Positions 1-64,000 of a DNA stretch of 64,000 nucleotides are shown here, one piece after another. The notes below the pieces were generated by a model. The model did not search any database. It was not told where the DNA came from and saw only the letters and a program-made list of their open reading frames with translations. The DNA comes from Antedon mediterranea. Lineage: Eukaryota > Echinodermata > Crinoidea > Comatulida > Antedonidae. Positions within the stretch are counted from its first letter, which is position 1. Each line of letters starts with the position of its first letter. The DNA lies in assembly GCF_964355755.1 (NCBI RefSeq), contig NC_092675.1, forward strand, positions 26,824,412 to 26,888,411, read 5' to 3'. The translations under genes and the position numbers were made by a program.

Positions 1-450
1 TTTTTTAACGGGAAACATCTATCAATTAGTGTTGTAATTGTATTTGAGAATCGATTATATGATACATTTGCATCAGAGCAATTTAAGACATTATCCCACT
101 GTTGATTTTGTAACTCATTTCGAAATAATTGATTTTGTACAGTCGAAAAGTTACGCTTAAAAACATATGTGCTTGTTTTACTTTCCGTATATTTTTGTGA
201 TTTATCAATGCTTATTACTGGACAATGATCAGATATATCACTAAACAAAATATTAGTTTCAATGTCATGAGTGTTTGGAGAGTTTGTATAAATGTTGCCT
301 ATTATTGTTGACGTTTCCTCAGTAATGCGCGTCGGTTTATTTACTAGGGGTATAAATGATTCTGAGATCATAAAATCGACATGCTCTTGGACATTACCAC
401 AGAGTTGTACATATTTAGGTCAACATTGTAGCCGCCCATGAGATAAGTTT
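1..450 (-). mobile_element. CR1-like LINE, endonuclease C-terminal part (left half of a split element)
   Basis: Read on the minus strand this encodes the end of an apurinic-type endonuclease domain of a CR1-like non-LTR retrotransposon. Motifs seen are VNKPTRITEE, LFSDISDHCPVIS (the catalytic SDH region) and a following basic stretch. It is the continuation of the endonuclease fragment at 2547-3093, because the reading TYLM|GGYNVDL joins across the intervening LINE. The element runs off the left edge. One in-frame stop follows the GYNVDL region, so it is dead. Confidence 0.85.
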
Positions 451-2546
451 TTTTCTCTTTTTTTTCTCTTTTGTGGTTAACCACCACCTTTATTTATTCT
501 TTCATACAAATTTCGTTCACATTTCATTTTCATACATTAAATTTCTGTTTTCTACTTTTTTCGTTATTTTCTGATTTTTACTCTTTTAACCTTTATACAT
601 ATAGTGGTTTGATTATATGCATACAAAAACTGTACATCTTAAAATACAAAAATGGATGCCACTTATAAGTTACAACATGCCTAGTGTATTCATATCTTTT
701 AAAATATATTTAAACTGAATCCAGGGATTCTGGCATACAGGTTTTTTAAGTTCAGTTTTAATTTTAATTATGTATATGACGTACACAGCTATTGAATACA
801 ATTGGTTTTTTAATTGACATTTACTTCCTAACAGGAGTTCTTAGAACGAGCTACTGCTGTTATTTAGCTTTTTAAAAATATTGTCAATTTTTTCCCATAG
901 TATTTGATTACGTCTACAGTAATAAAACATATGTTTTTCGTATTCAATGACTCCACAATTGTTACATATGTTATTATTTTTCAGTTTCCAGTTATACAGT
1001 TTTAGATTTGTAGGTACAACTCTATTTAGTAATTTGTAATTCAATTGGGCAAATTTCTTAATTTTTTCGTTTTTCACTTTTCTTTTCCAGACATCACACC
1101 ACTTGATATCTTCATTAAATATGTTATTCCATTTAAGTATGCTTTTCGGGGGAATAAAAACATTATTAACAAAGTTAGAATAAACATCTTTTGTTGTCAT
1201 CTTAATTATATTGTTGATATTGTATTCCAGATTCACATTCATATATTGGTTCATATTTGGCATATTATGTTTAATTATACTTAACCACTCTTTTGGAATA
1301 GCTCTGGTTAGAGAAACATATTCAGCTATCCAGTTTTTCTTAATACGTAATTGTTTAATTATTTCTATAGGTTTCATTAGACGATTGAAAATAATTATAT
1401 CTCCAATTTGATTAAAACCTGCATCTATCCAGTTCTTAAAGAATAGTGGTTTGTTTCTATATTTAATATCATTGTTGTTACCCCATAAGTTTTGCTTTAT
1501 CACTTCTTCATACTCGTTAATTGTACCTTCATTATTCATATTATTAAATTCAACACAACACTTTAGAACATTATAATAAAAAGATGGTATAGTATCTAAG
1601 CCCATGTTATTTTGAAAATTGATATTTGACATACTTAAAATTAGTTGTTCGGTTCCAAATTTATTAAAATAGTATAGTGGTAAGATTTTCCATCTTACGT
1701 GTTTTCTACACAGTAATTTTCTTGCCCATATCATTTTCAGAGAGTTTATGTGTAATGCGAAATCAGGCATACCTATGCCCCTTTTAATCATCTTACCGAT
1801 TAAAGTTTTTCTTTTTATTTTTTCTGTTTTTCCATTCCATAAAAAGTTATATATCAATTTATTTATTTTAAAAATAACATCATCTGGTACATCAATTATA
1901 CATGCATTGTTTGTTAGTTTAGACAAAGCTAAACTTTTTAAAATGGTAACTTTGCCAAAACAGGTTAGGTTTCTTCCTTTCCATCTATTGAGTAGCATTT
2001 CTAAGTTTGCCACCTTACTATCCCAATTTAATTCACTGCATTTGTTCTCATTATATCCCACATAAATACCCAAAATCTTAATTGGTTCATTAACCCAATT
2101 TAGACTGCATGGTTTTTGAATTTTGTTTACATTTTTGCCAATCCATATAGCGTTGGTTTTTTTTTTATTTAAAGTCATACCAGACACTTTACCAAACTTA
2201 TTAACAATGTTTAAACCAATCTCTATACTTTTTTCATTTCCCACAAAGAGTACAGTGTCATCTGCCAGCTGCGCAATGCGAACTTCCTCACCATTATCAT
2301 TGTTAGGTAAAGATATTCCTTTATAGCATTTATCTTTTCTTATATTACACGCCATAATTTCTACTACTAAAATAAAGAGTAACGCCGACAATGGGCAACC
2401 CTGTCTTATTCCGCATTCCATTTCAAAACTTTCTGATATCCAACCATTATTAACAATAACACATTCAAATTTACTATAAATTGTATTTACCCATTTTAAA
2501 AAGGATTCTCCAAAATTAAATTTTTTTAGTACCTTAAACATAAAAT
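451..2546 (-). mobile_element. Tx1/L1-like LINE, 5'-truncated, inserted in a CR1-like LINE
   Basis: The ORF (841-2546 within this element) starts in the middle of the reverse transcriptase palm. It carries GIRQGCPLSALLFIL, the catalytic QLADDTVLF box, the thumb-region motifs FGKVTILKSL and FLWNGK that I associate with the Tx1/L1 group, and a C-terminal CNNC...H...C knuckle. Endonuclease and ORF1 are missing, as expected for a 5'-truncated insertion. The element's 3' end (451-480) is an A-rich tail on the minus strand. The same terminal sequence (TTCTCTTTTGTGG, then TTAACCAC) ends the larger LINE at 47741. A 15-bp target-site duplication, CCATGAGATAAGTTT, lies at 436-450 and 2547-2561. Confidence 0.9.
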
Positions 2547-3093
2547 CCATGAGATAAGTTTGTTTCTTTTCGCTATTGCATTTGTTCATGAGTTCACTCA
2601 TTTGAGCGTTAAAGTTAGAAACTTTGGTGGTCTATAAATAACTCCACAAATAACTGTCTTATTGTCTGTATCAAGTTCAATAATAATACTCTCAGCAGCA
2701 TGCAGAAGCTGCGATAGGTCACTTCTTAATCGATAAGACAAATTTGACTTTATATAAAGCAACGCTACCACCACCTGTGTCCCTATTGTTATATATTGCT
2801 GTATAGTTATTTAATTGATACAGACCAGTAAAGTGTTTACTAGAGAGCCATGTCTCAGTCAGACCGATCGCAGAAAATTCATAGTCAAATCGTGAAACAT
2901 AATTTGATAATTTATCAAATTTTCTTACTATACTTCTACAGTTTAACGAAAATATTAAAAAATTCTTTGATACATCATCTGAACAATATTTAGCTTTGAA
3001 ATCATCAACACTTATATATTTGTTTTCAAAGTAATTTGGTATAGTTATAATGTTGTTTTCTTCTTCATTATTTGTTTGTAATACAAAAGACAT
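2547..3093 (-). mobile_element. CR1-like LINE, endonuclease N-terminal part (right half of a split element)
   Basis: The minus-strand reading begins near 3093 with an Asn-rich leader. It then shows the endonuclease motifs FSLNCRSI, IGLTETWLS and GGGSVALY, and after a frame break the strand IIIELDTD followed by VICGVIYRPP. The end, NAQMSELMNKCNSEKK, runs in frame into the piece at 1-450 if the inserted LINE is removed. The RT part lies beyond the left window edge. The first frame is broken near 2720, so the copy is not functional. Confidence 0.8.
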
Positions 3094-3310
3094 CTAATTT
3101 TAAAAAAAACTTAATTATTTTTTCAAAAATAAATAAAAAGAAAAAAGAATAACAGTAAAATATCGGGAAAAAAGTAACAGTTTACTGTACTGTTTATCAC
3201 AACTGATCTCCGCGAGTTATGTCTCACATACTAGGTACAAATGCGTTGGGTACTGATTCAGGTATGATGACCACGGTACGGTCTTTCATCTATTTGCTTT
3301 CCATAGTTTT

Positions 3311-3490
3311 TAGAGGCCGAGTTGACGGATTAGTTTTTGGCCGAGTTGACGTGAGGCCGAGTTGACGTGAGGCCGAGTTGACGTGAGGCCGAGTTGACTT
3401 GAGGCCGAGTTGACGTGGGGCCGACTTGACTTGGGGCCGACTTGACGTGGGGCCGACATGACTTTGGCCGAAACGGTTTAGGGCCGAGTT
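3311..3490. repeat. Minisatellite, 16-17 bp unit (GGCCGAGTTGACGTGA)
   Basis: About ten head-to-tail copies of a GGCCGAGTTGACgtga unit, with drift to GGCCGACTTGAC in the right half. The block is much more GC-rich than its surroundings. It lies between the CR1-like endonuclease fragment and the ORF1 fragment. No coding reading is convincing. Confidence 0.9.
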
Positions 3491-3737
3491 AGATTGAATT
3501 CCCTGTGGCCTGTAAATAAATTTGGCTATTATGTGCCTGGGCTTTTAGCATTCCTTGTTTGTTTACCGGTCCGATGCGCATTTTCAATTTGTATGTCGTC
3601 AATTTTTAAATGTTTACTTAACATATCTTGTAGTTTATTTAGCGTATTTTCGTTTTCGTCCTCCTGTATACCACCAAATCTTAAGTTGTAACTTCTCAAG
3701 TGCCTCTCCATCCTTAGTACCTCAGCCTCCAAATTAA
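3491..3737 (-). pseudogene. L1/Tx1-type LINE ORF1, C-terminal fragment
   Basis: The minus-strand reading NLEAEVLRMERHLRSYNL, then RFGGIQEDENE and NAHRTGK, matches the conserved core of L1-type ORF1 RNA-binding proteins (Transposase_22-like: coiled coil, then LRIxGIPE-like and AHRxG motifs). It ends at a stop soon after the AHRTGK motif. It is separated from its upstream coiled-coil part (4380-4620) by a LINE 3' end inserted in the opposite orientation. Confidence 0.7.
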
Positions 3738-4379
3738 ACTTATTGTTTTCTGTTTAACATTTAGCTTTAAGATCAGTTTGTAATGTACATTACCTCCACC
3801 ATTCTGCTCCTCTTTTTGTCTTATCAAATACACTTAATATTTACGACTTACAAAAAATGTTGCTTTATTTATGTTTAAATTCAAACATAATCAACTGCCC
3901 AGAATTGTTGATACTTATTTTCAAACTTTTAGTTCAGTTCATAATTATAATACCAGAAATAAATTAGATTATGCTTATGATTGTTTTAATACGGAGGTTG
4001 GCAAGCATGATATAAATTTTCCAGGACCAAAAATATGGAATTCTTTACCTGAAGAACTCAAAATTATTAATTTTATATCTTCATTTAAGTTCAAATTACA
4101 TGAATACCTTGTTTCTACTATTATTGTTTAAGTTAATAATATATCTGTCTTAAGTTAAATTATAACTGCATTTGTTAAGTTAAATGTCTTTTTTTGTTCA
4201 TTATCATTTAATTATATATATTTCTTACCTTACCTTATTTTTAAATATGTTGCCTGGACCCCATATTTTAAAGCTTAGCTTCCAGTGGGGTACCCTTTTC
4301 TCATTTATTATCTATTATTTTTAGAAAATGTAACTGTATTTTGTTTTTATTTGAGAAATAAATTGATTGATTGATTGAA
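3738..4379 (+). mobile_element. CR1-like LINE 3' end inserted in LINE ORF1
   Basis: The plus-strand ORF at 3871-4131 gives the typical C-terminus of CR1-like ORF2: NYNTRNKLDY, FPGPKIWNSLPEELK, then FKFKLHEYL. It is followed by a 3' UTR with the sequence GACCCCATATTTTAAAGCTT and a terminal (ATTG)n tail at 4360-4378. Such short 3'-only copies are usual for this LINE class. It splits the ORF1 fragments on the other strand. Confidence 0.8.
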
Positions 4380-4620
4380 GTTCAATCTCTATATTTACCA
4401 TTTGTGTGTAGCAAGATCACCTACTTTAGACTCATTTTCATTTATTGTCGTAGTGTAATATTCAAGCGATCTATCCAACTCTATTTGTTTCTCCTCCAAT
4501 TTAGTCATCCTGCTCAATAATAGTTGTTGGGTTGTTTGAATAGTCGCTATTCCCGTATCAAATTTAGTATTAATTTGAGCCATCATATCTTTGAGTTCGC
4601 TTCGTAGGGCTTTAATTTCA
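4380..4620 (-). pseudogene. L1/Tx1-type LINE ORF1, coiled-coil fragment
   Basis: The minus-strand reading EIKALRSELKDMMAQINT and the following TKLEEKQIELDRSLE is a heptad-rich coiled coil like that preceding the RNA-binding core of L1-type ORF1 proteins. Its natural continuation is the fragment at 3491-3737. The 5' side stops near 4620, where arylsulfatase intron sequence begins. Confidence 0.6.
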
Positions 4621-4713
4621 GTGGTTGATGAATGAATTCTTGGTCATAAAATAAGATAACACATTACCTGATAAAATCTTCTGAACACGTACAGTAGATG
4701 TAATCGATCTTAC

Positions 4714-4983
4714 CTGATATCGACCGGTCATCAGCTGACTTCTGGTGGGCGAACATATTGGTTGAACGTAATAATTTTCTAACTTCACACCTTCAGCAGC
4801 CAATTTATCTATTACAGGGGTATCGAACAGCGCCCCGTGGTATCCGACATCCCGATACCCTTGGTCATCTGTCAAAATGAATATTACGTTAGGTTGTTTA
4901 TAGCCTACAACAGCAGAGAACTGAAAGCTAAGGAAAATAAGAATAGGGTTAAGTACGTTACACGCCATTTTCTCACTAAACAT
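4714..4983 (-). CDS. Arylsulfatase, first coding exon
   Basis: Ninety codons ending exactly at a phase-0 GTAAGA donor. A secretion signal ([15 protein letters not shown]...) is followed by the sulfatase N-terminus [12 protein letters not shown] with the two calcium-binding aspartates (residues 39-40). [13 protein letters not shown] carries Cys77, which in this family is converted to formylglycine, the catalytic residue. The family hydrolyses sulfate esters, and the TGRYQ exon end resembles arylsulfatase B/I/J. The remaining exons must lie at lower coordinates on the minus strand, beyond the nested LINEs and the window edge. None is visible here, so the gene could also be a stranded exon. An alternative upstream start is MFSEK at 4983; the inner Met at residue 6 is equally possible. 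Confidence 0.85.
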
Positions 4984-5099
4984 TTACTTTTTGGTGCAGA
5001 TCGTAAACCATGCCAAACAATTGGAGTTTGGTTGTGTTCTTATGTAAATACCAGTATGAATAGGGCTAATTGTATTGAATATTGAAGTGCAATGATCGA

Positions 5100-6510
5100 T
5101 AAAAAAAGGTAAACTCATATAACAGTTTCCTTATTCCTTTTCATAAAGTTGTTTAAATTAAAATTTATCTAAAAGAAGAAAGAACAAATACTGGTCTATG
5201 CATTTGGATAAAATGAGAAGTCTAGTACAGTATGACTATGGATTCATTAATTATTCATTAATCCATGGTATAATTAAGAACGAAATGATAGAAAAAGAAG
5301 AAGAAGGTTAAATTTAAATTTCGCAATTGGACAATGGAGGGAGGTTTCGCAACCTTACGAATACGATAACGAAAACGGATACGTCATACATTTGTGAAAC
5401 TTTTGAGCTGATCCCCATTTCATATTCGTAAAGCGTATTCGTGTTGACGAATATATCACCAGTCACATTCGTAACTACAAAACGAGTATAGTTTTTGATC
5501 TATTTGCACATTTTGCATTTGAATCAGAAATGATTCATGATTATAATATAATTATAGATTTATTGAATGTAATTTACTAAAGTAATTTACTAAAATGCCA
5601 AGTCAATTTGGATAAATAGCAGTTTTTAAAGTCTTCACTCGCTTTGATGTTACGCTACTAGGCCTAGGCAGCCAAGCACCAAGCAACACGTCCTGCGCTT
5701 TGCTCAAATTTACCACAGTCATATTTTGGACGCGCCTCAATATTTCGTTAGTTCCTTAGTCTTGGCCGAGGCTACAACATCCTGGGTTAAGGCTTTAGAT
5801 ATTGGGCCAAAAAAAAAAAAAGTTTGTTGCTGTCATCCGCCGCCCCTAATTTCGCCAAAAATTTGGGGCGGAGATAAGAAAAAGGTTTTTTTTACGTTGA
5901 GGGCGCTTTTTAAAAATAAGTTTTTTTATGATTTTTTTTTGGCCGAAAAGGTGTAAAAATCGAGTTTGCGAGGATGAAACAATAAAAATAATAACGTAGC
6001 GTATATTTCGGTGTATAATCGCACTTTAATGACACGCAAATTTAACCTCTAAATTAAGGGTGCGTCTTATACCCCGAACATAAATGCCTCAACACACAGA
6101 TATCGCCACTTCGTTGGCTAGGCCTGGGCTTTTTAAGGGGGCCTAGGCTAGGCCTATTAGTATTAGTATTACTAGAGTGCCTAGCCTAGCTACAGTGTAC
6201 TAGCGTAACAGCAACCTGCTAGTTTTCAAGGCATTTTAGCGTGATCTTGTACTAAATACTAAATATGATGAAAAGATTTGTTCATTATGGAGCTGTTTTA
6301 GGCGCTCCGATAAAATTTCATTTGTAAACGTTTACGATTGGAATAGCAAAGATTATATAGCGCCGCGCTACGCGGCGCAAGATAGGCAAAGATCCGGGAA
6401 ATATAATATATATCGTTTCAAATTAATTAATTAAAAATTTCAGTATATCACCTGGCGGTTTAGAATTAATGTTCATTGCCTGATGTGTTTATACAGCACT
6501 TGCCAGCTTT
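5100..6510. other. Non-coding stretch with small hairpins
   Basis: No gene is supported here. Two compact perfect hairpins stand out: CCGCCCC...GGGGCGG at 5840-5871, and GCGCCGCG-CTA-CGCGGCGC at 6360-6378. The segment 6410-6500 matches the 3' half of the tRNA-containing repeat unit found at 14.5 and 17.5-18.2 kb (TTTCAGTATATCACC then GGCGGTTTAGAATTAATGTT). Confidence 0.7.
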
Positions 6511-6516
6511 ATACTA

Positions 6517-6705
6517 TGACGTTATCCAAATTCCTTCACTTGCACTGATGAAGGGCTAGTGTTGCCCGAAAGCTCTGCTACCTTTTCTGGCTGTTTTGCT
6601 TCTCGTTGTTATTTAGCTTTTCGCTTTTATTTTGTATCTCCATTGAGATCCAGCCACTGATACCCACAGCATTGTCATTTTTTCAGTAATTTGCCTTTGG
6701 ATTTA
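6517..6705 (+). repeat. Dispersed repeat A with hammerhead-like core, copy 1
   Basis: First of five copies in the window (others 6713-6880, 14273-14464, 28141-28248 partial, 28256-28431). The unit contains CTGATGA (6545-6551), a GGGC/GCCC stem and CGAAA, followed by AGC-TCT-GCT, which mimics stems II and III of a hammerhead ribozyme. No good stem I pairing is visible, so self-cleavage is doubtful. Confidence 0.75.
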
Positions 6706-6712
6706 TATATAT

Positions 6713-6880
6713 CTTGCACTGATGAAGGGCTAATGTTGCCCGAAAGCTCTGCTAACTTTTCTGGCTGTTTACTTTTTCGTTTTGATTTAGGTTTTCGCTT
6801 TTTAGTTTTGTATGTCCATTGAGATCCAGCCACTGATACCCACAGCATTGTCATTTTTTCAGTAATTTGCCTTTGGATGG
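6713..6880 (+). repeat. Dispersed repeat A with hammerhead-like core, copy 2
   Basis: Directly behind copy 1 in tandem. CTGATGA is at 6719-6725. The 3' end, GTAATTTGCCTTTGGAT, abuts an AT microsatellite. Confidence 0.75.
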
Positions 6881-6900
6881 ATATATATATATACATATAC

Positions 6901-6987
<87 letters not shown>
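6878..6987. repeat. (AT)n / (ATAC) microsatellite
   Basis: A nearly pure alternating AT run with a few ATAC interruptions. The open frames across it (Tyr-Ile repeats) are artefacts of composition. Confidence 0.95.
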
Positions 6988-6990
<3 letters not shown>

Positions 6991-7069
6991 GTTCGGTTCA
7001 ATGTAACCGTCTAGAAAGTGCTCAATACGGTAAAGTAGAGCTAAAATATACGTTAAGTCTGGAAAAGAA

Positions 7070-8630
7070 GTAAAAACTACAGTTTGGTCTCTACAGGCTT
7101 GTTTCGTGAGTCGTGCAACTCACTCATCAGAAGACTATAATGAGAAGAATCAATTACAACGCTGCTTATAAGCACATTTACTTGTAGAATTAGCATTTAC
7201 ATGTGATATGTTTTGGAATGTCAGCTGTTATGTAACAATGCTTTCTTTCTGTGCCGGCAGGCGGACACAAGTTCATTACGTTTGTTTAATGTCGATAATT
7301 CAGGGTGGTGGATGATAAATAATTTCTCTTTGAGGCAGAGATTGCATTTTTTGTTTGTGCTACTATATGCTTTAGTAGATGTCAAGATGCGCCATGAGAT
7401 TGTATTGTCTGTGTTATTGTCCTTGAGTGTCCAAATGTTTACTGAGTTCAGTTGAGTTTCTAGAACGTGAATTACGGAATGATGAGGTGTGATTTCTGTA
7501 TCGTGTTTTAAAATCATTTTCAGTTAGTCCGATATAAGTTTCCGAGGTGGTTTTGTCTTTGCGCGTAACTGTGGCTTGGTATATTACAGATGATTGTAAG
7601 CAATTTCCGCTTAGCGGGCATGTGTTTTTCTGTCGGCAGTTGCATGTTTTGTTTTCTTGCGTGTTTTCCACGGATGTTGTTTCGGGCTGGTTGAGTATTC
7701 TCTTGTTGTGACTGTCTATTATCTGTTTCATATTGTTCATACAACTGTAGCTAATCTTGATAGTGTTTCGGTTGAAGATTTTTCTTAGTTTGTTATCTTT
7801 TGGAAAATGTTTGTCTACTAGGGATAGGAATTTCTGTCCAATGTTTGTGCTGACGTTTTTGCTGAACGGTGGGTTGTACCACAGAATGTCTTTTCGTTGT
7901 CTGTTTTTTCGTCTTGTCTGGGTTACCGGCTCGTATTTTAGTGTACTGGTATCCACTGTCGTTGAGAGTTTTCTGGTGTACAGGGGCGGCTTGGTCGAAT
8001 GAATTCTTGTCGGATGACAAGGACGAGGTCGTCTGTTTATTCCGGCGGGTATATTCTTTAGGATGGTCGGTGGGTGGTTACTTTGTTGATGGATATACTG
8101 TAACGTGGCGTTTGGTTTGGTGTAGAGCTGGTATGTGTTCTTCGCTAGGTTGAGTGTGACGTCTAAGAAGTTGATGACTTGTTTGTTTGCTTCTATGGTA
8201 ATGCGTAGGCCGTTATCTTTGAATATTTGGCATATGTCTTTTTAAATATTTTCTGTGCTTTTAGGTGTGGTGTCTGTGACTGCAAGGCCGTCATCTCTGT
8301 AAAGTCCTATGTTGATTCCTAGTTTCTGTTGTAATTGGTGTAACAGGAAGCTTCCAACAAGTTCACATGTTTCTGCGCCATCATAACTACCCATAGTCAC
8401 ATCGAATGCTGTGGGGCCTTTCTTTTGCCATGGTTGCTGTTTGTGTGATAGTACTGATTTTTTGGTATGTACGATGATGTCTCTTTCGTCGTTGGTAATA
8501 TCATCGTATCTTTTAGCGAAGTCTAGTGCTTTATTCAGCAGGTCATTGCTGATAGAGGGGTAAAATTCTACGATGTCGAAGCATATAAAGTTGTGTTGTT
8601 GTTTCTTATCGATGCTCTTAAACCATATAT
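7070..8630 (-). mobile_element. Penelope-like element, decayed (RT plus GIY-YIG endonuclease)
   Basis: The minus-strand readings in order are as follows. The RT segment at 8620-8242 has FICFDIVEFYPSIS, FDVTMGSYDGAE and the catalytic GLYRDDGLA. The RT end at 8240-8020 has INFLDVTLNL, LYTKPNATLQYIH and NHPPTILKNIP. The linker at 7956-7560 has DILWYNPPFS. The GIY-YIG nuclease follows with SVIYQATV, ETYIGLTENDFKTRYRNH, ELSKH and the Cys-rich tail KKCNLCLKEKLFII...CRH to a stop at 7221. This architecture is specific to Penelope-like elements. It is dead: a stop near 8239, frameshifts near 8020, 7955 and 7455, and no 5' part of the RT. The right end meets an AT run and the palindrome at 8671-8971. 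The hammerhead ribozyme lies in its 3' region. Confidence 0.9.
7087..7135 (-). ncRNA. Hammerhead ribozyme, type I, Penelope-associated
   Basis: On the minus strand the complete core is present. CTGATGA is at 7130-7124. Stem II GTGAGT/ACTCAC pairs 7123-7118 with 7111-7106, with a six-base loop. GAA at 7105-7103 is followed by a two-base-pair stem III (AC/GT) closed by a six-base loop. The cleavage-site A is at 7092. Stem I pairs GTCTT (7135-7131) with GAGAC (7091-7087), one pair being G-U. Very short stem III is known from hammerheads in Penelope-like retroelements. It lies 86 bp past the stop codon of the Penelope-like ORF on the same strand, where such ribozymes occur. Confidence 0.85.
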
Positions 8631-8670
8631 ATATATATAAATCAATGATGTTGCGTAGCACTGTGTAAAT

Positions 8671-8971
8671 TATATATAAATCATACTGTAAATTATAGAA
8701 ACAGTGCTCATATTCGGAACATGATCTCATAATCGCGTCGAGCATAGCTCATTGGTGAAAGTTCCGTATTTTTTAGTTGTATGAAAAAATGTCTCTGGCG
8801 GGATTCGAACCTGCTACCTCTCGCTTACAGGGCGAGTATCCCGCCAGAGACATTTTTTCATACAACTAAAAAATACGGAACTTTCGCCAATGAGCTATGC
8901 TCGACGCGATTATGAGATCATGTTCCGAATATGAGCACTGTTTCTATAATTTACAGTATGATTTATATATA
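8671..8971. repeat. Long palindrome, 134-bp arms, with tRNA-like loop
   Basis: Arms 8671-8804 and 8838-8971 are nearly perfect inverted copies; the visible mismatch is in TTGGTGAAAG versus CTTTCGCCAA. The 33-base loop plus the inner arm reads, on the minus strand, as the 3' part of a tRNA: an anticodon-like stem CTCGC/GCGAG, then AGGTTCGAATCCC, a good B-box and T-loop. The arms would pair over the acceptor side (GTCTCTGGCGGG). Confidence 0.9.
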
Positions 8972-10126
8972 TATATATATATATATACATTTGTGTGTGT
9001 CTTAATGATGTTTGTGATTTAGGCTAATTTCACTACAATCATGTGTATGTGAGTTTGAATAGCTTCAGTTGACTAACAATCACAGCAACGCGAAAATCAA
9101 ACGAATTTGAAAATAGGTTTTTTAAACTACTCGCATAAAAAAAGTTGCACATTAAATAAAATTATGTTTTAAAATTACAAATCACAAATTCTTGCCTCTT
9201 GTACAAAAATGAAGTTTTTTGGACAAGTAGTTCTCGAGAAAATGCAATTTCAGTTTATTTGTTACTTTAAGACTGCTCGCCGGCTTTTGAAAAATTCTGT
9301 CCTACCTTTTAACACTAGCAGGTCTGAAAAGTATACTTACAAGACAAACAAACAAACAGACAGATAAACAAACAAACAATGGTGAAGTTATAGAAAAGCG
9401 TTAGTTTATTTTTTATATTTTCAGATTCCACACACCCCCCTCCCCCCAAAAAAAAATCACATACATTGCTCAATTTACATTTACATACAGACAATACATC
9501 AATATCTATCAGCATATTATTATTATAATAGAATCGAGGCTAAAATAATCAGCATTCAATCATTTATTTCCCAAGTAGTTAAATTTCGGAGACTTCTATA
9601 TTTTCTTCTTATATGTGATTTTAATTCATTGAAATATCTATTCTTATATAAAAAATTGTAATTTAGCGCTTTGATCAACTTGGAAAAGCGCTATATAAGC
9701 AATTATTATTGTTATTTATTTATGGTTAATCGAATTCCGTGCTGGTGTGACATTCTATGACAGTGGCATTACATAAGCTGTACCAGTAATACTAAATAGT
9801 GCGTGAACAGCCTTTAGGTTGTTCTTAATTTAGTGTGAAAAAAAATCGTTCTATTGTGATTTGTATTTACTTAAATAATCACAATAACCTATCAAAGTTA
9901 TACCAAACAAACAAAGGGTTGACCTTCAGCGACTATATCTTATATAATTTAATACACGGATCGAAAGGAAAGTATGTGTGTTGGGGAAACATCATATTAC
10001 CGCTAAAAAGATTGTAGATTTTTGTATACATTTTATTATGTCTATGACTATTGTTATTTAACCTATGTTTCATAACGGCCTCAATTCCATATATATCATT
10101 TGCATAACATACATGGTATAATTGTT
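8972..10126. other. No gene seen
   Basis: AT-rich sequence with a short (AT)n run at 8960-8990 and a C-run near 9430-9446. Open frames are short and show no recognisable motif. Confidence 0.6.
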
Positions 10127-10277
10127 ATTATATAACACCTATATAAATTCCTGTCATTTGATTGGACGAATGTGGGTCACATGGCGTGCAATAGTACGCA
10201 CTATTCAACGATCGTTAAATAGTACTTTTTGAAACATTTTTGTGTACGAAAAAAAAACGTCTAGATGTTATATAAAA

Positions 10278-10437
10278 CAAATAATGAATGTTTTGTATTC
10301 GTGTAATGGTACAAATAATGGCACTTGGTGAATGATGAAAGGTTATATCAACTCGGCTTTGCCTCGTTGATATAACCTTTCATCATTCACCTCGTGCCAT
10401 TATTTGTACCATTGCACTCATAAACATTCATTATTTG
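10278..10437. repeat. Palindromic repeat (MITE-like), 75-bp arms
   Basis: Arms 10278-10352 and 10366-10437 are inverted copies: CAAATAATGAATGTTT at the left and AAACATTCATTATTTG at the right, meeting around a short GGC-TTT-GCC centre. A second, smaller inverted pair (TTATATAACACC near 10129 and TGTTATATAA near 10266) lies to the left, so the full element may begin near 10127. Confidence 0.85.
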
Positions 10438-10551
10438 TATAATATACGTTGGTAGAAAAAACATAGCAGCAGCATCTTGGTTTTGGTTTTGGTTCTGAGC
10501 TCTACTTTGTTATAATGAAACACATATACAATATGAAGATCTGCTGTTGTC

Positions 10552-13500
10552 ATGCTAATTAGCTATAGCTCTGAGTTTCTTCATGGTTTACAGGGCTGTG
10601 TAACCAACAACAATAACAGTTGTGAACTTCTTGAAGAATCTTGCTTAATTATACAATCTTTTAAGTTGAACTCCAGTAGCTGTAGTATCCACCTATTACC
10701 AAGGAGGCCAAAAAGAAAAACCAGGCGTGGTACAAGAGCTGGGCGTGACAAACACACTAAAAACAATCTATCATTTCTGGACTTATCATCAAACTCTCTC
10801 TTATCTAAAAACAATATTAAATTTTGCAGTATTAATACAAGATCCGTTCGGAACAAAACAACAGAATTTGTGGATTTCGTTATCGAACATAATCTGGATG
10901 TTGTTGCCCTTTCGGAAACGTGGCTTAAACCAGAAGACACATCAGTTATAGGAAATATTACACCCAACGGATACTCTCTCAAACATGCTCCCCGTGCTGG
11001 TACTAAAAGAGGTGGTGGAGTTGCACTTCTTTACAAGGAAAGAATAGCGGTTAAATGTTATGACACGGGATTATTACCAAAATCATTTGAACTGCTAAAT
11101 GTGGAAATAGTCAGCAATGCATCCTCAGTTTTCCTCGTAGCAGTATATCGTCCTCAAAGCAAATCAACGGGTTGCAGTCTAAATGTTTTCACTGAAGAAT
11201 TCTCAACTTTGGTTGATCACTATGTATTGAAGCCGGCTCCCATACTATTCGTTGGAGACTTTAACATCCATGTGGATATGCCAAATGATGCAGATGCAAT
11301 TCATTTTCGGAATCTACTTGTAGCAAGCAGTCTTCAACAGCATGTGTCTACACCTACACACCGACATGGTCATACATTAGACTTGCTGATCACTCGTTCA
11401 TCTGATCCTCCTGTTTTCTCAAACCTTAATGTCATTGATGGTATATCAGATCACTGTGCAATCACATGTAATCTCCTTATCAAGAAGCCACCCGTAATCA
11501 CTAAATCCATCGAAACTCGTCATTGGAATGCTATAAATTTTGAGACATTAAGTAAAGATATCACACAGTCTGATCTCGGAACTTCGCTCTCAAATCTTGA
11601 TTTATCAAGTAAAGTACGACTATATGTCACCACTTTGAGTGAACTTCTTGACAAACACGCACCACCGAAAAAGAGAACAGTAAAGGTCCGACCAAACACT
11701 AGTTGGTATAACAGTGACATCTATGCTGAGAAAAGAACAAAGCGTAAGCTTGAAAAGAAATGGAGAATCTCTCATCTGGAAATAGATCGTCAAGCTTACA
11801 TTGCACAGAAGAGGAATGTAAATTCCATGGTAAGAAAGGCAAAGGCCAACTACTACATTGGCTTGTGTGAAGAACATGCAGCAGATCAGAAAGGACTTTT
11901 CAAAATTGTTAACCAACTCCTTCATCATCGCCAGGTATCACCTCTCCCAGATAGTCTTTCTGACTTAGATCTTGCGAACAGGTTCTGTCAGTTTTTCACA
12001 GACAAGATCAAGATCATCAGAGACGACTTCAAGATTGATGACATGTCATTTAATGAGCCTGTGACAGCTGTTCATCAGCATCTCACAACATTTACACCAG
12101 CATCTCAAGATGAGATCCGCAACATTCTGATGAAATCACCAACAAAATCATGCAGGTTAGATCCAGTTCCTACTTCTATACTGAAGAAGTGTATAGACGC
12201 AGTCGTTCCAATAATAACGGAAATCATTAACCATTCTCTTAATACCGGCATAGTGCCAGATGAACTGAAAATTGCTCACGTTCGTCCTTTAATAAAAAAG
12301 CAAAACTTGGATCATAACACGCTGAAAAATTACCGCCCGGTGTCGAATCTTTCTTTTCTTGGAAAGACTCTGGAGCGTGTAGTGACATCACGCATTACTC
12401 CATATCTTCAAAAGCATAATTTAAATGAGAATTACCAGTCGGCATATCGTGCATGTCATAGCACGGAGAGTTCCCTTTTAAAGATACAGAATGATTTGTT
12501 ACAAGGAATGAATGATGGGAAAATAACGCTATTGGTGTTGTTGGATTTGTCAGCAGCGTTTGATACAGTTGATCACCAAAGACTGATAACCCGTCTGAGA
12601 AATCGCATTGGCATAAATGGTGTTGCTCTTAACTGGTTCCAGTCATATCTTACAGGAAGACGTCAGCTAGTCTGTATCAATGATGCATTCTCAGATGAAG
12701 CTTGCCTGGAATATGGTGTACCACAGGGGTCAGTAATTGGGCCTGGCCAGTTTTCCATTTATACGCTTCCCCTTGGTGACATTATTCGCAAACACAGTCT
12801 ACATTTCCATTTCTATGCAGATGATACACAGATTTATGTGTCAGTAAATCCAGTGCAAAGGAATGTTGCTGCAGCAATCAGTAAGATGGAAGCCTGTATA
12901 GAAGATGTTCGCAATTGGATGACAACAAATTACCTAAAGTTGAATGATGGAAAGACAGAGTTTATTATCGTCGGGTCTAAATGTAACATCTCCAAAATCA
13001 ACATCACACATATCAGAATCGGAAACTCTAACATCGCTCCCTCATCGGTGGTCCGGAATCTGGGAATCATGCTGGATAGTAATCTCACTATGGAAGCACA
13101 AATAACAACTGTATCCAAAGCAGCATGCATATCGATTAGGAACCTTGGTCGTATTCGCGGTAATCTTAACAAGAAAACAGCTGAATTGATTGTACACTCA
13201 TTTGTCACTTCTAAAATTGACATTGGTAATGCCTTGTTGTTTGGCATACCAAAATCTCAAATACAACGTTTGCAGCGCTTGCAAAATATGGCAGCTAGAA
13301 TTGTAACTTATACAAAATCAAACGCTCACATAACTCCTGTCCTGATGGATTTGCATTGGTTGCCTGTTCAACAACGTATTAAGTACAAACTTGCGTTGTT
13401 CGTATTCAAGATCCTAAATGACAGTGCTCCTGCTTATTTATCTGACCTTGTGGATCGTTACGAATCATCCCGCAGAGGCCTACGATCATTGTCACAAAAC

Positions 13501-13671
13501 CTTCTTCAAGAGCGTAGAGCGAAAAATCAGTGGGGTCAGAGATCTTTTTACGTTGCGGCCGCAAGTGTATGGAACAGCTTACCAGCAACAGTTAAATGCT
13601 CAACTAGTCTAAACAGTTTCAAGACCAACCTAAAGATGTCGCTATTCGCTGATGTTCTCGCACGTTGTTAA
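10552..13671 (+). CDS. CR1-like LINE ORF2 (endonuclease plus reverse transcriptase), intact
   Basis: An uninterrupted 1039-codon ORF encodes the retrotransposition enzyme of a CR1/jockey-type LINE. A basic leader (residues 1-80) precedes the apurinic-type endonuclease: FCSINTRSVRN, ALSETWLKPED, VGDFNIHVD and DGISDHCAIT, ending near residue 320. The reverse transcriptase covers about residues 520-800, with ENYQSAYRACHSTES, LLDLSAAFDTVDH, GVPQGSVIGP and the catalytic HFYADDTQIY. The tail LHWLPVQQRIKYKLAL and AASVWNSLPATVK is typical of CR1-group C-termini. The 3' UTR has GGCGCTATATAAG followed by an (ATT)-rich tail to about 13755. The first Met is uncertain; an ORF1 is not visible upstream, only the palindromic repeat. 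Confidence 0.9.
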   Translation: MLISYSSEFLHGLQGCVTNNNNSCELLEESCLIIQSFKLNSSSCSIHLLPRRPKRKTRRGTRAGRDKHTKNNLSFLDLSSNSLLSKNNIKFCSINTRSVRNKTTEFVDFVIEHNLDVVALSETWLKPEDTSVIGNITPNGYSLKHAPRAGTKRGGGVALLYKERIAVKCYDTGLLPKSFELLNVEIVSNASSVFLVAVYRPQSKSTGCSLNVFTEEFSTLVDHYVLKPAPILFVGDFNIHVDMPNDADAIHFRNLLVASSLQQHVSTPTHRHGHTLDLLITRSSDPPVFSNLNVIDGISDHCAITCNLLIKKPPVITKSIETRHWNAINFETLSKDITQSDLGTSLSNLDLSSKVRLYVTTLSELLDKHAPPKKRTVKVRPNTSWYNSDIYAEKRTKRKLEKKWRISHLEIDRQAYIAQKRNVNSMVRKAKANYYIGLCEEHAADQKGLFKIVNQLLHHRQVSPLPDSLSDLDLANRFCQFFTDKIKIIRDDFKIDDMSFNEPVTAVHQHLTTFTPASQDEIRNILMKSPTKSCRLDPVPTSILKKCIDAVVPIITEIINHSLNTGIVPDELKIAHVRPLIKKQNLDHNTLKNYRPVSNLSFLGKTLERVVTSRITPYLQKHNLNENYQSAYRACHSTESSLLKIQNDLLQGMNDGKITLLVLLDLSAAFDTVDHQRLITRLRNRIGINGVALNWFQSYLTGRRQLVCINDAFSDEACLEYGVPQGSVIGPGQFSIYTLPLGDIIRKHSLHFHFYADDTQIYVSVNPVQRNVAAAISKMEACIEDVRNWMTTNYLKLNDGKTEFIIVGSKCNISKINITHIRIGNSNIAPSSVVRNLGIMLDSNLTMEAQITTVSKAACISIRNLGRIRGNLNKKTAELIVHSFVTSKIDIGNALLFGIPKSQIQRLQRLQNMAARIVTYTKSNAHITPVLMDLHWLPVQQRIKYKLALFVFKILNDSAPAYLSDLVDRYESSRRGLRSLSQNLLQERRAKNQWGQRSFYVAAASVWNSLPATVKCSTSLNSFKTNLKMSLFADVLARC

Positions 13672-14272
13672 TGCACAAAGCGCCATGAGCGCCACATGGG
13701 TGGAGGATACCGGCGCTATATAAGTTTTCATTTATATTATAATATTATTATTATTGTTTCTAAAATAATGAGTGAATTGCCACCCATATGCATTGTATAT
13801 TGGGTTATTTGTTTGAATAGGCAGGAAATTTTCTCGCCGAAAAGAATTAAGTGAAAATGTAGGCCTACTTGATGTCACCCTACGTTTTCACGATAACAGT
13901 GATGCTATTTATATCCTCTGGTCACCTTAGGATTGAGTAGGTATTTGCACAAACTAGCAATTTATTGTTCCAAATCTGGCGTTGCGTATGACCAGGTAAT
14001 CCGTTTAAGCTTGAACTATTATACAGTGCAGTTGAGCATCGTCGGCCTATTGTTGGTTTCCAGGGCGTTTTTATTTATTTTATGCTTCTATGGTGTAATA
14101 TTATACCACTTTGAAATGTCAGTGGAAGAGAGGAATTCTCGCCAAATATCAATCTATTATTCAAAATCCACATGACCTTGTTTATACAAGTTCTTTTATT
14201 TATTACATGCCTCCAGTTCCTATTTTTAATACTGCAGTATCGTATCTGTTTAGCAATATTATATATATATAT
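13672..14272 (+). other. LINE 3' tail, then sequence with no gene seen
   Basis: 13672-13755 is the 3' UTR of the CR1-like LINE, ending in ATT repeats. From there to the repeat A copy nothing codes convincingly. Confidence 0.6.
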
Positions 14273-14464
14273 ATGACGTTATCCAAATTCCTTCACTTGC
14301 ACTGATGAAGGGCTAGTGTTGCCCGAAAGCTCTGCTAACTTTTCTGGCTGTTTACTTTATCGTTTTGATTTAGCTTTTCGCTTTTTATTTTTGTATCTCC
14401 ATTGAGATCCAGCCACTGATACCCACAGCATTGTCATTTTTTTCAGTAATTTGCCTTTGGATTT
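14273..14464 (+). repeat. Dispersed repeat A with hammerhead-like core, copy 3
   Basis: Begins TATGACGTTATCC like the copy at 6517. CTGATGA is at 14302-14308, followed by the GGGC/GCCC stem and CGAAA. Ends TTTGCCTTTGGAT, then a short AT run. Confidence 0.8.
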
Positions 14465-14477
14465 ATATCTATATATA

Positions 14478-14831
14478 AGGGCGTATCAATTTGATCTCTG
14501 GTGCGCGTGAGTACAACTGAGGACTAGTTGTGTTCCAACCGTACCACGCCGAGAATGTTAAAGGGTCGTTATCCGATCGAGTTAAAGAACAATACCATGA
14601 AAGCCCCAGTGGTCTAATGGTTAGGGCAACTGCATATCAAGCAGACGGTCCGAGTTCGAGTCTCGGTTGGGGCGACTTTTTCTCATTCTCCCAGATTTCC
14701 TCATCTTTATCGTTTCAAAAATTAATTAAATAATTTTCCGTGTATCACCGGGCGGTTTGGAATTTATTTCTATGCCTGTTGTGTTTATATATATATAAAA
14801 GTATCTCTCGAGAAACCGCTTAGTGAATAAA
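14478..14831 (+). repeat. tRNA-containing repeat unit, copy 1
   Basis: The unit runs from GGGCGTATCAATTTGATC, through a tRNA-like segment, to ACCGGGCGGTTTGG and GTGAATAAA. The same unit occurs at 17473-17841 and 17842-18175. The latter two are direct tandem neighbours with a 369-bp period. Copy 1 is separated from them only by the THAP-bearing element. Confidence 0.85.
14603..14673 (+). tRNA. tRNA-like sequence in repeat unit 1
   Basis: Seventy-one bases fold as a tRNA. The acceptor is GCCCCAG/TTGGGGC, the D-arm contains TGGTCTAATGG (A-box-like), the anticodon stem is CTGC/GCAG with loop ATATCAA (positional anticodon ATC), and the T-arm is CCGAG-TTCGAGT-CTCGG. No CCA follows. Repetition in the unit suggests a SINE head or an amplified tRNA pseudogene. 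Confidence 0.65.
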
Positions 14832-17472
14832 TATCAAAGATCTTATAAACTAAAGATGTGACACTACCCGCGTTTACGCGTAACACTTTAGAAGCGTCAA
14901 ATTATAGTGTGCCTCCTCGCTTAAACAAGTAACGAACTTTTGCGTGACGATGATCGCAGTATTCTTTAGAAAATGGGATTGAGGAGTCGCGCCAAAGTTT
15001 GTATGGTTAAGAAACAATGAATGAAAAGAGAAAAAGTGGAGGGATGTACTGTGCTGCAATTAATTGTAAAAGCAATTCAAAGGCCAACCCAGAACTTAAG
15101 CTTTACAATTTTCCCAAAGACAAGAACAGGTAAATTTATGTAATTAAATAAGTAGCCTAGGCCTACATCTTAATATATGCTATGTAGGCCTAGGGACTAG
15201 GCCTAATCTTACTTTGCTGTATTCAATTTATACATATATTAATAAACTAGGCTAGGTAGGCCTATTATTAATAATTATTATTTAAACGTATGAAATGATT
15301 ATTAGTATCATTATTAGGCTACTACTAGTACATTAGTTGGTTATATTACTTATCCTTTAAAATTTAGTACTCTTAACAAACAATTTTTAAAACTTTCAAT
15401 TCAAGAAACATTTATTGACCAAATATATATCATTACAATTGTTGGCATATAAGTAAAAATGTGGTCGAAAGACTACAAGAAGCCCAATTGGCATGTCGCT
15501 GTAGGCCTAGGCTAGTCCCTCTTTTTACATTATACAAATAATAATAATAATAATACTTAATATAAACAAATTGTGATCTTGATTATTTCATGCTTTCCGT
15601 CTCATGGTTAATATTTGCTTTCTGTCTCATGGTTATTTTATTTCGTTTAATTTAACTAGCCGTTACATACATTACAGTATATTAACGCATGAAATGATTA
15701 TTATTATCATTATTAGGCTAGGACATTAGTTATAATAACAGTGAAATTACACTATTTGTATTGTTCCCTGGTTATATGACTTATCCATTGAGTAGCCCTA
15801 ACAAACAATTTTTAATTGAATCTTATACTTAATATTTATGAAATTCAACCGTTAGTTAGTTAGTGGTTTCAGGTTAGGCTTAAGTATTTGATTTTAGGCC
15901 CTAACCAATTTGAAAATCAATTAGCATGCACGTAGACGTCCTATAATTACGTAAACGTTAATTATGATAAAGCAAAAACTCACTAGACAATTATTAATTT
16001 ACAGGTGTGCAAAATGGGCCCAGAACACACGACGCGCGGATTTGAGAACGAAACCAAGTTCCTATTTACACCGTAATTGCCACTTGTGCAATATTCATTT
16101 CGAAGAATCTCAAATACTGATGGTCACAAGAAGATTGTATGGAATGCAGTCCCTACAATATTTGATGTCCCAAATCCACCACACCAAGTAGTTAATGTCC
16201 TATCTATCTGTGAAAAGATTTTTGTTTCTAACTTTAACAAATACTTACATACATCAAACATCAGCAGAAAAATAAAGTTAAAAATCGCTACCATGTTACA
16301 TAGATTTGGTATGAAGTTGAATCTTTGTTCACCAGCAATTGAAACATTGCTAATTGAAACGTACGTAAACCTACGCATATTCTTTAACAGAGACATAATC
16401 AGTGATAAGAAGAAGAGTAAAAAATTAATTAAAGTATCACATTTATGAGGTAAGTCAAAGTTGTAGGAGGTCTGTACGCGCCCCGGTCTGTGCATTATCG
16501 GCTAGAAATGATGATCATTACGACGGTCTGGTATGATGATTGAATAATTGTAAATATGATGATTTTATTTCAATGTTTCTACATTTTTTATATTTCCTCT
16601 GGGTGGCCCGTGCATCATTTCGCAATAGTTATTGAGTTAATTTTAAACTGAGACTACTATAACATAACTTATTGTTATCTCAGGTTTTACATAAATTAAA
16701 ATAATAAATGAATGTCATGGCGAATGATGGGTACATGTATGCCTAGTATGAATTGTCTCAGAATTGACTATCATAATCTGTTTCATATCATGCCTGTAGG
16801 CTTAAGCCTATGATTTTTTATAAATATAATCCGAAAAATTACTGCAATAAAATAGTCGAAGTAGTGATTTTAAAAAGTGACTTCTTGTTCTTTTTTAATT
16901 GTTTATAACACACTATTTGACTAATATAGTTTCCTAATCTGCACTGTTTTGCTGCTGGATGAAAGAACAACACATCAAGAACATAAACGGAATACGATGC
17001 GCTTAGTGTTAATACCAGAGGGACCGACTCTCGCATAAATAAGTAGTAGTGATGTGAGTGATGATTAGGCCTACTCCTAGATGATAATTTTGAGGATGAT
17101 GATAAACATTCAATAATAACAACAATATTCAGTAATTAAAACAAATAGATATACAAAGTACAGGAAATAAGTATATCATTATAATTTAATCGCACATTAC
17201 CACAATTATTGTGATGAAAAAAATTGAGTATTCAGTTACAATACAGTAGACGTATCTGATCCATAAATCTACTTGTTTAAGCGAGAGGGCGCCCTATAAA
17301 ATGAGCTCCATGTGTGTTACATGAATTGCACGTAAAATTCCGAGAGTGTCCCATCTTTAGTATATAAGATCTTTGCTTGTTTAAGCGAGGGGGCGCACTA
17401 TAATTTGACGCTTCTAAAGTGTTACGCATAAACGCGGGTAGTGTCACATCTTTAGTATATAAGATCTTTGAT
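14832..17472 (+). mobile_element. DNA element with ~98-bp terminal inverted repeats and a THAP gene
   Basis: The left end 14832-14930 and right end 17376-17472 are inverted copies: TATCAAAGATCTTATA... and its complement, through TTTACGCGTAACACTTTAG to GCTTAAACAAG. A further partial copy of the end lies just inside at 17275-17375. The element interrupts the tRNA-repeat array precisely: flanks GTGAATAAA and AAAATACTG rejoin to the uninterrupted junction seen at 17836-17850. It carries a THAP-type gene, recalling P-superfamily transposases, but no catalytic domain is visible. Confidence 0.75.
15017..16448 (+). pseudogene. THAP zinc-finger protein, two exons, frameshifted
   Basis: Exon 1 (15017-15129) gives MYCAAINCKSNS, LKLYNFPKDKN and ends AACAG before GTAAAT. 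Exon 2 starts at 16005 after ACAG and continues the same frame: RCAKWAQNTRRADL, PSSYLH and CHLCNIHFEES. Together these supply the C2CH zinc ligands (CxxxxC...CxxH) and the conserved Trp of a THAP DNA-binding domain. The closing AVPTIF motif and PNPP appear in another frame, so about one base is missing near 16105-16115. The downstream 80 residues, to 16448, are basic and unrecognised. THAP domains bind DNA in transcription factors and P-element transposases. Confidence 0.75.
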
Positions 17473-17841
17473 AAAAATACTGTAAGATGAGGGCGTATCA
17501 ATTTGATCTCTGGTGCGCGTGCGTACAACTGAGGACTAGTGCTGTTCCGCCGTACCACGCCGAGAATGTTAAAGAGTCGCTATCCAATCGAGTTCGAACA
17601 ATACCATGAAAGCCCCAGTGGTCTAATGGTTAGGACATCTGCATATCAAGCAGGCGGTCCGAGTTCGAGTCTCGGTTATGGCGACTTTTTCTCATTCTCA
17701 CAGATTTCCTCATCTTTATCGTTTCAAATTAATTAATTAAATTTCAGTATATCACCCACCGGGCGGTTTAGAATTAATGTTCTTTGCCTGATTTGTTTAT
17801 ATATTTAAAAGTATCTCTTCGGAGCATCCCGCCTCGTGAAT
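17473..17841 (+). repeat. tRNA-containing repeat unit, copy 2 (369 bp)
   Basis: Starts AAAAATACTGTAAGATG and ends CGCCTCGTGAAT. It is almost identical to copy 3, which follows without a gap. The tRNA-like part is at 17612-17682, where the 3' acceptor strand has drifted (TTATGGC). Confidence 0.9.
17612..17682 (+). tRNA. tRNA-like sequence in repeat unit 2
   Basis: Same fold as at 14603 with an intact T-arm (CCGAG-TTCGAGT-CTCGG). The acceptor stem is damaged on its 3' side, so it is probably not functional. Confidence 0.6.
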
Positions 17842-18175
17842 AAAAATACTGTAAGATGAGGGCGTATCAATTTGATCTCTGGTGCGCGTGCGTACAACTG
17901 AGGACTAGTGCTGTTCCGCCGTACCACGCCGAGAATGTTAAAGAGTCGCTATCCAATCGAGTTCGAACAATACCATGAAAGCCCCAGTGGTCTAATGGTT
18001 AGGACATCTGCATATCAAGCAGGCGGTCCGAGTTTGAATCTCGGTTGGGGCGACTTTTTCTCATTCTCACAGATTTCCTCTTTTTTATCGTTTCAAATTA
18101 ATTAATTAAATTTCAGTATATCACCGGGCGGTTTAGAATTAATGTTCTTTGCCTGATTTGTTTATATATTTGGAA
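17842..18175 (+). repeat. tRNA-containing repeat unit, copy 3
   Basis: Tandem neighbour of copy 2, truncated after TTGCCTGATTTGTTTATA. The tRNA-like part is at 17981-18051. Confidence 0.9.
17981..18051 (+). tRNA. tRNA-like sequence in repeat unit 3
   Basis: The acceptor GCCCCAG/TTGGGGC is restored relative to unit 2, but the T-loop reads TTTGAAT, with T-stem mismatch. Confidence 0.6.
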
Positions 18176-19019
18176 TTATGATGAAATCGACAACGCCGAA
18201 AAAATGAAATCGATAGCAGAGTTTCAGTTATTTTTACAAAACGTTATTTGAAATACAACATCGATTTTTTATATATATTTTATTTCATTCATATTTTCTC
18301 TAGAAAAATGTGAACTATTATAATACCACAAAAAGACGCACGTATAGCGTGGTTGTGCCGAAACATGTGAAGTGGACTGTTACTTGTCGTTAGCTGAAAG
18401 GTTTTGTCGGCATTGCTGTCAGAAGAATAAATGCAACAGCGCCACCAATATGCAGTTGACGTCTCAACTTCAAATTTTTGTATTTTAATTGTTTTTCTAG
18501 ATATGATATATACGTTACTTGTTTGAATATTTTTTTAACCTCAAACCTACGTTTATTTCTCAATTATCCTATACTATAAAGTATTATAATATTAGAGGTT
18601 TTTTTTTTTATAGAAGATCAATTTTAAGAAAACTCTAGTTATAATGTCAGAAAAATAATATGTAGAACAAATGACGATACGAAAATTTATCATTTGTTTT
18701 TCTACAACTCAAACATTTAATTGATTGTTTTACGTCCACATTTGTTAACATTTAACCCGTGTATACATGTATTATCACTCAGTTGTTGTTTCTTTTATTA
18801 TTATCATTAAAATTATTCATTCATACACAGAAAGCAATTTTGGGTTAACAAAGAAGGCAACATGACTAACAACATCTATAGCAGTAGTACTTGTATGACT
18901 AGTGACATTCCAAGCAGTCAAATAAGTTGTATTAACACACAGCATAAAAGTGTATTGAAATTAAATATAAAAGTAAGAAGTTAAACAAAATTGTTTGTCT
19001 CTGCGGAAATCGCATAAAT
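18176..19019. other. No gene seen
   Basis: AT-rich sequence without coding evidence or a recognised repeat. It precedes the degenerate poly-Asp repeats downstream of the gene on the minus strand. Confidence 0.5.
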
Positions 19020-19500
19020 TTTAACCTCAGTTGGAGGTGAGTTCGTGGGTTACTTTCTAATCATTATAAATTAGTTAATCCGTCATCATCATCATAATAA
19101 TCACCATCATCCTTCTCTTTATCATTATTACTATCATCAAAATCTTCAGTTGAAGGTGAGTTTGTTGGGTTACATTCAAATCATTATAAATTAATTAATC
19201 ATTTATCATTGTCATTGTCCTCATCATCATCATCCTCCTCCTCCTCCTCATCATCATCATCATCATCCTCCTCATCATCATTATCATCATCACTCTTCTC
19301 CTTATTACTATCATCAAACTCTTCAGATTGAGGTGAGTTGGTGGTTATTTTCAAATCTTTATAATTAGTTATTCAGTCATCATCATCATCATCATCCTCC
19401 TCATCATCATTATCATCGTCACTCTTCTCCTTATTACTATCATCAAAATCTTCAGTTTGAGATGAGTTGGTGGTTATTTTCAAATAATTATAAATTAGTT
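19020..19500 (-). repeat. Tandem decayed copies of the poly-Asp exon end (~120-190 bp units)
   Basis: Three or four units (about 19020-19140, 19140-19320, 19320-19440 and 19440-19500) repeat the junction of the Asp-rich coding end and 3' UTR. Each has ATC runs encoding poly-Asp on the minus strand, then a TGA or related stop, then AATTAATTTATAATGATT-like UTR and the motif CTTCAGTTTGAG. They lie just downstream of the stop codon at 19503. Confidence 0.8.
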
Positions 19501-19502
19501 AA

Positions 19503-19525
19503 TCAGTCATCATCATTATCATCAT

Positions 19526-19561
<36 letters not shown>

Positions 19562-22500
19562 AATCACCATCATAATCACCATCACCATAATTCTCATCAT
19601 CATCATCAAATTCGACTTGTTCATGATATTCCTCAGTTTTTTGATGCATTCCTGCATCTTGATAACCTCCTTGCACTTCATGTGTCTCAACTCTAACAGA
19701 TACATCAACTTGATCACCTTTTACACTTTGATTATCTTCTTCAGTAGCTTGACACCATGTCTTAACTTCGACATGTACATCAACCTTATCACTTTCTTCA
19801 ATTTGTTCAGACTCGGAAGGTTGATCACATGTCTGAACTCTAGCACATGCATCACTGTTATCAGTTTTCTCAGATTCTTCCGGTCGGTCAGATCCTTCTT
19901 CATTTGATTCTTCCTTATCCTCAGATTTAAATAAAGATGAAATAGAACTTATAGAAGTACCTATAATGAAAATAATATGACATGACTAAAATCTACCATC
20001 AGTATTTTCTGATGAGTTATTAGCCGATTCTACTGTAAATATTTTCGAAGTTTATCATAAGCATATTTGGGTAATAGTACATGCATTTAATATAAAGAAA
20101 AGAAACATACCAATTTCTTTTTTTGCTTTCTCAAATATTCCATCATTAGTGTCAATGGATTTACCTTTGACAGCATCTTGTTTCTAAAACAGGAAATAAG
20201 CACGGTGTAAAAATAACAAAATATTAATAATTAATTTAATATCCTTGTACAGAAAACATTGATTGAGTTAACATATTGATCAAAAACAACAACAAAGTGA
20301 TTAATTTCTGATGCATTTAAATTTTCATGTCAAACAGGTATAACACTATTCTATCATTCAGAAAGTTCAAAGTTTGTTCTGTACGCCTTGTGAGTAGGTC
20401 TACTGCAGTTTAAGAACATCCGATTTAATAAAACCTGAAAGTATAATCAATAAGGCATGCCGAATAAAATTGATGAAGATATTTCTAGACGCTGTTTTAC
20501 AGCAACATTTTCAAAAAAGCAAAATTAATTATGCTAAAACATGATCACCCTCTGTAGTGAATGCAACTGGTTAAGGTCATGTAAGCGTCTCAGAAGCATG
20601 ACATGCAAAGGATCATGAATCTGAATCTATTCTAAAATTACAACCAAAATAAGCATAATTCAACAATTCAACAACAACAATTCAATTTTTTTTTGGACAA
20701 TTTTTACCATATGGTATAATACATTACAAAAAAAAGGTTACATTGCTTTCAATTATAGGATTATTGTGGTTAAAACTTTAGAAGTAACACGACTATTGTA
20801 AAGATGTTTACAGAAATCCTTTTCTAGCGGAGATAAATGCAGTCTTCTGCGCGCGTTCGAACTTGTGTGGTATAACGTTACATACTTCTGGAATTGTGCG
20901 GGTGCATCAGAGATCGTAATTATAAACAGATAGGTAAAAGAGAGTTAACAGATGATACAAACAGTTACGGCGGATTCAAATCAGATGATTCGGATGAGCT
21001 TAAATTCGTTGTGAACATAACTTGAGATACGATATTAGAAATATTAAATAAAAATACATATTGGTATCACATAATATACCTTTAGTTGCTTTTTTTGGCC
21101 ACTGATTTTCATATTCGACATCTGACTGGATGGAGGTTGGCTGGGATGTTGATTGGCTTGTTGGATATGTGGTTGATAATGTTCCTCAGGTGTTACCGGT
21201 ACTTGGCTTGGTGATTGATACTGAATAACATAACAATTTCTCTGGATAAGTTATTGATTACTTATCTAGAATTCAAAATTTAAATTATTAACACACCATT
21301 TTGTATAACACAACATTTTATAAAAAAAAGAATTAATTACTTGTGCAGCAGCTGGTGCAGGATCGGGCATAGGCATGGTAGGCTCTTCTGGATGTGGAGA
21401 ACGATATGCCATTGGTGCCCCCTAAAAAAATAGTAAAAAGTATTCACTGTATATCGAGCTATTAACTTATAATCCCGTATAGAAAGAATTAAATAGTCAT
21501 TCATTCTTATAAAACACACAAATCTTCCTGTGTGGGAAAAAGTTGCCAGCTATTCAAATGTATATACAGTATACCTTGCCTAATTTCAAGCCATCTGATT
21601 GGTCAACAGCTTCCCCTATGCCCTGATCTATTATAGTATTTTTAATTTTCCAACAAATGGGTACACCGATTATTGCCTTTTTATTTAGAGGACGCATTTA
21701 ATGTACGCTCACTGATTAGTATCTCCCGATCACAATAGGCTACAACGGGTGCACCCTTGCCACTTCAATGGTTAATTTCATTTGAAATTCATTTACTAAA
21801 GACGAAATCAGTCATTTATAGTTTAATCTAGAATAGTACGTGTGTTTATAAAAAAAAAGACACAAACAAACTTTAATTTGCAAACGTAGAGTTACTCCTA
21901 GTTTGCCAAAAACAACTTTGCTAAATTTTCCTGGTGTAGACCAGTTGACAACCCTCGGCAAACTTTAGAAAATAAGTCAAAAGTACTGTATATACTAGTA
22001 AACCTTAGTTTTCAAACACTGAGTTTGCAAGCAAATGCTATTGCCCATGTATCTCAACCCATGAGTCAACAGACTGTAGTATTCTAAGAATGGCTCGTTC
22101 AACAATATAGGCCTATAAAACACTAAATATTTTGTTCAAGTAGATGATATCACATTTTCATACAAAAATAAATACGTAAATGCAAATATGAAAAGCAACG
22201 TAAACACTGTTGATTGTAAATAGTATGATAAATAAAAGATAAGGTAAACAATGCAAAAAATGAAACAAACAATTGAACATGAAAATACAATCAAAGTAGC
22301 TGTTATGACTAATTATTTGAATTGAATGATATATATACTACACAACAAATTGTGTTAGGTATAATAAATACTGATACTGAATCTGAGTGTTTTGTTTTGT
22401 GAGGGTCTATATGTATTTACCACAATTCAAATTGCATGATAATTCACTGTCCAAAGTCTTTGCCCACCCCTTATCGAATGTAACATTCATTGCGATTAAC

Positions 22501-24284
22501 CTTTCCATGGCCTTTTGCCTAGAAATCAGATAAGTTCTATATTGATATTTGACTTTGTCTAGCACACACACTGAACTCATTTTAGGGCCTATTGTTAGAC
22601 CATAAATGTTAATAAAACACTGATTCATTGATACTGAGCAATGTTCTAACCTTGTTTCGAACAAGAACAAAAATATTAAATGGATGCTTGCTCCAGAGAG
22701 GAGTGAAATTTGTTTCTCCTATTACTATAGGCCTATACAGCTTATCGACAGATGAGATGTAACATGTAAAGGACACAAAAATGAAAGAACAAGAAAGAAG
22801 AATACATTGAAGCAAAAAGTTAAATATCCTTTTCATCATCCTGGCTGAGACATAAGGCTGCAACAACGTCAACGTTTCGTCTTTTGCCATCTTGTCTGCT
22901 CTTTTCCATTTAAGGTTTAAAGCCAAAATTCACGATCCGCAACTAAACTTATTGATAATGAGTTTGAAGAATATGTGTAATAAACACAAATTATAAAGAA
23001 TACACAAGAATATAAATATGTATATTAAATTATAATTTGTATAAATAATACACAATATAAAATTAATGGGTCTAATTTGATAATTATAATGGTTATTTTA
23101 CAGTAAATGAGAGTTCTCTCAAAATGCTTACTGAAAGTGGGCTTGGGTTGTATGGAAGACCTGGAACTTCTGGGTTGTAGCCTGGTGTCGTCATACCAAT
23201 CTATAATTTTAACAAATCATAAACAAAAATAAACACTACAAAACTATAACCTAAACAGAACACACAATACTATAGTCCATTGCCAGAACTCCTTTCCGAA
23301 AGACAGACTGGGTTCTTTAAAGTGCACATAATGTGTAGACTCAGTTTTAAGTCTTTCCTCTACCACCAGAACTGTGGTGAAATCGTTTTACCACTTAACT
23401 ATTTAAAAAAGTATTATATTTCAGATCTATTTGATAAAAACTAATCAGAAGCAACAAATAAATAAATTATCGTACCGTTGGAGGATATCCAGTTGTAGGT
23501 GTTAGATGTGGAGAGACAGGTTGTTGACTCGGTGGGTACCACCCTTCTAGAAAGTCACCAGAGGGTTTGAGATTACCCTCGACAGCAGGTAAGTTTCCAG
23601 CACCAGTATAAAGCCTGTCAGACTGTGGCATAGGCATTGGTGGATTTCCATTTACTACTGCGGGTGGTGGGAGACAACTCGCTCCTGCAAATGGTGGAGG
23701 ATAACCCGAATGTTGTTGAGGGGGATATGCTGCTCCTACTGCAGGTAGTGGAGGATAAGCTGCTCCCTCTACAGGTAGTGGGGGATAAGCTGCTCCTTGT
23801 ACAGGTAGTGGGGGATAAGCTGCTCCTTCTGCATGTAGTGGGGGATAATCTGCCCCTTCGGCAGGTAGTGGGGGATAAGCTGCTCCTTGTGCAGGTAGTT
23901 GGGGATAAGCTGCTCCTTCTGCAGGTAGTGGGGGATAGGCTGCTCCTTGTGCAGATAGTGGCGGATAAGCTGCTCCTTCTGCAGGTGGAGGATGGGCTGC
24001 TCCTTCTGCTAGTGGGGGATAAGCTGCTCCTTCTGCTAGTGGGTGATAAGCCGATCCTGCTGGAAATGGATAATAATAATCCACTCCTCCAGCTGGCACA
24101 GGCTGTGGAGAATAACCTGGTCCACCTTCAGGTGCTGGGGGATAAGATCCATTTCCTGGTACAGCTGGTAAAGAAGAAGAATAGGTCACCCCTGAAACTG
24201 GTGCGGGGTACATTCCTCCTATATGTGGCGGGGGATTATGCGCTCCTTGTTTAATGATTCCTATATCTGTAAGCCTCACTAAAT
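19503..24284 (-). CDS. Pro/Gly/Tyr-rich protein with Asp-rich tail; annexin-type N-terminal exons, no annexin core
   Basis: Coding exons (minus strand): 24284-23476 (start probably ATG at 24213), 23200-23132, 21421-21341, 21220-21080, 20183-20111 and 19960-19503. All have GT-AG borders and consistent phases, giving about 520 residues. Exon 1 encodes roughly ten EGAAYPPLPA-type repeats and other GYPP motifs. Exon 2 (TTPGYNPEVPGLPYNPSPLS) matches exon 2 of the annexin-like gene at 63663 in sequence and phase. Then come a Pro/Gln-rich part, a short basic MKISGQKKQLK stretch, and an acidic final exon (EDKEESNEEGSD) ending in a run of Asp with Tyr. No annexin repeat is encoded. Such YPP-rich tails mediate condensation or protein contacts in annexin A7/A11, and the acidic end could bind cations; the function is unknown. 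An upstream non-coding exon probably exists, since a TTTCAG acceptor precedes 24284. Confidence 0.75.
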
Positions 24285-25501
24285 CTGAAACAAACACAAA
24301 CTGTTATTAGCAAGTATTTGATTTCACCGTGCTTTACCACCGCAAAGTTCGAAACCGACGGTCGAGGTTGTCGGGACATAGGAGAAGTCCAGTCTGTAGC
24401 CAGGAGTCTCTCCCACAAAACATTAATTATCCTGCCGGAACAATCGTGCTGGACGTATAAGTACACAGTAAGATTACAGGAAAACTTGTAAGTGTCGTTA
24501 TTCAGAGTACATGTGACACGAATACGTCATAATAATACACATTTGCCACCCCACAGACCTTTGCCTCCAGTTACCGCCGAGTCGACAATTAGTACGATTT
24601 TCAGCGTGATCATTTATATGTAGAATAAACATCCCTTAAAAAATGGTACAAGCCAACTTGTGTTTATAGCACCCACTTAAAAAGATAAGCCCGGCGAGTC
24701 CTGTGCGTGTTTATCAAAGCAAATATATAAATTAATAGTTCTTATACTCCAACATAACAAACAACTGCTTCTTATTCAGTTATACGAACCACTTTGATTG
24801 TTTTTCAATGATAAGCTGTTTAAAGGTCGTTAAAGCTTACAAAGAATAATTAGTCTAACTAAAACATTAATGACGCATCTGAAATATAAAATATCACGGA
24901 CAAGAATACAGAAATGAGCCTAAACATTAGCACGCTTAGGGCAATGTAACTGTAGGCCATATTGTAGAGCTGAATATTGGCACTTTACTACAGCGTACGG
25001 GGCACCGTTTGGGACATGTATAATTATGTTGCGATAGGCCTACATAAATTGTGTGTAGAGGACTACCCAACGAAAAATCAGCGAAATACGCTGTACTATA
25101 CTGTACAATAAAAGTCAAGGATGATAAATATGTCAATTGAATAACAAATAAATAATATAAGTTAAAATTGTTTTCTGTCCATTTTATTTCCAATCTATTC
25201 CGTGAATGATTAAAATGACAGGGAAAAGTGAATTTGTCGTGCATTGGTCTAGCTAACAAACGTATTGTTCATGTCCTCTTTTAAAAACTGAAAATTTTAG
25301 ATTTTTAGCTATAAATAGACATAGGCAATGATTATGAATCAATCATCCATTATCCTATTGTTATATTAATGTTTTGTTATTGATATTCTGTTGTTTGATT
25401 CGTTTTACGCACTAAAACATAAAGCGAAAGGCAATCATAATAAGGAAGAAAACACTGAACTAACTGTAACTTCGTCGATTTTGTAGTGGTATATCAGTTC
25501 T
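24285..25501. other. No gene seen; presumed upstream region of two divergent genes
   Basis: Lies between the first visible exon of the Pro-rich gene (minus) and the lectin-like gene (plus). No coding motif is seen. Promoter elements cannot be fixed from sequence alone. Confidence 0.4.
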
Positions 25502-25592
25502 ATGAATACAACTAGTATGCCTGAATTCATGAAGTCTGTCTTACTCTTAGTGCTTGTTTGCCAAGTTGTCCTAATTGGGCACAGTGCCCACC
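25502..25592 (+). CDS. Signal-peptide exon, probably of the lectin-like receptor
   Basis: ATG to a perfect GTGAGT donor. The peptide has a hydrophobic core (KSVLLLVLVCQVVLIG) typical of secretion signals. It ends in phase 1, whereas the next recognisable exon (26195) needs phase 2, so an exon is missing from my reading, or a lesion lies between them. It is just outside the duplicated block. Confidence 0.5.
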
Positions 25593-28140
25593 GTGAGTAG
25601 GCCTACTCATGTTTCGTTTAAAATTAACTTTTGGGTATCAACAATTAAATTATTCAGAGACTAGCCTACTAAAACTTCGGATCGTTCCATCTAAATATAC
25701 ATTAAATGTTCACCACCAAAAAGGGATTTTGTGCTATTAAAGAATTTTTGTAATAGGGCCGGGGTGGAAAGAGGCCTTAGCCCCACCAGGAGATACATTT
25801 TAAGAAATTGAAACTCTTTTTGTTGCCTAAACAATCTTTTTTTATTTTCTGTGAATAATACTTCTATTAGAAAAAGTTAGATTTTTATGAGAAATTGTTA
25901 TAAATATAAAACTATACACAATAAAGATATAAAGTGTGAATATCATGTAAGAAAATTATAGGCCTAATTATGTTTTAATAATAATGTTTTTCTATGTAAA
26001 AAATAAAAGATAAAACTATTTCTATGTAGGCCTATATGTTTTCATAAGGAAATATGATGTGTTTTTAACAAAAATAAAAGTCGGTGAAATCCTCACAAAA
26101 TGGGGAGAGAGAAGAAAAAGCTTACCTCTAATATACTGTGACAACTAAAATCATGTTGATTTTTTGTAATTGTATTTCTTTTGTATTTGTATAGTGGTTT
26201 TGAGTGTTCAGGACCGGATTGTTACGTGATATACCATGTGAATGGAGGATGGAAATACCAAGAGCCAGGTGGAAATACCCGTGATACACGTACGTAATGG
26301 CAATATTATTATGTATTGTCCCCCTGAAAAATAAGTTTTACAATTTTGTTGTTGAATATGCCATTTTAATGTCACATAATAGTTATCCACTTGTGAACAA
26401 AAATTGGATCTAAACAATATTTATCTGGAAAAACTGTGATTTAAAGCAAAAAATGATCAAATTTGTTGCCAGCCAATGGATTTTCGGTTGAATTTAACTA
26501 TTTTTTATGTTATTTTATAAGTGAAAACATTTCGGGTTTTTTTTCTACGGAAGTGATTAACTTTATCAAAACTACAAAATAACCTATTCAAAGTCTGACT
26601 TAATTAATCTTCATTTTTCATGTTTTTTGGGGAACAATATATCTTTAAACATTTTACTTACATAGGCTTATTATGTATTGTATTTGAAGATTAGTAGGCC
26701 TATAGGTGATTCGTTCTATTGTGATTGAAAGAAAACCCGATTTATTTAATTCTTCTTTCTTTCTCTCTCTTTCTGCTTGGATGGATACACGCGCTTAACA
26801 TGAACGTGTTTGTTGCACGATCATTTGTTTTGATCTGAATTCAAAGGTGATTTTAAGCGTCATCGCACTTACAATGACGTCATCTAGGTACACAATTCTA
26901 TCCGCTTTCTGTACTCTTTTTGACAATTAGTCCGACCAACTATTTTTCTTTGGCCCGGAATATAAACAACATCTTTTTTTAAATGTTAAATGAAATGGCC
27001 GATTTTGCGATGTAACGCTTCATTCAATTATTGTTGAAACAATAATTTTATATTTACAATTCCAATAATACAATACAATTTTTAATACGGTAGTGAATTG
27101 TGTATAATATGGTCACGTAATAACTCGGTAATGGAATATTTGACTTTTATTTGCCTTTTTCAGCTGTCGATGATGTATATGGCAACCCGAATTGCTATAA
27201 ATTTGTTCAAGTGACCAAGAAACAGAGATCGTGTATTGACACCCAACGAGAATGTGAATTGATTGGCGGGAACATCACTGTCATAAATAGTAATGATGAA
27301 TACCATCAATTAATAGATAATGTTTTAGAAATACTCTATCTCGGCTTTAGTAGTAAATTTAATGTCCATCTGCAGAGGAACTTCTCGAACGGGTGCGCAA
27401 TAATCGAGGTGTATGATAGTCGGAACGAGTAACATAATTAATGAAAACATGGACTGCTCAACAACTGATGAGGTAAACACCATTATCTGCGAATCTACTG
27501 GTGAGTGTATGACACACATACTTAAGAACAGTATCTGTCTAAATAAAATACCAAATCCAACCAATACCATAATGTAAATTTAGAGATGGCTCCAAAACAT
27601 CTTAGATATTCAAATGATATACGGTATTCTTTATTCATCATCATTCCAGGCTATGATGCCTGGCTTTATTTATCTTTAGGGCACGGGCCAATTAATCCAC
27701 ACATATTTTACAGTACAATCGTAATGAACTTTCTCTTATTAACAATAAAAATTAAAATTTTGCCATATAAGCCGATATATATATAATCAATAAATCGATT
27801 TAAACAAAATTACGTCACACACAATAACAATTTATAATGAGGGTCAGTCTTATCTAACTATTCACGTTAAGCCTGTCTCCACTTAGCGCTTTTCGAAAGC
27901 GTTTAGCATTATGCGCATGTGCGGATGCACACAACCAATAGAACTCAAGAATGTTTGATTCGCGCGAATAATATTCATACTAGTGGAAAACAGAATTTAG
28001 ACTCTGGTATTTACCATTAAATTGTACATACAGGAGTCCATCTAAAATAAATATATTTTATACTTTAATATTAAAATTATTTATGCATTTACATGTAAGT
28101 ATTTATCTATACTATATGTATGTATATATACATATATATA

Positions 28141-28248
28141 TGCTCTGCTAACTTTTCTGGCTGTTTTGCTTTTTTCCATTGAGATCCACCAGCCACTGAT
28201 ACACCCACAGCATTGTCATTTTTTCAGTAATTTGCCTTTGTATTTATA
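28141..28248 (+). repeat. Dispersed repeat A, partial copy 4
   Basis: Begins at GCTCTGCTAACTTTTCTGG, so the hammerhead-like core is absent. It lies in an intron of the receptor gene next to a full copy. Confidence 0.8.
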
Positions 28249-28255
28249 TATATAT

Positions 28256-28431
28256 AAATTCCTTCACTTGCACTGATGAAAGGCTAGTGTTGCCCGAAAG
28301 CTCTGCTAACTTTTCTGGCTGTTTACTTTATCGTTTTGATTTAGCTTTTCGCTTTTTATTTTTGTATCTCCATTGAGATCCAGCCACTGATACCCACAGC
28401 ATTGTCATTTTTTTCAGTAATTTGCCTTTGG
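28256..28431 (+). repeat. Dispersed repeat A with hammerhead-like core, copy 5
   Basis: CTGATGA is at 28273-28279. The stem II strand is changed to AAAGGC, weakening the pairing with GCCC. Confidence 0.8.
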
Positions 28432-29962
28432 ATATATATATATGTATATATACATCTATTATTAATTATTATTACTATTATACTATTATTTATTAGTAAT
28501 TAAATTTATCATAATATGATTTGTTTTATTTGAATAAAATTTAAATATTATAGTTATACAGAGAGTAGAGCTAGATAGGCATGAAGTTGCCTTTTCTCTT
28601 CTTCCTTTTCATCCAATTATTTAAATGTTTTATATAATATAATGTTATATTTATGTATTATGTTTTTAATTTTTGGATAAATAAAGAAAGAAATCAAGAA
28701 ATATTATTCAGTCTGATGGATATCTGCTGACATCCAAAGCTGCATAATATTTTAATAAGAAAAGTATTTAAGTAAATAAGTACATAGTTGGCATTGAGTA
28801 ATACGTATTATTATTATGGTATGTTTTGTAGTCTGCTTGATCGAATACACACTACTGCATTAGGTTAAAAACAAGAAAAAAACTTAAATGTTGTGTCACG
28901 CACACTCATAATAATTATTTTAAAAAATATTTTTCGTTGTCACTAAATTTTGAAATATTTATAACCTTATAGGTTTAGATCCTGGAATATGCCCCGTACC
29001 GGTGGATCTAACAACTAGAGCTGATGTTAAGATTGGTGCTACTACCACCACCACAAATGTAAATACGAATACACCAACCGATTTGTTTGAATGTAATGAG
29101 TGCTATGGTGTAGGCCTAGTGGTTGCCCGGATAAGTGTGTCGTCTGCTGTCATCATTACTATTGAAATTATAGGTTTTGTTTTCATTCTACGAAATAAGT
29201 CAACAAAATCAGACAGAAACCATGGCAAAGGTAGGACATACAAGTTACACAATCTATAATATTGTTATTTTTGTACACGGATTTGATAAATATTATTAGC
29301 TGGGCATGTAGGCTACCATTAACTGATTGCCGGTTTTAAATCATTATGCAATATTCGTTCTTTTTGGAATGTTCACCTATGTACTAGGCCTAGGACTCCC
29401 AACACGAAAATGAACCTGTGTACTTACGTACTTATTTTACAGAATTTTACTGGTAATTTAAAGTTACTAAAGTTGATGGTTATCATTATGATAATGCTTA
29501 TTTATGTTGTAGTTAATGAGGCGTTTATGATGAAACCAAGGCTGTCAGCAGTAGTAATGACCTACCAATCTACCAGGATACAGTGCTCCATGATACTGTG
29601 GAAGCTGCGGCTGCAGTTGGTGCTAGTGTAAACTCTGACAGATGTCCAACTTATGAAAAAGTTCATTAAAAGAATATTACTTAACTTACAAACTTTGTAG
29701 TCGAACTAGGAAATCAACAGAGGTGGTTCAATAAAAATTATATAGACGTATTTTATTAGATTTTGATACCGATTAACCTGTAACACCCCTATACTAAAAG
29801 ATCATTTGAATTAAAAATGGGTTTCCTCAAGAAAGATAGAGAGAAAACAATTAAGTATTAGCCTACTACGCTATTTTGATTAATGCATTTAAACTGGATT
29901 CATTTTGTTTCACTGTGCTTATCCTCCATTCTAACTTGTAACACTTTAGAATTTCAGTATTT

Positions 29963-32900
29963 TCATTTGCCAGACATTCCTCTCATTCGTGAATATATTT
30001 CATCCCAGTCGAGAAATAACCCTTGGAGATGACGCTGAATTGGACCCCCTGCTTCAAAAGCTGTTCGACCATGTAATACTCGAGTATTGTTAACAATAAT
30101 TGCTTCACCTATAGACCGAAAAAAAGAACGTTATATATTTATTATTAATATTTATTGGTGTTTATTTTATGATATTTTTTCATAATTTGGCAACATTATA
30201 AAAATGGTCTATATGGGGAAAGTGTAAAGATATACATTTATGCCGGTTATAAAAACTCAAGTTGTCAAATTAAATAGACGATATTAGGTTCTGTCTACAC
30301 TATCAAATTTAACATGATGATGTCATATCACTACCATATTTGGGCATCACTTCCATATTTTGGCACATCACACTTTTTTGTCAACTAGTTTCATAGTGTA
30401 GACAGCTTTAGGTTGCATTATTTAGAATAAAAGTTATTTCAATCTCATCTCATACCTGGCTGTAGTTTCAGAGATATCAAATTGTTTCGACTATAGAGGC
30501 TGTCCAGGAAAGTCTTCATCGCTTTATACACTTTCTTGACGTCTTTAACCTCGACGCTCATACAAGTATCTTGTTGTGAATAGGCGAATACAACATTTTC
30601 GACATGATCACTATTGCTCATTCTAAAAGAAAAGCAACATTGATAAAACATTAATAGTTTAATAATTAAATTTATTAATTAATTTGGATGAAACCATGTA
30701 GACTTACTTTTAAAGCACCATGGCAAAAAATACTTCACTTTAAGTTGTTTAAAGGATAATTTTCTTAGTGGTAAAAGTAATCGATGTAGGCATAGGGAAT
30801 AGTTCTCCGGTTAGTATCTAGTTGTCCAGATGGTTGAGAGATGTGTGTAAAAAATAATATTACAAATAATAAACCTTATAATTGGTTTCCAAGCCCGAAG
30901 AAGGTACTTAGTCTTTGATACTGAGTGGATTCCTTCATATACATTTGCCACTGGCACGGTACTGAGTATTTCAAACGTTTCTGGATCGTCCCTTTTTAAG
31001 TCGTAAGCCACTTTAAAACCATCTGCAAACTCACTTAGTCCGCCATTAACACTGTCTTGTATACAATGTAGAAGTTGAACCTAGTTTTAATAAAGTTATT
31101 TATATGTTAAATAGAATTATGTTAAACACTAATGTTACGCACTGAGATACTGGAAAACCCCCAAAATGCCTCAAATGTCTGACTTTACATATTACTGTAA
31201 TTTGTTGCATTATATTTGATTTTTTGTTTCAATAAACAATATAGGCTTGAGGTAAATTTTACATCCAACCTTTATGAACCCAACGAAACAACCAATAAAC
31301 AATCACATACAATATTTCTAAAACATTTAACCATTTGATGCTTTGTATCTTGTGGATTGGTGGTTGCACGTGTTGGTAGACCTATAGGCGATGAGGGGAT
31401 TCCATCCAAATTATTCCAATAATTATCCTATAACTTATAACATTGTATTTTTATATACTCCTTGATTTCATTCGTTGTCTCTGACCAAAGTCACGGCCAC
31501 GTTTACTTCATTATGTTTCGGCATCCCGCTGATTATTAATATAGATCATTCACATACAAAGGGAAGACAGCCAATGTTTTAAACCCCATTTCGTTGGAAA
31601 TACTCGGCTCTACATTGTTTGTATGATATATAATAACTTCCACTCCCTCTCGAAAAAATAAACACTTTTGACGCATAGTTTGTTGTTAATATACAAGTGG
31701 GGAATCCCTTTTAGGGCGTAGATTTAATAACCTACCAACTGGTTCTACGACCCTACGGTAGAAATCGCAAAGATAGCTTACCTATTTCCTAAATTAACTT
31801 AACTCAATATCTTTCAAAATAAAATAAAAACAATATTTATTTCATCAAAAACAAAAACAAAAATCCGCAGAGTTTCGAACCCAAACTAGCGCTTAGAGTA
31901 ATCGAACAGAGCATTACCCGTTACAAAATACATGACTGAGCAGTCGGACAATAGTCTATTTATACGTACTTCATATTACGTAATTCATCGTTATGTCATA
32001 AATATATTCATGATCGTCAAAGTTGGTATTAACCTGTTTATATCCAAGATGACCGGTTAGTTCAGTCGACAGAGCAGCGTCGTGTTAACAACACGGATGT
32101 CATAGGTTCGTGGTGGAAAAGATTTAAAGCTACTGTGTTTGGGGTTCACAGAATTATACGTCCCCCTTTCCACCACACAAGCAAGTCAATGCATCTGGTG
32201 ATGCCGTGGAAACGACACAATGTCTCTGCCACAGCATTGAGGTCGTTTCCACGACATTACCAGATGTAGGGAGAGGACACTATGACAATAGTACAAGGTC
32301 ACTTAAATTTTGGTTCAGTCAGTATTTTTTTTCTGTGGATTCGATCTCGTAAATGTTATGCTTAGCGCCCTCAATTTTAAGAACATATGTCAGCACATTA
32401 GGAACAAATGTAGAACATTGTAAAGATGATGGATGGGGTGTGGGTGTTTCTGTAAGATCAAATACGCAATGTTGGGTCGCGAAATTCCCAAAATAGGATC
32501 ATGGGGTCGCGGTCAAAAAAAGTTGCGGAACGCTGACTTAAAATATCATTTGTCGATGTGAAATTCACCGACATTCAGTGACTGGAAAATATTTCCAACA
32601 AATTGGGTGTTTTTATAAACCATTAGGCCTACTGTACAACTGGCACTAACCCCAGGTCCATATGAGTAATACGAAAGGTCCGTGTGAAGCTCCAATGGAT
32701 AGCCAGTGTAAGCTAAGTCGGTGGCTTCAGACGTGGCTTTCACAGCGAAGTCAGACCTAAAAAAAGAGAAATTTACTTCACGTTATCACAACATTAAAAT
32801 AATTACAGATTTAATTATAAGTATATAATTATTTTAGTAGTGTGCTTTGGTCGTCGTACTGTTCGATTCCAGTTTCCCGTCACTGTGGTTGTTTGAGCAT

Positions 32901-34177
32901 TCGTTATGTACCGTACAGTACATGTCGGTCTGTCTGTCTGACAATTAATCTATTATTTTATTTAGTTTAAAACTTATCATCATTTGTAACTACACCAGTA
33001 TATAGGTATATATCAATATACGACAAAAGCATTACTGAAGTATAAAAGATGGATTATCGTTGGTGTCATATGCTGGTAAATTGGTCAATTTTATTTTTGT
33101 CAATTTTTAAATTTGGTTTGGGCATCTTAAGTGCGTCATCATACTAAACAAAATTGTGTAAAATTATAATAATATTAGTTTGTTTTGTGAAGTTGTCTGT
33201 TTATCCCTAAATATTAAAGGTCGAAATCTAGGCAGTTTTATCAAAAGCACAAAGCATCGTTTTCAATCTCTATTATAACAAGGATTAAACACCGTCCAAG
33301 CGAAACGCATAAAAGTCATTCACCATGGTGGTAACTGTAACGTAACGTGAGCCTATTCTCTTCCATAAGAATCACAATAATACAAATGGTTAGACTAAAA
33401 AAGAAAGGTTTGGGTCCGAATGTAGTATTATTATTTTTTTAAATATATTTATTTTTATTTCCAAAAGAGTTGATTGATTTATTTGAAAACGGTGTGTTAA
33501 GCTACTTCTTGTATATTATCATCTTACCCATGACACGTCATTCGTGGATGTGTCACCCAATCTGCCAATCTGGTCAGATTACCAGCATGGTCCCCAAGAC
33601 CGTTCAAGATACAGATTCCGTGTGTATGAAGACTTTCAAGCCATGAGTACAACCACGATTCATCAGACATAACATCATGAAAAGAAAATGTCGGTATCTT
33701 ATCTCTCGTCATCTCAGAACCCCAGTACCTCAAATGAAGTCCATCAAGTGGATTAATCGAAGCTGGGAATTTGACGTCTTTTAACAACTTCAAAGGATAT
33801 TTGCTCGTGTGTGCGTCTGACCATTCTACATTAATTGATTGATCATCGTGCATGCCAACGTTTAATGGGTAGACATCTATATCAAGCTTTTTCAAAAGTG
33901 TGAGTTTCTGTCCAGCGGTTTCTTGGTAGCAAGAATGACAACGACAGTTATCACGTAACCAAATAAACGGACACTGAATCTTCATGTCCCCTTCCTCTAA
34001 TACTATAGTTTCAGAAGTAGTATCAATGATGATATTTGTAGACATTCGACGTCTCTCTATATTACCGGATGAGCTATATAAACGTCCATAATTCTGACTA
34101 GAGAAACTATATGTATCAGCTACAGGGATACATCGTAAAACATTTGTCAAGTTAAAGCGGTAACAATTTCGCAGCAT
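29963..34177 (-). CDS. BBOX1: Gamma-butyrobetaine dioxygenase-like, copy 1
   Basis: Five exons on the minus strand: 34177-33528, 32756-32651, 31080-30875, 30622-30456 and 30108-29963. All have GT-AG borders and the total is 1275 bases (424 residues). Members of this family hydroxylate gamma-butyrobetaine to L-carnitine (or trimethyllysine in the sister enzyme) using Fe(II) and 2-oxoglutarate. The N-terminal Cys-rich metal-binding part reads CPFIWLRDNCRCHSCYQ. The iron ligands are His and Asp in ELHTDLSYYSYGPG and the distal His in NTRVLHGRTAFEAGG, whose following Arg binds 2-oxoglutarate. Residues 1-50 are rich in Arg, Ser and Asn with no acidic residues before the first Asp, which resembles a mitochondrial presequence. 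A trimethyllysine dioxygenase assignment is less likely. Confidence 0.85.
32049..32275 (+). repeat. tRNA-derived SINE-like element with 3' hairpin
   Basis: The head 32049-32116 is tRNA-like: TAGTTCAGTCGACAGAGCA (D-arm, A-box), the stem CGTG/CACG with loop TTAACAA (positional anticodon AAC), and AGGTTCG as B-box. The body ends in a strong hairpin, arms 32192-32216 and 32242-32266 (CATCTGGT...GAAACGAC) with two mismatches. It sits in intron 2 of BBOX1 copy 1; I see no counterpart in copy 2. Confidence 0.6.
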
Positions 34178-35392
34178 TTTGGTACATTTGATCAATCAAA
34201 AAACAACGAGTGCACTGAATTACTGTCGACTCATCAAGGGCAAAAACGGGGAAAAAAATGACAAAGGACTGTACCACTGTAAAAGTGGGGATGCTGTAAG
34301 CCTACGGTATATATATTTTTTTATAGGCCTACCAATCATTTCATGTCTGTGTACATACAGGTTTGTCGTTTCTATACCAATGATGGTTTTTGCAGCTCTG
34401 CTAAAGTTGCACGATTTTGGATCTTCTCAAGTTTAATAATGTCCAGGAAACATAAGATAGATGCCTTGGGCCACGGGGTTGGTAAGGTAACAGAACAAAC
34501 TAGAGTGAAGGCCATTGTCGAATCGACATACCATAGATTAATTAGCTTTTTCCAAATTACTACTAACAAATTATAACAGAAACATTTTTTTTATAACAGT
34601 AATCTATGGTGGAGGTGAATTCAATATAAGTGATCCAAGGTATAAGAGTGAAATTATGATTATGTTGTACCTCTATGATATATTTTCATTAAAGCGTAAC
34701 ACTTGTTCGAATCATAATTTGCATAACACTATTCCAATCACTTCCACATATGTTAACAATGTATTTCTAAAAATAAATGTAGGATTTGATGGGTTTTTTT
34801 AAAAGCCGTTGCTGTGCTTTAGAAATTGACTAATATCTATTTAAAGGTGAATAGGGCCTAACGGGACCAGATTATGTTACGTTCAGTTTAAGGTTAGATT
34901 GATTACTTACGGGTTGAATTACTGATACACATCGCTTATAAAATAGTGCGGCCGATTTTGTAAACCCGGAAAGAGTGATGATTCTCTAGCTACATATTTT
35001 TATTTAATTATCATTCTGTTTTATTTGTTGTATTTGGTACGCTTCACGATCAACATTTAGCATATATTTTGCATATGCTACTATAATATTTAAGTTTTAC
35101 AATAAGAATATTAACGGACTAAAATAGTAGGCTAGTATAAGTTAAGCAAGGTATTATTAGGCCTATTATTTTTTTTTATTTCAGATAGTAGTAAGTAAGT
35201 AAGCCAACTTTACTTGACTTGGCCTAGCCACCCCAGCCTCAACCGCTAGTATTGAACTACTAATAGTAGATCTATAGAGCTGGCTAGCATCTTTGTTCAA
35301 ATTAAGAGTGACCACGAGTGAAGAAGCAAAAGGCGCGATACTCGCAAATTCGAGGCCTCTATTAATAAAGCCTATAGCCCAAATATATGACG
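34178..35392. other. Upstream flank of BBOX1 copy 1 (duplicated at 55422-57290)
   Basis: The region matches the flank of copy 2 in blocks, for example GGATGCTGTAAGCCTAC, AATCTATGGTGGAGGTGAAT and TTTACGGGTT-like pieces. No ORF is conserved between the two copies, arguing against a gene. The TATATATTTTT near 34309 is the only TATA-like string close to the start. Confidence 0.5.
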
Positions 35393-35397
35393 TTTTT

Positions 35398-36097
35398 AGT
35401 CGCGTGGACGCGACTCTATAGTTCACTATGTCGGTCGGTCTGCCGGTCTGTCGGTCTGTCTGTCGGTCCGGTATCACTAAAGCGTTTTATCGCTTTCTGA
35501 CCTTATCTTGATATCAGTTTAATCTAGCTAAGTCAATTGTTCACAGTATATTCCTTATGGCCAGGAATCGATGTGGTTATGTTTTCACGGTGCGCAATAA
35601 AAAATTACGCGGTGTACGCACGATTTAACGAAATCACGTTTGTAATCATATCTTCACAACCATGAATCACAATTAAATAAAATTTGGTACTCATAAATTT
35701 CAGGGCATAAATAATCATATGGCAATACAATTACATGCGTAGCGCATGTAACGCATGCGTACGCGCGCTTAAAAGTTTCAAAATTTATTTTCGATGAAAT
35801 AAGAGTACGTTTGAGGCAATCTTAAGCGTTTACAAAATTGCCATGAGTGCGCAGATTTTTGCGTGGGCACTGCGCGTTAAATGTTATTGCGCACTCTTTT
35901 TGCCCGATTTCTGTTTTCTTGACTTACTTTTCAACTCGAAATTACGTTATACGAGCACGTCAAAAGTGACAGGCTACGCACGTGTAAATTAAAAAAATAT
36001 AAATGTTTTTAAACATTTCAACATTTTTAAACATGTTCAGTAATTTCGATCAGTTGGTAGGTTGGTCGGTCGGTCGGTAAACACTAATGAGCACGCG
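35398..36097. repeat. Inverted-end repeat with GTCGGTCGGT tracts, long form
   Basis: Begins AGTCGCGTGGACGCGACT and ends GAGCACGCGACT, so the termini are complementary (AGTCGCGTG / CACGCGACT). GTCGGTCGGTCTG tracts lie inside at both ends, with GCG-rich sequence near 35730-35960. A 78-bp internally deleted form is at 37008, and a remnant at 57395. Confidence 0.65.
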
Positions 36098-37007
36098 ACT
36101 GCAGCCATCTATATGGCCTTGTTAACAACATGGTCAACTATTATTGAAAGCTGAAGTGTTGATAATATATTGATATGGGCATCTTTGTAAAAATGTCTAG
36201 TACTGTAACGTCTATAAACAAGAAACTTCTGTATGTCACGAGATAAGTTAGATTTATGTTTTTCAGTTACCTTACGATCTTTTTTACAATACAATAGAAG
36301 TTCATCAGTGCAGAACACGCTTTATATTTCTGTATGTACCAAGTGGTAGTCTGTGATTGGATACTCACTTGCACACACGGTATCACTTGTTATGCAAATT
36401 AGCAGGATAGAATGTTCTACCACGGGTTTAAATCAGCAGTTGCACAGTTCGGGGCGTAGAGAATAGATGTGGGCTAGGAGAGTGTTGATGTACACCTTAG
36501 CTAAGGCACATTATTCAGAATACATAGATAAAAGGTAGCTAATGCTACACGTTAAAACTGTGAACTCAATAAGCCCAAGTGGAGAAATAACGACCGTGAG
36601 TACTACTATCGTTATAAGAGTAACTGTAAACTATTTATTAGTATAATTGTGTTCTACTTATGGAATCGTAAATATTAGAAAATGCATGTTTTATGTTACT
36701 ATAGATGGTCGGAGGAGAAGCTGATCTCCATATAAAGTTATTTGTAATAAGAAGTAGTGTAGAGGCACGTCGAAGATAAAGTCTTCTAGTGATCATTGCA
36801 GTATTGGAACACTGTGGAACAATTCATTGTGAACGCCGAAGTACACGGACAGAGTCACGTGGACTGTTATTTTGCATTGAATATAGCCATTTGAAACGAA
36901 CTGTATTTGTTGGACTATTAAATCATTTAAACATATTATTATTACTAGTTTGTGTTTGTGTCTGGCAGTAATATCGTGACACTGTACTATTAGTATGCTC
37001 ATTGTTT
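36098..37007. other. No gene seen
   Basis: Part of duplication unit 1; only 36118-36215 has a match in unit 2 (near 57290-57380). Short ORFs here lack motifs. Confidence 0.4.
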
Positions 37008-37085
37008 TAGTCGCGTGCAAACGCGACTCAACAGCTCATTATGTCGGTTTGTCGGTCGGTCGGTTGCTCTAATTTGAGCACGCGA
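37008..37085. repeat. Inverted-end repeat with GTCGGTCGGT tract, short form
   Basis: Same ends as the element at 35398 (AGTCGCGTGC ... GCACGCGACT) with only TCATTATGTCGG and GGTCGGTCGGTT between. It is flanked by the same CTGCAGCCATG sequence as the long form. Confidence 0.7.
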
Positions 37086-37414
37086 CTGCAGCCATGTGTA
37101 TGACCTTGTTGTGAAAGATAGCAAACTAAAACATGTTGATTCACTGAAAGAAAGATAATCTTTCATCTGGTGGAAATAATTTCATGATCCGGATTGAGCC
37201 ATGTATAGGTTTTACCGTAGGCCTATTTCCCAAATTTGCAAAAGCTTACCTCTAATAATTAAAGAAAATAAAAAATGAAGAAATGTCTTAGATATTTATT
37301 CTGATGACTAGATACAAGATAAAGTATAAATTATTATAACAATTTTTTAAAAAACCATTATTATGTAGGCCCTATATAAGAAAATGTACACAAGCAAAGA
37401 ATTATCAAAGATAG

Positions 37415-37834
37415 GTCATCTTCTTATATTCATCTCCCAAAACACAGGACTACTATATTTTACCAAAGTATTAGATACTCTGGTGGAAAACTTTAGAATG
37501 TTTTGCCTCATTCGTTACAAAACGTACATAATGTAAATAATTTCAAAAAAACTGCAAAATATTATTTATTATCAAACAATACTTAGCTGCCATGTTTTTT
37601 TTGTTAATATATTTACATTTAGCAATATTGAAAATGTATTAATATGATTTATACTACAATTGAAATGTACCGCTTTACGTTTTATTGTTATATTCATTTC
37701 TGTGGCTTATTTATATGTTATGTTTGCTTTTGATTGTTTTGTTTGGGCGTCCCAGACACAAGCTTTGCTTTTTTGATGACGCCACCATTTTGGAAATAAA
37801 TGTTGATTTTGATTGATTGATTGATTGATTGCGA
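37415..37834 (+). mobile_element. CR1-like LINE 3' end
   Basis: The plus-strand reading YQSIRYSGGKL*NVLPHSL and NFKKTAKYYLLS is the C-terminus of a LINE ORF2, with the usual Trp replaced by a stop. It is followed by a 3' UTR (CGTCCCAGACACAAGC) and a terminal (ATTG)n tail at 37810-37830. It separates units 1 and 2 of the segmental duplication. Confidence 0.75.
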
Positions 37835-38159
37835 GCCATAACATAGATTTAGTTTCTAAATCTTCCTTTGAATAATACTTCTATTAGAAAAAGTTAGATT
37901 TTTATGAGAAATTGTTATAAATATAAAACTATACACAATTAAGATATAAAGTGTGAATAGCATGTAAGAAAATTACAATTATGTTTTAATAAAAATATGG
38001 TTAAATATGTAAAAAATTGAAACATAAAACTATTTCTCTATGTATATGTTTTCATAAGGAAATATCGTATCTCACATCACGAACTAACACGCTAGTTAGT
38101 TCTGATTATGATGTGTTTATTAAAAAACTAAATTCGGTGAATCTTTTGTATTTGTATAG

Positions 38160-38257
38160 TGGTTTTGAGTGTTCAGGACCGGATTGTTACCTGATATGCC
38201 CTGTGAATGAAGGATGGAAATACCAAGAGCCAGGTGGAAATACCCGTGATACACGAT
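38160..38257 (+). pseudogene. Lectin-like receptor copy 2, exon 2 relic
   Basis: GFECSGPDCYLICPVNEGW is the counterpart of the exon at 26195, with an alternative donor three bases downstream (GAT before GTAAGT). The lectin-domain and membrane exons that should follow are not found, so this is a relic. Confidence 0.8.
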
Positions 38258-38767
38258 GTAAGTAGAAGATGGGGTAAACCAGGCCAAAAAGGAAGGTCAT
38301 ACCCCCAGGGCAGGAGTATTCCAGACCCAAAAGGAATGTCATATCCCCAGGGTATATATCATATTTTCTATTGTTTAATTTCCTGTTATTGTAATATTAA
38401 TTAGTGAAAGGTCATTCTTTGTTAGGTTAGAGGTTTGTTATTGTTATTTTGGCGGGGTTTTCGTTTTGGCCTGGGTTATAATTGTAGTTAGTGATGAATT
38501 TGTATTTAAAAAAAAATTAATGAAGGTAATTCTTTGTTTGAGGATTGCTATTGTTATTTTTAGGCGGTTTGACCATTGCATAGGTCACTTTTGTTTAATA
38601 TATCCTAATTTCTTTTGTTCATTGTTCTTTTTGTTTGGTACAAGATTATAGTTTTGTTTTTGATATTTTAACGCCGTTTCTTTTTAGACATTGTAAGAAA
38701 AGGGACTGCTTTTTGTGTTCTTTCCAATTGCCTCGTCTATTTTAGCGTAGAGTTACAGTATTTCACT

Positions 38768-39280
38768 ATGTCTGGAAGTATAGTTTTTTCGCAAGATAGT
38801 TATGTAGATACAGTTATAATTAGTAGCGATGATGAGGAGACTGTTGTTACAGGTAGCGATATCGGTGATCGGTACATGCGGACTAATGAGGGTGTACCCG
38901 CCGGTGTTGATGAAGGAGACGAGAGGGGTAGCCGAGCTACAAGTTGTATATTTACGTACGTAGATGAGGTGGAGAGATAATTTTTATTGAAATTGGAATA
39001 TTTAGCCAGAGAAGTGTTTGTTTCTCAAGTGTTAAACAAGTGTTGGATGTTAAGTAAAGCGGCTTGTTATGGCTGCTGTATGAAATCTCCAGAAGAACAG
39101 ATTGAATATTTTTATCGGGAGGTTCTGGATAAAGATTATGTTACAGACGATACCATGTACAGTGAGCTGAATATGCACGCGGAATATTCATTACCTAGGT
39201 ATAGACATTTTGTTTACTTTCTCGTAAATACCATGACTAATTCAGAAAATCTTTATAAGGTATTGTGTGAGGATATCTAA
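38768..39280 (+). CDS. Unrecognised ORF with one internal stop
   Basis: One continuous frame of 170 codons with a single TAA at 38978-38980. The first part is acidic and Ser-rich (VIISSDDEETVVTGSDIGDR). The second is Cys/Tyr-rich (KAACYGCCMKSPEEQIEYFY). I do not recognise it. It lies upstream of the ALKBH2-like gene in sequence absent from unit 1, and could be an exon, a gene captured by a mobile element, or chance. The conserved frame across the stop argues for a recently lost gene. Confidence 0.35.
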
Positions 39281-39662
39281 ATCGTGTTTCGCACGTGCCA
39301 CGGAAAACGATTGTCCGGAAAACAAACAATTAACAATGCTTTAATCCGCACGAGTTGCAGGGAGACAATTGACAGGTAGAACAATTATTAACACTTTAGG
39401 CTAATTACTGTAACGAGCTACTTAAACTGTATATATATGGGACCTGATTCAAGCGAAGTTAAGACTCGTTAGTGCCCCTTCTTTCCAACGGCCTGTTTGT
39501 ATACAGTCGGCGAGCACAGTTATTCATTTTAGACTTACAGCGATGATTTGTATCTCGCTGTCTCTCTCCATTCACCGTCATTGTATTTTCTAAAGCTTAG
39601 CCAGATTAAAGCCTAAAGACCACTTTCTATATTTATGAAAAACTGTCAGCAGGATTTTTAAA

Positions 39663-41015
39663 ATGTACTTTAAAGATCAATACAGCGATTCCAAAAGAAA
39701 ACGCATAGAATGCAAGAAATCTTCAAAAAAAGTTCCACATGGAAGAATTACGTGAAAGTACAGAAACAGATTCTAAAAGTAACGTATTTAAAATCAGAAC
39801 AACAGTTGCTATCCCCCGATAGGTTATTGGTGCAAAAGATATTAAGAGAAAATTTAGATTGTGATTACCTTCAACTTCTTGATAAAAGAGCAGCCGATAC
39901 ATTGCTTAATAAATGTGAGGAAGAGATTGACTATTTTACCGGTGATCTTGCAAATTCCTAGAAGACCGGTTAGTTCCGTTATATTTGTTTTTCATCGTGG
40001 TTTTGTATTATTATTAACGATGTACTAGTATTTTCTTCCCTTATTTATTTACCGTTGAGTAGTTCGGTGCTATTTACTCGCTTAAGCTTGGTTCCCACTA
40101 GAACATAACGCAAGGACGTAAACGCAACGCAAGCCTTTTAACCAATGACAAACGAAGTTATAGATAGTTAGCAATCACAAGCGAATAAGCCATCGCTTGT
40201 GATTGGTCAATTCACTTGCGTTGCGTTACGTCCTTGCGTTGCGTCGCTAGTGGGAACCACGCTTTACTGCAAATATTTTTTTTGTGCGTATTCATTTACA
40301 TCTTGCCAGATAAGTTTCATTAATTACTTTCTTTGTATGATTTTCCTCTCTGCAGGTTTCTTTCGGCGATTCGGGCTTAACTTACACATTTTCAGGGAAT
40401 ACAGTACCAGCTTTACCGTAACCTCCGTTCCAGGAAGATCTCCGCAATCTTTTAAAATCGGTTACAGGACATTACTTCAATTTTGTTTTGGTCAACCGGG
40501 TAAATATTCTTGTTTTTTTTTTGTTTTTTTTTGATTGATTAAAAAGGTCCAGCGTTTACCTCTAAAACTATACGCATGAACAATGATATCAGTGGTCAAA
40601 CTGAGTAATTTTTTACAATTTGCGGGATAAGATTGTTCTAATGCAAGTGTTTATTTTACTTTACACCCCCGATGGATAATAGGTTTTCTTTGGTCTCATG
40701 TTATTGTATTTTGTCATTACTCAGATATGCTACTGGTAGTGATTACATTGGTGAACACAAAGATGATGAGAAAGACATGAATCACTTTAGTCCAATCGCC
40801 TCTCTGTATCATTGGGGCAAACACGTATGTTTAGATTTCGGCATGGTGATACACGGGGTAAGAGTCCCAAAAGAATCATTGAGCCAGTAACTGTTGATCT
40901 TAAACACGGTACATTATTAATGATGAATTATCCCACTAATGAGTACTGGTACCATTCACTGCCTAAACAGCAAGCTACCAAGATAAATCACACGTTTAGA
41001 GACATTAAAAGATAA
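39663..41015 (+). pseudogene. ALKBH2: ALKBH2-like DNA repair dioxygenase, decayed
   Basis: AlkB-type Fe(II)/2-oxoglutarate enzymes of this type directly reverse alkylation of DNA bases. Visible pieces: an N-terminal basic part with SKRKR (39663 on), LDCDYLQLLDKRAADTLL and EEEIDYFTGDLA to 39957. The exon from 40356 has VSFGDSGLTYTFSG and LKSVTGHYFNFVLVNR. The last exon, from about 40726, has GSDYIGEHKDDEKDM (iron ligands His and Asp), FRFRHGDTRGKSP, HGTLLMMNYPTNEYWYHSLP (distal His) and FRDIKR. Lesions: a frameshift in an A-run near 39725, a missing FGKWH-PRKQ segment, an in-frame TAA near 40422, an imperfect donor at 40499, and a two-base CT gain near 40803. Hence a pseudogene. A MITE sits between exons. 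Confidence 0.8.
40085..40263. mobile_element. MITE with GGTTCCCACTAG inverted ends
   Basis: The left end AGCTTGGTTCCCACTAG is complementary to the right end CTAGTGGGAACCACGCT. Inner inverted pieces are GCAAGGACGTAA and TTACGTCCTTGC. TTA flanks both ends (40082-40084, 40264-40266), as expected for PIF/Harbinger-type elements. It interrupts the decayed ALKBH2-like gene. Confidence 0.8.
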
Positions 41016-43320
41016 GAGAAATTTCACGCAAACATTACAGTTTTTAATAGTTGTCGCAGATCTCAAGAATATTTACTGTTCATGATCTGTTTAGTACGGT
41101 CATTGTATCGGACATGTTTTCCAATAAATTGAATGATTGATAGTAAATATAGAGAAAGCTTAGTACTAATCTTATCTCCTTATATATACTTCCTCCATTG
41201 CTGAAAACAGACCATTAACTTTCGATAGAGGCTAACGACCCCCGCACAGTATACACTGTATAAGGATAAATTAAGAATATCTCATCTGCCGCTTAAACAA
41301 TCTCATTTACTCTACCCAAATAAAAGCCTGTTCTCTTATGTTGATAACGTGCAAAATGTATGGTAGTAAACAAAACGTACTTCCAACCACTGACCATATC
41401 ACGTAAAGGTCAGTTAATGGTCAAACTGGTGCAAATTTTGACCATAAAATAAAGAAATTGGGAAAATTGTGATTGATGTATAGTAGTAAATTATGTTTGT
41501 GATGCTATTCCTACAAATAGCTGTATTATTGTATTGATATTATTATTATTATTATTGTATTGAAATTCACTTAGATCTATACCTAATTCCATTGATCGTT
41601 AATATTCATGTGATTGTTTCTCATTGTGTGGATAAAAATTAAATAATCTCTTAAAAGTAAAATGTATTGTATTTCTAATTGTTATAAATACATTTAACAG
41701 TTTCTTATGTTTTTAACAAGTGTGTAAGTTTTTCTTTAAAGCGTTTTAACCGTTTAGTTAGTAATTTCAAGAGAAACAGGTACTTGAAACGGATAAATGA
41801 TGTCGTAACGTAGGAAACGGATTGGTAGATTAAAAGAAACGTTATAGGCCTATAACATATATTTCGTACATGTATCGATAAGTTATCTAAATATGTGTGA
41901 TTAATATTATTACAATAAAGACCATGTAGATCCACAGTAGTTTTACTGTAAGTGGTATTGTAAATAAATTTAGAATTCAATGGTGAGAATGGTCTGCGTA
42001 TTATTTAATATTACTTTTATCATAATTTCAAACACAGGTCGATCATAATTTGAAGGCAGATAGACGTTTTGGTTGCCAATTGTATTTTCTTTACACTTAA
42101 CACATTTTAATTTGTTTACAAGCAGGTTATTTCCATTAGTTATTCTAAGGCCTACTTTTTTTTCTACATGTTTATCTTTCGACTATTTAAAAACTTTTTT
42201 TATGAAACTTCCGCTGTTTCGTTAGCAATTTTACAGGCCTGTGTCTTCGCTCTGTAGGAACCTTATAACGACATACATTTTAACGGTTCTTTGTAAATGT
42301 TCTCTTATTGATGGTTACCTATAGCTCTCTCACATCCCTTAATCTAGCACCATTTTATGAAAGATTCCTCAGTAAGGGGTTTATTACTGGCGCTAGGTGG
42401 TATCATCGACAGGGAATATTAGACAAAATATGATGTCACTATTTTTAAAAGGTTTTCTCATTCAAGAACAGCTGGCGTCAATGAAGAATACGTTACAACA
42501 CGATAACTACCGGACAGCAGCAAAAAACATCAACCAATCACAAAGCTGAGCTACTAGTTAAATAATAAATAAATGAAACAAAGACAAAAGAAAAGGAAAT
42601 ACACCAAACAAATCATTTTCGTCTCGAAGTTATATTAACGTAAATTAACGCGTTTAACGTTTCCAATTGTAAAACAGTTTCAAATTGCGTCGCATCATAC
42701 TGCTAGTACCTTACTGTAAAATATCTACCGATATATATTTTGCTAGTCACTCATCATTTTATTACATCACATTATTCAACTCATCAGGTGTAATATCTTT
42801 ACACAAATCCTTTATATCTTTACTTTTTTTCTTACCAGCTCATAACAAACATGAATATTACTCTAAAGGATTTATACTCAATGTACGATTGAGTCTGCAT
42901 AGCGGCACGAGAAAACAATTGATAATGGGGATAAAAAGTTTGTCTTACATTGTTATACAGTAACTTGTGTTTTTCTTTGTTTACACCATCTCATTGTTTA
43001 TAATTATGTATGTTAATGTCGATAGTGTTTCTCTAGTACAGTTTATTACTTGTTTATACTTGTAAAGTTTGCAGGCCTCCATGTTGTTGGTATATATTGT
43101 AAAAATTGTATTTATGTTTACTTTATAAAAATCGTTTTATTTGCATTGTATCTCCACCTGGTTAAAATGAGTGTGATGTTGCTTAAAAAGTTAACAAGTA
43201 TAACCACTAAAACGGTTCATTACCTGTAGGAAATCATCAATATTGTAACATGCGGTAAACAATACAAATTAGTTTCACAAATTATTTAAACAATAACACT
43301 AACAAATTATTAGAATTTAA
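41016..43320. other. No gene seen
   Basis: AT-rich sequence in the part of unit 2 without counterpart in unit 1. Short ORFs have no motif and no splice context. Confidence 0.5.
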
Positions 43321-43324
43321 GAAA

Positions 43325-43640
43325 ATAAAGGTGTACAGATTTTATTTCGATAAAAAAAAGTGTACAAAAATAACTTGACACTTAACAAAAATGTACAGAA
43401 TAAATTAACAACAAAAAATCACACAGTAAACTAATTCTTATAAAGGTGTAGGCCTACAGTGTACATTGGCCACAGATATTCTTAAAACGAGGTGTACAGC
43501 TTTTATTTAAAAAAAAGTATACAAAAATAATTTTACACAAAGTGTATAGAATAAATTTACAAAAAAAGTTCACACATTAAACTAATGCTTATAAAAGTGT
43601 ACATGTCTACGTGTACATGTAACGTGGCATTACCATTAAG
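43325..43640. repeat. Tandem duplication, ~160-bp unit
   Basis: Two units share AAAGTGTACAAAAATAA, GTACAGAATAAATT and ACTAATTCTTATAAAGGTGTA, at about 43325-43480 and 43490-43640. The recurring GTGTAC is conspicuous. No coding content. Confidence 0.75.
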
Positions 43641-44465
43641 AAACAAATACAAACCAAACACTAAAAACAATACCTCCAGCAGGTATATCAACTTTAGTAT
43701 TTTAAGTATAGGGCCTACACGTGACAAACACACACACCCTCTTGAATTGTAGGTACAGGTCTTTTGCCGTTCGTAATTTAAACTGTTCGGAAAATTGAAG
43801 TTAATATTCTGAGATTAGGCCTATAGCCTATGATTGCATTCTGCCTTCCCTCTCAGGAGCTTAGACTTGTCAACGGTCTAAAAGAGCTGTAATGCAGGAT
43901 GCGAAACATAAAAGTTTATTAATAAACAGTATATTATAACGATAAAGAAACGAATGTACGATACACCAATATAACAGTACAATAACTGATTAACTGAAGA
44001 CTTGAAGTCTACTGTATTCCTACAATCATTCAAGTAGGCATTGTTTGCTGAGTGTATGATACTTTGTCCACAGAGAATTCGAACGATGTGTTTTTTTCGG
44101 ACGTGTTTCTACGGTTATCAGAACGGGTCAATAATAATTATAAAAAACAAAAACAAAAAAACGAACAGCCTACTAACTTCCAAAAATATCAATACCTAAA
44201 TAAGCTGAACCTAACCCACTAATTAATCTCTTCCATACATCAAAATCGGCCGAAAATGATCTGAACATTAAAAAGTGGACACGGTCGCCTGTTCTTCTTT
44301 TCTGTTTCCACGGCTTGTGACATCCTCGTTGGTGATAAAGCCATGCGGTCTATACACTTATGATGACCACATCGCATAACATGTTCAGGGAACTTATTTT
44401 TCAACTCTCTGATACAATGTTTAAATACAAGTGGACTGGAAACCATTTAGGATTAGGTTTTCTAA
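43641..44465. other. No gene seen
   Basis: No motif or conserved frame recognised. The TAAACTTTTATG-like stretches are ordinary AT-rich DNA. Confidence 0.4.
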
Positions 44466-46280
44466 TAATAAAAGTTGTGTAAAACTTTAGTTATGGTCAA
44501 GGGGAATTGGTCAAGACTTGGAGTAAATGGTCAAAACCGGGGGGAAATGGTCAAGACCGAGAGAAAAATGGGTGTCACGAAACCTAAGATCACGAAAGCT
44601 AAGACGTACCCAAGACCTAAGATTACAAATTCTAAGATATACTACAGCTTAAAAACAATACTTGTTTATCCATACATAATTTTAAACACAGTAGGTTTCA
44701 TTTATTACCATAAATATAATTTAATACTACCGCAAAACATAGATAAACTCACATTATTTTCGCCCGTTGAGTAAATGTATATTTTTTTCTTTACAACAAA
44801 CAAACTTGACGGGTTGTTAGTATATATTTACTCCATTGTGTTGGTTCAGAGGATGTTTTTCTTACGCACCTGCCTTTCTTGTATTTTGACTCCAAATTTG
44901 TTGACTAACTTTATCCTGAATACCACACTTTAAAATTAGGAGTTATAATTACTTTCAGAAGGAGAAACACATAAAAACAAATAAATAAATCCTTTAAATT
45001 GATGATTTTACAGACATGTTTCTTTGTATACTCATAGAGATATTATAGTGAACTATAATATCTCTACCTGTAACTCCTCGAGCTCCCCCCCATGCTCAAT
45101 GTTTTTGTTTCTATGAAGCGCCAAAATAGCAACAATAATAGTACAAGTATAAAAACAGAAAGAAAACGAAACAAAAAAACTTATTATCATGATTTTTAAA
45201 TTAAAATTTATTTGCCAGTATTTATTTCTTCGTACTTGCATGATTATACTATTATCATTACAATTTTAATTTTACATTGTTCCATCCACACTGTAGATGG
45301 ACTCCACAGAGTTTTCAGCCCTCTATATAATTTTTGCTCTTTTGACGTTCCATAGAAACAAAAACATTGAACAGGGGTAGGCCAGGCCTACTGTACTGTA
45401 GGCTAGTCATGCGAAATTCGCAAACAGTTTGTGTGCGAGAAAAACGTCTGTAAAATCATCAATTTAAAATTGTATTTGTTACTTTTTATGTGATTCTTTT
45501 TCATAAAAGTGCCAATTCTGAGATGTGGTATTCAGAATAAATGTTGGGAGTTAAAATACAAGGCAGGTGCGAAAGATAAATATTTGTAATCTTAGGTCTT
45601 GGGTCTTAGCTTTCGTGATCTTAGGTCTTAGCTTTCGTGATCTTAGGTCTTAGCTTTCGTGATCTTAGGTCTTAGCTTTTGTGATCTTAGGTCTTAGGGG
45701 GTCTTAGCTTTCGTGGTCTTAGGTTTCGTGACACCCAGAGAAGAATTAATGTACTCCATTTTATAAGTTTATAGTCAATTATTGTGTTAACATTCATTTA
45801 TGAATAAACCTGTATACGTATTCAATAATAAAAAAAAAATACTTTCTTACGCTTAATATCATGAATAGCATATCTTTAGTGGTTAAGGTAATATATTATT
45901 TCTCTGTATACTGACGTCACACATAGATAAAGAGAGACTGTCCATTAATAAAAGTTGTGTAAAACTTTAGTTATGGTCAATGGGGATTGGTCAAGACTTG
46001 GAGTAAATGGTCGAGACTTGGAGTAAATGGTCGAGACTTGGAGTAAATGGTCGAGACCGGGGAAAAATGGTCAAGACAGGGAGAAAAATTAATGTACACC
46101 ATTTTATAAGTTTATAGTCACTTATTGTGTTAAATTTCATTTATGATTAAACCTGTATACGTATTCAATAATAAAAAATAAATTTTCTTACACTTAATAT
46201 CATGAATAACATATCTTTAGTGGTTAAGGTATTATATTATTTCTCTGTATACTGACCTCACAAATATAGATAAAGAGAGA
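44466..46280. repeat. Tandem duplication (~310-330 bp) with GGTCAAGACTTGGAGTAAAT minisatellite
   Basis: Copy 1 is 44466-44569 plus 45747-45950, split by the foldback element. Copy 2 is 45951-46280 and uninterrupted. Both start AATAAAAGTTGTGTAAAAC and end AGATAAAGAGAGACTGT. Each contains several 18-20-bp units of the named minisatellite, four to five in copy 2. Confidence 0.85.
44570..45736. mobile_element. Foldback DNA element with 10-bp target duplication
   Basis: The ends are perfect inverted repeats, GGGTGTCACGAAACCTAAGA and its complement. Long imperfect arms continue inward to about 45135 and from 45335. One arm carries expanded TCTTAGCTTTCGTGATC minisatellite repeats (45595-45720). The flanking AGAGAAAAAT (44560-44569) and AGAGAAGAAT (45737-45746) form a 10-bp duplication with one mismatch. 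The empty site is preserved in the tandem copy near 46080. Foldback structure plus 9-10-bp duplications suggest a Mutator-type non-autonomous element. It contains no ORF of note. Confidence 0.85.
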
Positions 46281-46638
46281 CTGTAACTAAATGTTTATTG
46301 ATTATTAGGGTTACAGTGAGATTTCTATGCAAACATTAAAATGCCAATTAACGAGCCACCTAACTTAATTATGTACCGGTACCTAACAAATGCGCTCAAA
46401 CTCAATAAGGGTTACAACTCTACAAAAGAGGACATTTTATTTTTAAACTAGGGTTAAACATGAAAAGGTCAATTACTTTAACATTGAACATTGGAAAAAG
46501 GGTTGTGTCAATTGACACTTGAACTTTACCTCTATACAAGGACGAATGGACAGTGACAATTTACCATTAAACTCTGGTCAACCGTTTTATTGGGGGGGGG
46601 GGGGGCTCTCAAATTTCGACGAAGTAGTAGTGTTGTAG

Positions 46639-46799
46639 TTAATGAGTCGGTTAAACCGGATGAAACCGAGGCTATCAGCAGTAGTAATGGCCTACCAATC
46701 TACCAGGATACATTGCACCATGATACTGTGAAAGCTGCGGCTGCCGTTGGTGCTAGTGTAAACTCTGAGAGATGTCCAACTTATGAAAAAGTTCATTAG
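46639..46799 (+). pseudogene. Lectin-like receptor copy 2, cytoplasmic-tail exon relic
   Basis: After TGTTGTAG it reads VNESVKPDETEAISSSNGLP and ends PTYEKVH. The frame is open here, unlike copy 1. The tail has two Tyr motifs (PIYQDT, PTYEKV) that could be phosphorylation sites. Without the lectin and membrane exons it cannot make the receptor. Confidence 0.8.
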
Positions 46800-47096
46800 A
46801 AGAATATTACTTAACTTACAAACTTTGTAGTCGCCGACTATAGGCAATCAACAGAGGTGGATCATTAAAAATTATATAGACGTATTTTATTAGATTTTGA
46901 TACCGATTAACCTGTAACACCCGTATACTAAAAGATCATTTGAATTAAAAGTGGGTTTCCTCAAGAAAGATAGACAGAAAACAATTAAGTATTAGCCTAC
47001 TACGCTATTTCGATTAATGCATTTAAACTGGATTCATTTTGTTTCACTGTGCTTATCCTCCATTCTAACTTGTAACACTTTAGAATTTCAGCATTT

Positions 47097-50000
47097 TCAT
47101 TTGCCAGAAATTCCCCTCATTCGTGAATATATTTCGTCCCAGTCGAGATATAACCCTTGTAGATGACGCTGTATCGAATACCCTGCTTCAAAAGCAGTTC
47201 GACCATGTAATACCCGAGTATTGTCCAAACAAATTGCTTCACCTACAGTAAAAAAGAAAGTACATCGTATATTTATTATCAATATTTATTGGTGTTTGTT
47301 TTATAATGTTTTTCATAATTTGGCAACATTATAAAAAGATGGCTTGTTCAAAGTTTGATTTTATTTTTTTGTATTGTTTCTGAAAAACAATAATTACTAA
47401 AAAAATGTTTATATATATACATATGTTCCTTTTATGTAAATAAATACAAAGATAATACCGTAGGGTACTTGTCCTTGTTGGTGATGGAACACTTTACGAG
47501 AAATAAACTTTTTAGTTTTATTAACTCTTTATTTGTAATATTGTTTATTTGTAATGAACATAACATAACAATCCAGTTCTCTATGTCACAAAGTTCCTTC
47601 GTGTGCCCATCATGGGGAAAGGGTAAACATTACATTTATGCCGGTTATAAAAACTCACGTTGTCAAATTAAATAACCGGTATTAGGTTCTGTATACATTA
47701 TTAAACTTGACATGATGATGTCATATCACTACCATACTTTTTTTTTTTTTTTTTCTCTTTTGTGGCGTTAACCACTATTTATTCATTTCATTTCATCAAC
47801 AGATTAATACAATTATTTCTAATAATAATAATAACTATTCATTGTTATTCTTACTTTTGTTTGGTTTGGTGTATTTATATATATATATATATATATTTTT
47901 ATTTTTATTTTATCAACGTTACTGTTCTTGGAATCAGAGCATTATTTCTTTTCTGTTATCCACTTTTTTCATAATTTTCTAGTATTTTTTTTGTTCTATA
48001 ATTCTCAACATCTAACATTGTGAACACTTAACTAATAAATGTACTGTATGAGATACATTTACTAATGTTGTATAGTTATTTTCGGTAGTATTTTTGACAT
48101 ACAATTCATTTATACCCTATATACAGATTATATACATTATTTTAAAATACGAATAAAAAAAACAAAAACAAAAATATTAAAAATGCTTTTCTTACTCCTG
48201 TGTCTAGTTTTATGTCTCATGGTTATATTTGTTTGCTTATCTTCTCGTGCGTTACTTATGTTGCGTTACGTTTCTTTTTTGTTTTCAATATTAATTTATA
48301 CAATTTTTTTTTTTTTATTTATATTTCATATAAGATAAAATGAAACTGCCTATGTGTATTATACAACATTATTATGTAATATATTTTAAATAATCAGATT
48401 CACATCAATATAAATTATAATAGGTGGTTAAGGTAAGATCTTTTGTTTTTTTCCGCCATAAAAAGACGAGACAATGATCCGGTCCATTTGTTTACATTTT
48501 TCAAAGTATGTGCCTTGTAAACGCTGAAGCATCCAATAGAGAACATGTGGTCTACATATTTGTTTCCTGTACCTAGTACAATGTTTCGATAATTTGCCTC
48601 GATCCCAAATTTGTGCATGGTGTAAACGTTAATATATTCCCATAAGGGTTTTACTTCAGTGCATTCATAAAAGAAATGGGCATCATCCTCTACTACGTTG
48701 CATTGTAGGCAAGTATCTGTGTTGCTTATTTTCCATTTTAACAGCCTTCTTTTGGTAGGTGTTATACAATGCAATAGTTTGATGTTCAACTGTTTAAGTT
48801 TATTATCTTTAATATCTTTAATTTTTCTTTTCCATGTTACAGACCAATCGTTCTCCATGTTAAAATATGTTTCCCATTTTGTTTTACTTTTGGATGGTTC
48901 TAGACATTTTTCCTTAATAAAGAAAGAACATATTTGTTTGCTACTCATATTCAAACATCGAACGTGTGTTGTTTTTGAGTGCTTTTGGTTTTTATCCCTT
49001 AAAAAGATTTTCTCTTTCCATTCTTTTGGAATTGCGTTTAATACAATTTGCCATTCAGCAATCCAGTTTGATTTATACCTAAGCATATCTAGTAATTCAT
49101 TTGCGTTAATGAACCTATTCTCAATTACAATATCCTTAATATTTCGCACACCTGACCTTACCCAGTTTCTAAAAAATATTGACATGTCATTGTATAAAAT
49201 CATTTTGTTATACCAGAGTTGTTGATGCAATATATCATCATAACATAATTGACGTTTAGTCATACCACTATTAAGTTTGACTAAAATACATAGTATAGAT
49301 TTATAGAAATCGGGTATGGCTTTAAAAATAGCATTTTTCTTATCAATATATGATATGTTATCAATAATGTCTTTTGGGCCTATTCTATTAAAATATGTGT
49401 TTGGCAGACATTTCCACTTTGAATCCTCATTGTTATACAATCTTTTAAGCCAAGATATTTTTAAAGATTTAACCTGTGACCTGAAATCAGGCGCTTTAAC
49501 ACCACCACTTTCATATTCGTTTATAAGAACTACTCGTTTAACCTTTTCTCTTTTTCCATCCCACAAAAAGTCAAAAATTATGTTATCAACACGTTTTAGA
49601 ACACTTTCAGGCGTGTCTATAATACTTGCAACATAAACAAGTTTTGACAGGCCCAGCGTCTTTAAGATAATTATTTTTCCAAAAATGGTCAGATTTCTTT
49701 TTCTCCACGATCTAAGTGTGTTTTGTAACGAATAGATTTTTTCGGACCAATTTTTGGCAAAACAAAATTCTTTATCATGGCCAATATAAACACCTAAAAC
49801 TTTAAAACCGTCAGAAATCCAATTAATGTCCAATATGTTGTCCTTTTTCTTCCATTTTCCAAGCCACATGGCATTCGTTTTTTCTTTGTTAAGTCTTAAC
49901 CCAGACACATTACCAAATTTGATGACAACATCAATACACTTTTTTATGCTGTTCTCATCTTTCATAAATAAGACCGTGTCGTCTGCAAGTTGTGCAATTT

Positions 50001-53000
50001 TGACCTCGACAACTGGGTTTGGTAAAAGTATACCTTTAATAAGTTTATCCTGTTTTATCTTTAACGCCATAATTTCAGCGACCAAGATGAACAGAAGTGC
50101 GGATAAAGGACAACCTTGTCTTATACCTCTAAACATTTTAAAGCTTTTTGAGCACCATCCATTGTTTAAAATAATACATTCTGTTTCAGCATATAGAACT
50201 CTGACCCATGCAATAAAAGACGGTCCAAAATTGAAATGGTACAAAGTGTTAACAAGAAAAGTTCTGTCTACTGTGTCAAAAGCTTTTCTAAAGTCTAAAC
50301 TTAATAATGCCCCTGATAACTTGCTAGTATCCATATATTCAATTACATCTTCGATCAATCTGATGTTTTCACCACCAAAACGGCCTCTAATGTACCCTTT
50401 TTGATCATTACTCACAATTGTTTTAATAACATTTTGTAGCCTTTTTGTTAAAACAAAGGCGGCAATTTTATAGTCAGTGTTTAAGAGAGTTATGGGTCTC
50501 CAATTGTTTAGGTCTTCGAGATCCCCTTTTTTAAATATTAAGTTTATTACTCCCCTTTTTTGCGTATTTGATAGTGCTCCATTTTTTAAACATAGATTGA
50601 GAGCATTGCAGACTAATACGCCAATCTTGGGCCATAATGTCTGATAGAATGCTACCGTGAGACCATCGGTACCTGGCGCTTTATTTAATTTCATACTCCG
50701 TATCGCTTCTTCGCATTCTACGGAGGTTAATTCTCCTTCACATAACCCCTTTTCAAGATGTGTTAACTTTGGAACGTCTATTAAATTTAAATAATTTTGA
50801 ATATCATTTGCTTGTATGTCCTCTTTTGCATACAACTTTTCAAAGTGTTTGACTTCTTCAATCAAGATATCTTTAGTTTTTTTGGCGCATGTTCCGTCAG
50901 ATTTTTTAAATCTTTTTATTTGTTTTCTTTTCCAGTTATTTTTTTCCAGACCAAGGAAGTATTTGGAGTTCTTTTCTCCTTCTTCTACCCATTTCGCTCT
51001 TGAACGAATTTGAGCCCCTTTTGCCTCATAGTCATATATATCCTCTAATTCTTTAGATTTAATTTCAATTTCTGCATTCACATATTCATCTCTATCGTTG
51101 TTCATTAGTTTAGCGTTTAGTTGTTGAATTTCTTTTTGTAAGTTTTCTTTATTTCTATTTCTATTTTTCGATTTTAGTTTGCCAAAGTTGATTGAAAATT
51201 CTTTGATTTTGATTTTAATTAGTTCCCAGATTTCTATGTTATTAAGAAAATAGAACTGCTGTGAACAGCTATCTATTATCTGATTAATTTTGTTGAGAAA
51301 TTGTTCGTCCTGTAAGTAATCGGAATTTAATTTCCATAATCCTGGACCACGAGAGTCTTGAAATATATTTATCTTAATGGAAACTCCTTGGTGATCAGTA
51401 GAAATCGCTGGTCTAATATCGCATGAGACAATGTTTCCTGTATCATGCAAACTTTTTGATACAAACCAGTAATCTAGACGTTTAAAAAGGTTGGCCGATT
51501 TCCTACACCAAGTAAATTGTGATTTTAATTTGTTTAGAAGTCTCCAACTATCTACTAGTTTCAGTTTATTTATAAGATGTTTAATTTTTAAGACAGATTT
51601 ATCCGTTTTCATTTTGCTACCTTTTTGATCGAGTAGCCTATCCTGAATACAATTCATATCTCCGCCGATAATGATATACTCATCAGTGATCGAAAATGTT
51701 TGAATTTGCTTCTCAATATTATTAAAGAAAGAACCTCTTACTTTTGAATCATTTGGCGAGTATATATTTACAAACGTGTATTGGGTACCATTGATATCAA
51801 TTTTTAACAGAATATATCTTCCATTAATGTCAATTTGTTGTTTTATAAGTTTGTATTGAAGGTCTTTCTTAATCAATATTGAGACACCTTTGCTAAAAGA
51901 GCTACCAAAACTATGATAAGCATCTCCATCCCAAAGAAAATTCTCGTTGGAGACAAAGATGTTTGTCAGATGAGATTCTTGGATGAGAAAAATATCAATT
52001 TTGTTGTCTTTAGCCCAATTAAAAATTTTTCTTTGTTTTTGTTTGACTCGCAGTCCTCTTACATTCAAGGATACACAATGTAAGATTGCATTTTGTTGCT
52101 TAGCCATAATTAGATATAGTAAATCAATTCAATGCAAACAGAAAAATAACAGGTATATAAATTAATAATAATAATGATAAAGGATAATTCTGACCCTATG
52201 TTGATTTGCTTCTCATGCGCTTCCTTTTTTTTTTCTGTTTCTGGATAGAACTAGATGAGCTGGCATCTATGTTCGTATTTTCATTAGTGTTTTCATTGTC
52301 TTCGGTTGAGATATCACTACCATACTTTAGGTTGCATTATTTAGAATAAAGTTAATTCAAAGTCATCTTATACCTGGCTGTAGTTTCAGAGATATCAAAT
52401 TGTTTCGACTATAGAGGTTGTCCAGGAAAGTCTTCATCGCTTTGTACACTTTCTTGACGTCTTTAACCTCGACGCTCATACAAGTATCTTGATGTGAATA
52501 GGCGAATACAACATCTTCGACATGATCACTATTGCTCATTCTAAAAGATAAGCAAAATTGATAAAACATTAATAGTTTAATAATTGATTAATTAATTTGG
52601 ATGAAACCATGTAGGCTTACTTTTAAAGTGACATGGCAAAAATACTTCACTTTAAGTTGCTTAAAGGTTAATTTTCCTATAGAGGTAAAAGTACTCGGGG
52701 TAGGCCTAGGGAGTAGTTCTCCGGTGAGTACCTATTGTCTGGATACGGTTGAAAGATGTGAATAAAAAATAATAATTAAAAGTAAAAACCTAATAATTGG
52801 TTTCCAAGCCCGAAGAAGGTACTTAGTCTTTGATATTGAGTGTATTCCTTCATATACATTTGCCACTGGCACGGTACTGAGTATTTCAAACGTTTCTGGG
52901 TCGTCTCTTTTTAAGTCGTTAGCCACTTTAAAACCATCGGCAAACTCACTTAGTCCACCATTAACACTGTCTTGTATACAATGTAGAAGTTGAACCTAGT

Positions 53001-55421
53001 TCGAATAAAGTTTTATTTGTTAAAAACAAGGTAATTTACTGTAACCTAACATTGCACTGATGTTACGCACTGAGATACTGGAAAACCCCCCAAAAATGCC
53101 TCCAATAATGTCTGAGTTTAATGTCTCCTTAATTTAATAATTTTGTTAAATTATATTTGATTATGTTACAATCAGTAAAAAATTACATACAATACTTCGC
53201 GATTTAATTTCTTGCTCGGATCTTTTTGATTGGTTGTTAAGAAGGGGGTGGTTGCACGTGTGGGTAGGCCTATATGTGATGAGGGGATTCCATCCAATCC
53301 ATTCCAATAATTATCCTAACTTATAACATTATATTTTTATAGGCCTATACTTCTTTATTTCATTTGTTGTCTGTCACAAAAGTCACAGTCACTAAGTAAT
53401 TTTGTGGTCTTCACATTTATATTACTTCATTGTGTTTCGTCATCCCGCTGATTATTAATATAGAACAGTCACATATCAAAGAGAAAACTGTCAAAGTTGT
53501 AAAACCAAATTCGTTGAGGATTGGGTATTTCCATGAAAATACTCAATCCTCATTGTATGGCATGTCGGCAACGTATTTGCAACTCTATATTGTTTTGAAG
53601 CTATAATACAGTAACAGAGTTACAACTGATTTCACCGTAACTTCCACTCTTTCATCCAATCCAGAAAAAAAAATGAGGAAAGCTAGATAAATATTTATAA
53701 ATTTGTTGGCAAAAATTAGAGCTCCTATGCATACATACATTATACAAAATATCATTTGTAGTGTGACATTCCCTGGAATTTTGACATTCAATGAATATCA
53801 GGAGATTATTTCCAACAAATTTTGTGTTTTTATAAACCACTAGGCCTATGGTATAATAAGTGACACTAACCCCAGGTCCATATGAGTAATACGAAAGGTC
53901 CGTGTGAAGCTCCAATGGATATCCAGTGAAAGCTAAGCTGGTGGCTTCAGACGTGGCTTTCACAGCGAAGTCAGACCTTAAAAAGAGAAATTTACTTCAC
54001 GTTATTTCACTTCACGTCAAAACATTAAAATAATTAAAAATTTAATTATAAGTATATATTTTGGTAGTGTGCTTTGGTCGTCGTACTGTTGGTCGATTCC
54101 TGCTTACTGTCACTATGGTTGTTTGAGCATTCGTTATGTACAGTAAGCCTACACATGTCGCTCTGTCTGTCTGACAAAAGTCTATCAATGTATTTAGTTT
54201 AAAACTTATCGTTATATGTAACGTACACCAGTATAGGTATTTATCAATATACGACAAAAGCATTATATTATTACTGAAGTATAAAAGATGGATTATCGTT
54301 GGTGTCTTATGCTGGTACATGGGTCAATTTTATTTTGGTCAATTTTAAATTTGGTTTGGGCATCTTATGTGCGTCATCATACTAAACAAAATTGTGTAAA
54401 ATTATAATAATATTAGTTTGTTTATTCGTTGTGTGAAGTCGTCTGTTAGTCCCTAAATATTAAAGGTCAAAAACTAGGTCTTTTTATCAAAAGGACCAAG
54501 CATCGTTTTCAATCTCTATTATTTAAGGATCAACTTAATCAATGAGGATTAAACAACGTCCAAGTGAAACGCATAAAAGCCATTCACCATGGTGGTAACT
54601 GTAGATTAACTAAGCTTATCTATTCCCTTAATACAAATTGTTAGACTAAAAAAGAAAGGTTTGTGTCTGAATGCAGTATTACCATTTTTTAAATATATTT
54701 ATTTTTATTTCCAAAAGAGATTGATTTAATTGAAAACGGTGTGTTAAGCTACTTCTTGTATACTATCACCTTACCCATGGCACGTCATTCGTGGATGTGT
54801 CACCCAATCTGCCAATCTGGTCAGATTACCAGCATGGTTCCCAAGACCGTTCAAGATACAGATTCCATGTGTATGAAGACTTTCAAGCCATGAATACAAC
54901 CGCGATTCGTCAGAAATAACATCATTAAAGGAAAATGTTGGTATCTTGTCTCTGGTCATCTCAGAACCCCAGTACCTCAAATCAATTCCATCAAGTGGAT
55001 TAAGTGAAGCTGGGAATTTGACGTCTTTTAACAACTTCAAAGGATACTGGCTCTTGTGTGCATCTGACCACTCTACAGTAATCGATTGATCATCGTGCAT
55101 ACCAACGTTTAATGGATAGACATCTAAATCAAGCTCTTTCAGAAGTGTGATTTTCTGTCCAGCGGTTTCTTGGTAGCAAGAATGACAACGACAGTTATCA
55201 CGTAACCAAATAAACGGACACCGAATCTTCATGTCCCCTTCGTCCAGTACTATAGTTTCAGAGGTAGTATCAATGATGACATTTGTAGAAATTTGACGTC
55301 TCTCTATATTACCGGATGAGCTATATAAACGTCCATAATTCTGACTTGAGAAACTGTAAGTATCAGCTACAGGGATACATCGTAAAACATTGAAGTTAAA
55401 GCGGTAAAGATTTCGCAGCAT
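47097..55421 (-). CDS. BBOX1: Gamma-butyrobetaine dioxygenase-like, copy 2
   Basis: Five exons on the minus strand, each matching copy 1: 55421-54775, 53976-53871, 52995-52790, 52540-52374 and 47242-47097, 423 residues. The frame, splice sites and active-site residues are all kept: the Cys-rich WLRDNCRCHSCYQ, the iron ligands in ELHTDLSYY, and distal His-Gly-Arg in NTRVLHGRTAFEAG. Substitutions relative to copy 1 are mostly conservative (for example LDEGDMKIRC, GYSIQRHLQG). The last intron contains the 4.57-kb LINE at 47741-52310 in the same orientation, which may affect splicing. It may be the second of two functional carnitine-synthesis enzymes, or may act on another substrate. Confidence 0.85.
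48415..52107 (-). CDS. Tx1/L1-like LINE ORF2, intact (1230 codons)
   Basis: An uninterrupted ORF2. The endonuclease (residues 1-230) has HCVSLNVRGLR, LIQESHL, IIGGDMNCIQDR and STDHQGVSI. A Lys-rich linker with coiled-coil character follows. The reverse transcriptase (about residues 460-760) has KAPGTDGLTVAFY, NWRPITLLNTDYKI, LDFRKAFDTVD, GIRQGCPLSALLFIL and the catalytic QLADDTVLF. The C-terminal knuckle is CLQC...H...C near residue 1150. With all catalytic motifs present it could encode active enzyme, although the element itself lacks most of ORF1. Confidence 0.95.
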   Translation of the reverse strand: MAKQQNAILHCVSLNVRGLRVKQKQRKIFNWAKDNKIDIFLIQESHLTNIFVSNENFLWDGDAYHSFGSSFSKGVSILIKKDLQYKLIKQQIDINGRYILLKIDINGTQYTFVNIYSPNDSKVRGSFFNNIEKQIQTFSITDEYIIIGGDMNCIQDRLLDQKGSKMKTDKSVLKIKHLINKLKLVDSWRLLNKLKSQFTWCRKSANLFKRLDYWFVSKSLHDTGNIVSCDIRPAISTDHQGVSIKINIFQDSRGPGLWKLNSDYLQDEQFLNKINQIIDSCSQQFYFLNNIEIWELIKIKIKEFSINFGKLKSKNRNRNKENLQKEIQQLNAKLMNNDRDEYVNAEIEIKSKELEDIYDYEAKGAQIRSRAKWVEEGEKNSKYFLGLEKNNWKRKQIKRFKKSDGTCAKKTKDILIEEVKHFEKLYAKEDIQANDIQNYLNLIDVPKLTHLEKGLCEGELTSVECEEAIRSMKLNKAPGTDGLTVAFYQTLWPKIGVLVCNALNLCLKNGALSNTQKRGVINLIFKKGDLEDLNNWRPITLLNTDYKIAAFVLTKRLQNVIKTIVSNDQKGYIRGRFGGENIRLIEDVIEYMDTSKLSGALLSLDFRKAFDTVDRTFLVNTLYHFNFGPSFIAWVRVLYAETECIILNNGWCSKSFKMFRGIRQGCPLSALLFILVAEIMALKIKQDKLIKGILLPNPVVEVKIAQLADDTVLFMKDENSIKKCIDVVIKFGNVSGLRLNKEKTNAMWLGKWKKKDNILDINWISDGFKVLGVYIGHDKEFCFAKNWSEKIYSLQNTLRSWRKRNLTIFGKIIILKTLGLSKLVYVASIIDTPESVLKRVDNIIFDFLWDGKREKVKRVVLINEYESGGVKAPDFRSQVKSLKISWLKRLYNNEDSKWKCLPNTYFNRIGPKDIIDNISYIDKKNAIFKAIPDFYKSILCILVKLNSGMTKRQLCYDDILHQQLWYNKMILYNDMSIFFRNWVRSGVRNIKDIVIENRFINANELLDMLRYKSNWIAEWQIVLNAIPKEWKEKIFLRDKNQKHSKTTHVRCLNMSSKQICSFFIKEKCLEPSKSKTKWETYFNMENDWSVTWKRKIKDIKDNKLKQLNIKLLHCITPTKRRLLKWKISNTDTCLQCNVVEDDAHFFYECTEVKPLWEYINVYTMHKFGIEANYRNIVLGTGNKYVDHMFSIGCFSVYKAHTLKNVNKWTGSLSRLFMAEKNKRSYLNHLL
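52196..52309 (-). pseudogene. LINE ORF1, last ~37 codons
   Basis: The reading TEDNENTNENTNIDASSSSS then KKKRKRMRSKST and a stop is an acidic/Ser linker plus a basic end. It lies 88 bp upstream of ORF2 on the same strand, where ORF1 should end. It is cut at the target duplication, marking the 5' truncation point. Confidence 0.6.
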
Positions 55422-57394
55422 TTTGGTACATTTGATAAATCAAAAAATAACTATAGTGCACTTAATTACTGTCGGCTCATCAGGGGCAAAAAGGAAAAAG
55501 GACTTTACCACTGTAAAAGTGGGGATGCTGTAAGCCTACATACGTTTTTATAGGCCTACCAATCATTTAAAAAAAGTAAAATGAATCATGATAAATGAAA
55601 TTGGAAGGATTGAATATAAGGTAAACTATATGGCATGACTTGATAGACTAATTTATGTTGAAAATAAACCACAATTTTAGGTATAAAAAAACATTTTAAT
55701 TATTTAAAAAAAAGGAGGTATAATAATTGATGACTTATTAACATGCAAAAACATAATATATGTCTTGTTTCAAAATATACTGGTATTCTTTTCAGAGTAA
55801 ACATTTATCTTATATTATTTATTTTATTTTTTTATTATTTAACTTTGTTTCATGAGGGTAGCTAAAAAGCTGTACTACAGCAATACGCTGACTTAAAGAG
55901 GCCCTCTTAAAAACAATACAAAAGTCCTGTATTTTAAACTAAAGCCTTGTTCGCACTGAACTTGAAAAATGGTAACGGTAGTTTTACCCAGAATGTCATC
56001 GGAAGATTCGCACTTGGCAATATTCACGCAGTATAGTTTTACGGTAAATTCAGAACCTATAACCGTGCATGTACATAGAAACAAAATGAATCATTATTCT
56101 CAACATACTTAATAATTCACATTTGCCTTCCTGCAGTAGGCTGTATACACACAGAATAATAAACTACCAACAGTGGAGATATTATTCAGAATTGAATCTA
56201 ATTGAATTAGCCTATGGTTGTTGCATTAAAGAATTAAATAAATAAATAAGAAATTTAAATTTTTGTTTTCTACTGTCTGTGTACATACAGGCTTGTCGTT
56301 TCTACCAATGGCGGTTGTTGCAGCTCTGCTAAGTTGCACGATTTTGAATCTTCTTAAGTTTAATAATGCCCAGGAAGCAGCAGCTTTATGGACCACGAGG
56401 TTTGGTAAGGTAACTTAAGATTAAACAAACTAAAGTTAAGGTCATATAAACATTTCAAACCATTTAAACTCATACCTAAATTCCTGTTGAATCCACCTAC
56501 CATAAATTAATTAGCTTCTCCAAATTACTACTAACAAATTATAACAGAAACCTTTTCTAGATTTACATATGATCATAACAGTAATCTATGGTGGAGGTGA
56601 ATTCAATATACGTGATCAAACCTGTTAAGTGTGAAATTATGATTATGTTTTATCTCTATGATTCATTTTCATTAAAGCGTAACACTCGGTTGGAAACATA
56701 ATTTGCATAACACTGATTCCAATCGCTTCCTCAGATGTTAACAATGCATTTCTAAAAATACATGTTGTGGTATTTGATGGGGTTTTTTAAAAGCTGAGTT
56801 GCTGTGCTTGGAAATTGACTAATATCTATTTAAAGGTGAGAAGGGCTTAACCGGGACTTGCTAATTAGACTAGATTATGTAGGTTCAGTTTCGTTTGGTT
56901 TAGATTGATTATTTACGGGTTAGACTGATACACATCGCATATACAATCGTCCGGCCGATTTCGTAAACCCGGAAGGAATAATGATTCTCTACTAGCTACA
57001 TATTTTTATCCAATTATCTGTTGTTTTTGTTGTATTTGGTACGCTTCACGATCAACATTTCGGCCTACCATATATTTTGCATAAGCTACTAAAAATACTA
57101 TAATATTTAACCTTTACACTAAGGATAAAATAAGAGATTAAAAATAGTAGGCTAGTATTAGGTAAGCAAAGTATTATTAGGCCTATAAGTATTAATTTAT
57201 CTTATTTCAGATAGTAGTAAGTAAGTAAGCCAACTTGACTTGACTTGGCCTAGCCACCTCAGCCTCATCCGCTAGTATACCTTAACCACGTGGTTCAACC
57301 ATTATTGAAAGCGCAGCTGAAGTGTTGATAAGATATTGATATGCGCATCTTTGTAAAAATGTCCAGTACTCTAAAGTCTATTTTCTCATTGTTC
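55422..57394. other. Upstream flank of BBOX1 copy 2 (unit 2 counterpart of 34178-37000)
   Basis: Matches unit 1 in blocks interrupted by unit-specific sequence (for example 55570-56280 is not in unit 1). The long inverted-end repeat of unit 1 is absent. No gene seen. Confidence 0.5.
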
Positions 57395-57520
57395 TTACAG
57401 CTCATTATGTCGGTCGGTTTTTTGGTCTGTTGGTTGGTCCGATCGACCGACTGCAGCCATGTATATGGCCTTGTGAAAAATAGCCAACCAAAACATGTTG
57501 ATTTGATGAAAATAAAGAAT

Positions 57521-58029
57521 TTTTAACGACTTTTTAGATATTCCCTTACTCGGTATAGCGGGTCTAACCCCTGTAGTAATATAATTGGCCTATAGCCTAT
57601 ATATATTTTTTTATATATAATATATTTTTGCTATTTATACATTCACAAGATGGAAAAATATCTGAAAAAAATAAGAATCCTTCTAAAAGTCAAATTTAAT
57701 AATAAACGATCATGTATTGCTGTAAATTTATTTTTCATTTGTCATAGGTTTACCATCGTCAGAAAATATGAATAGATATAAGATACTTACAGCCACGTGC
57801 ATGCGAGCAAGAATGACATCATCACTGATTCACCAAACACATCTTCTTTTTCGATAACCTTTCCTGATGAATACGATAATTTAAAAGTTTATAATTATTT
57901 ATGTTATGTAAGATTTGATCGCAACATAATCTAGTTGATAGTAACATACTCAGCTTTTTCCAATAATCATGTTGATTTTATCCTACTTTGCAGAACTTTT
58001 TTCATCAATTTTTTATATATTATTTGCAG
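57521..58029. other. No gene seen; upstream of the DED-like gene
   Basis: Ends in TATTTGCAG at 58029, which can serve as the acceptor for the exon carrying the start codon, so a further 5' non-coding exon is likely. Confidence 0.4.
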
Positions 58030-58057
58030 GTAGTTTGTCTCGGCTACTACGAAGATC

Positions 58058-60292
58058 ATGGAAGAGTTACCGTTAACTTCAGTGGACAAGAGCAATTTGT
58101 TAAGGGCCATTACTTATGTTAAACAGGAAACCAATTCAAAAGAAAAGAACATTTTAAGTTTGCTTGCTTTTGAGAAAAAGTTCACAAGAAGCACCACACT
58201 TAATTATTTTGAAAAATTGATGAATCACAATCTAATTACAACCCAAGATGTGTCTGTGATGTATGAGATTCTACTTTTGATTGGAAACAAACGCTTGTGG
58301 ACATCAGTCAGAGAAAAACTGGTTGCTGATAACGGGAAGGTTCCAGACTATAAGTACGATGTAACAAAGGAGTCAAAACACTTTTCTGACTTTCGTCTTG
58401 CCTTGGTGGAAGTTGGACTTCAATTTACAGGCGATTTGGAAGAATTTCAATTTCTGTACGGAATAAAAGATTTCAGTTGCATTTGGAAAGTGCTGTTACA
58501 CCTGGAACAGAAGGTTATATTGGATAAGTCTGATGTGGCATCTTTGAAAAAGTTTCAAGAAAGGCTTAAAGAAGCTGGTGACTTCAGTGGATCAAGAACA
58601 ATTGAACAATATGGTAGGCACTAAACTGATCAACACTTAACATTTTATTTCTAAAATAAGTTAAATAGTATAAAATGAATATAAATTAAATGAAATTGAA
58701 TATTGGAGTTAATTGTTATTTAAAGTGATTTTGATAAAAGTAAGTTATTGTTATGATTTTTTTTCAAGGCAACCTATCAATTAATGAAACTATACCTTTT
58801 TCAGTGGCAAAGAAATTTGAAAACAGCTTGTGGCACACTCAAATTTCTTCTGTCTACAAATCTGCTATCAGAAAAATCTCTATTCTTAAATACCTTAAAC
58901 ACTTCTTTGATTCTGATACTATTGCTTTTTTATATAAATCCTACATACAACCTGCTATTGAATACGCTTGCTCTGCCTATGGTCTCCTCTCCCAATGTGA
59001 TGGTCTCCTCCCCCAATGTGAAATCGCCCGAATTAAACGCCTCTAACTCTATGTCGCTAAACTCCTCTCTCTGATCACCAATCCCGCGATTTTTTCTAAT
59101 TTCAATATTATTCCGTTCTCTTTAAGGCATCAGTATTTTCTACTTAAATTTCTTTGTGCCATCACGCAGTCCCCTGAACACCCTCTTCGTCCATTTCTTC
59201 CTCCTGTCTATGGTCCTTCGCCATAATCGACACTCTTCTCATCTTCCCTTTGACATACGTGTTCTTCACTTTACTCTACCTCACTCACTCTCACTCGCTC
59301 AATCTTTTCATCTTAACGTGTCTTCCTCTTCTGTGCTTGACATTAAAACTAACCTATAATTTATTACACTTATATTAATTATTATTATAACAATAACAAT
59401 AATCATAATAACAATAATTACAATGAATAAAAATAATAATAACTACTACAGTAGTAATGACTATAATTGTATGTGTTTAAATTTTAAATGTAAATATGTA
59501 TAATTATTTTTGTATGATGTAGTATGTTTAAGCGGATATTAGCCCTTGATGGCATTTGCAGCAATAAAGAAATTGAATTGAATTGAACTAATTGTGTTAT
59601 GGAACCAGTAACTCCTTGTGTCAGTCCGACAACATGATTGGAGCTAATGTTGTTATTTAAAACAAAGTTCGGTGTTAAAGTAGGCCTAAGTTATTGTGAT
59701 TTTTTTGCAATCAATTAATAAAACTATACATTTTTCAGTGGCAAAGAAATTCGAAAACAGCTCTAATTGTGTTATGGAACCAGCAACTACAACTCCGACA
59801 TATTTCAGTCCGACGGGATCTGGAAGTAAGTATGGCCTACCTTTAAAGAAAAAATAAATTCACGGAGGAGGTGTTGGGAGGGGTCTAGCATATTTTTTTT
59901 CGACTGTTTTTATTCTGTATAGTAATTGTGTTAAATAATAAATTATAAGAGTATATGGTTTGATAGACAATAATCAAATTTATTACATGATTACATTTAT
60001 TCATCAAAGTTAAAATAACGTTGACAACGTTTCTATAATGACTAATCTGATGTCGTTATACTGCTGTTTGTTCTTATTTTTTATAGATTAATTTATTGTC
60101 TCAATTACTTAATCTGTTTACATGTTAACTATTATTTTAGTTTGATAGAGTCTTTTACGTGACAAGAATAGTTTTTTTTCTTCTAGTATAGAACCTCAAT
60201 ATGATATTGAAATAAAAATAACCGTTGACGGAAAAACAAAACCGTTTCATCCAGATAGCCATTGGAACAACGGGCAGTTCTTCAATACGTAG
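58058..60292 (+). CDS. Small protein with two death-effector-like domains
   Basis: Exons: 58058-58613, 59739-59825 and 60192-60292, with agreeing phases, 247 residues. Residues about 5-85 (LPLTSVDKSNLLRAI, FEKLMNHNLITTQDVSVMYE, LLLIGNKRLW) and 107-180 (FSDFRLALVEVGLQFTG, LEEFQFLYGIKD, LLHLEQKVILDKSDVASLKK) have the helix spacing and hydrophobic pattern of death effector domains, as in FADD, caspase-8 and FLIP. A canonical RxDL motif is not clear in either. The tail is Thr/Ser/Pro-rich and ends in a hydrophilic VDGKTKPFHPDSH segment. There is no caspase or death domain. By family it would act in cytosolic death or inflammatory adaptor complexes. The last exon is less certain than the others. 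Confidence 0.6.
58805..59625 (+). pseudogene. Duplicated second exon of the DED-like gene, broken by a LINE
   Basis: After TTTTTCAG, TGGCAAAGAAATTTGAAAAC matches the exon at 59739. It stops at 58828 and resumes at 59588 (CTAATTGTGTTATGGAACC), then loses the donor. The preceding intron is duplicated too (58705-58800 versus 59640-59735). Confidence 0.85.
58829..59587 (+). mobile_element. CR1/L2-like LINE 3' end
   Basis: The plus-strand frames give YKSAIRKISILKYLKHFF, IAFLYKSYIQPAIEYACS and, after frame changes, VAKLLSLITNP and SLRHQYFLLKFLC, the C-terminal region of a LINE ORF2. It ends in an (ATTGA)n tail at about 59570-59587. It sits inside the spare exon copy. Confidence 0.8.
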
Positions 60293-61960
60293 GCACTAAA
60301 TTGACTTTTACAGTCAAAGTAACTTCGACGAAATACCATTGTCCGAAGAAATAACATATGTCCATCGAAATATTATGAATAAGCCTATTCTCAAAAGGTT
60401 TTAGAAACGATTGAAAAGTGTTTTGGAACGTATTTAGGGCCTAATGTTTAATTTAGTTCTGTTTTTTTCTCTATGGAAAGTTAATTTAAGCTCTCCCTCT
60501 ATCGGAGTTATTATCGGTTTAACTTGTTCTACGTTCAATAATATAAAATGTGACAGGCATAGCGCGCTGTTGAGCCACACACGTTGGACTTGCCGTATCG
60601 ATGTTCGTGGTTTTTGCGGGAGTGGACGGAGGTTTATCGTAAAAACAGTTACGTCGTCGTATGAACACTGATATGTTTCAGATCAGCTTAAATCCAACAT
60701 CAACCGGCTTCGATGTGTGAACGCATAGATATAGTAAAAAATCGGGTTATCAATTTCAGGGGTTCACCTCTTTGGGCTTGCTCATTTTTTGTCAATTATA
60801 CCTATAATATGATAGGCATAATATAATATGCTGTCTGAATATTATTCAATTTTTACTTATTCGTACAAACAGATTACAATGTTCACGGTTTTGGAATTTA
60901 TAGGCCTAATCATTATTGTCATGGATCATGGAGCATAAAAATAATAATACTTTGGAAACTACACTTTTTAAAAGAAAACTTAATTATGTACAAAATACAA
61001 AGTAGTACAGGATTTAATAACAAGGAACTAAAAATCATTTCCATTGTTGTATCAGCTTGATAGCGTCTGTTTAATGGTAATAACGTATTAGAACGAAATG
61101 TTTATGCTATAGGCCTAGGCCTACTAGTGCGCTTTCGAAGTCTAATGGTTCAAGTAAATATTTTTCTAGGCGGGGGGGGTGGGGGGGGTTCTTTAATAAT
61201 TTGATAGTCTGATAGAGAAGATTAGTTATATTATATTTCAAAAGAACAATAAAACCACAGCCTTAAAACCAGAGCCATATTATAATTATTACAATATAAT
61301 TAATTATAGATAATAATTATGGCTCTGATAATTTATATATAGCGCCCTCTATCTATATTTAACAAAACACGCCCACTTTCTCTTTTTAATCATCATACCA
61401 AAGACTACACTATCTTTGATCATACCTATTTTTGTTGTATGTTTACGGCGCGCCTATACGACATAGGTAGGGCCTCTACGTGTTTTTGGTAAGGTCGGGT
61501 GTCCTAAAAATTAAAGTTTGTTCTTTCTAAAACTTAGAGCCTAGGCCTAGGTAAGTTCTAATGACAACAACACTTATTTAGGTCCAGTTTTTATGTTGTA
61601 CTTCAAGAAAGTATTTTAAAGGGAGTTGTGCAGAGTGAGAGTGTGAGTAGACAGGCTAGCCTAGCCTACTAGCTAGGCCTAGCCTAGTACTATATTACTA
61701 GGCCGGATTAGGCCAACTTCGGCCACAGACAATAATAATACTACCATATCTATGGAACGCCCATAGTGCCATTGATAGAGGAACTAGGCCTACTAGTCTA
61801 GGGCCTAGTCAGAAACAGCAGTAGCTTCACCATCCATTATGTGATCTGTTAGCATTTGTTTGGAGGACAGACCTAACTAAACTAATCTAGGCCTAGACCT
61901 AAAAGGTGTACCCTGGAGCTGACATGTTTCTCCCTAAAAACACATGAAAATTTAATTTAT
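60293..61960. other. No gene seen
   Basis: AT-rich DNA with a G-run (61170-61190), an ATAATTATGGCTCTG inverted pair near 61270-61330, and clusters of AGGCCTA from 61540 to 61910. No convincing coding frame. Confidence 0.5.
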
Positions 61961-62707
61961 CGCCGTGGTTAGGATTCCGGCACCGGAACTCAACTGCCCA
62001 CCGTTAGGGAATCCGACACGCTATTGCGCATGCCCAGATCGAGGTAATCGGCGACTCTCTATACTTTTATCAATAGCGATGGATCATTTCATAGCTGCGC
62101 CACACGGCGAACTAGCCTAGATGCCTACTAATACGGAATCCACTAATCTAAGCTAGGGCTACCAGTTAGACGTGACCAGTGGGCCTATTTATTTTGTAAT
62201 TAAAAAGTGGTTGCTTCATTCATATATAAACTTCATATCATTATGAATTATATAATTACATGACTAGTTTTATGATTTTTCATAACGCATTATACTGTAC
62301 ATAAACAACATGCAATCACAAGTTGATTTGTTGATGGCAGCCACCGCGTGGATGTGAAAAAACTGTTCGGGAAGTCAGGGTCACAAAGCTAAAAACAGCA
62401 TTACGATTCTTAGATAGATACTGATACTTATTAATATCATTATAATTATTTTAACGCGTGGGCGTAGTCGTATTTTAATTATTAATTCTTGTATGGCATA
62501 GGCCAAGTTTCATCCATCGCTCTCTCGCTCGCGCAACGACTATTCTAGGCTACAGTAAATCCCTATAACACTCCGACTCTCCGTGGTGTGGTACTATTAG
62601 TGCAAGCTATAATTCACTTCCCATAGCTCTCTGGGAATGCGCAATAGCGTGTCGGATTCCCTAACGGTGGGCAGTTGAGTTCCGGTGCCGGAATCCAAAC
62701 CACGGCG
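61961..62707. mobile_element. Inverted-repeat DNA element (747 bp) with 9-bp target duplication
   Basis: The ends are inverted copies about 72 bp long: CGCCGTGGTTAGGATTCCGG at the left, CCGGAATCCAAACCACGGCG at the right, continuing through GAATCCGACACGCTATTGCGC. The 9-bp TTAATTTAT is repeated at 61952-61960 and 62708-62716. There is no transposase ORF, so it is non-autonomous. A 9-bp duplication with long inverted repeats fits the Mutator superfamily. Confidence 0.9.
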
Positions 62708-63049
62708 TTAATTTATTGTATAGGCCTAGATAGCCTAGGCCATTTTCTCACAGTTTTTATAAAGTTATCACTTCCGTAGAAAAAAAAAAAATGTTTTCAA
62801 GGCAAAATGAATGATTAAAATCAACAAAAAAAATGGCATATTCAACAAAAACATTTCAACAAAATCTTTAATGATGTGATAACGAATTTCCCATACAAAA
62901 TTCAGTAGTTTCTGAGTGTGCACCAAATGATTTTTTAAAAGGAGAGAAGACTTTGTTAATGTTATTATAAAATAAAAAATAGAAAATTCCAATTATCTAG
63001 GCCTATTATGTTTTTTTTTTCATTTTCAGATTTTTCGTTTGATAGTGAT

Positions 63050-63743
63050 ATGAGCTATCCACCATACGCCGGAAGTGGATACCCACCAGCAGGAGGGGCG
63101 GGCTATCCCCCAGCAGGAGGAGCGGGCTATCCACCAGCAGGAGGGGCGGGCTATCCTCCAGCAGCTGGTGGATATCCACCACAGGGAGGAGCAGGTGGAT
63201 ATCCTCCTCAACCAGGGTATCCTCCATCAGGTGGTGGCTACCCACCACAACAGCCTGGCTTTCCTGCTGCTGGTGGATATTCCCCAGCAGGAGGTGGTTA
63301 TCCCCCTGCTCCTAGTGGCCCTCCTGGAGGTGGGTACCCTCCTCAGCAGGCTGGCTATCCACCACAACCAAGTGCTGGATACCCACAACCTGCAGTAAGT
63401 ATGTTTTTATCTTTATCTCATGAAAGGTCTTTCGTTTGTTTATTTAACCTTGTTGCGCCATGAATAATTTATGTGGTGTAATAATCAGCACTAAAGCTCC
63501 CTTTGACTTTTTTCAGTATTCAAATATAGCACAGTGTTTTATGTATGCAAATGTAAAATAAATGAATTTCTGCCCAAACTTGTACATGTATTTTCTCCCT
63601 AAAAACATGAAAAATGAAAATTAATACTTTTGTTACATCCATACTTGTTATTTATACTATAGGGTGGCATGCCAACACCAGGCGGCGGAGGCTATCAACC
63701 AGGGGGTGGCCTTCCATACAACCCAAGTCCTCTTGGATTTGCA
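63050..63743 (+). CDS. Annexin A7/A11-like protein, first two coding exons (runs off window)
   Basis: The first coding exon lies at 63030-63394. It begins after TTTTCAG, with the start codon at 63050, and encodes MSYPPYAGSGYPPAGGAG followed by many GYPPxGG repeats. The second, 63663-63743, encodes GGMPTPGGGGYQPGGGLPYN and PSPLGFA before GTAAGT. Both end in phase 0. Such a Gly/Tyr/Pro tail preceding four calcium- and phospholipid-binding annexin repeats is characteristic of annexin A7 (synexin) and A11. The core would lie beyond the right edge, so the assignment rests on the tail alone. Other YPP-rich proteins (for example penta-EF-hand or shisa-like) are possible. Confidence 0.65.
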
Positions 63744-64000
63744 GTAAGTAACAAATTATTACAACTTGATAAATAGTAAATGCATTTTTATGTCAAACAT
63801 GAATTACTTCGAAAATACAAAATATAGGAAAATTGCCATCTCCATAAAACGATTTACTCATCTTTTCATAATAATTTGTTGTTAATGGATCAGGTATTTT
63901 GCTCTATTTGTACAGTAATACGTAATTGTACTTTTTGTGATTATTTCTTAAGTGTGACTTGAACCAAAAACCTTCAGATCAATTTTATTGTCGTCAGTAC

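Follow-up and report, generated by a model that had tools for sequence, protein, structure and literature searches.

The minus strand of the window (the whole stretch of 64,000 nucleotides of Antedon mediterranea analysed here, contig NC_092675.1) carries at 7087..7135 a minimal type I hammerhead ribozyme (HHR) of 49 nt, as established by motif scan, a simulation null, sibling copies and a covariance model built from the same genome. The motif is real, its reading as the hammerhead of a Penelope-like element (PLE) is right, and the kind is already known. It lies past the stop of the element, is present in sibling copies and resembles the other HHR types of the genome. Very probably it is the 3'-UTR hammerhead of a young, multicopy, endonuclease-bearing PLE family whose HHRs would cut as dimers. 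It is met here in a dead, 5'-truncated copy, kept because the insertion is recent and not through selection. Significance is small: one more well-documented case.

The ribozyme is composed, in 5' to 3' order on the minus strand, of the stem I 5' strand GUCUU (7135-7131), the core CTGATGA (RNA CUGAUGA; 7130-7124), stem II with its loop (7123-7106), GAA (7105-7103), helix III with its loop (7102-7093; ACAAGCCTGT, letters identical in the family consensus), H17, which is A (7092), and the stem I 3' strand GAGAC (7091-7087). The CUGANGA ... GAA core, the A15.1-U16.1 pair and a cleavable NUH triplet are all present, and the core is enclosed by three stems. As in the minimal type I HHRs of PLEs, the permutation is type I, helix III is short and its loop is self-complementary: helix III, ACAAGCCUGU, is a near-palindrome in which 4 of 5 pair types are self-complementary. 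Cleavage is predicted 3' of the A at 7092 (7091..7092, minus strand), where a GUA triplet occupies the canonical place. All core bases are present, with 5 pairs in stem I, 6-7 in stem II and 3 in helix III. Stem II has 6 Watson-Crick pairs and one U.G (7 in total); an eighth pair, which would close a 2-nt loop, is left uncounted. Helix III reaches 3 pairs only with the invariant A-U counted. The family stem I is GUCUC/GAGAC, and the window copy alone is changed among the 31 copies examined: a private substitution at 7131 (minus; C to T in the orientation of the element) makes the core-adjacent pair U.G, not C-G. In the motif scan of the whole window, 7135-7087 is the sole site that combines all the stems with a helix III of short span.

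The initial annotation had given the coordinates and core bases of the motif exactly. Its five-pair stem I stands, with U.G as the core-adjacent pair, as does its six-pair stem II, to which the U.G comes extra; its two-pair stem III is correct if the invariant A-U is omitted and becomes three pairs if it is counted. The same annotation called the hammerhead complete. This is true of core and stems and needs qualifying otherwise: helix III is short, the hammerhead fold is not the favoured one in prediction with 10 nt of flank, and any loop I-loop II contact is hypothetical.

The element around the motif is a 5'-truncated PLE copy (about 6969..8626, minus strand), 97.2% identical to its sibling L042. 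It retains a reverse transcriptase (RT) piece with FDIVEFYPSIS ... YRDDGLAV, closed by an in-frame stop (8242..8646, minus), followed by the RT end, a Cys-rich linker and the first half of a GIY-YIG endonuclease, where the frame is lost near the 3' end (7414..8241, minus), and by the second half of the endonuclease in a different frame (7221..7523, minus; stop 7223-7221). Protein dead through these two lesions, the in-frame stop and the frameshift. The HHR starts 85 nt past the stop; its downstream position had been annotated correctly, the gap of 86 bp inexactly. The element tail 3' of the cleavage site (6990..7091, minus) ends in (TA)n, and a (TA)n stretch (6880..6990) runs from the PLE 3' end to copies of a 205-bp repeat, REP. 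Where the element is truncated on its 5' side, a palindromic insert occurs (8671-8971), with 134-nt arms at 99% and a tRNA-like centre.

Pfam matches of the protein are under the curated cut-offs: RVT_1 at E 6.7e-4 for the RT piece read past its stop with X, and GIY-YIG at E 0.0054 with X at the frame change. PDB and NCBIfam searches gave nothing useful; in viral_contigs, relatives of the protein pieces and matches to a GIY-YIG pattern were absent; a single-sequence structure prediction (mean pLDDT 36.8) was left unused. The motif set is taken to be PLE-type, a label based on motifs and architecture. The canonical PLE organisation, with RT and a C-terminal GIY-YIG endonuclease in the same ORF, is seen in two siblings. 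In L042 an uninterrupted frame of 603 residues begins at the N-terminus (MERFSIDYSTKN..., start inferred), covers RT and reaches into the endonuclease; in L044 a single frame covers the stretch between RT and the endonuclease end. The HHR is downstream of the coding frame in both. Copies are 5'-truncated at many lengths, and head-to-head inverted copies occur at L035, L038, L040 and L043; PLEs with head-to-head inverted arrangements are reported in PMC3846280.

Sibling copies were sought in the genome (354 Mb, 18 contigs) with a query of 201 nt around the motif. The best 40 of 96 first-look candidates were scored, comprising the window copy and 39 others at 94-99% identity, so that counts are lower bounds; 33 of the 39 scored siblings are 97-99% identical. 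Of the 40 scored copies 31 were examined: that of the window, those at 29 further loci, and an additional one within L018. Core and pairs are intact in 27 of these 31, window copy included. The initial annotation had proposed a search for the same ribozyme beside intact copies; besides its retention in the 27, the HHR is present near the longer frames of L042 and L044, that of L042 being broken.

A motif scan of loci L005-L049 and the window, requiring stems I, II and two helix III pairs, yields three HHR types beyond family A, the family of the window: B (L047 3851-3798; L018 and L047 are one place), C (L048 1989-1945; L020 and L048 are one place) and D (L033 1794-1851). A covariance model, R2, built on A, B and D with the window copy left out and searched against 46 sources (300 kb), gives 65.4 bits for the window copy; in an unfiltered search of the window the runner-up reaches 14.5 bits, hence a single HHR there. 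The model adds type E (L010 340-295; 33.5 bits, E 2.6e-5) and an inverted, degenerate copy resembling D (43.9 bits; L018 = L047). Type C is missed by R2 at E<=1 over the 46 sources and reaches 19.3 bits (E 0.0067) in an unfiltered search of 3 sources; its recognition comes mainly from the motif scan. Type E lies 153 nt past the stop of another PLE, the endonuclease end of which is 63% identical to that of the window over 68 residues. Mismatches of type E are the first stem II pair and the outer stem I pair; it is absent from the covariation counts. By the siblings, the divergent HHR types and this second PLE, the annotated PLE assignment is supported. In all, no fewer than five HHR types occur inside or close to PLE copies of this genome; two (A and E) stand after a PLE stop, and one family is young.

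For family B, the best 40 of 222 candidates were scored. Five further loci of this family vary: the HHR is nearly unchanged in L052 and L053, diverged in L051 (36.9 bits) and partially matched in L054, and an R2-type search of the fetched locus L055 gave no HHR match. A tandem of HHRs in one transcript unit was not encountered, the window and L042 having one each. Elsewhere, a direct-order HHR pair 950 nt apart occupies one place (L018 = L047 = L050), and L040 holds an inverted pair. At G000:C2:845428-846865, units of some 48 bp that match the family B PLE tail form an array; it may be a satellite grown from that tail.

Across the window copy and types A, B, C and D, 94% of the cells of stems I and III are paired and 12 are changed on both sides. 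With the partner slid by 1-3 columns, 29-43% are paired, with at most 2 two-sided changes. Shuffles match the observed value in 14 of 500 cases for pairs changed on both sides and in 19 of 500 for pair types. Pairing counts are partly a product of selection of the sites, as the scan demanded the stems; the inner two helix III pairs were not demanded, and both form in B, C and D and one of the two in A. Misalignment of C excludes stem II from the covariation count. In B, C and D helix III forms a perfect 10-nt palindrome (5/5 pair types), palindromy being no scan criterion; the helix III letters of B and D are identical, which leaves two independent cases, not three. In family A one pair type is A.C, hence the imperfect palindrome, and 37% of all 256 tetraloops give a self-duplex as stable as that of family A.

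A chance match to the hammerhead pattern is next to incredible. In 882 Mb of simulated first-order Markov sequence of window composition, the class with at least 5 pairs in stem II, 3 in III and 5 in I is matched 0 times, and a looser class (4, 3, 4) 4 times, or 0.0006 per window; covarying divergent relatives occur in the same genome, and type E follows the stop of a second PLE. The sibling families have already refuted this reading. What it can claim is a folding z-score of only -1.0, which puts the RNA 1.0 standard deviation ahead of shuffles in stability, and the Rfam score. At gathering thresholds, the Rfam search of the window finds four tRNAs only and no hammerhead; a permissive search gives Hammerhead_3 at 13.7 bits, where the cut-off is 48.5; the register differs, with GAAA placed elsewhere. 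By Rfam model score the motif is outside the hammerheads, a cut-off that is not treated here as defining for minimal PLE forms. The initial annotation had proposed a covariance-model check and named a background score as refutation, so that, with Rfam at background, relatives had to decide. The check is divided: Rfam at background, the model from the other HHRs of the genome at 65.4 bits. Given the latter score, the former is no refutation, and the Rfam models seem unsuited to minimal PLE hammerheads.

A real motif could still be an inactive fossil, inherited within the PLE and without cutting anywhere in the family, source elements included. This is unlikely, if much less so than chance. It agrees with the short helix III and with the predicted folding, in which an alternative fold is preferred for the HHR with 10 nt of flank (MFE -15.3 vs -10.7 kcal/mol; predicted probability of the HHR fold about 1e-4) and, for the 49 nt without flanks, the HHR misses the minimum by 0.8 kcal/mol; PMC7761336 describes the in vivo role of PLE hammerheads as unknown. 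Against it are the compensatory changes by which types A to D differ in stem I and in the inner pairs of helix III, and which would not be maintained in a dead motif, and the position in loop II of the sole HHR variant common to several of the 31 family copies. Very improbable is the opposite case, a window ribozyme under selection of its own, as a host co-option or regulatory element, while the protein decays. The initial annotation had raised such independent constraint as a possibility, and core and pairs are indeed intact in a copy whose protein carries a stop and a frameshift. The data disagree with it: variable columns number 8 of 49 in the HHR and 21 of 146 in the flanks (Fisher p=0.82; computed over columns 1-195 of 203, without gaps and without the 8 ragged columns at the end), and singletons break the HHR in 4 of 31 copies (L013 in stem II, L026 at G12, L029 at H17, L030 in helix III). 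L042 is the same place as L013, so the longest fetched sibling has an HHR broken in stem II. Neutral retention of the HHR at two protein lesions is 0.67-0.79 (interval 0.23-0.97; rough, indel rates assumed). As the HHR varies like its flanks and the private change weakens stem I, the retained ribozyme of the window copy is no evidence of constraint. Individual HHR copies show no sign of selection.

Under the preferred reading, that of a 3'-UTR hammerhead in a young PLE family, the RNA of source-element transcripts would cut itself after the A of GUA. Cutting would be best when two HHRs pair via the self-complementary helix III, by which two hammerheads share one longer helix (double hammerhead), and would release or separate head-to-tail element units. 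Left to itself, the lone window copy, with a 3-pair helix III and U.G in stem I, probably cuts weakly, if it cuts. According to PMC7761336 and PMC6466107, PLE pseudo-LTRs hold minimal type I HHRs in tandem that may cut as dimers; such cutting depends on tandem arrangement and on palindromy of the helix III loop. In PMC11167929, HHR mutants of an Anolis PLE left in vitro insertion unchanged. The biological role of PLE hammerheads could be addressed in this genome by comparing insertions and transcripts of copies with intact and with broken ribozymes.

Among known systems, the PLE minimal type I HHRs, as described in papers citing Cervera and De la Pena (2014) and Lunse, Weinberg and Breaker (2017), are alike in strand order, minimal helix III, self-complementary helix III loop, location beside a PLE ORF and many genome copies. 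They have a perfect palindrome and stand in tandem, whereas the window family has an A.C pair type and the window copy is alone. The Anolis PLE PAc is likewise an RT and GIY-YIG element with an HHR in a non-coding end; in PMC11167929 that HHR overlaps the ORF start inside tandem pLTRs, unlike the window HHR behind its stop. A second HHR upstream of the ORF is not seen in L042, the longest sibling fetched. Animal non-LTR retrozymes (PMC7229834) are similar in their type I HHR, AT-rich character and co-occurrence with PLEs, but are short non-coding tandem repeats, whereas the window element encodes RT and endonuclease. Assignment to the retrozymes (non-coding unit of 170-400 nt, tandem type I HHR) is rejected on account of this coding capacity.

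REP, the 205-bp repeat, is present on the plus strand in four window copies (6510-6712, 6713-6890, 14270-14478, 28240-28450), tandem in places. Its core, CUGAUGA(A)-GGGC/GCCC-GAAA-GC/GC-UA, is hammerhead-like, with an extra A and no adjacent stem I; core plus stems II and III have a chance expectation of 0.014 per window. The best 40 of 1732 first-look candidates, the window's own included, are 99-100% identical; copies at fetched PLE loci have 77 to 99% identity, a short fragment aside. REP is present at 8 of 15 fetched PLE loci, some copies being short fragments; it abuts the PLE end at 6 of the 15 (L035, L039, L042, L044, L045, L049), is about 130 nt from it in L048 and farther in L038. REP is rejected as a full hammerhead: stem I is absent next to the core, and the HHR models R1 and R2 have no match to it in the window. 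In one copy 4 stem I pairs can form, provided that helix III spans 62 nt and a base ahead of stem II stays unpaired. The REP-core pattern has no match in viral_contigs. It is conceivable, at rather long odds, that REP is a non-autonomous, retrozyme-like partner of the PLE, amplified very recently at least in part and mobilised by PLEs at (TA)n sites, its core derived from an HHR and stem I lost, provided in trans or placed in another register. In L048 2208-1945 (minus), antisense REP is followed after about 50 nt by hammerhead C and (TA)n, and the three may form a single composite element.

Pattern scans for HHRs in other collections gave 1 match in the viral and 3 in the bacterial collection, all rejected. 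L001 is inside a long ORF of a viral contig; L003 is inside an ORF that is presumably tyrosyl-tRNA-synthetase-like; L002 and L004, viewed with 60 nt of flank only, are judged chance. The ATG in CUGAUGA is rejected as a start codon for a unit lying downstream, its frame closing after 16 codons.

Further features of the window are as follows. A tRNA-like composite repeat (SINE-like) is found at 14475-14798, 17481-17810 and 17850-18171, with a direct-order pair at 17.5-18.2 kb; at several loci, (TA)n, REP or PLE ends are close by. Two coding stretches of close similarity, separated by 21 kb (33524-34195 and 54771-55439, minus), are likely a gene duplication, the product of which is assumed to resemble gamma-butyrobetaine hydroxylase. 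Long RT ORFs, taken to be LINE-type, are present at 841-2631 (minus), 10537-13671 (plus) and 48415-52128 (minus), two of them exceeding 1000 residues without a stop.
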